Shown here: positions 1 to 46,382 of the stretch, in pieces
Layout of the letters: every line of letters starts with the position of its first letter
How positions within the stretch are numbered: the first letter of the stretch is position 1
NCBI GenBank assembly: GCA_009778875.1
Contig: WRFI01000002.1
Coordinates: 1 to 46,382 of the forward strand
Reading direction: 5' to 3'
DNA: 46,382 nt
From: Propionibacteriaceae bacterium
Lineage (GTDB): Bacteria > Actinomycetota > Actinomycetes > Propionibacteriales > Propionibacteriaceae
Made by a program: the position numbers and the translations under genes
Notes under the pieces: model-generated
What the model saw: the letters and a program-made list of their open reading frames with translations, nothing else
Database searches by the model: none
What the model was told of the DNA's origin: nothing

Positions 1-114
1 AATCGGGAAGGTGACGTTTTCGTCACGGTCGAGAACTACTTCGACTGGGATAATGAGCCGATGTTTGACTCAGCGAGCGTTCCATGGGTCCAAATGCCAG
101 CACTCAGCGAGTAA
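1..114 (+). CDS. C-terminal end of an unknown protein (partial)
   Basis: Frame 1 is open from the first base to a TAA at 112-114 and gives 37 residues, including the stretch VTVENYFDWDN. The start lies outside the window and I do not recognise the family. The position matters more than the content. This gene lies left of a tRNA 3' fragment at 395-432 that has no 5' half, so it may belong to a neighbouring integrated element rather than to the core chromosome. Bases 115-394 contain no gene that I can support. Confidence 0.4.
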   Translation, partial: NREGDVFVTVENYFDWDNEPMFDSASVPWVQMPALSE

Positions 115-361
115 GTCGACGATTCAGAGGAAGCCACGCCTCATACTGAGCTCGGGGACACGCGCAAGATCGCGCCGCAGAACGAGCCTGGTCTGACGCA
201 ATGATCCGACCACCGCTCCGGAGGATATGAACCCACTTCGAAACGACCCCGGTTCAGGTGTCCATTTACTGTCCACTTTGGAGTCAAAACGACCGAATCT
301 GACGAAACCCGGTAACACGAGCAGACGTCCAAACTACCTTGTCAACCACCAAATACGGCAC

Positions 362-2089
<1,728 letters not shown>

Positions 2090-2126
2090 GTTTCTTGTCT
2101 TTCCTGCTGGTCCTCGAATTGGGTTT

Positions 2127-2154
2127 GCCCCGGCCCGACAATGCGGGCCGGGGC
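2127..2154 (-). terminator. 11-bp perfect GC hairpin between transfer operon and integrase
   Basis: GCCCCGGCCCG (2127-2137) and CGGGCCGGGGC (2144-2154) are exact reverse complements around a 6-base loop. On the minus strand the hairpin comes after the last small gene of the transfer operon (stop at 2173) and before the integrase start (2089). It could therefore insulate integrase from transfer-operon transcription. No long T-run follows, which is common for terminators in GC-rich bacteria. Confidence 0.65.
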
Positions 2155-2172
2155 TTTCCGGGTTGGTGAATG

Positions 2173-2367
2173 TTAGCTTGGAATCGGCCCGACTGGTACG
2201 GTTGCTGGCCTGGTCAGGGGCGGTTTTCCGTCTTTCGCCCGGCTGATCGCCAAGTTCAGCAGCGCCTGGGTCAGCAGGTGCAAATCGGGGGTGTCGTGAA
2301 ATTCGGGTTCGACGAGGAAATCCCGGTCTGACCCTTGCGGTCGGGTGGCTGGCGACGGGCGGCTCAT
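2173..2367 (-). CDS. Small hypothetical protein
   Basis: This is a 64-aa hydrophilic protein with no family I recognise. Its ATG overlaps the stop of the DUF4913-like gene as ATGA (2364-2367), the coupling used repeatedly in this operon. That overlap is the main reason to accept it as a gene. A short helical segment (DLHLLTQALLNLAISRA) is followed by a basic, Pro-rich tail. It is the last gene of the operon before the hairpin at 2127-2154. Function unknown. Confidence 0.55.
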   Translation of the reverse strand: MSRPSPATRPQGSDRDFLVEPEFHDTPDLHLLTQALLNLAISRAKDGKPPLTRPATVPVGPIPS

Positions 2368-2975
2368 GATCCGGCTCCTTGCCGGTCGGCGGCCTCGGCG
2401 ACCAGCGCCATGTAGCGGGCTTCGATGTCACGGCGTCGCTTGACGTCCCACAGGACGAGGGTGACGAAGTCGTCGTACCGATCCTGCAGGTTCGGCGGCG
2501 GTGGCCAGTCGGAGACGTCGGGGTCGGGTTCACCGGGCCAGCGGGTCACCTGTTCGGGGCGGCAGGAGTCGATGCGGCAGCCCAACTGGGCGACAGCTTC
2601 GCGCATCCGGTTCTTCCACTCGTCCAAGTCTCTGATCCAGCCGAACGGCGCGGAGCCGTGCTGGTCCGGGTCGTAGGCGGCCAGCCAGTGGGTGTGCAGC
2701 GCCGACAGGTGCTCAACGAGCAGCTTGTGGCGGTGCCAGAACGGCGGAATCACCGTCGCCGGGATCGAGAACACGACACGCAGGTCTTCGACCCACTCGT
2801 TCAAACGGAGCCATTCGAACTCGGCCTCATCTGCCGTGAGCGCGGCCCAAACGACGGGGCGCGGCGCGCCGTCAGCCGGTGCTGGGTTGCCGCTCGAGTT
2901 GGTGTCGGCGGGCTGGTCAGGTAGGTCGTCGGGCCATTGGTCGGTGACGTAGGTGGTGTCCATGCCGGTTCTCAC
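2364..2975 (-). CDS. DUF4913-like protein of conjugative elements
   Basis: This 203-aa protein has the tryptophan-rich pattern seen in DUF4913 proteins of actinobacterial plasmids and ICEs: an LNEWVEDL segment, then PPFWHRH, a helix with HTHWLAAY, and a conserved Cys near CRIDSCRPEQ. Its role is not known to me beyond association with transfer regions. A GTG at 2975 overlaps the upstream SSB stop (GTGA), matching the overlap style of the operon. An ATG at 2963 is the alternative start. The stop overlaps the next small gene. Confidence 0.65.
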   Translation of the reverse strand: MRTGMDTTYVTDQWPDDLPDQPADTNSSGNPAPADGAPRPVVWAALTADEAEFEWLRLNEWVEDLRVVFSIPATVIPPFWHRHKLLVEHLSALHTHWLAAYDPDQHGSAPFGWIRDLDEWKNRMREAVAQLGCRIDSCRPEQVTRWPGEPDPDVSDWPPPPNLQDRYDDFVTLVLWDVKRRRDIEARYMALVAEAADRQGAGS

Positions 2976-3412
2976 ATCCCCACCGCGACCGGCTCGCCCG
3001 CAGCGGTGGCGGGCTGGATGTCGCAGGTGTTGGTGGGGCCTTGCTGCACTCTGGGGGTGCGGTCCACCTGGTAGCGGGTGTGCAACGTGTCGTGGCCGAT
3101 CTTGCGGGCGACGAACGTCTCCCTCTGCTGGGTGACGCCGTCTTTGTCGGGGGCGTCGAAGGTGTCGATGTAGCCCTCGGCGACGAACCGGTCGCCCTTC
3201 CTGAACTGCTCGGCGGCCTTGTCGGCGGTGGCCCGGAACAGAACCATGTCGTGGAAGCTGGACTCGGTTTGGGTGAAGGAGCCGTCTTCGTTGCGCAGGT
3301 AGTGCTCCTGACCGGCGCGGATGTAGGTGCGGCTGGTCCCGTCCTCGGTTCGGGAGGTGACCGGCGTCGTGGCGATGAAGCCCGACATTGACGTGGATGT
3401 TTTGATCGGCAT
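2972..3412 (-). CDS. ssb: Single-stranded DNA-binding protein, paralogue 2
   Basis: This 146-aa OB-fold protein should bind single-stranded DNA produced during conjugative transfer or element replication. SSB-like features include a strand-rich N-terminus, the segment SSFHDMVLFRATADKAAEQF, and then GDRFVAEGYIDTF. I chose the ATG at 3412 because AAGGA lies about ten bases upstream; a longer frame continues upstream without SSB similarity. It shares the N-terminal pattern IKTS..(L/M)SGFIA..PV with the upstream gene, so the two are tandem paralogues. The short C-terminus lacks the acidic tip of housekeeping SSBs. Confidence 0.75.
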   Translation of the reverse strand: MPIKTSTSMSGFIATTPVTSRTEDGTSRTYIRAGQEHYLRNEDGSFTQTESSFHDMVLFRATADKAAEQFRKGDRFVAEGYIDTFDAPDKDGVTQQRETFVARKIGHDTLHTRYQVDRTPRVQQGPTNTCDIQPATAAGEPVAVGM

Positions 3413-3494
3413 GAGTTGGCGGTCCTTTGCGCTTGGTGCGCCCACCACAAGCCGGGGCGCTCTCACCACCCAGGTGCGAGCCGACATCCTGACC

Positions 3495-3968
3495 TCACAG
3501 GGTCGGCGCGTCCGGCTTCCCGCCGTGGGCTGAGGTGAAGCCGACCGGCTGGGTTGGTCCGACCGGTCGGGTCGGCCCCACCGGTTCGAGGATGCCGGAG
3601 CGCGGATGGAGCCGGTGGAGCATCAAGTCGAACGAGAGGCTGGCGGCGTCGGGACCGACCCTGTCGGCGGTGAAAACAGGCCGTTCCTCGACTTGCCCGG
3701 TGTCAGCGTTGAGGACGTCTTCGACGCCCATGCGCCCGGCGGCGACAAACTGGTCGCCGACGCGAAGCCGCGACAGGGCCGCGACGGCTGAGCGGCGCAC
3801 GATCATGTGGCACAGGTCGGGTTTCAGTGCGACAACGTCACCGTCACTAGTGCGCCCAACCCTGGATTGGCCGACAGTGACATCGGCGCGAATGTGGTCG
3901 CCCTCAGGTGTTTGGACGGGCTTGTCGGCGATGAAACCCGACAGCGCCTGGGACGTCTTGATGGTCAC
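3495..3968 (-). CDS. ssb: Single-stranded DNA-binding-like protein, paralogue 1
   Basis: This 157-aa protein begins with the same IKTSQALSGFIADKPV pattern as the SSB just downstream and retains a GDQFVAAGRMGVEDV strand segment typical of the OB fold. It differs in the middle (ALKPDLCHMIVRRSAVAAL) and ends in a Pro/Gly/Val tail with short repeats of the type PVGPT. The GTG start at 3968 overlaps the coupling-protein stop as GTGA. Two diverged SSBs side by side in a transfer operon suggest different substrates or partners. That is an inference. Confidence 0.65.
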   Translation of the reverse strand: MTIKTSQALSGFIADKPVQTPEGDHIRADVTVGQSRVGRTSDGDVVALKPDLCHMIVRRSAVAALSRLRVGDQFVAAGRMGVEDVLNADTGQVEERPVFTADRVGPDAASLSFDLMLHRLHPRSGILEPVGPTRPVGPTQPVGFTSAHGGKPDAPTL

Positions 3969-5749
3969 GACGCCGCCTCACCGCCGGTTTGCAGACGGGC
4001 CTCCAGCGCCTTGCGGTTGGCCTGTAACTGGGCGGCGTCAGGGCGTGACGGCCAGGCCCGCAGGTCGGTGATGATTGGTCGGGTGGTGCGCAGCAGGGTG
4101 ACGCCGACCCCGAACGGCAGGGTGCGGATCACCTCGGGCGGCATGACCGGCACCCGCCGGATTGACCGTTGCGTCGTGGTGAAGCCCTGCTCGGAGATCG
4201 TGTCCGACGTCGTCGTTTCGTCACGTTCACCGATGAGAGTGGAGATGTCCCGCAGGTCGGTGGGCGAGGATGCTCCGCCGAGGATGATCTTGACGATGGA
4301 GGCGTCCCAGATGGCTCCGGCGGCGTCTTGGCCCCACTTCTGACGCGCCTGCGACAAGGATTGAAGGACGGGCATGGTCGTGATGCCGGTGCCCCCACCC
4401 TCCGCCATCAACGTCGGCAGGGATGGCAGTGGGGCGATGTTGGCGACCTCGTCCAGCGCCAGCAGCAGCGGTGGATCGAGACGAGCACCAGGTGATTTCG
4501 CGGCGAGGCGTCGGGCTGTTTCGACGAGGTCTTCGACGAACGCCGCCACCAGCGGTGCCGAGGCCCCGGCTCCCGCGCCGGTGGCCAGCAGGAACAGCGT
4601 TCCGTGCTGCTGAAGGAAGGTGGTCGGGTCGAAGTCTTCGCCGTCCCTGGGGCTGACGGTGTCGAGGACTCTGGGGTCGGCCAGGGAGGCGAGTGCGAGG
4701 GAGACGCCTTGCCAGATGGAGTCTCTGGTGCGTGGATCGGAGTGGATCATGGCGTCGAGGGCGTCGGCCCAGCCGGTTGCGGCACCGGTGTTGGTTCGCA
4801 GGGTTTGGACGGCGTCGATGGCGGCGTTCGGGTCGAGCGTCCAGCGGAACAGTTCGGCGGAGCTTCTGTCGTCGAGGGCGGCGGCGTGAAGCAGGGATTG
4901 GAGGGCGACTCTGGTTTTGCCTTCCCAGAAGCCGCCGTTCTCGACCCCGCCACCGCCGATGCCGGTCGCTGCCGCCAGGCCGGTGGCACGGATCATTGCC
5001 GTTAATGGATCGGCGCAGCCGCGCACGGGTGACCAGCACAGGCCAGATGGCACGCCTTCGGCGAGGTGTTGGGGGTCGAAGACCGCGACCGGGCCGTGCG
5101 CTTTCCGGGCGGTCATGGTGGCGGTGAGGTTGTCGGGGCGGGTGGAGGTGGTGACGACCGCGCCGGGCGCGTCCAGAATCGCGTTGATCACGATGTGCAG
5201 ACCCTTACCGGAACGCGGCGGGCCGATCAGCAAGATGCTGTCTTCGACTGACGCCCAGACTCCGACGCCGTGGCCGGTGCCGAGCAGGTAGCCGATATCG
5301 GCGGGCTTGGGCTGCTGAATCGACGGGCGCAGCGTTGCGGCGCGTTTCAGGAGGGCTCGGTCGGAGGCCAACATGCGGACTTCGTCGCGGGTGGCGGTTC
5401 CGGCGATGCGGTGTGGGTCGGTGGCCGTCTTCTCCGACGAGCGGCGAACCACGCCCCACAGCCACATGCCTGCCACGGCCAGCCCTGTCAGCGCGACGAC
5501 GGTGACAGCCCAGTAGGCGACCGGGTTGAGACCGTCGGCACCCAGCGCCAAGCCTGGGTCGGTGAGATGGGCCAGTACGCCAAGACCAGCGGCCCACGAC
5601 CCGGCTGGTTGCGGCTGGCCGGTGATCAGACAAGCCAGACTGCCCGCCTCGCGCAGCAGCAGCGCGAGCAGAGCGAGGCCGATCATGGCGGCGATGGCCA
5701 GGTTCAGCATGGAGTCGCGGCCCGCCGGTGCCGGTGTTTGGGGGTTCAC
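3965..5749 (-). CDS. Type IV coupling protein (VirD4/TraG-type ATPase)
   Basis: This protein of about 594 aa should dock the relaxase-DNA complex to the secretion channel. Two hydrophobic segments near residues 16-36 and 82-101 would anchor it in the membrane. They are followed by a Walker A GPPRSGKG near 176-183 and a Walker B LLLALDEVANI near 429-439, then the segment MPVLQSLSQARQKWG typical of VirD4-like proteins. I chose the GTG at 5749 because it overlaps the stop of the upstream gene as GTGA; the frame also offers an ATG at 5710. The overlaps place it in one transcriptional unit with the VirB4-like genes. Confidence 0.9.
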   Translation of the reverse strand: MNPQTPAPAGRDSMLNLAIAAMIGLALLALLLREAGSLACLITGQPQPAGSWAAGLGVLAHLTDPGLALGADGLNPVAYWAVTVVALTGLAVAGMWLWGVVRRSSEKTATDPHRIAGTATRDEVRMLASDRALLKRAATLRPSIQQPKPADIGYLLGTGHGVGVWASVEDSILLIGPPRSGKGLHIVINAILDAPGAVVTTSTRPDNLTATMTARKAHGPVAVFDPQHLAEGVPSGLCWSPVRGCADPLTAMIRATGLAAATGIGGGGVENGGFWEGKTRVALQSLLHAAALDDRSSAELFRWTLDPNAAIDAVQTLRTNTGAATGWADALDAMIHSDPRTRDSIWQGVSLALASLADPRVLDTVSPRDGEDFDPTTFLQQHGTLFLLATGAGAGASAPLVAAFVEDLVETARRLAAKSPGARLDPPLLLALDEVANIAPLPSLPTLMAEGGGTGITTMPVLQSLSQARQKWGQDAAGAIWDASIVKIILGGASSPTDLRDISTLIGERDETTTSDTISEQGFTTTQRSIRRVPVMPPEVIRTLPFGVGVTLLRTTRPIITDLRAWPSRPDAAQLQANRKALEARLQTGGEAAS

Positions 5750-6306
5750 CAACGCTCGATCTGGGGTTGCGGTCGGGCGGTACGACCGGACTCACGCCCG
5801 ATCAGCAGCGTCTCCGACGTGACCCACGAAGGAAGCGTCACCGGGACAGTGCCGTCAACGTTGGCGACAGTCGTGCCGACCACGGCTACTACCGCCACCA
5901 GTTCACCTGGCTTGAAACCGTCGACCATCGGCTGCGCGTCAACTGTGGCTGGAGAGGCCGCGTCCGCCTGGCTGGGATCATTAGTCTCGGTCGGTGGTAG
6001 CGCGTGGCGAGGTCCGGCGTGGATGATCGGTTCGGGCAGTGAACTGGCGGGTGTCACCGGACGCAAGTCGATCACCCCGGACGTCACCGTCCCATCGGTT
6101 TCGGTGATCGACACGGTGAACGGCTGCTCCAGGCGAGACCACAGGTGGTCCATCAACACCCCGAAACTGTCGCGGGTCAACGGCAGCAGATCAGCGGGCG
6201 GTTGGTAGTCGACGCCGAACACCGTCACCGTCATGTGGTCGGGTGGGCTGATCGTGCAGGCGACGATGGGCTGGTCGGGGGTCCACGGCTGGAAGTCTGT
6301 GCTCAT
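5746..6306 (-). CDS. Hypothetical protein of the transfer operon
   Basis: This 186-aa protein has no family I recognise. The first half looks beta-rich (MTVTVFGVDYQPP, FTVSITETDGTVTSGVIDLR). A Pro/Ala/Asp linker follows, then a second beta-like segment (ELVAVVAVVGTTVANVDGTVPVTL). There is no clear signal peptide or convincing membrane helix. It lies between the VirB4-type ATPase (stop at 6328) and the coupling protein, whose start it overlaps. This suggests an accessory role in transfer. The ribosome-binding site before the ATG at 6306 is weak. Confidence 0.6.
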   Translation of the reverse strand: MSTDFQPWTPDQPIVACTISPPDHMTVTVFGVDYQPPADLLPLTRDSFGVLMDHLWSRLEQPFTVSITETDGTVTSGVIDLRPVTPASSLPEPIIHAGPRHALPPTETNDPSQADAASPATVDAQPMVDGFKPGELVAVVAVVGTTVANVDGTVPVTLPSWVTSETLLIGRESGRTARPQPQIERW

Positions 6307-6327
6307 AACCGCCAGGTGCGCGGGCGG

Positions 6328-7881
6328 CTACCAGGCGTTCTGGCGGGCGTCAGTTGAGAACAGTCGCATCTCATCGGGATGAAGCTGTGCCGCGACGAGA
6401 AAGCTGCGGTTGCGAATGCGCCACAGGCCCTGACCGGTCGCCAGGGTCGGTAGAAGCTTCATCTCCGCACCGGTCAGGCCGAGGGCTTCGCCGGTGGCGG
6501 TCATCTGGTCGGACTCTTGCCGGTAGATGATTCGGGTCTCAGCATTCGCCAGCAGACTGGATGCCAGCGCGCGCATGGCGGTGCCTTGGTCGCCGACGTT
6601 GTCGAGGTCACCCAATCTATGGAAGATCAGCATGTTGGCGATGCCGTAATGGCGAGCCAGCCGCCACTGGGCGTCCATCCTCCGCAGCAACGCCGGGTGG
6701 GACATGAGCCGCCAGGCTTCGTCGTAGATGACCCAGCGTTGCCCGCCTTCGGGGTCGAGCAGTGCGGATTCCATCCAGGCCGACGAGCACGTCATCAACA
6801 CACTGATGAGCGTCGAGTTCTCCGCGACCGCCGACAGGTCGAGGGAGATCATGGGCAGGGTCGGGTCGAAGCGGACGGTGGATGGTCCGTCGAATAGCCC
6901 GGCCAGGTCACCGGCGACGAGACGGCGCAGGGCGTGGCCGACCTGCCTGCCGTCCTCGGCCAGACGCCCATCCGGGTCGTCGGCTTGGTCGGGGGCGAGG
7001 ATGTGGTCGACGACCATCGGCAACACCGGCACCGAGTTGTCTGCGACGGTCGCTGTGAGGGCGGTGTCGATTGCGGTGTGCTCCAACGAAGCCAGGCGTC
7101 GTTCCAGCACGGTCTCGGCGAGCGCGCCGATCAGGTCGCGGCGGCGCGACGCGACCTGCGTCTGCCATTCGATGTCGGACAGGTGGCCGGGCCGGTAGCC
7201 CTCATCCAGCGGGTTCAGTCGGGCGGGCAGGCCATGCCCGAGGCGGATGGCCATGCCGCCGACCGCTTCGGCGACAGGTGTGTGCTCACCCTTCGGATCA
7301 CCCGGCACATACACCCTGCGCCCAAACGGCATCGACCGGGTGTAGAGCGACTTCGCCAAACTCGACTTGCCCGAGCCGACGATCCCCGCCAGCACGATGT
7401 TGGGGGCGGTGATCACACCGTTTCGGTACAGCACCCACGGGTCATACACGAACGATGATCCGCCGAACATGTCCTGCCCGACGAACACACCCTCACTCCC
7501 GAGTCCGCCCTCAGCGAGAAACGGGTACGCCCCCGCCAGGGTGGCGGTGGTGTCCTGATGGGCAGGCAGCCGGAACCGGCCAGAGGTGCGCAGCGTGGCC
7601 GGGCCTGGTTCACCGGCGGCGGGCAGGAACGTGGTGTCGGTGGCCTCGGCGCGAGCTTGCGCCGTCTGCGCCCTCATCCGGGCGCGGTCCTGTGATCGCG
7701 CGTCGGCCACGGCCTGCTTGGCCTGGCGGGCTTGCTTGCGCCGGTCGCGCCGGGACTGCCGGGCGGGCTGGACGAGGACGGCGGCGTGCGTGTGTTGGCT
7801 TAGTTCCACATCTGCCAGGTGAGCCGTCCGCCCCCAGTGCAGGAGGTGTCCCTTTGAGCCGGGCCGCATCGCAAGGTTCAC
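6328..7881 (-). CDS. VirB4/TraC-type conjugation ATPase
   Basis: This 517-aa P-loop ATPase should energise the type IV secretion channel. Walker A is AGIVGSGKSS near residues 165-174. A Walker B-like VIYDEAWRLMS occurs in the C-terminal half, followed by the VirB4 pattern ANAETRIIYRQE and GLWRIRNR. The N-terminal 80 residues are basic and coiled-coil-like. The GTG at 7881 overlaps the upstream stop as GTGA and is preceded by GGGCAGC; an in-frame ATG at 7869 is the alternative. A much longer open frame continues antiparallel to nothing conserved and is not used. The upstream SCO6880-like protein may supply the missing VirB4 N-terminal part. Confidence 0.88.
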   Translation of the reverse strand: MNLAMRPGSKGHLLHWGRTAHLADVELSQHTHAAVLVQPARQSRRDRRKQARQAKQAVADARSQDRARMRAQTAQARAEATDTTFLPAAGEPGPATLRTSGRFRLPAHQDTTATLAGAYPFLAEGGLGSEGVFVGQDMFGGSSFVYDPWVLYRNGVITAPNIVLAGIVGSGKSSLAKSLYTRSMPFGRRVYVPGDPKGEHTPVAEAVGGMAIRLGHGLPARLNPLDEGYRPGHLSDIEWQTQVASRRRDLIGALAETVLERRLASLEHTAIDTALTATVADNSVPVLPMVVDHILAPDQADDPDGRLAEDGRQVGHALRRLVAGDLAGLFDGPSTVRFDPTLPMISLDLSAVAENSTLISVLMTCSSAWMESALLDPEGGQRWVIYDEAWRLMSHPALLRRMDAQWRLARHYGIANMLIFHRLGDLDNVGDQGTAMRALASSLLANAETRIIYRQESDQMTATGEALGLTGAEMKLLPTLATGQGLWRIRNRSFLVAAQLHPDEMRLFSTDARQNAW

Positions 7882-9341
7882 GCTGCCCGGCACAGCGGCA
7901 GCGCGGCGACGGTGAACGCCTGGGCTTGCTGGCCGACGAGTATTCGGGTTTCGCAGGAGGCTTGGACTGCGGCTTGTTCGATGGCCGCGACGGCGGCCTG
8001 CAACTTGTCCTCGCTCGGTGCGCTGATGGCGATGAGTCCGGTGTAGCGGCAGATGCCGTGCCCGCTGGTGAGGTCGGCTTCTTGTTGGAGGACGTCGTGG
8101 TATTCGGCGGTTTGAGCGGCGTCTTCGATCTGGCCGATCTTCTGACGTTGGGCTTGGTCGGCGATGTGCTCGGTCTTCTTCCGGCGTATGTCGCGGGCTG
8201 CCTGGTCGGCCCGCATCGGCGTGCAGGTCAGGGAGAAGGCTCGCCGGATGCCCGAGGACAGGAGAATCGGCGCGAGGAAGCCGGGGAACACTTGGGCGCG
8301 CGGCCACTCGCTGATCCACAACACGGCGTGGTGGGCGGTGTCGGTGCGCAGGCCGTCCCAGGTTTCGTGGACGGCAACCGGCCCGGCGGTGGCGAGGTCG
8401 CGTCCAATGGTCGGGTTGCGTTCCAGGTCACCGGAGGCGGCGGGGTCGTAGGCGGAGCGGAGCATGAACGCGACCTGGGCGGGGTCGAGCCACCGCCCAG
8501 GGTTGAGGTCGGCGGAGCGTAGCGCGGTGGTCAGGGTGTTCATCTCTTGGCCGAGGACGGACGCAGCGCCTTTCATGCCACCTCCGGCGGCACGGATCGC
8601 CTTGCCCGCCGCTTTCATGTCGAGTGCGAGGCTGATGGTGGTGGCGTGGCGTTCGGAGGCTGGCCCGGCGCGCTGGATGAGGTCCTGGTAGACGCGGGCG
8701 GTCCAGGTTCCGTCGTCGTGGCCGTGGCGTCGCCACCAGTCGGCCAACCCACTACCGGAGTCAGGCAGGGTGCGCTCCAGTATCTGCAACCGAGCGATCC
8801 GCCCCGACCGGGTGCAGGTGGCTAGGACACGGCTCCAGGTGTCGACGCGGCGCTGCTGATCCGCCGGGTCGAGCAGCACGAACGACGGATGCGTCACCTC
8901 GACTATTGCGGTCAGGGTTTGCTGGTGTGGGTCGTGGGTCATGCACGCCCCGGTGGCCGGATCATCCCACTGCCGCAGAGCGGCGGCGTCGCCGGGTAGG
9001 GCGAGGGTTCCGGCGGGTCGTGGTTTGGCGAGGTTCTTCTTGAACACGGTTTGTCCTTGGTAGGTGCGGGTGGCCCACTGCCAGGCGATGGGTGCCCATT
9101 CGATGAGCTTGCGGCCCTGCACCGGCACGAGAGCCAGAGCCAGGGCGGGCAGCCAGATCAGCGCGGAGACGGCCAGCGGGATCGACCCGCCGATGTACAG
9201 GGCGGCGACCAGTGCGATGGCGGCGGCACCGAGGCAGCCGAGTTGGGCTCCAGACAGGCCCAGCAGCAGGCCACGTTTGGCGAGCCGGGAGAACTTCACC
9301 GGGCTCAGCGTGTAGTCGTCACGAGCGGTAGTGGCTGGCAT
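7878..9341 (-). CDS. SCO6880-family membrane protein of the transfer apparatus
   Basis: This 487-aa protein starts with two close hydrophobic segments (about residues 27-65, LLLGLSGAQLGCLGAAAIAL and IPLAVSALIWLPALALAL), giving a PrgI-like membrane anchor. A long soluble region follows with the pattern of SCO6880-family proteins (TAIVEVTHPSFVLLDPADQQ, VLWISEWPRAQVFPGFL, SLTCTPMRADQAARDIRRKK). These proteins normally sit directly before the VirB4-type ATPase, as here. By position and size the pair may represent a split VirB4, with this protein as the non-ATPase half; that is an inference. The ATG at 9341 lies three bases after the VirB6 stop. Confidence 0.82.
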   Translation of the reverse strand: MPATTARDDYTLSPVKFSRLAKRGLLLGLSGAQLGCLGAAAIALVAALYIGGSIPLAVSALIWLPALALALVPVQGRKLIEWAPIAWQWATRTYQGQTVFKKNLAKPRPAGTLALPGDAAALRQWDDPATGACMTHDPHQQTLTAIVEVTHPSFVLLDPADQQRRVDTWSRVLATCTRSGRIARLQILERTLPDSGSGLADWWRRHGHDDGTWTARVYQDLIQRAGPASERHATTISLALDMKAAGKAIRAAGGGMKGAASVLGQEMNTLTTALRSADLNPGRWLDPAQVAFMLRSAYDPAASGDLERNPTIGRDLATAGPVAVHETWDGLRTDTAHHAVLWISEWPRAQVFPGFLAPILLSSGIRRAFSLTCTPMRADQAARDIRRKKTEHIADQAQRQKIGQIEDAAQTAEYHDVLQQEADLTSGHGICRYTGLIAISAPSEDKLQAAVAAIEQAAVQASCETRILVGQQAQAFTVAALPLCRAA

Positions 9342-9344
9342 GGG

Positions 9345-10691
9345 TCAGGCCGCCTGCGCTGGGGCTGGTGGCGGCTCGGGCGGCGGTGTGCCGCCGGTCG
9401 GGGTGAACACCGTCATCGACGGCGTGGGCGTCGGTGCGGACGGTGGTGTGGGTTCGGCGGCTTCCCCCGCACTGTCCGCCGCGCCCGCGACCGTTCCGCC
9501 GAGGGCTGGTCCGGCTTCGGCGGCACCCTGGACGACTTGCGCGCCGATGATCACAGCGGCTGCAGGCCCAGCCGCAGCAGCCGCACCACCGGATGCGCCT
9601 GCGCCGGCGGAACCGGCACCGGCCCCAGCCGCCCCGTCAGTCGCCGCCACATCCGTCGACGTCGTGCTCGCCGTGGCGGGTGACGGGCTGGACGGGGACG
9701 GTGTTGATCCGCCAGACGACCCCGAGCCGCCACCGAGCGTCGATGGCGGGTTCGACGGGGTCGGTTTGATCGGGACGGGCCGGTTCAGCGCCGACTTGGC
9801 TTCCTGCTCCGCCGACATCAGGTGGTACATGTCCGCGCCCATGAAGGAGATGAACTTGTACGCCATGTACGGGGCGAACGTCGCAATCAACATCACCACC
9901 ACACCGGTCACCGCATCGCCGACCGACTGCAGATCAGGCTCCAAGGGTGACCCGGCCATGGAAACCCCGACCAGGAGGGTGACGACCAGGACGAGCTTCG
10001 ACAGGATCATGGCGATCACGAAGCTGGCCCATTTGCCGAACCAGCCCCTGGCGTGATCCCACGATGAACCGGCCATGGCGAACGGGCCGAACACCAACGC
10101 GACCAGCAGCAGCGCCTTCCTGATTAGCAGGCTGAACCAGACGACGAGGGCCGAGCTGATCGCCAATCCGGCGAGGAAAATCGTCAAGATCGCCCCGGCA
10201 CCGGGTGCGGCGATATCAATGCCGGTCAGCCCAGCGGCCAGAACGGCGATCTTGCCTCCCATCGACTCCATCGTGTTCCCGGTGGCCTGCACGATGCCGA
10301 TGCTGATCTGGTCCGTAGCCTCCAGGAGCAGTCCGGTCAGGGTGAGGATGAGGAAAGAGCCAAGCACGGCTTTCGCCAACCCGGTGACGGCCCTGCCTAA
10401 CGCTCCGGGTTCGTGGCGTATCAGCCCGGTGATCAACTGGAAGCAGAAGAAGATGAGCATCACCATGACGGCGACGCCGAACATCAGGGCGTAGACCTTG
10501 GTGTATTGGGGGTTGGTGACGTCGACCAGGGTGGTCTTGTCGAACACGTTCCACACTTGCTCGAACACCCACCCGGCGGCTTTGCCGCAGGCGGAGGCGA
10601 GCCAGTCGAACGGGGCGGACACCAGCGAGGCTGCGCCTTCGCCGACTTTCTCGCACACGTAGCTGATGCCGGGGACGTCGCACACACCCAT
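9345..10691 (-). CDS. VirB6/TrbL-type polytopic membrane protein
   Basis: This 448-aa protein has several strong hydrophobic helices. They include VYALMFGVAVMVMLIFFCFQ, an FLILTLTGLLL segment, ILTIFLAGLAISSALVVWF, KALLLVALVFGPFAMAG and FVIAMILSKLVLVVTLLVG. The C-terminal 150 residues are low-complexity Pro/Ser/Ala/Gly, probably disordered. The KALLLVALVFGP(F/I) segment is characteristic of actinobacterial VirB6/TrbL-like channel proteins. GAGGAA precedes the ATG at 10691. It lies just downstream of a pilin-like gene, the usual order in these transfer operons. Confidence 0.85.
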   Translation of the reverse strand: MGVCDVPGISYVCEKVGEGAASLVSAPFDWLASACGKAAGWVFEQVWNVFDKTTLVDVTNPQYTKVYALMFGVAVMVMLIFFCFQLITGLIRHEPGALGRAVTGLAKAVLGSFLILTLTGLLLEATDQISIGIVQATGNTMESMGGKIAVLAAGLTGIDIAAPGAGAILTIFLAGLAISSALVVWFSLLIRKALLLVALVFGPFAMAGSSWDHARGWFGKWASFVIAMILSKLVLVVTLLVGVSMAGSPLEPDLQSVGDAVTGVVVMLIATFAPYMAYKFISFMGADMYHLMSAEQEAKSALNRPVPIKPTPSNPPSTLGGGSGSSGGSTPSPSSPSPATASTTSTDVAATDGAAGAGAGSAGAGASGGAAAAAGPAAAVIIGAQVVQGAAEAGPALGGTVAGAADSAGEAAEPTPPSAPTPTPSMTVFTPTGGTPPPEPPPAPAQAA

Positions 10692-10728
10692 CTGGGTTCC
10701 TCACTTCCTCTTGGCCGGTCGGTTTGGG

Positions 10729-11049
10729 TCAGACTGTTTGACCGACGTGCCAGAAGAAGTTGATCAACGTGACGGATGCCCCGCAGATGACGGCGGCGGC
10801 ACAGGACACGATCACACCCAGCTTGCCCCGCGACGCCATGTGCGGGTTGGAGGAGTTGGAGCCGAAGCCCCAGATGATCGCCGAAATGATCAGCGCCAGG
10901 ACGGAGAGGATCAGCCCGACGGTCATGATCGCGCCGACGATGGTCTTCAACTGGGCGATGCCTGGCAGGCCGGAGTCGTTCGGGGAAATGTCGATGTCCA
11001 TCGGCAGCATGGCCAACTGGGCGGCGATAGTAGGTATGAGGGAGATCAT
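10729..11049 (-). CDS. Pilin-like two-helix membrane protein (DUF6112-type), copy 1
   Basis: This 106-aa protein has two hydrophobic helices (about residues 37-61 and 76-97) separated by a short polar segment (GFGSNSSNPHMASRGKLG). The same architecture occurs in the protein at 11729-11986. The arrangement and the polar motif resemble DUF6112 proteins that precede VirB6 in actinobacterial ICEs and may act as VirB2-like pilins. The N-terminus lacks a classical cleavable signal peptide. It is the first gene of transfer region A; its promoter should lie in 11050-11303. Confidence 0.75.
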   Translation of the reverse strand: MISLIPTIAAQLAMLPMDIDISPNDSGLPGIAQLKTIVGAIMTVGLILSVLALIISAIIWGFGSNSSNPHMASRGKLGVIVSCAAAVICGASVTLINFFWHVGQTV

Positions 11050-11303
11050 GATCGGGCCTTCCGGGTCGAGATAGCCCGGTCGCTCCGGGTCGCTCCGAAG
11101 GTGCGACGCCCGCTCCTGCCCAGGTCAGCTTGGCGCTGGACTTCCGACATCGGGCCGGGCATTGTTGTTGGTGCCGGGCGCTGTTACCTGCCGTGGGATC
11201 GAGCAGGACACGACAACAACGACCGCCCCTTACGAGGGGCAAACCTGAGCACTGCCCCGGACGCAGACCCTGACCCACAGTCCTCGCGTCCGAACGGCAC
11301 ATC
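11050..11303. promoter_or_regulatory. Divergent intergenic region with a 6-bp hairpin
   Basis: These 254 bases separate the minus-strand pilin-like gene (start 11049) from the plus-strand membrane protein (start 11304). I see no coding region in them. They must hold the promoter of transfer region A and probably that of the plus-strand gene. A perfect hairpin, GCCCCT (11225-11230) and AGGGGC (11235-11240) with loop TACG, lies about 65 bases before the plus-strand start. I could not identify convincing -35/-10 pairs. Confidence 0.4.
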
Positions 11304-11720
11304 ATGATCCGGCTCGTCTTCCACCTGGTCACCACGGCTTATTGGTGGCTGCACGCCCACGCTCCCACCAACCGCCTCGTTCAGCGGGTCCGCTCAGCAC
11401 CCCGCCTGGGCTGGACGCCCATCTGCCTGCTGATCGCCCTGGCCTGCCTCACCACCGCCGCCGGACTGGGTGCCGCGATCCAGCACGGCGCACCCGGCTG
11501 GCTCAACCTCGCCGTCCTCGCAGCCTTGTGGGACGGAGTCAAAATCGGTTGCCTCGCCCCTGCGAACGTGGCTTGGACGATCCGGGCGCGGCTGGCCTGT
11601 CGCCGGTACAACCAGCAAACCGACGCGGCGATGCGCGAGGCCGCGTCGATGGCAGATGGAACCGTACCGGCCCGAACGTGGGGATCATTCGCCGCGTATC
11701 GCAGAAGCCTCGGCGTGTAG
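11304..11720 (+). CDS. Small membrane protein encoded against the transfer operon
   Basis: This 138-aa protein has one or two hydrophobic segments (WTPICLLIALACLTTAAGLG and WLNLAVLAALWDGVKIG) followed by a basic cytoplasmic tail ending AAYRRSLGV. Similar short proteins are found beside DUF6112 genes in actinobacterial ICEs and are sometimes annotated as 'sulfate permease', with no evidence here for transport. It runs opposite to its neighbours and ends eight bases from the convergent stop of the second pilin-like gene at 11729. It therefore splits the transfer genes into two transcriptional blocks. Confidence 0.65.
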   Translation: MIRLVFHLVTTAYWWLHAHAPTNRLVQRVRSAPRLGWTPICLLIALACLTTAAGLGAAIQHGAPGWLNLAVLAALWDGVKIGCLAPANVAWTIRARLACRRYNQQTDAAMREAASMADGTVPARTWGSFAAYRRSLGV

Positions 11721-11728
11721 CCAACGCC

Positions 11729-11986
11729 CTACAGGTGGCTGCCCAAGTGAATCAACCAGTTGACGAGCGCGACCCCAGCCCCAGCGGCTGCGGCGGTGCC
11801 GAGGGCGATGAGGACGCCGACGCGGCCTTTGGTCTCCAACTGGTAGTTCCCTGTGCCGGAGCCGAGGGCCCAGCAGATCGCGCAGACGATCAGGGAGGCG
11901 ACGGCGGCGACCAGCACGATGGTCAGCAGCGCGCCGATCACCTGCTCAATGCTGGTGCCGCCCAGGGCGGAGAAGTCTGGTCCCAT
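11729..11986 (-). CDS. Pilin-like two-helix membrane protein (DUF6112-type), copy 2
   Basis: This 85-aa paralogue of the 10729-11049 protein has two hydrophobic helices (about residues 15-40 and 55-77) around a polar turn (LGSGTGNYQLETKGRVG). GGGAGG lies upstream of the ATG at 11986, and the start overlaps the hydrolase stop as TGATG. A longer open frame upstream in the same phase overlaps the hydrolase gene and is not used. Two pilin-like copies in separate blocks may form a mixed polymer or be expressed differently; this is an inference. Confidence 0.75.
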   Translation of the reverse strand: MGPDFSALGGTSIEQVIGALLTIVLVAAVASLIVCAICWALGSGTGNYQLETKGRVGVLIALGTAAAAGAGVALVNWLIHLGSHL

Positions 11987-13146
11987 CAGTTGCCTCCCGT
12001 GTAGCAGCCGGTCGTGGTCGTTCCGGGGTCGGTCAGGTCGGTCGCGCCGTGGGCGGCAAGCCATTGATCGGAGTCGACGGGCTGGCCGTTTTGCCCGCCT
12101 TGCCGGATTTCGAAGTGGAGATGGGGGCCGGTGGAGTTGCCGTTGGAGCCGACGTCGGCGATGTGCTGACCGGCCACGACCCGGTCTCCGGCCTTGACGT
12201 ACAGGTGGTGGTCCCACATGTGCCCGTACAGGGAGGCGACGCTCTGCCTTCCGACCGAATGCTGGATGATGATGGCGTTGCCGTAGCCGGACATCGGCCC
12301 GGCGAACACGACGACGCCGTCGGCGGCGGCGAGGATGGGTGTGCCGTCGGGTGCGGCATAGTCGGTCCCGGCATGGAACGCCTCGACCCCGGTGATCGGG
12401 TGGACCCGCCAGCCGAATCCCGAGGTCTTCACCCACGTCCCAGCAGGCAGCGGAAACACCACCGAGGTGGTCTCCGGCACCGACGAGTCACTCGAACCGC
12501 CGCCGCCCGACTGGGTGAGCGTGGTGAGGATCGTCTCTGCGACGGGCTGCCACGTCTGGTAGCGGTCCGGGTAGGCGGACACCTCGACTGCTTGCGCCGC
12601 CTCACCCAAAGAGAACGTCTGCCAATTCTTGATGTCCAAGAGGCCGCGTGGGGAGCTGTGGTTGGGGCCGGTCGGCCCGCCGTAGAACGCTCTGGCCTGG
12701 TAGGTCGGGTCCATCAGGTCGGCAACGCTGCCCCAGCCGGATTGGGGGCGCATCTGGAACAGGCCGAGCGAGTCGTGGTCGGCCCCGTCGCCGTCGTGGG
12801 GATAGTTCGCGGAGTCGGGGTAGGCGGTGGTGTTGACGAGCATCCGCAGCCTCGACTCGGTCAGTGCCGCCATCAGCGCGATCAGGATGCCGTCGCGGGT
12901 GACGCCGGATGTGCGGCTGCCGACGGTGATGATCATCGCCGCATGACCCAACTGGGTGCGGTCCAACGTCACGGTTATTCCGTCGCTGGTGGTGGCGGTC
13001 AGGCTGTCGGGGATCGGGCCGACGGCGAGGCTGCCGGTGACGCAGGTGGCTTTCGCTGCCGGGTTCATCAACACAGCCACGCCCAGCAGCGGCAGGACGG
13101 GGCCGAGCATGAGCACCGCCACCAGGAGGATGCCGATCTTCTTCAC
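11986..13146 (-). CDS. Bifunctional peptidoglycan hydrolase (transglycosylase-like + M23 peptidase)
   Basis: This 386-aa exported enzyme should open the cell wall for the secretion channel, the VirB1 role. An N-terminal hydrophobic segment (residues 5-27) acts as signal or anchor. Residues 90-140 carry a lysozyme-like pattern (ALTESRLRML with Glu97, then SLGLFQMRPQSGWG). After a Gly/Ser linker, residues 230-360 form an M23 LytM domain with zinc ligands His258 and Asp262 in FHAGTDY and the HLHFE motif (His342, His344). The start is a GTG at 13146 preceded by GAGG, seven bases after the previous stop. Confidence 0.88.
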   Translation of the reverse strand: MKKIGILLVAVLMLGPVLPLLGVAVLMNPAAKATCVTGSLAVGPIPDSLTATTSDGITVTLDRTQLGHAAMIITVGSRTSGVTRDGILIALMAALTESRLRMLVNTTAYPDSANYPHDGDGADHDSLGLFQMRPQSGWGSVADLMDPTYQARAFYGGPTGPNHSSPRGLLDIKNWQTFSLGEAAQAVEVSAYPDRYQTWQPVAETILTTLTQSGGGGSSDSSVPETTSVVFPLPAGTWVKTSGFGWRVHPITGVEAFHAGTDYAAPDGTPILAAADGVVVFAGPMSGYGNAIIIQHSVGRQSVASLYGHMWDHHLYVKAGDRVVAGQHIADVGSNGNSTGPHLHFEIRQGGQNGQPVDSDQWLAAHGATDLTDPGTTTTGCYTGGN

Positions 13147-13153
13147 GGCAGCC

Positions 13154-13819
13154 TCACTGCAACGGGTTGCCGAGTTGGCCGAGCCGCATCAGATGGCATT
13201 CCGGGAAAGACGGCGCGCAGGTGATGAACATGGTGAACGCGACCGGCTGGTCGCTGACGGCGTGCTGCCCAAACGCCGTCCCTTCGCGGTGGCGGGTGCC
13301 GGTGATCGTGTAGGCGAGCGTGCCCGGCAGCAGTTGGCCCGGCGATGCGGAGGCGGTGATGCCAGGCCACGACGCCGGGATCGCCGCGCTGGCGATGTCG
13401 AGTTGCTGCACGGTGTGGTAGCCGCGCAGCGTGGCCCAAGTGTCCGCGTCGGGCAGGTAGGCGTCGAGGTCGGAGACCAAGCCGGGGGCCTCATTACCCG
13501 TCGGGTCGGCCCAGCCGAGCAGCCGATCCCGGATCGCCGCCGGGGTGTCGGTGGTCGAGTCCCAGTCGAACAGGGCCGATGCGGCCAGCCGGACGAATGA
13601 CTGAGGGTCGCGGCTTGGCGCTGGGCTGCCGCTTGGCGTCGAGGCTGGTGCCGTGCTCGTCGGATCACTGGCCGCCGTGGCCGCCGGTATGGGCCGTGGG
13701 GGTGTGAGTATCCCGTACACGCCGACACCGCCCAGCCCGAGCAGCACGGCGGCGGTGATGATGAGAATCACGGTGCGCGCCCGGTGGGGCTGGGGCTGTT
13801 GGGTGTCGGTGCAGCGCAT
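13154..13819 (-). CDS. Single-pass membrane protein, VirB8/TcpC-like by position
   Basis: This 221-aa protein has one N-terminal transmembrane helix (TVILIITAAVLLGLGGVGVYG) and a Ser/Thr/Pro/Ala-rich linker. The extracellular domain follows the pattern of NTF2-like VirB8/TcpC proteins (FVRLAASALFDWDSTT and later a strand-rich region with AYTITGTRH). The assignment rests on topology and on location before the hydrolase gene; no single motif proves it. I chose the ATG at 13819 because GAGGAGG lies just upstream; an earlier in-frame ATG at 13855 has no such site. A hairpin at 13883-13917 precedes it. Confidence 0.65.
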   Translation of the reverse strand: MRCTDTQQPQPHRARTVILIITAAVLLGLGGVGVYGILTPPRPIPAATAASDPTSTAPASTPSGSPAPSRDPQSFVRLAASALFDWDSTTDTPAAIRDRLLGWADPTGNEAPGLVSDLDAYLPDADTWATLRGYHTVQQLDIASAAIPASWPGITASASPGQLLPGTLAYTITGTRHREGTAFGQHAVSDQPVAFTMFITCAPSFPECHLMRLGQLGNPLQ

Positions 13820-13882
13820 GGCGGCCTCCTCGGTGCTGGATGGTTCGACCATCAAGTGCGCCGCACGCCCCTGGAACAGCAG

Positions 13883-13917
13883 CGCCGCCCCTGACCGGTG
13901 GACGGCCGGGGGCGGCG
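13883..13917 (-). terminator. 9-bp hairpin between ParB-like and VirB8-like genes
   Basis: CGCCGCCCC (13883-13891) and GGGGCGGCG (13909-13917) are exact reverse complements with a 17-base loop. On the minus strand the hairpin follows the ParB-like stop (13937) and precedes the VirB8-like start (13819). It may partly terminate transcription or mark mRNA processing, lowering expression of the downstream channel genes relative to the upstream ones. Confidence 0.45.
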
Positions 13918-13936
13918 TGCGGGGTGGGCCGAGGGG

Positions 13937-15025
13937 TCAGGCGGGGTTGCGGAGGTCGGCGACGGTGTCGCGGAAGGTAACCGAGTTGTCGATGGTTTGG
14001 CTGAACTGGTCCCACTGGGCGTCTGTCAGTCCGGCGGCGACCAGTTTCGGGTCGACTTGGGTGGTCCAGTCCTTCATCTCGTTCCACGTCCAGGTGAACC
14101 ACTTCACCGTCCTCATCGGCGGTGTTTTCTCCTTGTTCGCGGCACGTACCGGGATCGGCTTGTCGGGGGTGCGGGCGGCCTTGACCCGGTCAAGAGCGGC
14201 ACGGGCCGCCTTGTCCAGATCAGCCGGGCTCATCTGGCCGGTGTCCTCCAGCTTCCGCAGCAGGATCGCCCCAGAACGGGCGGCATCGCGCACCCCGCCG
14301 GTCTCAGCCTCGTCGGCGGCGACATGTTCGAGGTCGTCGATACGGATCAGGGAGCGCAGCGCGGTGAACAGCGGGTCGACCGCCGCACCGTCCTCAATCT
14401 GCTTCAACGCGTCGACAGCCTGCTGGCGGATCGCATCCGGCCTGGCTTCGTCGGCGGCGGCCTGCCGGATGGCGGCGATCCGGTCCAGCGTGAAGTAGGA
14501 GGCTCCGCCGAGGATCTGGGCGGCTTGGCTGCGGGTGTCGCCGAGCGGTCCCGCAGATTCTCCGGGACCGCTACTCGGGTCATCCTCCGGTGCCGCAGAT
14601 TCTGCGGCACCGCTGCGGTCGGGGCGCACGCCGCCGGGGCCGAACTGAGTTGCTTGTTTGCGGCGGGCGGCGTCGGCGGCGATCTCCGTCTTCAACTCCT
14701 CATACAGGTCCGCCATCTCGGTGACCGTGTACGGCTTCAGGTTGGTCTGGTCTTCTCGTTCGGCCATCATCGCGGTCAACCGCTGCGACAGGCCGACGCG
14801 GACCCACACGTTGACGGTCCGCCAACCCAACTGTTTGATTGCCGCCAACCGGCGTGCCCCGCACACCAGGACGCCCTCCTCGGTGACCGTCAAGGGCTGC
14901 AACAGCCCGTGCTCGCGGATCGAGGTGACCAGGGCATCCAGGTCGCCGAGGTCTTTGCGGTGCCGGGCACCGACGGTGATGCCGTCGACAGCCCAATCGA
15001 GTTCGACATGGTTCTTGTTGCCCAT
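13937..15025 (-). CDS. ParB-like protein, copy 1
   Basis: This 362-aa protein has an N-terminal ParB/Sulfiredoxin-like domain (residues about 15-110): RKDLGDLDALVTSIREHGLLQPLTVTEEG, then VCGARRLAAIKQLGW in place of the classical GERR box, then a helix (YTVTEMADLYEEL). The C-terminal half is an alpha-helical region with no family I recognise. The gene at 36531-37598 has the same layout and clear similarity, so the element carries two paralogues. No ParA is present, so classical partition is unlikely; a regulatory or nuclease-like role is possible. The start overlaps the upstream stop as ATGA. Confidence 0.8.
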   Translation of the reverse strand: MGNKNHVELDWAVDGITVGARHRKDLGDLDALVTSIREHGLLQPLTVTEEGVLVCGARRLAAIKQLGWRTVNVWVRVGLSQRLTAMMAEREDQTNLKPYTVTEMADLYEELKTEIAADAARRKQATQFGPGGVRPDRSGAAESAAPEDDPSSGPGESAGPLGDTRSQAAQILGGASYFTLDRIAAIRQAAADEARPDAIRQQAVDALKQIEDGAAVDPLFTALRSLIRIDDLEHVAADEAETGGVRDAARSGAILLRKLEDTGQMSPADLDKAARAALDRVKAARTPDKPIPVRAANKEKTPPMRTVKWFTWTWNEMKDWTTQVDPKLVAAGLTDAQWDQFSQTIDNSVTFRDTVADLRNPA

Positions 15026-15909
15026 CAGGCCGCCTCTTCCACATCGGGGGCGGTCTGGGCGACCGCTCCGATCAACGTCTGGTCACCACACAGGTGCGCG
15101 ACGGTCTCCCCGAGCGCCAGGCGCAGCAGCACGCCCTTGCCCGTATCCGTCATGTCGCCGCCGGCCGTACCCAGCAGGAGCCGCAGCAGCGCGGTCCACG
15201 ACGCTGCCGGGAGTCCGGTAATCGCCCGCCAGCGCCGCTCCCGGCGCAACGCCTCGTAGGCGGACGGGCGTGATCCGGCGTCGGCCAGTTTGCGCAAGAT
15301 CACCTCGATGGCGACCACGGTGGCGGCGTGCGGCCAACCGCAGCCAGTGAACAGGGCGGCGAGAGTGTGGACCTGTTCGGGGATGGATGCTGGTGCGTCC
15401 GATTCGGACTCACCGGAGCACTCGTCGGGGAACTGGACGGCGAAGGCCGGGTTGTGTTCCCAGATCGGCAGGTCGCGTTCGCAGAACCGTTCCGCCCGGC
15501 ACCCCGACAGGCCACCCCGCCGAGCCGTGTCGATGCTGGTGAGGGCTTCGTCGGCGAACTGCCAGGCCCGGAATGTGGTGGCCACGGCGGTGACGATGAC
15601 ACCCCACGGGTCGATGCCGTAGCGGACGGACGGGTTGCGCATCGCCTCGAAACACGCGGCCATCGCATCAGCAGGTTCCAGGCCGTGTTTGACAGCCAAC
15701 TGGGCGAACCGGTTAGCCGCATACACGATGAGCGGCTCGGCTTCCGGGTCGGTGTTCCAGCCGTTCTCGGTGTTGCAGATGCGGATCAGCACCCGGCGCA
15801 GGTACTCCGAATCGGCAAACGGACACGGATCATCGGCCAGTGACAGCGCCTGGGTGGTCTCATCTGCCGCCGAGATGTGGGCAGACGCCCCGAATGCGGT
15901 GGTGGTCAT
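15025..15909 (-). CDS. Hypothetical protein of the transfer region
   Basis: This 294-aa soluble protein has several cysteines (DDPCPFADSEY, GCRAERFCERD) and a predominantly helical C-terminal half (TVVAIEVILRKLADAG, RRWRAITGLPAASWTALLRLLLG). Proteins with this general appearance occur upstream of ParB-like genes in actinobacterial plasmids, but I cannot name a family. The ATG at 15909 overlaps the upstream frameshifted gene as ATGA, and its stop overlaps the ParB-like start. It is therefore translated in strict coupling with both. Confidence 0.6.
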   Translation of the reverse strand: MTTTAFGASAHISAADETTQALSLADDPCPFADSEYLRRVLIRICNTENGWNTDPEAEPLIVYAANRFAQLAVKHGLEPADAMAACFEAMRNPSVRYGIDPWGVIVTAVATTFRAWQFADEALTSIDTARRGGLSGCRAERFCERDLPIWEHNPAFAVQFPDECSGESESDAPASIPEQVHTLAALFTGCGWPHAATVVAIEVILRKLADAGSRPSAYEALRRERRWRAITGLPAASWTALLRLLLGTAGGDMTDTGKGVLLRLALGETVAHLCGDQTLIGAVAQTAPDVEEAA

Positions 15910-16291
15910 GCGCCCACCGCCTGCCCTTGCGAGACTGCCTGGGTGTGGCCGAACGAGCCGACCGGCGGCAAGCTCACAGCCTGGCGGGCGGTGCCTCGCC
16001 GGGAGGTGGCGATCTGCGACATGCCATGCCGCATCCGCTTGACCACGTTCTCCTGCCCCGAAGCGTGCAATCGGGCAACCGGGTGCCGTGGCTGTTGAGC
16101 AGGTCCGAGGCCCGCACCCACTGCAACCCCGTCTTGCCCGACGCCGAGGTCGACTGCGGTTGGGTGGTGGTCTGCTTCTGCAGGGCCGGGTCGGACAGCC
16201 GCTCCAACATGGACGCTTCCTGCGCGGTGGTCTCGGGTTTGTGGAGTTCGGTGGTGACGCGTTGACGCACGTCTCGGGTGTCTTGGCTCAT
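15906..16291 (-). pseudogene. Small transfer-region gene split by a one-base frameshift
   Basis: The ATG at 16291 overlaps the DUF2637 gene stop as ATGA and opens a frame encoding LQWVRASDLLNSHGTRL. The frame that ends at 15906, again with an ATGA overlap to the next gene, encodes QENVVKRMRHGMSQ and a LPPVGSFG tail. Both ends show operon-style coupling but lie in different frames, and the total length is 386 bases, not a multiple of three. Restoring one G in the run near 16075 would join them as ...HGTRVARLHASG.... Either a real mutation or a sequencing error would explain this. The family is a short basic protein of transfer regions; its function is unknown. Confidence 0.65.
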
Positions 16292-17115
16292 TGGAGGTCT
16301 CCTGTCATCTGGTCAGTGGGCGGGGAAGGCTTCAGATAGCGGCGCACCGACCCGGTGGACACGTCCATCGCCTGGGCGATCTCCGTGACCGACAAACCGG
16401 CATCCCGCAAACCCACGGCCTTCTCCGCCCTCCAGGTGCGCGACCAATCCCCAGCCGACGCCCCATCACCGGCCTTCACATCGGACTTCGGAGTCTCAGA
16501 CGGCATCGACGGCGAACCGAGCAGCCCTTCCTCTGGCGCGACGGATGGTCCAAGGGCCGTCAGCATGGGTGGGATCGTTGACCCGAGGGGCGGCGACTGC
16601 GCGCCTCGAAGCATCGGAGCCGGTGCTTCTGCGAGCGCGTCCGCCCTTGCCGCCGGGGGCAAGTCGCCCTCCACTGCCGATTGGTCTGGCAGTTCGGGCG
16701 TGGGCCGGTTGGGCCGGGTGAGGATGACCGTCATGTGTGTCGAAGCCAAGAGCACCATCGGCGGGATCGTGGCCACCCCGACGGCGATCCACGTCGGCTC
16801 GACGGTCGGCAACCGGGCCGCCTGCAGCGCGTTCCCGATGATTGACGTGGCAGCTCCTGCTGCGAGCAGTAGCCAGGCGAACCCGGTGCCGGGCCGTCCT
16901 GCCCTGGCGACGACGCCGACGGTGGCGACGATGATCAAGCCGTCGACGATCAACGGCCACTCCCACGCCTGCGCCGGATCGATCCCAGACCGCAGCGCCA
17001 GGTGCATCAACGACGTGAACGACAGCGAGAACGCGCCCGCCGCCAGGGCAACAGTGCCGACGATGCCGACAGCAGCCACCCACCGGAACGCCGGACGGTT
17101 CGACCGCGCCGTCAT
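16288..17115 (-). CDS. DUF2637-type membrane protein with C-terminal helix-turn-helix
   Basis: This 275-aa protein has four hydrophobic segments in its first 135 residues (AAVGIVGTVALAAGAFSLSF, WPLIVDGLIIVATVGVV, FAWLLLAAGAATSIIG, and an IAVGVATIPPMVLL stretch), the layout of DUF2637 proteins of actinobacterial plasmids. A Pro/Ser-rich linker leads to a C-terminal helix-turn-helix (VGLRDAGLSVTEIAQAMDVS, then TGSVRRYLKP). A membrane domain joined to a DNA-binding domain suggests a spread or regulatory role at the membrane; that is an inference. The ATG at 17115 overlaps the primase stop. Confidence 0.78.
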   Translation of the reverse strand: MTARSNRPAFRWVAAVGIVGTVALAAGAFSLSFTSLMHLALRSGIDPAQAWEWPLIVDGLIIVATVGVVARAGRPGTGFAWLLLAAGAATSIIGNALQAARLPTVEPTWIAVGVATIPPMVLLASTHMTVILTRPNRPTPELPDQSAVEGDLPPAARADALAEAPAPMLRGAQSPPLGSTIPPMLTALGPSVAPEEGLLGSPSMPSETPKSDVKAGDGASAGDWSRTWRAEKAVGLRDAGLSVTEIAQAMDVSTGSVRRYLKPSPPTDQMTGDLQ

Positions 17116-18050
17116 AGGACCACCGCCTCGCGCATTGGAACGGCAGTCGTTGCTGGCGCGGCTGGAGGACTGCTGGCGCTGGTGGCCGGATGGGCGTGGC
17201 GGTACGCGGAGGTGATGGTGGTGCAGATTTCGCGGTCGAGGAGGCCCGCGTCCTGGCCAGCGGCAGCCAGCACGGACAACGCCGTGTCGCGGTCATGGCC
17301 GGTCTCGGCCAGACGACAGGCAGCCCAGAACAAGCCCTGGTTACGTTCACCTTCGGGACGGCCCGCAACCCACGACGCCAGCCTCGACGTGTCCGTACCG
17401 CTCGAACGGCGGATGATCCGACCGGCAAGCCGTCGATTGGCATGGACCGGGTCGAGAGCGTCGCGCAGCCGTTTGGAGTCCACCGGACGCGGATCAGCCT
17501 GCGTGCCGATCAGCCGATAGGACATGGGCTGCCCGCCGATCTGCACGGCGGAGGGCGGGACGATGATGTAGCCGCCAGCGCCCCGGAAGTCCACATGCGC
17601 GCTCCCACACGCCCACGACGACTGCGGACGCCCTGGATCGGCTGGGTAATACAAGTGGGTGCCACCCGACGGCGTCGTCACCCACGCCGCCCAACTGTCC
17701 GCGCCGATCTGACGCTCAACCCGGTCGAAAGCGGCATAGCCGTCGCCCGTGGGGCGGACATCAATGTCGACCACATCGACACCCGACATCGGCCCGGTCG
17801 GCACACCCAGGTTCGCGTCCGGCCACCGGCCCCACCACGCCGACACCTGACGTACATTCGTGGTCGCGTCGAGGAACCCATGCCTGGTCAGCGGCGTCTT
17901 CCCGCTCGGCACACAGGGGAAGATCGGCAGACCGGCGCGCGCCACCGCCAACGCAGCGCGCGCGTTGGTCTGAGCCTGTGCGCTGATGAGCAACGCGGCG
18001 AGACCGCTGCTCGTCTGAGCGTTCCAGGGGACGGATTCTGGTGAAGCCAT
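17112..18050 (-). CDS. Bifunctional DNA primase/polymerase (Prim-Pol)
   Basis: This 312-aa protein carries the archaeo-eukaryotic Prim-Pol pattern. PCVPSGKTPLTRHGFLDAT is followed by the metal-binding VVDIDVRP (Asp95, Asp97), then TTPSGGTHLYY (residues 125-135). A later segment GGYIIVPPSAV is also typical. It should prime DNA synthesis on the transferred or circular element. A C-terminal helicase domain is absent, so it depends on another helicase, perhaps the relaxase-helicase or the host's. I chose the ATG at 18050, preceded by GGAAGG. It is the first gene of transfer region B. Confidence 0.85.
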   Translation of the reverse strand: MASPESVPWNAQTSSGLAALLISAQAQTNARAALAVARAGLPIFPCVPSGKTPLTRHGFLDATTNVRQVSAWWGRWPDANLGVPTGPMSGVDVVDIDVRPTGDGYAAFDRVERQIGADSWAAWVTTPSGGTHLYYPADPGRPQSSWACGSAHVDFRGAGGYIIVPPSAVQIGGQPMSYRLIGTQADPRPVDSKRLRDALDPVHANRRLAGRIIRRSSGTDTSRLASWVAGRPEGERNQGLFWAACRLAETGHDRDTALSVLAAAGQDAGLLDREICTTITSAYRHAHPATSASSPPAAPATTAVPMREAVVL

Positions 18051-18179
18051 GGTTGCCTTCCGCTTGCTGATGGGGGTTGTGCCCACCAGGTACGCGGCAC
18101 ACCCCGACAGCAACATGGCGAGGAAATGGGGCGCGTCGCGTCCCACCACTTCACCCGAGACGACGACAGCCCAGAAGGC

Positions 18180-19193
18180 TCACTGCTCGAAGATGTCCAG
18201 ATCTGTATCGAGCATGTCCAGATCTGTATTGAGGTCGGCGAGGCGCGGCTGGAGCCAGGCGCGGTACGCAGTCGGCGTCATCCCCACCGCATCACGAAAC
18301 ACGCGCGCCGCTTGGCCTGGATTCGACCAGCCCAAATCCTGGGTAATTACCCTGACCGGCCTGCGGGTGTTGACCAGCAACAAGACCATGTGTTGCACCC
18401 GCAGCGAGTCTCGGTAGGCCAACGGCGTCTTGCCCATGGCGTCGGTGAACAGCCGCGACAACTGGCGGGCCGACACATGGACGGCGGTGGCTAACTCATC
18501 CAGGCCCAGCGGCTCCCGGTAATGCTCACGCAGCGTTTGCCGGGTGGCCTGCACTGGCCCCTCCATGGGCTGCAGCACCCTCGTCGACGCCAACGACGCC
18601 CGATGGGACACGTCCTGCGGCCCGCACGGCTCGCTGTTCAGCCGGGATTCGAGCTGTGGCATGACCGCTTGGAGAAGGGTGAACAGCAGGTGTGTTGCGT
18701 GGTGGTAGCTGGCTCGCAGTCCGCGTCGTTTCGTCAGGTCGGACAATTCGTCGACCGCTGCGAACACCGCATCTCGGCAAGTCGGATCAACGCTGACGAC
18801 CTGGGAGGGTTTGGGGCAACACCACTCGACCAGGGTGTGAGGGGCAAGGTCGGCGATGGCCCACGGCGCGGCCCCGAACTGGACATGGGCGCGAAGGTAG
18901 TCTTCCGATACGAACACGGACGTGGCCTTCAGCAGCCCTTCGGGTTGGATTCCGCAGGGGGCGTCCGGCATGAGCACGACCACCGACCCTGGCTTAACCC
19001 ACTCGGCCTGGGCATTGTCGCGGTGGGTCACCCGGCCCGTGCCCTGGCGGATGACGATGTACTCACCCCAGTCGTAGGCGGCTGGTAGTAGGGCGCGGCG
19101 TACCGCGAGCGAGTGTGCGCAAAACGGCACCCCCGGCTCGACGATGAAATGCCGCCTCGACGGGTCAGCCGGGGCGACCCGCGCCCTGGGCAT
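18180..19193 (-). CDS. AraC-family transcriptional regulator
   Basis: This 337-aa regulator has an N-terminal cupin-like sensor (EYIVIRQGTGRVTH, VKPGSVVVLMPDAPCGIQ). Its C-terminal AraC DNA-binding domain shows both helix-turn-helix units: LDELATAVHVSARQLSRLF and later VRVITQDLGWSNPGQAARVF with GMTPTAYRAW. The last 15 residues are a small duplication, LNTDLDM/LDTDLDI, encoded by a 21-bp tandem repeat. The gene lies between the primase gene and the putative oriT, so it could control transfer genes. It could equally be a captured host regulator. Confidence 0.85.
   Translation of the reverse strand: MPRARVAPADPSRRHFIVEPGVPFCAHSLAVRRALLPAAYDWGEYIVIRQGTGRVTHRDNAQAEWVKPGSVVVLMPDAPCGIQPEGLLKATSVFVSEDYLRAHVQFGAAPWAIADLAPHTLVEWCCPKPSQVVSVDPTCRDAVFAAVDELSDLTKRRGLRASYHHATHLLFTLLQAVMPQLESRLNSEPCGPQDVSHRASLASTRVLQPMEGPVQATRQTLREHYREPLGLDELATAVHVSARQLSRLFTDAMGKTPLAYRDSLRVQHMVLLLVNTRRPVRVITQDLGWSNPGQAARVFRDAVGMTPTAYRAWLQPRLADLNTDLDMLDTDLDIFEQ
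18193..18234. repeat. Two 21-bp tandem repeats at the 3' end of the AraC gene
   Basis: The units 18193-18213 and 18214-18234 both begin ATGTCCAGATCTGTAT and differ at only two positions near their ends. They are in frame and add a seven-residue duplication to the regulator's C-terminus. Recent slippage is the simplest explanation. Confidence 0.85.
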
Positions 19194-19638
19194 GCGTCCA
19201 TTCTCCCAGCCCGCTCGGCCAACCGGGTGCTGCCATCCTGAACCAGGCGTCCGTCACAGGGTTGCGTCCTGCCTGGTCAGCGCCATGACACGGATCAGAT
19301 CATCGCGGGGAGAGTGATTCTTGGTCTGCTCTCCCGTCGCCAGCGAGTTGATCCGCGCACGCAACGCCACTGTTCGAAGTGACGCAATGAACGACGACAT
19401 CGTCAGGAGGCTCTGACGCCCACCATGACGCGCGCCTCGTCAGAGTCGACCATCGCATCCAGAGTCACGGCACTCAGTCAGATCAGCCTCGCAGTCCTCG
19501 TCTGTATCTGCCTCGGCAACTGCTCTCAGACCCCCGCGTGCCGCTTTCCGTCTTCCGAGCCGCTGCCGCGCCTCATCTGGACCACACGTCTGGCAACAGA
19601 GGGTCGCGCCGCTCACCTTGCTCCCGGAAGGGAGTGTC
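19194..19638. other. oriT: Gene-free region before the relaxase with inverted repeats; candidate oriT
   Basis: These 445 bases lie between the divergent AraC and relaxase genes, the usual place for a MobF origin of transfer. Two inverted repeats stand out. ACCAGGC (19242-19248) pairs with GCCTGGT (19271-19277) across 22 bases. GGGAGAG (19308-19314) pairs with CTCTCCC (19329-19335) across 14 bases. I cannot see a nic consensus. A plus-strand frame from 19425 has a hydrophobic stretch but overlaps the relaxase in another frame and is not convincing. The promoters of both genes should also lie here. Confidence 0.4.
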
Positions 19639-22600
19639 GTGACGGTTTCGATGCGGCTGATGAACGCCGGGGACGGCGTCAAGTATTTCTTCGAGTCGGT
19701 CGCCGCAGGCGACGGCGACCGGGATCTGTCGACGCCGCTGACGCGGTATTACACGGAGGCCGGTTGCCCGCCGGGTGAGTGGGTCGGGTCGGGTGTCGCG
19801 TCATTGGGCGGGCAGGTGAGTGTCGGCGACACGGCGGGTGAGCGTCAGCTTCAGATGCTGATCGGTGAGGGCCGTCACCCGACGACCGGCCAACTGCTCG
19901 GCGAGCCGTACCGCCGCTTCGCGTCAGTGGCTGAGCGTGTCGACCAGCGTGCCAAGGCGCTCAGCCCAGCCCTCACCGAGGCTGAGCGTGTTGCGGCGTT
20001 GGCGGAGATTGAGCGTGACGAGTCTGAGCGCGGTACTCGGCGGGCGGTCGCCGGGTTCGACTACACGTTCTCCGTGCCGAAGTCCGTCAGCGTGTTGTGG
20101 GGTGTGGCCGACGGCGGCACGCAGGCGTTGATCGCGCAGGCGCATCATGACGCGGTCGCCGACGTGCTCGGCTTCATGGAACGCGAGGTCGTAGCCACCC
20201 GGACGGGCTCTGGCGGGCGCAACGGCGCGGTCGTCCAATCTGACGTGACCGGCGTGGTGGCCACCTCGTTCGATCACTACGACTCGAGGGCTGGTGACCC
20301 GCAGTTGCACACCCATGTGGTGATCGCCAACCGGGTCTGCGCTCTCAAGGACGGCAAGTGGCGCACCATCGATTCCCGTCCGATGCACGCCGTGGTCGTC
20401 ACCTTGTCGGAGTATTACAACGCGCTGCTGGCCGACCGGCTGACCAGGGTGCTGGGTGTCGGCTGGGATGCTCGTGAGCGGGGCCGGGACCGGAATCCGG
20501 CCTGGGAGATCACCGGCGTCGGGGCTGATCTGATCGGCGAGTTCTCCTCCCGTTCCCATGACATCGACGCTGAGAAGGACCGCCTGGTCGCCGCCTACAC
20601 CACCGCACATGGCCGACGCCCGTCCTCGCGGATGATCATCAAGTTGCGCCAGCAGGCGACATTGGCGACCCGGCCCGCCAAGCAGATGCACTCGCTGGCC
20701 GAGCTGACCGACTTGTGGCGGCAGCGTGCCACCGGAATATTGGGCGAAGACGCAACCGGCTGGGCGTGGCGGGTGATCTCAGAATCCGACGCCATCGTCA
20801 TCCGTGCCGACAACATCCCGTTGGACATGATGGACGCTCTGGCCGCGTCGGTTCTGCAAGCGGTGGGTGAGAAACGCTCGACGTGGCGGCGGTGGAACCT
20901 GCACGCCGAGGCTTCGCGGCAGACGATGGGCTGGCGGTTCGCCACGACCGAAGACCGGGAGGCGTTGACCGGCCAGATCTGTGATGCCGCCGAAGCCCAA
21001 TCGCTGCGGCTGACCCCAGACGCGATGACCGCGCCAGACGAGTTCCTGCGCCTAGACGGCACCTCCAGGTTCCGGCCTCGGCATATGACCGTCTACTCCT
21101 CCCAAGACCTGTGGGACGCCGAAACCCGGCTGGCCGGGCTAGCCGAGACGTTCACTGCACCCGTGGTCGGCTTCGCCACCATTGACCGGATCGTCAACCA
21201 GCCGGATCGTCAGGGGCGGACGCTCGGCCAAGACCAGGCCGAGGCGCTGACAAGGATCGCAACCTCGGGACGCGTGGTGGACGTGCTGGTCGGCCCGGCG
21301 GGCGCGGGCAAGACCACCGCTCTCGGGTCGCTGCGGACAGCCTGGGAGACCGAGCACGGTGCCGGGTCGGTGGTTGGCCTTGCCCCCTCGGCAACCGCCG
21401 CCGCCGTGCTGGGCGAAGACTTGGGCATCGGCACGGAGAACACAGCCAGATGGCTCGCCCTCCACGACCACACCGGGCTGGAGTTCCAGCCCGGCCAGTT
21501 GGTGATCGTCGACGAAGCCTCCCTGGCGGGCACCTTCACCCTGGACCGGCTCGCCGCCCTGGCCAACCAGGCTGGAGCGAAAGTGCTGCTGGTGGGTGAC
21601 TGGGCGCAACTGCAGGCCGTCGACGCCGGAGGCGCGTTCACCATGCTCGTCGCCAACCGGGCCGACCCACCCGAACTGTCGGACATCCACCGCTTCACCA
21701 ACGTCTGGGAGAAGACCGCTTCCCTCGGGCTGCGACATGCCGACCTGGCAGCCATCGACCAGTACGAGACGCACGGCAGGCTCGTCGCAGACGATCTCGA
21801 CCAGGTCACGGCCCAGGCGTATGAGGCATGGCGCGACGACACCAGCCGAGGTGTCGCCTCGCTGCTTGTCGCCGATGCCCTGACCACGGTGCAGGAGCTG
21901 AACCGGCAGGCTCGCCACGACCGCATCCTGGCCGGTCTGGTCGCCCCCGACCACGAGATCACCCTGGGTGACGGCAGCCGCGCTTCCGCCGGGGATGTCG
22001 TCATCACCCGCCTCAACAACCGCCACCTGCAAGCCGGACGCACCGGCTGGGTCCGCAACGGCGACCGCTGGACCATCATCAAGACCCACGTCGACGGATC
22101 GATCACCGTCCGCCGCGCCGGACACACCCGAGGCGGCACCGTCACCCTGCCAGCCGACTACGCCGCCGAACACTTGGACCTCGGTTACGCGGTCACCGCG
22201 CACAGGGCGCAGGGCGTGACGGTCGACACCTGCCACGTCCTGGTCACACCGACGACGACCAGGGAGAACCTGTACGTCGCCATGACCAGAGGCCGCGACT
22301 CGAACCTCGCCTACGTGGCTACCGACCGGCCCGACGACTCCCACGATCAGCCGCACCCGTCCGACAATCCCGAGGCGACCGCCCGGTCGGTGTTGGCCGG
22401 AGTGTTGTCCAACTCGGGCGCGGAGTTGTCTGCCCATCAGATGCGGCAGGCTGAGGCGGAGCAGTGGGGCAACACGGCCCAACTCCGGGCCGAGATCGAA
22501 ACGCTGATCTCAGCCGCGCAGCAAGGCCGCTGGGCGGCGCTCGTCGGCGCGTGTGGCCTAGACACCACCCAGGCCGAAGCAGTGCTCGCATCGGAGGCGT

Positions 22601-23169
22601 TCGGCCCGCTGTGCGCGGAACTACGCCGCGCAGAAGCCAACGGCCTTGATCCGGAACAGGCACTGCCGCGCCTGGTTGCCGTCCGCAGCCTCGTCGGCGC
22701 AGTCGACATCGCCTCCGTTCTGCACGGACGCCTGGCCAGGTACATTGACACCGCGACTACCGACCGTCGGGTCCGCACCGCACCTCGGTACACGCTCGGT
22801 CTAGTCCCACAGACCACCGACCGGCTCGATCCGGTGATGGACCACGCGGTGCGAGAACGTGTCCAAGCCATGCGGCGGCGGGCAGAGGATCTGCTGCGTC
22901 AGGGCACCGACCGAGATGAGCCGTGGGTTGCGGCGCTGGGGCCAAGACCGACCGACGCGCGCGAAGCGCGACATTGGGATGAGACGGCGCTCGCTGCCGC
23001 CGCCTACCGGGATGCTTGGGGCGTGGTCGACCCGACGCCATTAGGGAACCCGTCAAGTCTCAAGCAGCGTCAGGACGCGGCACGAATCGCCCCGGCACTC
23101 AACCGCCAGTCGCACGCCACAGCCAGACCAACCCCGCAAGCCGCACCGGACACCTCGCCGCATTTGTGA
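19639..23169 (+). CDS. MobF-family conjugative relaxase-helicase (TrwC/TraA-like)
   Basis: This 1176-aa protein should nick oriT, stay bound to the 5' end and unwind the strand. The relaxase domain includes the catalytic tyrosine pair RYYTE (Tyr37/Tyr38) and the histidine triad in FDHYDSRAGDPQLHTH (His213, His224, His226). The helicase part has Walker A GPAGAGKT near 552-559 and Walker B VIVDEAS near 622-628. A TTTRENLYVAMTRGR motif typical of TraI-like helicases comes further on. The C-terminal 300 residues are helical. I chose the GTG at 19639, giving TVSMRLMNAGDG, the common start of this family, with GAAGGGAG upstream. It lies convergent to no other transfer gene and has its own promoter region. 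Confidence 0.93.
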   Translation: MTVSMRLMNAGDGVKYFFESVAAGDGDRDLSTPLTRYYTEAGCPPGEWVGSGVASLGGQVSVGDTAGERQLQMLIGEGRHPTTGQLLGEPYRRFASVAERVDQRAKALSPALTEAERVAALAEIERDESERGTRRAVAGFDYTFSVPKSVSVLWGVADGGTQALIAQAHHDAVADVLGFMEREVVATRTGSGGRNGAVVQSDVTGVVATSFDHYDSRAGDPQLHTHVVIANRVCALKDGKWRTIDSRPMHAVVVTLSEYYNALLADRLTRVLGVGWDARERGRDRNPAWEITGVGADLIGEFSSRSHDIDAEKDRLVAAYTTAHGRRPSSRMIIKLRQQATLATRPAKQMHSLAELTDLWRQRATGILGEDATGWAWRVISESDAIVIRADNIPLDMMDALAASVLQAVGEKRSTWRRWNLHAEASRQTMGWRFATTEDREALTGQICDAAEAQSLRLTPDAMTAPDEFLRLDGTSRFRPRHMTVYSSQDLWDAETRLAGLAETFTAPVVGFATIDRIVNQPDRQGRTLGQDQAEALTRIATSGRVVDVLVGPAGAGKTTALGSLRTAWETEHGAGSVVGLAPSATAAAVLGEDLGIGTENTARWLALHDHTGLEFQPGQLVIVDEASLAGTFTLDRLAALANQAGAKVLLVGDWAQLQAVDAGGAFTMLVANRADPPELSDIHRFTNVWEKTASLGLRHADLAAIDQYETHGRLVADDLDQVTAQAYEAWRDDTSRGVASLLVADALTTVQELNRQARHDRILAGLVAPDHEITLGDGSRASAGDVVITRLNNRHLQAGRTGWVRNGDRWTIIKTHVDGSITVRRAGHTRGGTVTLPADYAAEHLDLGYAVTAHRAQGVTVDTCHVLVTPTTTRENLYVAMTRGRDSNLAYVATDRPDDSHDQPHPSDNPEATARSVLAGVLSNSGAELSAHQMRQAEAEQWGNTAQLRAEIETLISAAQQGRWAALVGACGLDTTQAEAVLASEAFGPLCAELRRAEANGLDPEQALPRLVAVRSLVGAVDIASVLHGRLARYIDTATTDRRVRTAPRYTLGLVPQTTDRLDPVMDHAVRERVQAMRRRAEDLLRQGTDRDEPWVAALGPRPTDAREARHWDETALAAAAYRDAWGVVDPTPLGNPSSLKQRQDAARIAPALNRQSHATARPTPQAAPDTSPHL

Positions 23170-23238
23170 CTGTGGCAGGTGGCCTACAACGGCGGCGATC
23201 CGAGTCCCCTGACTGGGTGGCCCTACCACCGTGCCGCA

Positions 23239-23296
23239 TTGACGGGCGTCAATAGGTAGGGATACTCTCATATTTATGAGTGTCGATACATATGAG
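23239..23296 (+). promoter_or_regulatory. Promoter and ArsR-type operator upstream of the ABC exporter
   Basis: TTGACG (23239-23244) and TACTCT (23263-23268) with an 18-base spacer form a plausible promoter. Immediately downstream, the palindrome TCATATTTATGA is followed by GTGTCGATACATATGAG. The GTCGATAC core recurs at the arsR/small-ORF, acr3 and arsD promoters of this island, so the exporter is probably controlled by the same ArsR. The match to a shared operator is direct; regulation is inferred. Confidence 0.55.
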
Positions 23297-23368
23297 AAGC
23301 CGTGATGGTCGTCGTCGATCCGTCTGGACGGCTCGCCCCGCGTCGCGCCTCTCGTCAGGGTTAGTCCT

Positions 23369-25168
23369 GTGCGCAGCATCGCCCGGATTCTTCTGCTCGG
23401 ACGCGAGCTATGGCCCCTTTGCGTCGCGGTCGCGCTTACGGCGATCATCCAAGCTGCGACGACTCTGATCGTCCCGTCGATCATTGCCGCAGCCACTGGC
23501 GTCGTCGTGGCTGCCCAGGCGGGCAAGGCCGTTGATCCGGTGTCGTCGGTGGTGTGGCTGGCGTTGGGCTTGTTCGCCACAGCGGTCGTGGCCACGGTCG
23601 TCTCCAATGTGGGCGGGTATTTCGGCGATCTCATGGCCGTCCGATTGCGGGCGATCATGTCCCATCGCTATTTCGAACACCTGCTGCGTCTCCCGCAGCG
23701 GTACTTCGACTCGGAGCTGACCGGCACGATCATCGGACGGCTGCAACGCTCGATCACCGAGACGTCCTCGTTCTTCAACGCCTTTGCGAACAACTTCTTC
23801 CCCATGCTGCTGACCGTGGGGGCCGCACTGGTCATGGCAGCCACCTATTCGCCGTGGCTAGCCGTCCTGCTGGCGGCGATCTACCCCATTTTCATGTGGC
23901 TGACGGCCCTGACGTCTCGGCGGTGGCAGGGCTACGAGACGCGGAAGAACAAGGACTACGACATTGCGAACGGGCGTTTCTCCGAGGCGATCAGCCAAAT
24001 CCGGGTCGTGAAAAGCTTCGTGCAGGAGCTACGCGAACTGCGGCTGTTTGACGCCAAGTACGACGAGACCGTGTCGATCACCGCGAAGCAATCCCGGTGG
24101 TGGCATCTCATGGACGTTGCCCGCCAAGGCGTCCTCAACATCGTTTTTCTCGGCATCTACTTGATCGTGTTCGTCCAGACAGCACGGGGACTCTTCACGG
24201 TCGCGGCCATGGTGCTGCTCGTGCAACTCATCGCCATCGCACGCGGGCCTGTCACATCGATGAGCTATCTGGTCGACTCGGCCCAACGCGCCATCACCGG
24301 CTCCAAGGACTACCTGGAGGCTCTGACCGAACGCCCCGAAACGGGGTCTTTGCCCGAGGTTGCGGGAATGACCATGCCAGGGATTGCCGATGCGCCTGCC
24401 ATCGAGTTCGAGCATGTGTCATTCAGCTACGACGAAACCCCAGTGCTCAGCGACATCAGTTTCGTCGTTGAACCCGGCGAACGCATTGCCATCGTCGGCG
24501 AGAGCGGCGGCGGCAAGACGACGCTCACCAGCTTGCTGCTCGCCTTGTACCAGCCAAGCCACGGATTGATCCGCCTTGCCGGAGTGAACATCGCCGATCA
24601 ACCGGCGACGAGTATCCGCAGCCATATCGCCGTGGTATTCCAGGACGCCTCGCTGTTCTCCGGTGCGATCCGGGAGAACATCTCCTACGCGCGCCCCGAC
24701 GCCAGCGACGACCAGATCGAGCAAGCGGCACGCCGGGCGAACGCCCACGAATTCATCGAACACTTCCCCAATGCATACGATTCACAGATCGGCGAGCGCG
24801 GCCTCAAGCTCTCCGGTGGGCAGCGGCAGCGCATCGCGATAGCTCGCGCGATGCTGAAAGACGCGCCCGTCCTCATCCTCGATGAGGCAACGAGTTCACT
24901 GGACTCGCGTTCAGAACGCCTGGTACAAGACGGGCTGGACGACCTGATGGCCGACCGGACGACCATCATCATTGCCCATCGACTGTCCACCATCGCCTCC
25001 GTCGACCGGATCATCACCATCGTGGACGGGCGGATCGGTGAAATCGGCACGCCCGACGAGCTGGCGGTCAGCGGTGGCGTGTACGCCGAACTGCTCGCCT
25101 TGCAGGGGTCGGCGTCGAAACGCGACCGCAAACGCCTGCACCAGTTCGACATCGTTAGCGGGCACTAA
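23369..25168 (+). CDS. ABC exporter, fused membrane and ATPase domains
   Basis: This 599-aa half-transporter has about six membrane helices in residues 1-310. A nucleotide-binding domain follows with Walker A GESGGGKT (near 376-384), signature LSGGQRQR (near 480), Walker B VLILDEATSSLDS and H-loop IIIAHRLST. It should work as a homodimer and export a hydrophobic or conjugated compound. The start is a GTG at 23369 after CAGGG. Exporters of this kind are not a standard part of ars islands. The shared GTCGATAC operator and the position next to acr3 suggest it may export a thiol conjugate or another toxic compound made under arsenic stress. That function is speculative. Confidence 0.9.
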   Translation: MRSIARILLLGRELWPLCVAVALTAIIQAATTLIVPSIIAAATGVVVAAQAGKAVDPVSSVVWLALGLFATAVVATVVSNVGGYFGDLMAVRLRAIMSHRYFEHLLRLPQRYFDSELTGTIIGRLQRSITETSSFFNAFANNFFPMLLTVGAALVMAATYSPWLAVLLAAIYPIFMWLTALTSRRWQGYETRKNKDYDIANGRFSEAISQIRVVKSFVQELRELRLFDAKYDETVSITAKQSRWWHLMDVARQGVLNIVFLGIYLIVFVQTARGLFTVAAMVLLVQLIAIARGPVTSMSYLVDSAQRAITGSKDYLEALTERPETGSLPEVAGMTMPGIADAPAIEFEHVSFSYDETPVLSDISFVVEPGERIAIVGESGGGKTTLTSLLLALYQPSHGLIRLAGVNIADQPATSIRSHIAVVFQDASLFSGAIRENISYARPDASDDQIEQAARRANAHEFIEHFPNAYDSQIGERGLKLSGGQRQRIAIARAMLKDAPVLILDEATSSLDSRSERLVQDGLDDLMADRTTIIIAHRLSTIASVDRIITIVDGRIGEIGTPDELAVSGGVYAELLALQGSASKRDRKRLHQFDIVSGH

Positions 25169-25180
25169 CCCGGCAAGCAG

Positions 25181-26263
25181 TCAGGCAGGTTCCGGTGCGG
25201 TCTGCCGGAACCAGCCGGTGGTGCGGTTGGCGATATGGACAAGGCCGAGCATGACAGGCACTTCGACCAGCACGCCGACGGTGGTGGCCAAGGCAACGGG
25301 ACTGTTCGCCCCGAACAGGGCCACGGCCACTGCGACGGCCAGCTCGAAGAAGTTGGAGCCGCCGATCATCGCAGCGGGAGCTGCGATGTTGTGTGGCAGG
25401 CGCAGCAGTCTTCCGGCCCCGTAGGTCAGGGTGAACATCAAACCGGTCTGGATGACCAGGGGTACGGCGATCAGCACGATGTGCAGCGGGTTGGACAAGA
25501 TGACGTGGGCCTGGAATGAGAAGATCAACACCAGGGTGAGCAGCAGGCCGACGACGGTGACCTTGCCGAACTTCGGAATGAACCCGTCTTGGAAGTATGC
25601 CTGGCCCCGGCGGGCGGTGATGGCGCGTCGGGTGAGGACTCCGGCGGCGATGGGCACGACAACGAAAAGCACCACAGATAGCAGCAGGGTGCCCCAGGGG
25701 ATGGCGATGCCGCCGATGCCGAGCAGCAGCCCGACGATTGGGGTGAAGGCGACCAGGATGATCAGGTCGTTGGTGGCGACTTGGACGACGGTGTATCCGG
25801 GGTCACCTTTGGTCAGGTGGCTCCACACGAACACCATCGCTGTACATGGTGCTGCCCCCAAGATGACAGCCCCGGCGATGTAGTCGCGGGCCAGGTCATG
25901 CGGGATCAGCCCGGCGAACACCACATAGAAGAACAATGAGGTCAGCGCGAACATGGTGAACGGCTTGACCAGCCAGTTCACAGCCCACGTGAGGAACAGG
26001 CCTTTCGGGTTGCGGCCCACGTTGCGGATCGATGCGAAGTCGACTTTCAGCATCATCGGGTAGATCATCACCCAGATCAGCACGGCGATGGGGATCGAGA
26101 CGTTGGCGTACTGGAGCTTGCCAAGCCAGTCGGGGATCGCCGGGATGAACTGTCCGATCAGCAAACCCAGCCCCATACAGATGACGACCCACACTGTAAG
26201 GAACCGGTCGAAGAACCCGATACCCGAAGCAGGCTTGGGTGGGATGGCTGGGACGTCGGACAT
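25181..26263 (-). CDS. acr3: Arsenite efflux permease, Acr3 family
   Basis: This 360-aa membrane protein has about ten hydrophobic helices and pumps arsenite out of the cell by proton antiport. Family hallmarks include VLIWVMIYPMMLKVDF, the conserved Cys140 in LGAAPCTAMVFVWSH, and FGKVTVVGLLLTLVLIFSFQ. The ATG at 26263 follows the promoter at 26310-26338 and begins MSDVPAIPP. It is transcribed away from arsR with its own promoter and is convergent with the ABC exporter, whose stop lies 12 bases away. ArsA normally partners ArsB; pairing with Acr3, as expected here, is also known. Confidence 0.93.
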   Translation of the reverse strand: MSDVPAIPPKPASGIGFFDRFLTVWVVICMGLGLLIGQFIPAIPDWLGKLQYANVSIPIAVLIWVMIYPMMLKVDFASIRNVGRNPKGLFLTWAVNWLVKPFTMFALTSLFFYVVFAGLIPHDLARDYIAGAVILGAAPCTAMVFVWSHLTKGDPGYTVVQVATNDLIILVAFTPIVGLLLGIGGIAIPWGTLLLSVVLFVVVPIAAGVLTRRAITARRGQAYFQDGFIPKFGKVTVVGLLLTLVLIFSFQAHVILSNPLHIVLIAVPLVIQTGLMFTLTYGAGRLLRLPHNIAAPAAMIGGSNFFELAVAVAVALFGANSPVALATTVGVLVEVPVMLGLVHIANRTTGWFRQTAPEPA

Positions 26264-26309
26264 GAATGGCCTTCCACTGCTCAACAGATGTTGTCCAGCC
26301 CAGCATACA

Positions 26310-26338
26310 TATCGACACGCGACGATACGACGTGTCAG
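26310..26338 (-). promoter_or_regulatory. acr3 promoter with ArsR-type operator
   Basis: On the minus strand CTGACA (26338-26333) and TCGATA (26315-26310) are separated by 17 bases. The -10 region overlaps the element CGTGTCGATATG, matching the GTCGATAY core found at the other promoters of this island. It lies about 47 bases before the acr3 start, within the 107-base gap behind arsR, so acr3 can be expressed separately from arsR. Confidence 0.6.
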
Positions 26339-26370
26339 GCCGACTTCCGTCTGCGAATGTTCGACCGGCG

Positions 26371-26715
26371 CTAGGCGACCGCGCCTTGTAGAGCACGGAT
26401 GAGACGCTCGGCGACGGGGGTGTTGAGCCGGTAGTGCGCCCATTTGCCGCGCTGCTCGCGGGTGATCAGGCGGGCGTCCGCCAATCGCTTGAGGTGGTGG
26501 GACAGGGTGGGTTGGGTGATGCCGAGCGCGGCGGGCAGGTGGCAGGCGCACACGGTCGTGTCGGGAGCAGCGGCGATGTAGTGCAGCAGTCGCAGTCGCA
26601 CGGGATCGGCGACGGCTTTCAAGACGACGGCGAGTTCGTCGGCTTCATCGGGGTCCATCAGCACCAGGGAGGACGGGCAGCACTCGCTCAGCGGTGTCTC
26701 CTGAATGACGGTCAT
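26371..26715 (-). CDS. arsR: ArsR/SmtB-family arsenic-responsive repressor
   Basis: This 114-aa winged-helix repressor has the recognition region LPAALGITQPTLSHHLKRLADARL and a wing with REQRGKWAHYRL. Candidate As(III) ligands are the N-terminal pair Cys12-Cys13 (SECCPSS) and Cys56/Cys58 (TVCACHLP). An N-terminal Cys pair plus a Cys in the alpha3-alpha4 region is the arrangement described for Corynebacterium ArsR. It should bind the GTCGATAY elements at the nearby promoters and release them when arsenite binds. The gene is divergent from the small ORF at 26819. Confidence 0.93.
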   Translation of the reverse strand: MTVIQETPLSECCPSSLVLMDPDEADELAVVLKAVADPVRLRLLHYIAAAPDTTVCACHLPAALGITQPTLSHHLKRLADARLITREQRGKWAHYRLNTPVAERLIRALQGAVA

Positions 26716-26736
26716 GGCACCATCATAGCCTTCACA

Positions 26737-26765
26737 TTGACACGAGTCGATACGTAACCTAAGAT
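26737..26765 (+). promoter_or_regulatory. Promoter with ArsR-type operator, divergent from arsR
   Basis: TTGACA (26737-26742) and TAAGAT (26760-26765) are separated by exactly 17 bases, a near-consensus promoter. The spacer contains GAGTCGATACG, the shared operator core. A second, weaker match (CCGTCGGTATG) lies further downstream near 26780. Spacing and sequence closely match the promoter at 27870-27898, as if the two were duplicates. Confidence 0.7.
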
Positions 26766-26818
26766 CGTGGCCATGCCCGTCGGTATGCGACGGGTTTGTC
26801 GTTTATGGAGCAACCGTG

Positions 26819-26983
26819 ATGGACGTCGTCGCAACCTCGCAGCAGTCGTGCTGCGGCGTTCCGGCCACCTCGCGTGAACAGGGTTCTCGTTCGTTGCGCC
26901 GTGATCCACATCACCTCGGGGCAAGGCGCATCCACCGGTCGGCTTCTGGCAAGCCAGCAAGATGCGGTGGATTGACGAGATGA
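26819..26983 (+). CDS. Small Cys-pair ORF, duplicate of the DUF2703-ArsD N-terminus
   Basis: This 54-aa ORF starts with ATG at 26819 after GGAG with suitable spacing and begins MDVVATSQQSCCGVPATS. The DUF2703-ArsD protein downstream begins MDTTTNPQQSCCGTSATA, and the promoter and leader upstream of both also match. The rest is basic and shows no family. Its stop overlaps the start of the DUF929 gene as ATGA (26980-26983). It could be a short metal-binding peptide, a leader that couples translation of the next gene, or the stump of a duplicated arsD-type gene. I favour duplication followed by insertion of the DUF929 gene. Confidence 0.5.
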   Translation: MDVVATSQQSCCGVPATSREQGSRSLRRDPHHLGARRIHRSASGKPARCGGLTR

Positions 26984-27873
26984 CGTCAGGCAAGCGACAG
27001 CGCGGGCCAAGCCCGACCCAGCGACAGGCGGCGGCCAGGCAGGCCGCCGCTGCGGCTGCCGCCGCGAAAGCCGCCCGGCGCAAGCGGCTGATCGCCATCC
27101 TGGTGCCGCTCGTTGTCGTCTGCGTGGCAGTTGGAGTTGTCGTCGGCGTGCGGCACGTCGGCACTGGAGGTGGCGCACCGAACCCCCCGTCGGCTCAGGC
27201 TGACATGATCGGAAAGGTCACTGGAGTCTCATCGGAGATGCTTGACGCGGTCGGCGTGGGGACGACGCGCAACAACATGGCAGCCGCCTCGGGGACACCC
27301 GTGACCGGGCCTGACGGCAAGCCGCGCGTGGTCTACATGGGCGTGGAGTGGTGCCCCTACTGCGCCGCCGTTCGCTGGCCCTTGGTGGTGGCACTGTCCC
27401 GGTTCGGCACGTTTGCGAACCTCGGGCAAACCACGTCCGCGCCGAGCCCTGAGATCTATCCGAACACAGCGTCGCTCAGCTTCCACGGGGCCACATACAC
27501 CAGCGCCTACATCAACTTCACCGGCACCGAGATACAAGATCGCAACCACAATCCGCTCGATCCCCTCAGCCCGGCTGACCAAGCTTTGTACAACCAGTAC
27601 AACGGTGACAGCGCGATCCCGCTGGTCGTGTTCAGCAACGAGTACGTGGCCAGCGGCCTGGACTTCGACCCGACCGTGCTGCAAGGACAATCGCAAGACC
27701 AGATTGCCGCAGCCCTGGCCGATCCGAACTCACCGACCGCCAAGGCGATCCTGGGCAGCGCCAACGTGTTCACGGCGGCGATCTGCCACCTGACCGGAGA
27801 CCAGCCATCCTCGGTCTGCCAGTCGCCCGGCGTGCGCACGGGCGCCGCGCAACTGCCCGCCGTGTCACATTGA
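26980..27873 (+). CDS. Membrane-anchored thioredoxin-fold protein (DUF929-like)
   Basis: This 297-aa protein has a basic, Ala-rich cytoplasmic N-terminus, one transmembrane helix (residues 37-58, LIAILVPLVVVCVAVGVVVG) and an extracellular domain. That domain contains the redox-type motif VEWCPYCAAVRWPL (Cys125, Cys128), as in DUF929 proteins. Two more cysteines near the C-terminus (ICHLTGDQPSSVC) may form a disulfide. It should act as a surface thiol-disulfide or redox protein. The ATG at 26980 overlaps the small ORF stop. It lies inside the arsenic island, and the next arsenic promoter starts at its very end, so its link to arsenic is positional. Confidence 0.75.
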   Translation: MTSGKRQRGPSPTQRQAAARQAAAAAAAAKAARRKRLIAILVPLVVVCVAVGVVVGVRHVGTGGGAPNPPSAQADMIGKVTGVSSEMLDAVGVGTTRNNMAAASGTPVTGPDGKPRVVYMGVEWCPYCAAVRWPLVVALSRFGTFANLGQTTSAPSPEIYPNTASLSFHGATYTSAYINFTGTEIQDRNHNPLDPLSPADQALYNQYNGDSAIPLVVFSNEYVASGLDFDPTVLQGQSQDQIAAALADPNSPTAKAILGSANVFTAAICHLTGDQPSSVCQSPGVRTGAAQLPAVSH

Positions 27874-27924
27874 CATAGGTCGATACGCCGTGTAGTGTCG
27901 TATCCATCTCCGTCGATATGAGAC
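27870..27924 (+). promoter_or_regulatory. arsD-operon promoter with ArsR-type operators
   Basis: TTGACA (27870-27875) and TAGTGT (27893-27898) are separated by 17 bases, with AGGTCGATACG in the spacer. A second element, CCGTCGATATGAGAC, follows at about 27910-27924. The promoter overlaps the 3' end of the DUF929 gene and drives the arsD-arsA-arsC genes. Element order and spacing resemble those at 26737-26790. Confidence 0.7.
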
Positions 27925-27951
27925 GGGGCTTGTTTTCGGAAAGAAGCCACC

Positions 27952-28953
27952 ATGGACACCACCACCAACCCGCAGCAGTCGTGTTGCGGCACCTCAGCCA
28001 CCGCACAGCAGTCATGCTGCGGCACGTCACAAGCCCCGACGCAGCCGGAGCACGCCAAGGCGTTGGACGTCGACTACCTGTATCTGGACTTGACCACCTG
28101 CACTCGCTGCCAGGCCACCGATTCGGCGACGAAAGAAGCCCTGTCAATGCTGGCGGACACCTTCGAGACCCTCGGCTACGAGGCCCGGCTGAACGAGGTC
28201 AACATCACGTCACGGGAACTCGCCGAGCAGTACCGCTTCGTGTCGTCCCCGACGATCCGGGTCAACGGCGTCGACATCGAAACGACGCTGAAAGAATCTG
28301 ACTGCGCCGACTGCGGCAGCCTGTCCGGCTGCTCCACCGACTGCCGGGTGTTCACCTACAACGGTCAGGACTACGAGCAGCCGCCCGCCGCGATGATCGT
28401 CGACGGCATCCTGCGCGTCCTTTACGGCGGCAAGCAGCCCGACACCACCCCCTATGTCCTCCCCACCAACCTGGAGCAGTTCTTCTCCGGCGTCGAAACC
28501 AAACAAGCAAAAGGAACCACAATGTCAACCATCCACGTCTACGAACCAGCCATGTGCTGCAACACCGGGGTGTGCGGCCCCGACCCGGCTCAAGAACTCG
28601 TCCAGTTCACCTCCGACCTCGCAGCCCTGAAGGGCCTCGGCGCGGACATCACCCGGCACAACCTGACCAACGACGCGCTGGCGTTCACGCAAGCCGAGCC
28701 GGTACGGGCGTTCATGCAGGCGGCGGGGTCGGCGGGTCTGCCGTTGACCACGGTCGACGGGGCGGTTGTGTTGACGGGCCGTTACCCGTCGCGTGACGAG
28801 CTGACCCGTTACGCCGGTCTGGCGGATGCGTCGACCGCTGAGACGGGGTGCTGTGGCGGACAGGCCGACGCGGCGGAATCGTCGTGCTGCCAGCCAGCCC
28901 CGGCGGCGGCTGCTTCGTCCGGTTGTGGCTGCGGCTCGTCCGGCTGCTGCTGA
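27952..28953 (+). CDS. arsD: DUF2703-ArsD in-frame fusion (arsenic metallochaperone)
   Basis: This 333-aa protein joins two usually separate arsenic proteins. Residues 1-30 hold two QQSCCGTS repeats. Residues 37-180 are DUF2703-like with a CxxC (Cys50, Cys53) and a Cys cluster (SDCADCGSLSGCSTDC). From Met191 the sequence is ArsD. Cys202, Cys203 and Cys208 correspond to ArsD Cys12, Cys13 and Cys18, the As(III) site that hands arsenite to ArsA. The C-terminus adds GCCGG, SSCC and SSGCC motifs. No stop separates the halves, yet AAAAGGA lies just before the internal ATG at 28522. Free ArsD may therefore also be made. Confidence 0.88.
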   Translation: MDTTTNPQQSCCGTSATAQQSCCGTSQAPTQPEHAKALDVDYLYLDLTTCTRCQATDSATKEALSMLADTFETLGYEARLNEVNITSRELAEQYRFVSSPTIRVNGVDIETTLKESDCADCGSLSGCSTDCRVFTYNGQDYEQPPAAMIVDGILRVLYGGKQPDTTPYVLPTNLEQFFSGVETKQAKGTTMSTIHVYEPAMCCNTGVCGPDPAQELVQFTSDLAALKGLGADITRHNLTNDALAFTQAEPVRAFMQAAGSAGLPLTTVDGAVVLTGRYPSRDELTRYAGLADASTAETGCCGGQADAAESSCCQPAPAAAASSGCGCGSSGCC

Positions 28954-28973
28954 GAGTGCATGAGGAAGAGATC

Positions 28974-30731
28974 ATGTTTTTGACGGATGGGGCGGTGCCC
29001 CGGTTTGTGTTCTTCACCGGCAAGGGCGGCGTCGGCAAGACATCGCTGGCCTGCGCCACCGCCGTGTCCTTGACCGACCAGGGCAAGCATGTCCTGTTGG
29101 TCTCCACCGACCCGGCGTCGAATGTTGGGCAGGTGTTCGACACCGTGATCGGCAACCAGATCGTTCCGATCAGCGGCGTGCCGGGTTTGGACGCGTTGGA
29201 GATCGACCCGCAGGCCGCCGCTGAGGAATACCGGCAGCGGATCATCACTCCGGTGCGCGGTCTGCTGCCCGAGGCGGAGATCGCCTCGATGATCGAGCAA
29301 CTGTCGGGCTCGTGCACCACTGAGATCGCCGCGTTCGACGAGTTCACGTCGCTGCTGGCGGACCCGCAGGCCACGGCGGGCTATGACCATGTGATCTTCG
29401 ACACTGCGCCGACCGGACATACGCTGCGGATGCTGTCGTTGCCGGGCAGTTGGACGAAGTTCCTGGACGACGGCAAGGGCGACGCCTCCTGTCTGGGGCC
29501 GTTGGCCGGGCTGGAGAAGCATCACGAGACGTACACCGCCGCCGTCAAAGCCCTGACCGACGCCGAGCACACCGCCCTGGTCCTGGTTGCCCGCGCTCAA
29601 CCCGGCGCGCTAGGTGAAGCCGCCCGCACCGTGGGCGAACTGGCCGACCTTGGCATCGACGCGACACATCTGATCATCAACGCCGTCATGCCCGACACCG
29701 AGACCAGCGAACCTCTGGCCGGGGCGATCCGTGCAAGGGAACAGCAAGCCGTCGCCGATATCCCCGCCGCGCTGCGCACACTGGAGACCACCCAAATTCC
29801 GCTCAACCCGGCCAACATGGTCGGGGTGCCCGCACTGCGGTCGCTCATTGCGACTGCAGGTGAACAGCCACCTGCCGTGAGCTATACCGCAACCCCCGTG
29901 GACACGGCGACGACATGGCCCGGCTTGTCGGCTCTGATCAACGAGTTGGCGCAGGTGGATCACGGGCTGGTCATGTGCATGGGCAAGGGTGGAGTCGGCA
30001 AAACCACCGTGGCCACGTCCATCGCACTGGCGCTGGCCGCGCGCGGCAAGGACGTCCACCTGACCACCACCGATCCCGCCGGGCATTTCGACGACGCGAT
30101 GGCAAGCACCGGGTTGACGGTGTCGCGGATCGACCCTGAACAGGCGGTGCGCGAGTATCGCGAGCGCGTCATGGCCACGAAAGGCGCGACCTTGGACGAG
30201 CCGGGGCGAGCCGTGTTGGCCGAAGATCTGATGAGTCCGTGCACGGAGGAGATCGCCGTGTTCGAACGGTTCTCCGACGCGGTCGCGCAGTCCGATACCC
30301 GGATCGTGGTCATGGACACCGCGCCGACCGGGCACACCGTGTTGTTGATGGACGCCACCGGCTCCTATCACCGCGAAATGGTGCGTCACTTGTCCGAGGG
30401 TGAGCAGGCCATCACGCCGTTGCTGCGCCTGCAAGACCTAGACAAGACGCACATCATCGTGGTGACGCTGCCCGAGACGACGCCGGTGCTGGAAGCCGAA
30501 GGCTTGGAAGCCGACCTGGCCCGGGGCCACATGCACCCGTGGGCGTGGGTCGTCAACCAGTCGCTGGCCGCCGCCCACCCCGCGACCGGCCTGTTGGCAA
30601 TGCGTGCCGCCGCCGAGCCGCCGTTGATCCAACGTGTCGCGCAGCAAACCCCGCGCCTTGCCGTCGTCGAGATGCTCGCCGAAGAACCGGCCACCGATCC
30701 ACTCGTGGCGCTAGGAGGCCAGCCGAGATGA
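28974..30731 (+). CDS. arsA: Arsenite-stimulated efflux ATPase
   Basis: This 585-aa ATPase has the two-domain ArsA layout. Each half has a GKGGVGKT P-loop (near residues 16-23 and 336-343) and a DTAPTGHT signal-transduction motif (near 142 and 448). Conserved cysteines occur in SCTTEIAAF and PCTEEIAVF. It receives arsenite from ArsD and energises the efflux permease, here most likely Acr3. The ATG at 28974 follows GAGGAAGAG, 20 bases after arsD. The stop overlaps the arsC start as ATGA. Confidence 0.95.
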   Translation: MFLTDGAVPRFVFFTGKGGVGKTSLACATAVSLTDQGKHVLLVSTDPASNVGQVFDTVIGNQIVPISGVPGLDALEIDPQAAAEEYRQRIITPVRGLLPEAEIASMIEQLSGSCTTEIAAFDEFTSLLADPQATAGYDHVIFDTAPTGHTLRMLSLPGSWTKFLDDGKGDASCLGPLAGLEKHHETYTAAVKALTDAEHTALVLVARAQPGALGEAARTVGELADLGIDATHLIINAVMPDTETSEPLAGAIRAREQQAVADIPAALRTLETTQIPLNPANMVGVPALRSLIATAGEQPPAVSYTATPVDTATTWPGLSALINELAQVDHGLVMCMGKGGVGKTTVATSIALALAARGKDVHLTTTDPAGHFDDAMASTGLTVSRIDPEQAVREYRERVMATKGATLDEPGRAVLAEDLMSPCTEEIAVFERFSDAVAQSDTRIVVMDTAPTGHTVLLMDATGSYHREMVRHLSEGEQAITPLLRLQDLDKTHIIVVTLPETTPVLEAEGLEADLARGHMHPWAWVVNQSLAAAHPATGLLAMRAAAEPPLIQRVAQQTPRLAVVEMLAEEPATDPLVALGGQPR

Positions 30732-31165
30732 CCACCAATGCGGACGAGTCGTCCCCGCGTCCATCAGTGCTGTTCATGTGCGTTCACAACGCGGGACGCT
30801 CGCAAATGGCCGCCGGATTCTTGCGCGCCTTGGCTGGCGACCGGGTGGAGGTGAGGTCGGCCGGGTCGACGCCCGCCGACCAGATCAACCCCGTCGCCGT
30901 CCAAGCCATGGCCGAGGTCGGCATCGACATCACCGGCCAGCAGCCCCGAGTCCTCACCGACCAAGACGCCCACTCTGACATCGTGGTGTCAATGGGCTGT
31001 GGTGACGCCTGCCCCTTCTACCCCGGCACACGCCATGAGACCTGGGAACTCGACGACCCCGCAGGACAAAACATCGACACTGTCCGCCGCATCCGCGACG
31101 AGATCAAGGTCAAAGTCGAGCAACTCCTCGGCACGTTACCTGCGTCCACCAGCAGCGGCATCTGA
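30728..31165 (+). CDS. arsC: Arsenate reductase, low-molecular-weight phosphatase type
   Basis: This 145-aa enzyme reduces arsenate to arsenite for export. The phosphate-binding loop is [10 protein letters not shown] with catalytic Cys18 and Arg24. Further cysteines lie in [13 protein letters not shown], and the Asp loop is DDPAGQ. This GCGDACP pattern occurs in both mycothiol-linked and thioredoxin-linked actinobacterial enzymes. The thioredoxin system encoded just downstream makes a thioredoxin-dependent cycle plausible. Its ATG overlaps the arsA stop. Confidence 0.94.
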
Positions 31166-31230
31166 CCAGAGAGCCGCGTCTCTGGCGGCCCGAAGGCTCC
31201 AAACTGTGGCCGAGCCATGCCCGGCCACAG
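31166..31230 (+). promoter_or_regulatory. Two consecutive hairpins between arsC and trxB
   Basis: CCAGAGA (31166-31172) pairs with TCTCTGG (31179-31185). A second perfect stem joins CTGTGGCCG (31204-31212) to CGGCCACAG (31222-31230). The first stem begins right after the arsC stop. They could attenuate transcription or protect mRNA ends, giving different levels of the ars and thioredoxin genes. No clear promoter for trxB is visible. Confidence 0.5.
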
Positions 31231-31256
31231 GCATGCGCAACCAACCAAGGAACACC

Positions 31257-32237
31257 ATGGAAACAAGCACCAATCCCCGACGACGAGACATCGTCATCAT
31301 CGGCTCTGGCCCGTCCGGCTACACCGCCGCGATCTACGCAGCCCGCGCTGGCCTGGACCCGCTGGTCATCGCCGGGTCGATCTCGGCTGGGGGTGCGTTG
31401 ATGACCACGACGACCGTCGAGAACTTCACCGGTTTCCCCGATGGGATCACCGGTCCGGACCTCATGGACAACATGCGAATCCAGGCCGAGAGGTTCGGTG
31501 CCGAGATCGTGCTGGACGACGTGACCCACGCCAGACTGGACGGGCCGGTCAAACGGCTGGAACTGTCCGACGGCACCACCTGCGAGGCCCCGGCGGTCAT
31601 CCTGGCCACAGGCTCGGCCTACCGCCGCCTCGGCTTGCCCGACGAGGCCCGTCTGACCGGGCGGGGCGTGTCGTACTGCGCCACCTGCGACGGATTTTTC
31701 TTCCGCGACAAGCACATCGTCGTGGTCGGCGGCGGCGACTCGGCTATGGAAGAGGCGACCTTCCTGACGAAGTTCGCTAGCCGGGTCACCGTGGTGCATC
31801 GCCGTGACCGGCTGCGAGCCAGCAGGGTCATGGCCGAACGGGCCACAGCCGATCCGAAGATCGAGTTCGCCTGGAACAGCGAGGTCTCGGCGATCTTGGG
31901 CGACCAGGCGGTCACCGGGGTGCGCTTGCGCGACACCCTGACCGGGCAAGAACGCGAGCTGGCCGTCGACGGGGTTTTCGTCTCCGTCGGCCACGAGCCG
32001 CGCACTGACCTGGTACGCGGGCAAGTCGACGTGGACGACAACGGCTACATCGCCACCCAAGGCCGTTCCACCCGCACCAGCCTGCCAGGGGTTTTCGCCT
32101 GCGGCGACGTGGTCGACCACACCTATCGGCAGGCCGTCACCGCCGCCGGTACCGGATGCTCAGCCACGCTGGACGCGCTGGAATACCTGGCCGGGCTGCA
32201 AGCCCCCATGACCCGAACGGAAGGAATGCCCTCATGA
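31257..32237 (+). CDS. trxB: Thioredoxin reductase
   Basis: This 326-aa flavoenzyme transfers electrons from NADPH to thioredoxin. It has an FAD-binding [17 protein letters not shown] near residue 16, the redox motif CATCDG (Cys141, Cys144), an NADP-binding [17 protein letters not shown], and the FAD-contacting [10 protein letters not shown]. Length and layout match bacterial TrxB. The ATG at 31257 follows AAGGAACACC. Its stop overlaps the trxA start as ATGA. Its position suggests that it serves ArsC regeneration and possibly the DUF929 protein. Confidence 0.95.
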
Positions 32238-32557
32238 AAGACGTCACCGACGCCACTTTCCCCACCGAGGTTCTTCAAGCCAGCGCCACCAAGCCGGTGC
32301 TGGTCGACTTCTGGGCCACCTGGTGCCCGCCGTGCCGGATGATGGCACCCATCGTCGAACAAGTCGCCGCCCAATACGGCGACAAGATCACCGTCGTCAA
32401 AATTGACAGCGACGCGAACCCCGCCACCGGGGCGGCCTACGGCATCCAGTCGATCCCGACCTTCAACGTGTACCGCAACGGACAGGTCGTCAAATCCATC
32501 GTCGGCGCTCGACCCAAAACTGATTTCATAGCTGAGTTGGGTGAATATCTCGCCTGA
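32234..32557 (+). CDS. trxA: Thioredoxin
   Basis: This 107-aa protein is a complete thioredoxin with [19 protein letters not shown] (Cys31, Cys34), the cis-Pro region [11 protein letters not shown] and a C-terminal helix. The active site is WCPPC instead of the usual WCGPC; a Pro at this position tends to change redox potential or partner choice. Translation is coupled to trxB by an ATGA overlap. It is probably dedicated to ArsC. It is the last gene of the arsenic/redox operon. Confidence 0.93.
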
Positions 32558-32700
32558 CCTGCCAATATCGCACATGCCGGGCACGATCCCATCTGGGGAC
32601 CGTGTTCGGCAAACCTCTGCGGCATGGGCACAGCCAAACATCATCAACGGGCCATAGTGCTTGAGTCTGGCGTGGTGGCACCGATCAAAGCATTCACTAG

Positions 32701-32742
32701 CGCAGCAGGGACGGAGTTACACACGACCCCGCCCCTGCTGCG
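32701..32742. terminator. 10-bp inverted repeat between convergent trxA and surface-protein genes
   Basis: CGCAGCAGGG (32701-32710) and CCCTGCTGCG (32733-32742) are perfect reverse complements with a 22-base loop. The element lies between trxA (stop 32557) and the convergent surface-protein gene (stop 32750), where a bidirectional terminator is expected. The remaining bases 32558-32700 show no gene. Confidence 0.65.
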
Positions 32743-32749
32743 GAAGCCG

Positions 32750-35700
32750 TCATTCTTCGGTGGATGAACGACGCCGCTTGACGGCCCACATAGTGGCAAC
32801 TCCTGCACCGATGAGGGCCAGCCCGACTGCGGCCAACCCGATCACGTTCCCTGCACCGGTGCTCGCCAGAACGGTGCCACCGGTCTCAGCGGCAGGACCG
32901 GGCTGGTGCCAGCGGGTGACCTCGTTGGTCTGCCCGAACCAGCCGTGTGCGATGACCTCCTGGTCGCCGCCGGTGGCAGGGGTGAGGACGATCTCTTTGA
33001 TGTTGGTGCAGCCGGTCTGGTCGGAGGTGAACTCGGGCGAGTAGATCGTCTCGGTGGCACCGTCGAGGATGTCGTGGTCGAGGATGATCTCGCCGACCTT
33101 GACGGCTCCGGTCATGTCCTCGGGATCGGCCTTGACGCACTGCAGCTTGTCCTGCGGCATGGACGGGTCGACGTAGTCGGTGTGCTGGACCCACCACTGG
33201 ATGACGGTGCCCTTGGCATACGGGCCGGTCAACAGGGCCTTGTCGGTGATCTTCGCCCCAACGTTCGCGTCCGATGGTGCCTGGGTGGCGATCTTCGGCG
33301 CGGGCGGTGCTGGTGGTGCGGGCACGATGGCTGATTCTGCGATGGTTCCGCACAGGCCGCGATGGATCACCGTCGGCTGGCTGCCGGAGGTGTCGGTGAT
33401 CGTCTCCACCAGGAACAGCGAGCCGGGTTGGTCCGGAGCGGTGAAGCTAGGCGAAGCGAACGTCCCCGGCTGCTCCACAGCGACCGGCTGGCCTGACTGC
33501 CAGTAGAGGGTGTCTGGGGTGCAGACCGCGTTGGAGTAGACCTTCGCCCCGGACGCATCGGTGACGATCTCAGCCGGATGCGAGTCGGCGGTGGCGGGGG
33601 TGAAGTACGCCTGCCACGACGCCTCGAGTTCGGTCATAGGTGCAGGCCGCGCGGTGTCGCCGGGGTACCAGGCGTGCAGCACATCAACCAAGTCGCCGCC
33701 CGGCTGGACGGTGATGCCGGTCTCTTGCGTTTGGGCCGTGTCGACGGTCGAGGTGTCGGCGTCGGCGGGGGCGACCAGTTGGGTGATGAAGTCGGGTTTG
33801 GCGGTGACGATGCTGATCGTCTCCGACTTCTCCCCGCACACCGACCGGTACGGTTCGGTGCGGGCGTCGCCAGGCCAGGACACGACGAACGTGTACGTCG
33901 CATCCGAGCCGGACGCTTTGAATTTGGAGCCGGAGACTTTCTGGGAGGCGGCCCAGGTGTTGATCGCCGGAGTCGCACTGTTGCTGGCGACCAGCGTCGC
34001 GTTCGGATTGTCCGCCGTGCAGGAGTCGGGTGTCACCGAGCCTTGGATGCGCCACAGGTTGACGGTGACGGTCTTCCCGTCGCCGTCCCAGGGTCCGTAG
34101 CCTGCCCAGTTGGCGTGTCCGATTGCGCCGTACATGTCCGTGTCGGTTGGGTTGTCGGGCCAGTCGATCTGCCAGATGTCGTCTTGGAAGAACGTCTCGG
34201 TGACTCCGTTGTTGGTGGTGTCCCAGGTGGTGGCGGCGGTGCGGATCACCGGCGTCCGCTTGACCATGGTGGTTTCGACCGGAAGCCACAACGGCGTCGT
34301 CACCTTGTTGGTCAGGTAATCCTTCGTCGCGGCGGGCTGCTGGACAGGGTCAATCGTGTACTGGAATCCGTACGCCCCGTAGTCGCCGTAGCCGACCTGA
34401 TGGCAGACGGTTTGGGCGTGGTCCTTCCCGGATGCGGTGAACGTCAACGTGTACTGGTCGACGGCGGGTACGTCTCCGGTGGGGATGGTTTGTGCTCCGG
34501 GAACCGCCGAGTGGTAGACGGCCCCGTCGACGCTGACTTCGACGGGTTTGTCCGTGCCCCACTGGTTGAGCCATAGATCGGTCGGGCTGGTGGGTTCGAC
34601 CCACACCGCGTCACAGACCTGCGCGGTCGCCTTGCCGGTCGGTTCGGTGATCGTCTCATCGGTGACCTGGGACTGGACGGTCAGGTCCATTTGGGTGACG
34701 TGCGTCTCCAACTGCTGGCCGAACTTGTCCGCTACCGAGGCAGCGATCAACGGTTTCACGGCATCACTCTGGTGATCGACGTCGACGCGCCACACCCACA
34801 CGCCGTACTGGCTGGTGGGCACGGTGAACCCGGCAGGCGCTGCCACGGTGACCGGATCGCGCCCCGAGGTGGGCAGCGTCACGTTGACGCTTGCGGTGCC
34901 GAGCGCCTTGGCGTCGGCGGGCACCGTGTCGGAGACGACGAAGCTGGAGGCTGATCCGGCGTAGTAGGTGCCGTCGACGGTCACCACCGCTGGTTTGCCG
35001 TCGGTGGTGGATATCCACTGGTCGGCGGAGTCGGGCAGGGTGAGGGTGATCGTGTCGTCGGGAGCCTGGCCTTTCGCCCGGTACTGGTCCGGCAGACTGG
35101 AGGCCACATTGATGCGCATCGGCATGGTGAACCGCTCGTCGGTGGCGAACCACTGGTCGCAGGTGGGTCCGCCTTTCGGCAGGTACTTCGCGTTCGCGCC
35201 CTGGTAGGCGGGGTCGAGGCACCAGCGGATCGAGTAGTGGCCGGAGCCGGGATCGGCGGGCAGCGGCACATCCGACGTCGAGTAGACGCCCGGCCCTGAC
35301 AGCGTCACGAGGGTCGGGTCGCCCGGCAGGACGGTGGCCCCGGCGGGCAGTGATGCCGACGGTGCGGGCGGCATGGTGGATTTGGCGATCTGCCCGGAGG
35401 CTACGAGGGGGAAGTAGGTCTTCGGTTGGGTTTGGATCGCATCCGCCCAGACGGAGACCGGCCACTGTGTGCCGTTGATCGCGTCAGCCTTCACCTTGTC
35501 CGACACGCTCTTCGCGCCCGGCGCGACAACCGTCGACCCGATCTGGGTGGTGACCTGCGGGGTCCACTTCGTTTCGGTCGCCTTCCCGGTGCCGGAGCCG
35601 GTGACCGACGTCGTCAAGCCGGTGGCGACGCGCTGCTGGTCGTTGCCGGAGTCGTGCAGCAGATAGCACGACTGCGGCACGTCACCGATGCTGATCGTTA

Positions 35701-36436
35701 CCGTGACCTGCTCGTCGGCTATCAAGGCATGGCGCGGCACCAAAGCCACCGACTTGGCGGCGGTGCCCGTCGTCACGGTCACCGTCTGGCTGCCGCCTGC
35801 GAAGGTGGCGTTGGGTGTGGTGATCGTCAGCGTGGCGGTGAACCCGTCCGCGAAGTGCGCCGTCGTCCGGTCCGTCTCGCCCGGACGCACCAGGCCGTAC
35901 CAGACGGTCAGATTATCGGCGTCGACCTGCACCAGTGCGTCGTGGGGACCGCCGTTGCGTTTCGCCTCCGCGACCAGGTTGCTGTAGACATCCGGATGGG
36001 AGACGGGGATGTTGTCGTGGTATTGGGTCCGGGAGAACTGCGAGACGGAGGCGGCGATCTGGGTGTCGGTGGTGTGGTCGTAACGGGCGATCAGGTACGC
36101 CATTTGGGCGACGATGTCCGGGGTGCCCGAGGCGTCGGTTGTCCCGCAGATCTTGGTGGCGTCGGCGTCGTCCAGGTTGTCGGGGGCGGGAATGCCGGGG
36201 TCGACGCAGAACCCGTACCTGCCGCCGATCTCGATGTTGCCCCAGTGGGTGGACATGCCGTTCCAGGTGCCCGGCTCATAGGTCGGATAGGTCGCGGTCG
36301 CCGCCTGCGCCGGAGCTGTCACGGCGAGCAGGCTGCCCAGTCCGACGGCCAGGGCGGTGAGCATGCGGACGGCCTTGTGCCGCCAGCGATCGGGTGCGGC
36401 CCCATGCGGGGGCGGACCAGATACGGATCGTTTCAT
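32750..36436 (-). CDS. LPXTG-type cell-wall-anchored surface protein, possible thioester adhesin
   Basis: This 1228-aa exported protein has a signal peptide ending near residue 45 (VTAPAQA). The C-terminus has a sortase motif LASTG, a hydrophobic helix (VIGLAAVGLALIGAGVATMW) and the basic tail KRRRSSTEE. The body is a series of beta-rich, Thr/Val/Asp-rich segments with scattered cysteines. Near the N-terminus, RYGFCVDPG (Cys77) followed by TDTQIAASV (Gln126) resembles the Cys...Gln pair of thioester adhesin domains; this is suggestive only. On an ICE it may mediate mating-pair or surface attachment. No sortase gene is in the window, so a host sortase is needed. I chose the ATG at 36436, directly before the charged signal-peptide region. 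Confidence 0.85.
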   Translation of the reverse strand: MKRSVSGPPPHGAAPDRWRHKAVRMLTALAVGLGSLLAVTAPAQAATATYPTYEPGTWNGMSTHWGNIEIGGRYGFCVDPGIPAPDNLDDADATKICGTTDASGTPDIVAQMAYLIARYDHTTDTQIAASVSQFSRTQYHDNIPVSHPDVYSNLVAEAKRNGGPHDALVQVDADNLTVWYGLVRPGETDRTTAHFADGFTATLTITTPNATFAGGSQTVTVTTGTAAKSVALVPRHALIADEQVTVTISIGDVPQSCYLLHDSGNDQQRVATGLTTSVTGSGTGKATETKWTPQVTTQIGSTVVAPGAKSVSDKVKADAINGTQWPVSVWADAIQTQPKTYFPLVASGQIAKSTMPPAPSASLPAGATVLPGDPTLVTLSGPGVYSTSDVPLPADPGSGHYSIRWCLDPAYQGANAKYLPKGGPTCDQWFATDERFTMPMRINVASSLPDQYRAKGQAPDDTITLTLPDSADQWISTTDGKPAVVTVDGTYYAGSASSFVVSDTVPADAKALGTASVNVTLPTSGRDPVTVAAPAGFTVPTSQYGVWVWRVDVDHQSDAVKPLIAASVADKFGQQLETHVTQMDLTVQSQVTDETITEPTGKATAQVCDAVWVEPTSPTDLWLNQWGTDKPVEVSVDGAVYHSAVPGAQTIPTGDVPAVDQYTLTFTASGKDHAQTVCHQVGYGDYGAYGFQYTIDPVQQPAATKDYLTNKVTTPLWLPVETTMVKRTPVIRTAATTWDTTNNGVTETFFQDDIWQIDWPDNPTDTDMYGAIGHANWAGYGPWDGDGKTVTVNLWRIQGSVTPDSCTADNPNATLVASNSATPAINTWAASQKVSGSKFKASGSDATYTFVVSWPGDARTEPYRSVCGEKSETISIVTAKPDFITQLVAPADADTSTVDTAQTQETGITVQPGGDLVDVLHAWYPGDTARPAPMTELEASWQAYFTPATADSHPAEIVTDASGAKVYSNAVCTPDTLYWQSGQPVAVEQPGTFASPSFTAPDQPGSLFLVETITDTSGSQPTVIHRGLCGTIAESAIVPAPPAPPAPKIATQAPSDANVGAKITDKALLTGPYAKGTVIQWWVQHTDYVDPSMPQDKLQCVKADPEDMTGAVKVGEIILDHDILDGATETIYSPEFTSDQTGCTNIKEIVLTPATGGDQEVIAHGWFGQTNEVTRWHQPGPAAETGGTVLASTGAGNVIGLAAVGLALIGAGVATMWAVKRRRSSTEE

Positions 36437-36473
36437 CAGGTGACTTCTTTCCCCAACCCCGTGGGCTGGAATT

Positions 36474-36489
36474 GCTGCGCCCCCGCAGC
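36474..36489 (-). terminator. Short GC hairpin between ParB-like gene and surface-protein gene
   Basis: GCTGCG (36474-36479) and CGCAGC (36484-36489) form a perfect stem with a CCCC loop. On the minus strand it follows the ParB-like stop (36531) and lies about 38 bases before the surface-protein start. It may act as an attenuator or weak terminator. Confidence 0.45.
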
Positions 36490-36530
36490 GGGAGGCTTGG
36501 TCATCGGGCAGGTACGCGGTGGTTTCCCGG

Positions 36531-37598
36531 TCACAGACCGGCGGCAGCACGCGCGGCAGTAGCGGCGTCCATGAACTCGTCGACCCCGATCCGGTAGGCC
36601 AGCGCCAACTCCCAAGCCGCCGGTTCGGCGAAAGGTCCGAACACCTGCGGGTTGCCGCGCTGCCAGTAGCCGTGTTCGCGGCGGATCAGATCGCCCAACA
36701 GACGGGCTTCCCGTTTCTCGGCGGCATGCGCATCGACCGGTTTCGCGGGTGGCGGTGGCGCGTCGGCTCGGAGCCGATCCAGCTCGGCCAGGGCCTGCTT
36801 GCCGTGGCGTATCGCTTCGACCGGATCGTCAAGGCCACGGATGTCGGCGGCGGCCTGCGCAGCGGCGGACCGCACGTCGGCAGGCTCGGCGGGGTTGATG
36901 GCGGCCCGGTCGAGGGCGGTCATCTGCTGGTTGAGTTTGACACGCTGCCAGCGCGGGTTGACCTTCCCGTCGGCGTTCAACTCGACGAGGGCCTCGACGG
37001 CGTCCTGCTGCACCGACGGGTGCTGCCGGTCGTCGGTGGCGATGGCCTGCAGTTCGCGGATTTGGTCGAGGCGAGTCTGCGAGGAACTGCCGGTGACGGC
37101 TTGGGCGGCGTGCCGTTTCGCCTTGCCCTTGTGACTGGTCGCCGCCTCTGGCGAGTCTGATCCGGACGCACCGGCATCGACTTCCTCGTCGGTCTTGACG
37201 GCGGCGGTGTTACCGGGCTGGAATCGAGTGGCTTCCTGGCGGAGGCGGGCCTGCTGCGCGTAGAGCTGCTCGTACTCGCCGTACAGGTTGGCCTGCTCTA
37301 TCGGGGTCAGCGACTTGCGGAGGTTCTCGTCATCGAACAAAGCGACCATCCGCAACGTCGGCGACACCTTGTCCGGCACCCAGCACGACACAGTCGTCCA
37401 GCCGAGTTTCTTCGCCGCCGCGAGACGTCGTTTGCCGCAGATCAGATCGCCATCGGTGGTGACGACTATCGGCGTCAGGAGACCGAGCCGGTCGAGGGAA
37501 TCGGCTAGGGCGTCGAGGTCGCCGAGGTCGCGCCGGTAGACGCCCTTCTGGTTGATGTCGGCGATGGGATAGTCGGGTTGCAGGTGGCCGTCAGCCAT
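36531..37598 (-). CDS. ParB-like protein, copy 2
   Basis: This 355-aa protein is a paralogue of the one at 13937-15025. The N-terminal ParB-like domain reads RRDLGDLDALADSLDRLGLL, then ICGKRRLAAAKKLGW and the helix LTPIEQANLYGEY. A helical middle contains the repeat-like segment HPSVQQDAVEALVELNADGKV, matching AIRQQAVDALKQIEDGAAV in copy 1. The C-terminus carries a WELALAYRIGVDEFMDAATAA helix. No ParA is present. The Shine-Dalgarno sequence GGAAGGAG before the ATG at 37598 is buried in a perfect 9-bp hairpin, suggesting translational control. Confidence 0.8.
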   Translation of the reverse strand: MADGHLQPDYPIADINQKGVYRRDLGDLDALADSLDRLGLLTPIVVTTDGDLICGKRRLAAAKKLGWTTVSCWVPDKVSPTLRMVALFDDENLRKSLTPIEQANLYGEYEQLYAQQARLRQEATRFQPGNTAAVKTDEEVDAGASGSDSPEAATSHKGKAKRHAAQAVTGSSSQTRLDQIRELQAIATDDRQHPSVQQDAVEALVELNADGKVNPRWQRVKLNQQMTALDRAAINPAEPADVRSAAAQAAADIRGLDDPVEAIRHGKQALAELDRLRADAPPPPAKPVDAHAAEKREARLLGDLIRREHGYWQRGNPQVFGPFAEPAAWELALAYRIGVDEFMDAATAARAAAGL

Positions 37599-37609
37599 GG
37601 GCGGGTTCT

Positions 37610-37634
37610 CCTTCCAGAGGTCGGTTCTGGAAGG
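37610..37634 (-). promoter_or_regulatory. Hairpin that sequesters the ParB-2 ribosome-binding site
   Basis: CCTTCCAGA (37610-37618) and TCTGGAAGG (37626-37634) are perfect reverse complements with a 7-base loop. On the minus-strand mRNA the second arm contains GGAAGG, part of the Shine-Dalgarno GGAAGGAG 10-12 bases before the ATG at 37598. Folding would hide this site, so opening by a ligand, a protein or a passing ribosome could switch on translation. Confidence 0.6.
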
Positions 37635-37661
37635 CAGGTAGGCGGAATGGCCCGGACACGG

Positions 37662-37697
37662 CTGCGGGGCCACACCCTGGTCGGCGTGGCCCCGCAG
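37662..37697 (-). terminator. 12-bp perfect hairpin after the six-repeat gene
   Basis: CTGCGGGGCCAC (37662-37673) and GTGGCCCCGCAG (37686-37697) pair perfectly with a 12-base loop. The hairpin starts ten bases after the stop of the six-repeat protein (37707) on the minus strand. It is followed by the RBS-masking hairpin of ParB-2. The two may work together as terminator plus translational gate. Confidence 0.65.
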
Positions 37698-37706
37698 AAG
37701 CTCAGG

Positions 37707-40700
37707 TCACAGGCTCATGCCCGGTGGTGTGCCGCCGACCGGCGGAGACATGGGGAAATCGGTCTGCAATCGGCTGGCCCGGTTGACAGTGAAGCCAACG
37801 GTGACGGTCACGTCTGGGCGGACAGCCTGTTGGACCGCTTGGTCGTGCAGATGTGGGACATCGTCGAGCAGGTTGATGGTCGCCTGGTTGAGGGGGTAAG
37901 CCCCAGACGCGCCGGAGCAGCCGGACACCGGTGACCTGCCGACGATCAGCTTCAACTGGCCGGAGTCGTCGACCCAGGTGGCGTCATACACACCGGCAGG
38001 CAAGTGCTGGTAGGCGGTGGTCGCATATCCGGAGTACAACAGGTCGCCCTCGCCGTCGGGGTTGGGCACCCGGATCGGGGCTGAACCAGCCCTGATCGTC
38101 TGATACACGCGCATCCGGTCGGCGGCGCTCAAGGTCTTCTCGGCCAGGCTCGGACTTCCGCCAGGGCCAGGTGTGATCAGCTCATACAGCATGCCGACCC
38201 GCCTGCTTGCCGCCTCGACCATCGGATCGGCAGCGCCACCCGCCGCCGGTTGATTGGGGCTGGTGGTGCCGACGAGCCTGGTAAGTGTCTGCTCCGTGTC
38301 GAGAGCAGTCCGGCGGAAGTCGTGCTCCCAACGCAGCCGGTCTTCGCGGTACTGGCCGTCGTCAATCTGCCCCAGATAGTCAGGACGGGCAATCTGGTAG
38401 TCGCCGGGGCGCGGCTCACGGGGTAGCGGATGGTCGGCCAGATGGCTGGCTATCCGGTCACGTAGGGACTCCAGCCGCTCCAGCCGTTGGCGTAGTTCGG
38501 GCAGGTGGGCGGCGTCGTTAGCCAGGTCCAGGCACTGCTCCATCCAGTCCTCGACGGCCTCACCCCACCGGTCGCCGAGGACTGTGCCGTCGGCATCCAG
38601 GTGGTCTTCGACTCGCGGCAGGTGCGGGAACGCGGCGATGAGCCTGTCGGGGATGCCGCCGTCGTTGAGCACTTCCCAGTCGCCTGCCCGCTCGGTCTCG
38701 ATGGTCACGGTTCCCGGTGTTGTGACCGGGGCGGGCTGCGGTGTCGGCGGTTGGGGTGTGGCGGGTTCGACGATGCCGAGGACGGCCTGGTTGATGGCCT
38801 CGCCCATGGCCTGGGTGAGCCGAGGGGTGGGCACATGCTCATGAATCGTCAACACGGGCTTGCCGTCAGGGCCGACCACGTCGGCCAGCCACGCGGTGAT
38901 ACCGGCAGCGTCCAGTCCAGTCGGGTTGGGAACGTCGGCGGCGTCGAACGCCGGGGATTGCAGGTCTTCCCACATCCGCATCGCCGCGTCATGCTCCATC
39001 TGTGTTCGCGTGCCGCCGACCATGGTCTCCATCTCCGACGGGTCATCACCCCAGCGGATCACCCCCACCACCATCTCCTCACCCAACAGCAATGCCTCGC
39101 CGGTCGACATCGCCTGGGGTGCGGTGACCGGTTCCGGCGTCTCGGCCAACCGGACCCACACCTGCGGTGCGGCAGCAGGCGGCTCGGCACCTTCCGGCAG
39201 GGGCGGCAGGTTTTGGGTCTTGGCCGGGTCGTACACCTGGCGCACGAACACTGCCGGGTCGTTGAACTGCTGCCGGTAGGCGTCCAGCCACCGTTCCATG
39301 CTGTCGTAGTTGTCCAGATCAACGGGATGGGTGGCCAGGAACTCGGCGCGTTGCTCGGCCATGTGCCCGGAGAAGTCGTCGGGGTTGATCGCATCGGCAA
39401 GGATGCGGACGGCGGCTTGGGCGACGGTGTCGTAATCTCCGACCCATACCTGCGGGTCTTCCTCACGCAAATCCTCGGACTCGACCACTGCAGCCCACAA
39501 GTCATCGACCCGCACGGTCATGGGTGTTGGTGGCTGGGTTGGCGGGACGGGTGCGGCCACCGGAGATGGTTGCACCGCCACCGGCGTGGAGGTGTCGGTG
39601 GGTGGCGTGGTTGTCAAGTCTGGGGGAAGGATGACTTGGTCGGTGCCGACGACGGGGTAGCCGATCTCGCGCTGGTAGTCGTTGATCCAGTTCTCCATCG
39701 ACCCCAGGTCGCTGCCGGGGTGGTGGTGTTCGGCCAGGAATCCTTCCGCGCCTTGCAGTGGCGGCTGCGCGGACAGCTTGCTGGCCAGATGGTCGACGAT
39801 CTGCTGGTGCAGCCCGATCAGGTCGGTGTCGGCGATCAGGCGGGAGTCGAACGGGTTTGTCTCAGTCAAACAGGCGACATGCGCCATCTCGGGTTTCTGC
39901 CCGGCTGGAATGGTTAGGTCGACTTGCTGGTAGTTGAACGCGGGTCCGGGCGACTCCGCGTAGAAGGCGTCGAGATAGTTGGATACGTCGCCGGGTGTCG
40001 CCCAGTCTCTGGGGCGGGTGTGGTCTTCGACGAAGTCGCGGAACCGCCGGTCCTGCTGGTTATCGGCCAACTCCCGATACAGCAAGGACGCCAGATCATG
40101 CTCCAACTGTTCCCGACTGGACGCCGCAAGGTACTCGTCGGGCTCCAGAGCGCCGCGCGGGTCCCAGAACACCGCCCCCAGCCACACCGCCGCCTCCACC
40201 GGAGCAATCGACGGTGCGCTCGCCGCAGGAGCATCAGGGCCGACAGCGTCCAGGTCGGCGAGTGCCGGGTCGGCGTGCAGCACCGTCTGGTGGATGGAAA
40301 AACCAATCTGCGTCAGTTCGGTGCTGGCACGGTCAAGCCACCGGGTCACCTGCGCCGGATCGTCCAAGTCGGGCCGGAACCCCTCACCCTGGCCGAGGTC
40401 GCGCTGGCCGTCATCGATGTAAGAAAGGAGTTGCTGGGCGACGCGGCGTTCCACATCGGCCTGGTCGAACCCGGCGAACATCGCCGTGTTGCCGATGAGA
40501 TCGTCGGAGAACGAGATGACGCCGACGGTCAGGTCACGGTCTTGGCCGGGCCGGGCGTCGTCGCGCAGCACCGGGGTGTCGTACAGGGTTTGCGGGCGTG
40601 ACACCTCCATGTTGACCGCTTCCAGCCAATGCACGACGTCTTGGAGTTCGCGCCACCGGGAAGGGCTGGGATGGTTCGCTAGGAACTGCGCCCACTCCGT

Positions 40701-40877
40701 GTTACCGCCCCCGTCGCGGGTCATGGTCTCCCAGATGCGGGTCGCCGCCCGGTAGTCGGCCCGGTCGCCGTCACGGTCGGCGATCACCTCCGGGCGCATC
40801 CCCAACTCGGGATGCCAGAAGATCACCTGCACCGGCACCCGATGGGTGGTGCCCGGCTTGTCGTTCGAGTCAGCCAT
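37707..40877 (-). CDS. Large acidic protein with six degenerate repeats, family unknown
   Basis: This 1056-aa soluble protein has no signal peptide or membrane helix, and I do not recognise the family. Residues 17-103, 117-200, 233-325, 333-418, 462-550 and 602-685 are diverged copies of one module of about 85-93 residues. Each starts with a hydrophobic strand and acidic turn (VQVIFWHPE, VGVISFSDD, LGAVFWDPR, VGVIRWGDD). An amphipathic helix follows, then in several copies an F(L/V)..H.. element (FLANHP, FVEDHT, FLAEHH, FLATHP). A helix with W(L/I)(D/N/E) (HWLEAV, RWLDRA, NWINDY, RWLDAY) and a closing strand (IHQTVL, VRQVYD) complete it. Modules 4-5 and 6 onward are separated by Pro/Thr linkers. 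The C-terminal 330 residues are helical. The repeats are rich in Asp/Glu. AAGGA precedes the ATG at 40877. Confidence 0.8.
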   Translation of the reverse strand: MADSNDKPGTTHRVPVQVIFWHPELGMRPEVIADRDGDRADYRAATRIWETMTRDGGGNTEWAQFLANHPSPSRWRELQDVVHWLEAVNMEVSRPQTLYDTPVLRDDARPGQDRDLTVGVISFSDDLIGNTAMFAGFDQADVERRVAQQLLSYIDDGQRDLGQGEGFRPDLDDPAQVTRWLDRASTELTQIGFSIHQTVLHADPALADLDAVGPDAPAASAPSIAPVEAAVWLGAVFWDPRGALEPDEYLAASSREQLEHDLASLLYRELADNQQDRRFRDFVEDHTRPRDWATPGDVSNYLDAFYAESPGPAFNYQQVDLTIPAGQKPEMAHVACLTETNPFDSRLIADTDLIGLHQQIVDHLASKLSAQPPLQGAEGFLAEHHHPGSDLGSMENWINDYQREIGYPVVGTDQVILPPDLTTTPPTDTSTPVAVQPSPVAAPVPPTQPPTPMTVRVDDLWAAVVESEDLREEDPQVWVGDYDTVAQAAVRILADAINPDDFSGHMAEQRAEFLATHPVDLDNYDSMERWLDAYRQQFNDPAVFVRQVYDPAKTQNLPPLPEGAEPPAAAPQVWVRLAETPEPVTAPQAMSTGEALLLGEEMVVGVIRWGDDPSEMETMVGGTRTQMEHDAAMRMWEDLQSPAFDAADVPNPTGLDAAGITAWLADVVGPDGKPVLTIHEHVPTPRLTQAMGEAINQAVLGIVEPATPQPPTPQPAPVTTPGTVTIETERAGDWEVLNDGGIPDRLIAAFPHLPRVEDHLDADGTVLGDRWGEAVEDWMEQCLDLANDAAHLPELRQRLERLESLRDRIASHLADHPLPREPRPGDYQIARPDYLGQIDDGQYREDRLRWEHDFRRTALDTEQTLTRLVGTTSPNQPAAGGAADPMVEAASRRVGMLYELITPGPGGSPSLAEKTLSAADRMRVYQTIRAGSAPIRVPNPDGEGDLLYSGYATTAYQHLPAGVYDATWVDDSGQLKLIVGRSPVSGCSGASGAYPLNQATINLLDDVPHLHDQAVQQAVRPDVTVTVGFTVNRASRLQTDFPMSPPVGGTPPGMSL

Positions 40878-41043
40878 CAACACGTCCTTCCAAACTGGCG
40901 GATGGGCGCCCGAGATGGACGTCCACCCGTCAGGTGCAACCCCGCTGCCCACACCCCGGCTCAGCGTGCGTTTTGCCTGGTCACGGTCATGTGGGTCTTT
41001 GATGTTGACTCTTGTTGGCAGCAGGTCTCAAGTCGTAGGCCGC

Positions 41044-42093
41044 CTATTGCCGAACTCGGTCCAGGCGCGAGGAAATGAGCGGCAGGTAGTCGGGGTCTTT
41101 CTCCACCGCGATCACCCGGAAGCCGTCGAGTAGGGCGGCCTGGATCGTGGAGCCTGACCCGGCGAACGGCTCCAGCACGACACCGCCGACCGGGGTGAGC
41201 AGGTTGACCAGCCAGCGCATCAGCGACAACGGCTTGACTGTCGCATGCGCCATCCCGAACGCCCGAGGTCGCTGTGACGGCGAGGCTTTGGCGTCGTAGC
41301 GGAACACGGGGAACTTGCCGGACACCCCACCTGGCAGGCTCCCTGTCGCCTGATCCAAGCTCTCGGCCTGCCCGTCGTCGAGAGCGACGTTGACCGGCCA
41401 GCGCCCGTCGCCGAACCTGGCGGTGTCGATGTTCAGCCCGCCGACGCCGTGAGCCAGAACGTTGCCGACCAACGTCCCGTCTGGTGGTTTGTGGGCGATC
41501 AAGATCGGCTCGAAACCCGGACGCAGCCCCGTGCCCCAACCGGCCATCGCCTTCGCCTGCTCGGTGACCGGTTGGCCGGAGTTGAGCACCTTTCTGGTCC
41601 TGCCCAGCAGCCAGTCATGGTCGGAGACCTCGACAACACGGTCTGTGCGGCTAGCGCCGAGGTGGGCGTCGATGGCGTGGGAGATGTCCATCGACTTCGG
41701 CATCCCAGTGGAGTACAGCCACGCGATCTGGTCGCGGATCTCGAACCCGGCGGACTCGACGCCCCGCACCAGCCGATGCCACGTGCGGGTGCCGCCGAAC
41801 GCCGCCAGATGCCCGCCCGGCTTCAGAACGTGCAGTGCGCCGACCGCCCAGGCCCGACACCACGCTTCGAACACCTCCGCATCCGAGAAGCCCGACGTAT
41901 CGACGTTCGTCAGGGACTCGCGGAACCCGGCAGCGCCGTCCCAGGTCTGGTCGCAGAACCGCAACCCATACGGTGGATCGGTCACTATCGAATCGACCGA
42001 CTCCGGGTCGAGAATCGGCAAGATGGCGACGGTGTCACCCAGGTACACGGTGACCGTGTCGGTCTGGATTGCGGGCAGCAGTGGTTCGGGCAT
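41044..42093 (-). CDS. Orphan DNA methyltransferase (beta-class, N4-cytosine or N6-adenine)
   Basis: This 349-aa enzyme has the amino-methyltransferase motif IVTDPPYG (Asp39-Tyr42) near its N-terminus and the AdoMet-binding VLEPFAGSGST (near residues 307-316) near its C-terminus. This is the beta-class order. A WHRLVRGVESAGFEIRDQIAW segment and a HATVKPLSLMRWLV motif support this. No restriction endonuclease gene is adjacent, so it probably protects the element from host restriction or acts as a regulator. The ATG at 42093 follows GAAAGG and is divergent from the SRAP gene. The 166 bases between its stop and the six-repeat gene contain no ORF. Confidence 0.92.
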   Translation of the reverse strand: MPEPLLPAIQTDTVTVYLGDTVAILPILDPESVDSIVTDPPYGLRFCDQTWDGAAGFRESLTNVDTSGFSDAEVFEAWCRAWAVGALHVLKPGGHLAAFGGTRTWHRLVRGVESAGFEIRDQIAWLYSTGMPKSMDISHAIDAHLGASRTDRVVEVSDHDWLLGRTRKVLNSGQPVTEQAKAMAGWGTGLRPGFEPILIAHKPPDGTLVGNVLAHGVGGLNIDTARFGDGRWPVNVALDDGQAESLDQATGSLPGGVSGKFPVFRYDAKASPSQRPRAFGMAHATVKPLSLMRWLVNLLTPVGGVVLEPFAGSGSTIQAALLDGFRVIAVEKDPDYLPLISSRLDRVRQ

Positions 42094-42204
42094 GGTGATG
42101 GCCTTTCACGAAAAGGTGGGAATGCCACCCAGGTGCGGTTCGGTCGCCATTCACGCAGCAATGCGCCGACGCCACCCCGGCGCTCCTGCGGCAGACTTGA
42201 TGCC

Positions 42205-42876
42205 ATGTGCGGCAGGTTCGCCACCTCAAGCGAGGACGACATCGTCGATGCTTTCGACATTCACGTCGTCACCACGCACATCGACCCGTCGTGGGACGTC
42301 CGCCCGACCCAGCAGATCGGGGTCATCGTCGAAGACGTGGCCGCCGCCCGGCGCGACGACCGCGACGTCGTCCGGGAACTCAGATCGGCCAGGTGGGGCT
42401 TGGTGCCGTCGTGGAGCAAGGCGCTCGACAAGAAGGTGCTGCTCATCAACGCCCGATCCGAAACCGTCTTGTCGAAACCGTCATTCCGGGTGGCGGCACG
42501 CCAGCGGCGGGCGATCATCCCCGCCAGCGGTTACTACGAATGGGCGCGCAACCCTGACGGCACCAAGACACCGTTCTTCCTCTGTGATCCCGACCAGCCG
42601 TGCCTCGGATTCGCCGGGCTGTACGAGTGGTGGAAGGTTCCCGACGGCCTCCAGGTGACAGGTGCCGACGAGGGCTGGCTCTGCTCAGCGACGATCATCA
42701 CCAAACCCGCCACCGATAGCCTCGGCCACATCCACGACCGCATGCCCGTCGTCGTCCCGCACGCAATGGCCGACGCCTGGCTCGACCCCGACCTGACCGA
42801 CCCTGACCAGGTCGACGCCCTGCTGCACTCCATCCCAGACCCGGCCCTCGTGCCGACCGAACGAACGCCGGGCTAG
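42205..42876 (+). CDS. SRAP-domain protein (YedK/HMCES-like)
   Basis: This 223-aa protein belongs to the family that crosslinks to abasic sites in single-stranded DNA. Cys2 becomes N-terminal after Met removal. Asn82 in INARSE, Glu112 in GYYEW and His177 in HIHDRMP correspond to the other catalytic residues; WGLVPSW is also a hallmark. On a conjugative element it could shield abasic sites in incoming single-stranded DNA. It is divergent from the methyltransferase, with 111 bases between them for two promoters. The encoded start is ATG-TGC at 42205, which fits the strict need for Cys2. Confidence 0.93.
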   Translation: MCGRFATSSEDDIVDAFDIHVVTTHIDPSWDVRPTQQIGVIVEDVAAARRDDRDVVRELRSARWGLVPSWSKALDKKVLLINARSETVLSKPSFRVAARQRRAIIPASGYYEWARNPDGTKTPFFLCDPDQPCLGFAGLYEWWKVPDGLQVTGADEGWLCSATIITKPATDSLGHIHDRMPVVVPHAMADAWLDPDLTDPDQVDALLHSIPDPALVPTERTPG

Positions 42877-42895
42877 CCCATCAGGCGGACGCCGG

Positions 42896-43156
42896 TCATG
42901 CCGCGACAAGGCCCCGCTTGACGGCCTGCCGCCAGATCGTGTTCCGATGCACCCGATACTCGGCGGCGAGCATCTTGACACCTTCCCCGGCGGCATACCG
43001 AGTCAGCACCTCGTCCCACTGGACCGGGCTGAGAAAGGTTTGAACTTTCCCGCAATTTCGCGCCACAGGGCCTCTCAAATCGACGATTTCCGCCCGCCCG
43101 GAAACACAATCCGACGACCCCATCGCCGAAAACAGGCCCCTGACAAGGTGCTTCAT
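42896..43156 (-). CDS. Small helix-turn-helix DNA-binding protein
   Basis: The C-terminal 45 residues (LSPVQWDEVLTRYAAGEG, then VKMLAAEYRVHRNTIWRQAV) form a resolvase-type helix-turn-helix. The N-terminal part is short and cysteine-containing. I chose the ATG at 43156, giving 86 aa; the frame is open to an ATG at 43309 (137 aa). The start is uncertain. It converges with the SRAP gene, 19 bases apart. It may regulate the element's right end or be the stump of a recombinase. Confidence 0.55.
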   Translation of the reverse strand: MKHLVRGLFSAMGSSDCVSGRAEIVDLRGPVARNCGKVQTFLSPVQWDEVLTRYAAGEGVKMLAAEYRVHRNTIWRQAVKRGLVAA

Positions 43157-43331
43157 CTCGATGTGAAGGTTTGAGAAGTACCCACTTAGGCCGACTTTCG
43201 GGGCCTGTTGGTTCTTGTTTGAACCTTTTTGTATCCGGTTGTCGATTTGAGTCGCTGGCAGCCACTTGCGGTTTCCCGGGCTTGTTGTCGGATATTCAGG
43301 ATGCGCCAAGCAGTTGGGTGCACTCGACGTA

Positions 43332-43772
43332 CTAGTGCTGCGTAACGACGGGTCGGCCTGATCTGGTCATTTGGATGACGCCGGCGAGGTGGATCAACCC
43401 GATGGTCAGGGAAGCCGAAGAGGACCACAGGTCGAAAGCTGACACCTGATCGAGTATCAATAGGCCAGGGAGAAGGGCCGCGCCGCGAAGTGTGTAGACG
43501 AGGGCGACCGCCCACAACCCCAAGTGAAGTAGCGGTGGTTTCGGCACAACTCCCGCAGCCGCCAGGTACCACGCCGCGGCCAGCAGGGCTGCCAGGACAA
43601 TACTCGAGGTGATCGCCGCCGGAATCCAAGATCCATTGTCAGCCAATGTGGCCATCGTCTCACCGGCTCCGAACAAGCGGTAGGCCCAGCTTCCTTCGGC
43701 GATGATGAATACATGAAGCCCGGCGATGCCCATGTCGCACACCGCAGCGACGATCAGAAGGAGCTTAGTCAT
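43332..43772 (-). CDS. Four-helix membrane protein of unknown function
   Basis: This 146-aa protein has four hydrophobic helices (KLLLIVAAVCDMGIAGLHVF, IPAAITSSIVLAALLAAAWY, LHLGLWAVALVYTLRGAALL, SLTIGLIHLAGVIQM). The start overlaps the end of the SRPBCC gene by eight bases, so the two form a small operon on the minus strand. I recognise no family beyond a general DoxX-like look. The gene probably belongs to the DNA outside the ICE. Confidence 0.65.
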   Translation of the reverse strand: MTKLLLIVAAVCDMGIAGLHVFIIAEGSWAYRLFGAGETMATLADNGSWIPAAITSSIVLAALLAAAWYLAAAGVVPKPPLLHLGLWAVALVYTLRGAALLPGLLILDQVSAFDLWSSSASLTIGLIHLAGVIQMTRSGRPVVTQH

Positions 43773-44304
43773 CGCGGTGTTTCTTCATGTCAGAGCGGTA
43801 CGACGCGGCACCAAGAGTCCGGATGAGCCAGGACGTCCGCTGTTGCGGGTGGGCCTGGCCGCCCAGGGAGCGTTCGAGGTTGTCGAACATGTCTTCAATG
43901 GCGGCGTTGTGCAAGGCGAGGATCAACGGCCAGGCGGCCTGAACCCAGCCGTACGGTCGTCCTGCCAAAACGTGGGTGATGATGGTCCCGTCCTCGTCGG
44001 CGGTGGCATTGAACTCGTGCCAGCCGGTAAGCCCACAGTTGGCGTCGAACTCGAAGCGGACCCGCAAGCCAGGCTCGTATTCGACGATGTGGTACCGGAC
44101 AGGTCCGTGCCCGCCCTTCGAGCCGGGGACAAGTCCGTTGTCGAGGCGCATTCGCCCCACAAGTTTGGATGTCCAGATCTGGTCGTTGGGTCCTGCCAGG
44201 GTGTCCAGCAAGGCGCCGGCGTCGTCGATCGGGATGGGCAGGTGGCGGCGATGTTGGATCATCGTGTTTGCCGGAGGTGCCGGCCTCTTCGGATTTAGAA
44301 TCAT
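43765..44304 (-). CDS. SRPBCC-fold protein
   Basis: This 179-aa protein has the START/SRPBCC pattern: an N-terminal strand, GPNDQIWTSKLVGRMRLDNG, a strand ladder (VRYHIVEYEPGLRVRFEFD, WHEFNATADEDGTIITHVLAG) and a long C-terminal helix (HNAAIEDMFDNLERSLGG). Such proteins bind hydrophobic ligands; the ligand is unknown. The ATG at 44304 faces a truncated tetR gene across a 34-base gap with an inverted repeat, so it was probably repressed by that TetR. With the repressor broken, this pair may now be constitutive. Confidence 0.75.
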   Translation of the reverse strand: MILNPKRPAPPANTMIQHRRHLPIPIDDAGALLDTLAGPNDQIWTSKLVGRMRLDNGLVPGSKGGHGPVRYHIVEYEPGLRVRFEFDANCGLTGWHEFNATADEDGTIITHVLAGRPYGWVQAAWPLILALHNAAIEDMFDNLERSLGGQAHPQQRTSWLIRTLGAASYRSDMKKHRDD

Positions 44305-44306
44305 GA

Positions 44307-44327
44307 ATCTAGAATAGCAGTTTAGAT
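44307..44327. promoter_or_regulatory. Imperfect palindrome between SRPBCC gene and tetR remnant
   Basis: ATCTA (44307-44311) and TAGAT (44323-44327) flank a less symmetrical centre, giving a 21-base imperfect palindrome in the 34-base divergent gap. TAGATA overlapping its right arm could be the -10 of the tetR promoter. Position and symmetry suit a TetR operator. Confidence 0.45.
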
Positions 44328-44338
44328 ACACTGACGGT

Positions 44339-44428
44339 GTGCCGTGTCCAAGAAAGTTCACGGTCGACCAGCTGTTGGACGCTGCCCGCGACGCCATCGC
44401 CGAGCACGGGCGCGCCGTCAGTGTATGA
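44339..44428 (+). pseudogene. TetR-family regulator truncated after 29 codons
   Basis: From GTG at 44339 the frame encodes PCPRKFTVDQLLDAARDAI and then AEHGRAVSV before a TGA at 44426-44428. This is the start of a TetR DNA-binding domain; the recognition helix and the ligand domain are missing. The frame ends exactly where the excisionase ATG begins (ATGA overlap), so foreign DNA has replaced the rest of the gene. Confidence 0.7.
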
Positions 44429-44661
44429 GTACGGAAACCACTACCGCATGGGGCTTGGTGCCCCTCTTGAGCGCACAAGATCTGGCGGAGCACCTGGGTG
44501 TGCCGGTGGTCACGATCTACGACTGGCGGGTCGACGGCCACGGGCCGGTCGGTCATCGGTTCGGGAAGCACGTGAAGTTCGCATTGTCGGACGTGCGTTG
44601 CTGGATCGAGGCGCAGCGGGAAGCGCCGCCTGTCTCGTCCAGGGGTGGTGAGCCGCGATGA
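44425..44661 (+). CDS. xis: Excisionase-like helix-turn-helix protein
   Basis: This 78-aa protein has a MerR/excisionase-type DNA-binding domain: LLSAQDLAEHLGVPVVTIYDWR followed by GPVGHRFGKHVKFALSDVRCWIE. Proteins like this precede tyrosine integrases in actinobacterial ICEs, and here an integrase start overlaps its stop as ATGA. It is intact, but its integrase is broken. It could still bind attachment DNA of related elements. The start coincides with the cut in the tetR gene. Confidence 0.8.
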   Translation: MSTETTTAWGLVPLLSAQDLAEHLGVPVVTIYDWRVDGHGPVGHRFGKHVKFALSDVRCWIEAQREAPPVSSRGGEPR

Positions 44662-44876
44662 GCCGTCCACGAATCGAGATTGGCACCTGGGGCGAGTTCG
44701 ACTACCAGGAAAGAGGCGGCGGGGTGCGCGCCCGCGCGTACTTCGGCGATGGGGACGGCGGCAAACGCCTTGTCAAGGCCACCGGTGCCACGAAAGCCGC
44801 TGCTGAGCGGACTTTGAAGGCGAAGCTGTCCAAGCGGGCGGATTGCCGCCCCATCGATGCCGGACCTCACTGTTGA
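44658..44876 (+). pseudogene. int: Tyrosine integrase, N-terminal fragment
   Basis: The first about 57 residues follow the usual actinobacterial integrase start: SRPRIEIGTWGEFDY, then VRARAYFGDGDGGKRLVKATG and ATKAAAERTLKAKLS. After about 44833 the similarity ends, and the frame runs 13 more codons to a stop at 44876. The core-binding and catalytic domains (R-H-R-Y) are absent. The fragment joins directly to a RecG/AlbA-like fragment. Confidence 0.75.
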
Positions 44877-45414
44877 AGAGATGATGCAAGGTGTCTCCAT
44901 GGTGGGCAACCGTGCTGTGGCTCGCGTCTTCAAGGAGTTGGGGCTGATCGAGCAGTGGGGCACCGGTATCCCGCAGGCCGTCCAGAGATTGGCTGACGCA
45001 GGCCAGCCAGCGCCCGAGTTCAAAGAGTTTGGTGCCAGCCTGCGCGTGATCGTTCACATCAAAGACCACTCTGTTACGCTGTCTACAGTGCCATTTGATG
45101 TCCCTGTAGAAGCTTCCGCTCTTCTCGGATCTGAACGTGCCATCCTCGGTGTGCTGCGAGCTGCCGGCTCGTTGGCCGCCAAGGCCCTCGTCACTGGGAC
45201 CGGAGTCAGTGAGCGTCAGGTGAAGCGCATTCTGGTCAAGTTGCGCGAACGGGGTCTCCTTCGGAGAGAGGGTCAGACCGTTACGGCGGGTGGGTGGTGC
45301 TGGAGTAGCGGACGCCGCACTACGTGGCTTCACGCCAATAACCTAACGGTTCCGTTATACTTTTGGCATGGCCGAGGATCGATTGGCGCGGAACCTGCTG
45401 TGGGAGGTCGGTGA
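44857..45414 (+). pseudogene. C-terminal fragment of an AlbA_2/RecG-like ATP-binding regulator
   Basis: From about 44836 the frame encodes MMQGVSMVGNRAVARVFKEL and then GLIEQWGTGIPQAVQRLADAG, the C-terminal portion of AlbA_2/HATPase_c_4 proteins (often called RecG-like helicases). A winged helix follows (AAKALVTGTGVSERQVKRIL and VKLRERGLLRR). The N-terminal AlbA domain is missing. The last about 40 codons overlap the AbiE promoter and abiEi gene in another frame and look non-native. Both ends therefore appear to be rearrangement points. Confidence 0.6.
45344..45361 (+). promoter_or_regulatory. Leaderless abiE promoter with overlapping operator palindrome
   Basis: TAACGG (45344-45349) and CCGTTA (45352-45357) form a perfect palindrome around TT. 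It overlaps TATACT (45356-45361), a strong -10. The abiEi ATG is at 45368, only six bases after the -10, so transcription would start at or beside the start codon, giving a leaderless mRNA. The palindrome is well placed for repression by AbiEi. Confidence 0.65.
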
Positions 45415-45934
45415 GACCCAGCATGGGTTCGTGACCGTCCAGCAGGCCGCCGAGGCGGGAGTGAGCAACCAGGCGTTGCTCATGTTGGCGCGCCGTGGCA
45501 CGGTGAAGCGGGCGGCATTTGGGGTGTACCGCTTCCCGAATTTCCCGGTTAGCCAGTACGACCAGTTTGCGCTGGCTGTCCTGTGGACCCGCGCCGACGA
45601 GGCGTGCCTGAGTCACGAGACAGCGTTGGCTGCATACGAGATCAGCGACATAAACCCGAATGTCATCCACGTCACCGTCGCCAAGCACCGTCGTCTGCGC
45701 CGTGCCAACCAGAACGGGTACGTCATCCACCACGAGGATCTAGCCCCCAACCCAATCGGCTGGTGGCAGGAAATCCCGACCGTCACCCCAGCGACGGCAA
45801 TCGCCCAGTGCATCGCCTATGGGACACCCACTTATCTGTTGCGCCAGGCACTTGAGCGCGGCCACCGCGACGGCTATCTGACCACTAACGATCACGACAC
45901 TCTCGCGCAAGCTTTGGAGGCCCGCCACGTCTGA
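45368..45934 (+). CDS. abiEi: AbiEi-type antitoxin (type IV toxin-antitoxin)
   Basis: This 188-aa protein has an N-terminal winged helix typical of AbiEi (HGFVTVQQAAEAGVSNQALLML, then RRGTVKRAAFGVYRF). A C-terminal domain follows with ACLSHETALAAYEISD and later the TPATAIAQCI helix. AbiEi proteins repress their own operon and counter the nucleotidyltransferase toxin encoded next. The promoter is probably leaderless with a palindrome at the -10. The stop at 45932-45934 overlaps a possible toxin ATG (TGATG). Confidence 0.88.
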   Translation: MAEDRLARNLLWEVGETQHGFVTVQQAAEAGVSNQALLMLARRGTVKRAAFGVYRFPNFPVSQYDQFALAVLWTRADEACLSHETALAAYEISDINPNVIHVTVAKHRRLRRANQNGYVIHHEDLAPNPIGWWQEIPTVTPATAIAQCIAYGTPTYLLRQALERGHRDGYLTTNDHDTLAQALEARHV

Positions 45935-46382
45935 TGACCACGTCATCCCGTCAAGGATCGCAGCCCTGATCGGCAGGCTGGCGCCGAAAACGAAGCAGCC
46001 GGTGTCGGCGGCAGTGCTGTCGAACTGGATCGCCAAAGCCGAAGGCCAAGTCGGCCTGGAGGGCAAGGGCGGGAGGCTCGGTTGGGTGGTCGCGTCCTCG
46101 GTGGCCATTGCCGCGATCCAGCGCGCTGTCGACGAGGACGGGCGCCACCTGTTCCTCCTCAAGGGCGGCACCTGGCTGCAACACCGTCTGCCCGCCAACG
46201 CCCGCACCACCAGAGACATCGACGGCTTGGTGCGTGGCGACATCGACGTGTTCCTGCGTGTCCTGGAGGGTGTGCTGGCCGAGCCATGGGGGCCGGTGAC
46301 GCTGCGTCGAGGCCCCGTCGAAGTGATCGACGTGCCCAACAAAATCATCAAGCCGCGCCGGTTCGACATCATCATGGAGTTG
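45934..46382 (+). CDS. abiEii: AbiEii-type nucleotidyltransferase toxin, partial at window end, start disturbed
   Basis: The frame with codons at 45933, 45936 and so on encodes VIPSRIAALIGRLAPKTKQ and then FLLKGGTWLQHRLPANARTTRDIDG. This is the nucleotidyltransferase motif of AbiEii/AbiGii toxins, with KGG and the R-T-T-R-D-I-D motif. The gene runs off the window. No ATG, GTG or TTG is available in this frame between a stop at 45879 and the GTG at 46002. The natural ATG at 45934, overlapping the antitoxin stop, lies in a different frame and stops after 11 codons. A one-base deletion near 45948-45952 would explain this. Otherwise translation begins at GTG 46002. Confidence 0.7.

Follow-up and report, generated by a model that had tools for sequence, protein, structure and literature searches.

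A multi-module protein of actinobacterial conjugative elements and its DNA methyltransferase neighbour

The window considered here, meaning the whole stretch of DNA that was analysed, comprises 46,382 nt of contig WRFI01000002.1 (assembly GCA_009778875.1) from a Propionibacteriaceae bacterium. On its reverse strand lies an ORF of 1056 codons with an ATG at 40877, and this ORF is a genuine gene: the ATG is preceded by a Shine-Dalgarno-like GGAAGGA, GC content by codon position is 0.71/0.47/0.81, and homologues of the protein are read in the same frame. The parts of the gene are listed below; bit scores are those of each module against a profile built from the other five, and shuffles are the number of shuffled sequences (of 5000 per module) that scored as high.

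37707..40877, (-), multi-module protein, whole gene (ORF, Shine-Dalgarno-like site, same-frame homologues)
40560..40847, (-), module 1, residues 11-106 (31.5 bits, 0/5000 shuffles)
40269..40538, (-), module 2, residues 114-203 (19.3 bits, 0/5000)
39903..40193, (-), module 3, residues 229-325 (23.4 bits, 0/5000)
39618..39890, (-), module 4, residues 330-420 (16.8 bits, 0/5000)
39522..39617, (-), Pro/Thr-rich linker, residues 421-452 (from the sequence)
39225..39521, (-), module 5, residues 453-551, the most acidic (19.6 bits, 0/5000)
38820..39083, (-), module 6, residues 599-686 (19.9 bits, 0/5000)
38253..38696, (-), helical part of the C-terminal region, residues 728-875, unrelated to the modules
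37728..38210, (-), mixed part of the C-terminal region, residues 890-1050
37710..37787, (-), C-terminal tail, ending in GMSL

The original prediction described an acidic protein made of six diverged modules, and the six repeats are real. In the leave-one-out profile comparison the modules, each of about 90 aa, scored 16.8–31.5 bits, and for every one of them no shuffle scored as high. AlphaFold2, given module 1 together with the six-row module alignment, returned a confident model (pLDDT 93.5, pTM 0.85) with the elements E6-10, E20-23, H27-48, H50-58, H68-81 and E86-90, a beta-beta-alpha-alpha-alpha-beta arrangement that agrees with the earlier reading from the letters, in which a strand and a helix are followed by the W(L/I)(D/N/E) helix and a closing strand. 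To the extent that a single prediction from the aligned modules allows a judgement, all six share one fold. The F-x-x-x-H element, reported as occurring in several copies, is present in four of the six modules, as is W[LIV][DNE]. The only invariant or near-invariant columns are one Pro and one Trp, both in the helical part, and there is no polar residue that all modules have in common. Pro-rich linkers are found between modules. The absence of a conserved polar residue and the Pro-rich linkers together suggest binding modules rather than enzymes.

The repeats do not account for the whole protein. Against the module profile the C-terminal third scores at most 3.2 bits, and residues ~728-1056, which the six-module description had overlooked, are by sequence comparison a conserved single-copy unit distinct from the modules. 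The helical part shares 30–34% identity with separate proteins of Aeromicrobium and Cellulomonas, and the mixed part is found also in a 478-aa module protein of Aeromicrobium (E 2.8e-20). Structure prediction for this region was poor (pLDDT 48). Across the relatives described below, module number varies from one to seven, while the C-terminal region is always single, or is a separate gene; as it stands alone in some elements and is joined to modules in others, array and region have been fused or split over time. The extreme C-termini of several family proteins are alike (GMSL, GMSL, GLGL, APSL and APGL; window 37710-37787, L055 7240-10896, L056 8627-11184 and L057 3-995): the G1154 protein ends as the window protein does, and related GL/SL ends occur on both G1064 proteins. 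The latter two share an APLD(V/A)FG...L tail after different preceding domains, and this tail might be a docking or secretion signal.

The surroundings of the gene are those of a mobile element, as had been proposed, with a TrwC-type relaxase and a type IV secretion system (T4SS) coupling protein in the window. The module gene is flanked by a DNA methyltransferase (MTase) and a ParB-like gene, also in line with the earlier reading.

41044..42093, (-), N6/N4 DNA methyltransferase, upstream neighbour (PF01555, E 2.1e-23)
36531..37598, (-), ParB_N-like protein, downstream neighbour (PF02195 narrowly below its cut-off at E 2.1e-5; TIGR00180, E 2.3e-9)
32750..36436, (-), sortase-anchored (LASTG-type) surface protein, last of the conserved block (58.5% identity to G1154, 45–53% to G1064 and G1112; weak sorting-signal matches)
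19618..23169, (+), TrwC-type relaxase (PF08751, E 1.3e-86)
3965..5752, (-), T4SS coupling protein, TraG/VirD4-type (PF12696, E 8e-30; PF02534, E 9e-25)

The element also encodes PrimPol, DUF2637 and M23 peptidase proteins and two ParB-like proteins, the latter a paralogous ParB_N-like pair (13937-15025 and 36531-37598). A search of the window for tRNA genes was negative. Between the relaxase and the surface protein lie genes for an ABC transporter and an ArsA-like ATPase, which are likely to be cargo. Within the same interval, 26962-30731 holds the ArsA-type ATPase (Pfam) and a small protein that is ArsD-like by eye, a probable arsenic-resistance cargo. Between the module gene and the downstream ParB-like gene, at 37662-37697, CTGCGGGGCCAC forms a perfect inverted repeat of 12 bp around a loop of 12 nt. 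It might serve as an attenuator or as a site of ParB type; the window has no second pair of this kind, so a parS array is not established.

No sequence match for the module protein was found in Pfam, NCBIfam, PHROGs, PADLOC or PDB, in keeping with the original description of the module as unrecognised. Foldseek comparison of the module 1 model with PDB likewise gave no clear fold match (best E 1.5), and VIA comparison with PDB gave a best Z of 4.3 (AcrIIA15 and ERH), within the range of common arrangements. In BFVD the best match of the model was an uncharacterised phage protein, A0A6J5RSZ1 (TM 0.71, E 0.012), which as a fold relative is a lead only. The full-length protein had no match when searched against plasmids, phages, viral contigs and genome contigs, and relatives were reached by the module profile only. 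Hits designated L002 (phosphotransferase-like), L003-L006, L009 and L018-L021 were dismissed as chance matches or antisense frames.

The module profile retrieved the 478-aa protein of Aeromicrobium camelliae (order Propionibacteriales; NZ_RQJX01000022, E 2.9e-19), which has one module. A scan of genome contigs, with the pair of methyltransferases as query, gave two loci, both with a module protein, one of them in the Cellulomonas sp. 73-92 MAG (NZ_MKTH01000026; one module). With the widened profile, three further actinobacterial genomes gave matches: G1154 has a frame of 1219 aa that combines seven modules with the C-terminal region, G1064 (three modules) has two module proteins, and G1112 (at least two modules) has a two-module protein located after the end of a C-terminal region. 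Profile-profile comparison of the window modules with those of the relatives gave a probability of 99.6%. Some modules within the G1064 and G1112 arrays are shortened, so a strict scaffold geometry has not been kept. In the host family, G244 retains only a decayed piece of modules 3-4, with 44% identity; apart from this and the window, no convincing module match was seen in host-family genomes (sets of 198 and 127). Plasmid and phage collections held no module match, and searches with the Aeromicrobium, Cellulomonas and G1154 proteins against plasmids, phages and viral sequences were also negative. The module family is rare. Beside the G244 fragment, L015 4041-5744 (-) encodes a repeat protein with CxxC motifs and a C-terminus that by eye is endonuclease-like.

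Gene order in G1154 is that of the window, with MTase, module protein, ParB-like protein and sortase-anchored surface protein on one strand, and a ParB-like gene followed by a surface-protein gene is found in the same order in three relatives. Aeromicrobium and Cellulomonas carry the same module, C-terminal region and MTase subfamily as the window, but with a single module and with the C-terminal region on a separate protein, and PrimPol and DUF2637 genes follow where the window has ParB and surface-protein genes. Their block runs MTase, one-module protein, C-terminal-region protein, PrimPol, DUF2637-like protein, ParB-like protein and M23 peptidase; the ParB-like gene is thus not adjacent to the module gene, and the stretches read contain no surface-protein gene. 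Both have one ParB-like gene only in these stretches, at the position of the window's first. From these comparisons the module protein is a standing part of these actinobacterial elements, with one to seven modules in the same place. Our best explanation makes it a cytoplasmic core component shared by a family of conjugative elements in actinobacteria.

The most constant neighbour is the MTase. A member of the same subfamily (about 60–66% identity) lies upstream of the module gene in all five loci where the contig reaches it, across two orders; the window MTase itself is 61–65% identical to these neighbours of the relatives. The window MTase was not found in 105 other host-family genomes, and the plasmid MTases inspected, at 37–41% identity, have different neighbours. 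The constancy of the pairing, in what is a small sample, suggests a joint task. In one form of this, the module protein would serve the adjacent MTase alone as a regulator or partner subunit, setting where or when methylation occurs. That this subfamily is the strictest linkage seen would suit such a role, but the MTase domain is complete by Pfam and in Cellulomonas a further frame (L023 11196-11804) separates the two genes, and we regard it as improbable.

Another proposal, made at the outset from the acidity of the protein, was DNA mimicry. Acidic modules resembling the backbone of DNA would, in the manner of ArdA and Ocr, block restriction or other enzymes that bind DNA. The protein does have a net charge of -90, a pI of 4.4 and only 0.7% Lys (sequence count), is more acidic than its neighbours, and is encoded on a mobile element next to an MTase. 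Module 5, at -15 net charge per 100 aa, falls inside the range of ArdAs of the same order (-12.5 to -16.4), and Ocr, whose 116 residues include 34 acidic and 6 basic ones (PMC4872106), comes to about -24 per 100 aa from these published counts. The description of the protein as Asp/Glu-rich holds for the whole chain, but the acidity is uneven, with window modules from -4 (module 1) to -15. By sequence counts, modules of the family span -15.2 to +2.1 per 100 aa: module 4 of G1154 stands at -2 and a G1112 module at +2, and the two-module proteins of G1064 and G1112 are nearly neutral (-0.5 and -1.2). Charge is not what the module family has kept. ArdA (PF07275; small sArdA, PMC12548430) is likewise acidic, alpha/beta and borne on mobile elements, and its strand-strand-helix start is similar by eye, but hhalign of the modules against seven ArdAs of the order gave probabilities of only 0.6–1.4%. 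There was no Pfam match to ArdA in the module protein, nor any PF07275 match in the host genome. ArdA and Ocr entries were not among the PDB structure matches listed for the module model, which says nothing against such a fold. With acidity that is not conserved and no profile link to ArdA, the DNA-mimic hypothesis is weakened and very improbable. The alternative also raised originally, that the protein acts as a scaffold when DNA is processed or transferred, would fit better.

The array itself is old. Of 2520 assignments, the collinear one, which pairs modules 1-4 and 6 with modules 1-5 of G1154, was uniquely best. In a tree of the modules, numbers 2, 3 and 6 group with G1154 modules 2, 3 and 5 (support 89/84, 93/89 and 92/91, respectively), and module 1 scores highest with its G1154 counterpart of the same number; the deep nodes are weak, and modules 4 and 5 are without a well-supported G1154 partner. 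Since modules 1, 2, 3 and 6 pair with modules 1, 2, 3 and 5 of G1154, the array is older than the split of the two elements, and its modules have stayed distinct rather than being homogenised. Over the same split the module protein has changed most within the block, with 27–28% identity to G1154, compared with 65% for the MTase, 58% for the surface protein and 45% for the ParB-like protein. Evolution faster than that of its neighbours, as these identities suggest, would also fit an arms-race role.

The main rival to our own reading draws on this: in a polyvalent counter-defence protein, each module position would neutralise a different host defence component while the MTase shields the element from restriction. 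In line with this are the orphan-looking MTase next to the gene in each checkable relative, the low conservation of the module protein, and modules that are individually distinct and retained in order, and such multi-domain proteins have been described in conjugative elements and phages (Iyer et al. 2017, PMC5512222). Like those, the module protein is large, multi-domain and cytoplasmic, belongs to a T4SS element and is encoded near MTase and ParB-like genes; it also combines several different domains in one polypeptide, namely six modules and a distinct C-terminal region, but differs in having repeats of one module. Of the catalogued polyvalent domains (MTase-helicase, ArdA, YodL, DarA, LPD and others), those represented in Pfam gave no match in the protein or its relatives. 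With no match to a defence or counter-defence family in the libraries, no profile link to ArdA, and other possible causes for fast evolution, we consider counter-defence rather unlikely, although it is a rival to be taken seriously.

We tentatively favour, at somewhat below an even chance, a non-enzymatic, multivalent binding protein that acts as scaffold or adaptor and works with the MTase in establishment or maintenance of the element. Under this scaffold or adaptor reading, the small alpha/beta modules of the old array, several positions of which remain recognisable from one element to another, would bind partners. The whole protein, including its one conserved C-terminal region, would act on the element DNA together with the adjacent methyltransferase and ParB-like protein, at the time when the element is established or maintained. 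Speaking against this reading are the shortened modules of the G1064 and G1112 arrays, the distance of the ParB-like gene from the module gene in Aeromicrobium and Cellulomonas, where the stretches read also show no surface-protein gene, and the fast evolution of the module protein.

Actinobacterial conjugative elements encode many unexplained large proteins. Here, a domain family so far uncatalogued has been defined together with its gene block and relatives, and the question of function can be tested with few genes. The pairing with an MTase wherever it could be checked and the ordered array of diverged modules make the protein a promising candidate for an as yet undescribed factor in establishment or counter-defence. 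More speculatively, and with less confidence than we give to counter-defence by itself, the module may represent a domain family that current libraries lack and whose fold may be unsolved. Its arrays would then act as a counter-defence or DNA-establishment machine and move together with an MTase of their own in these elements, each position being aimed at a different partner.

Two further genes of the neighbourhood may be mentioned. At 41449-42876 (+) is a gene for an SRAP (SOS response associated peptidase) protein. Its long frame and the MTase overlap on opposite strands; the part that encodes the SRAP domain proper is upstream of the MTase. The surface protein (32750-36436) is large, has no Pfam family and is 45–58% conserved among these elements, and is perhaps a mating adhesin.
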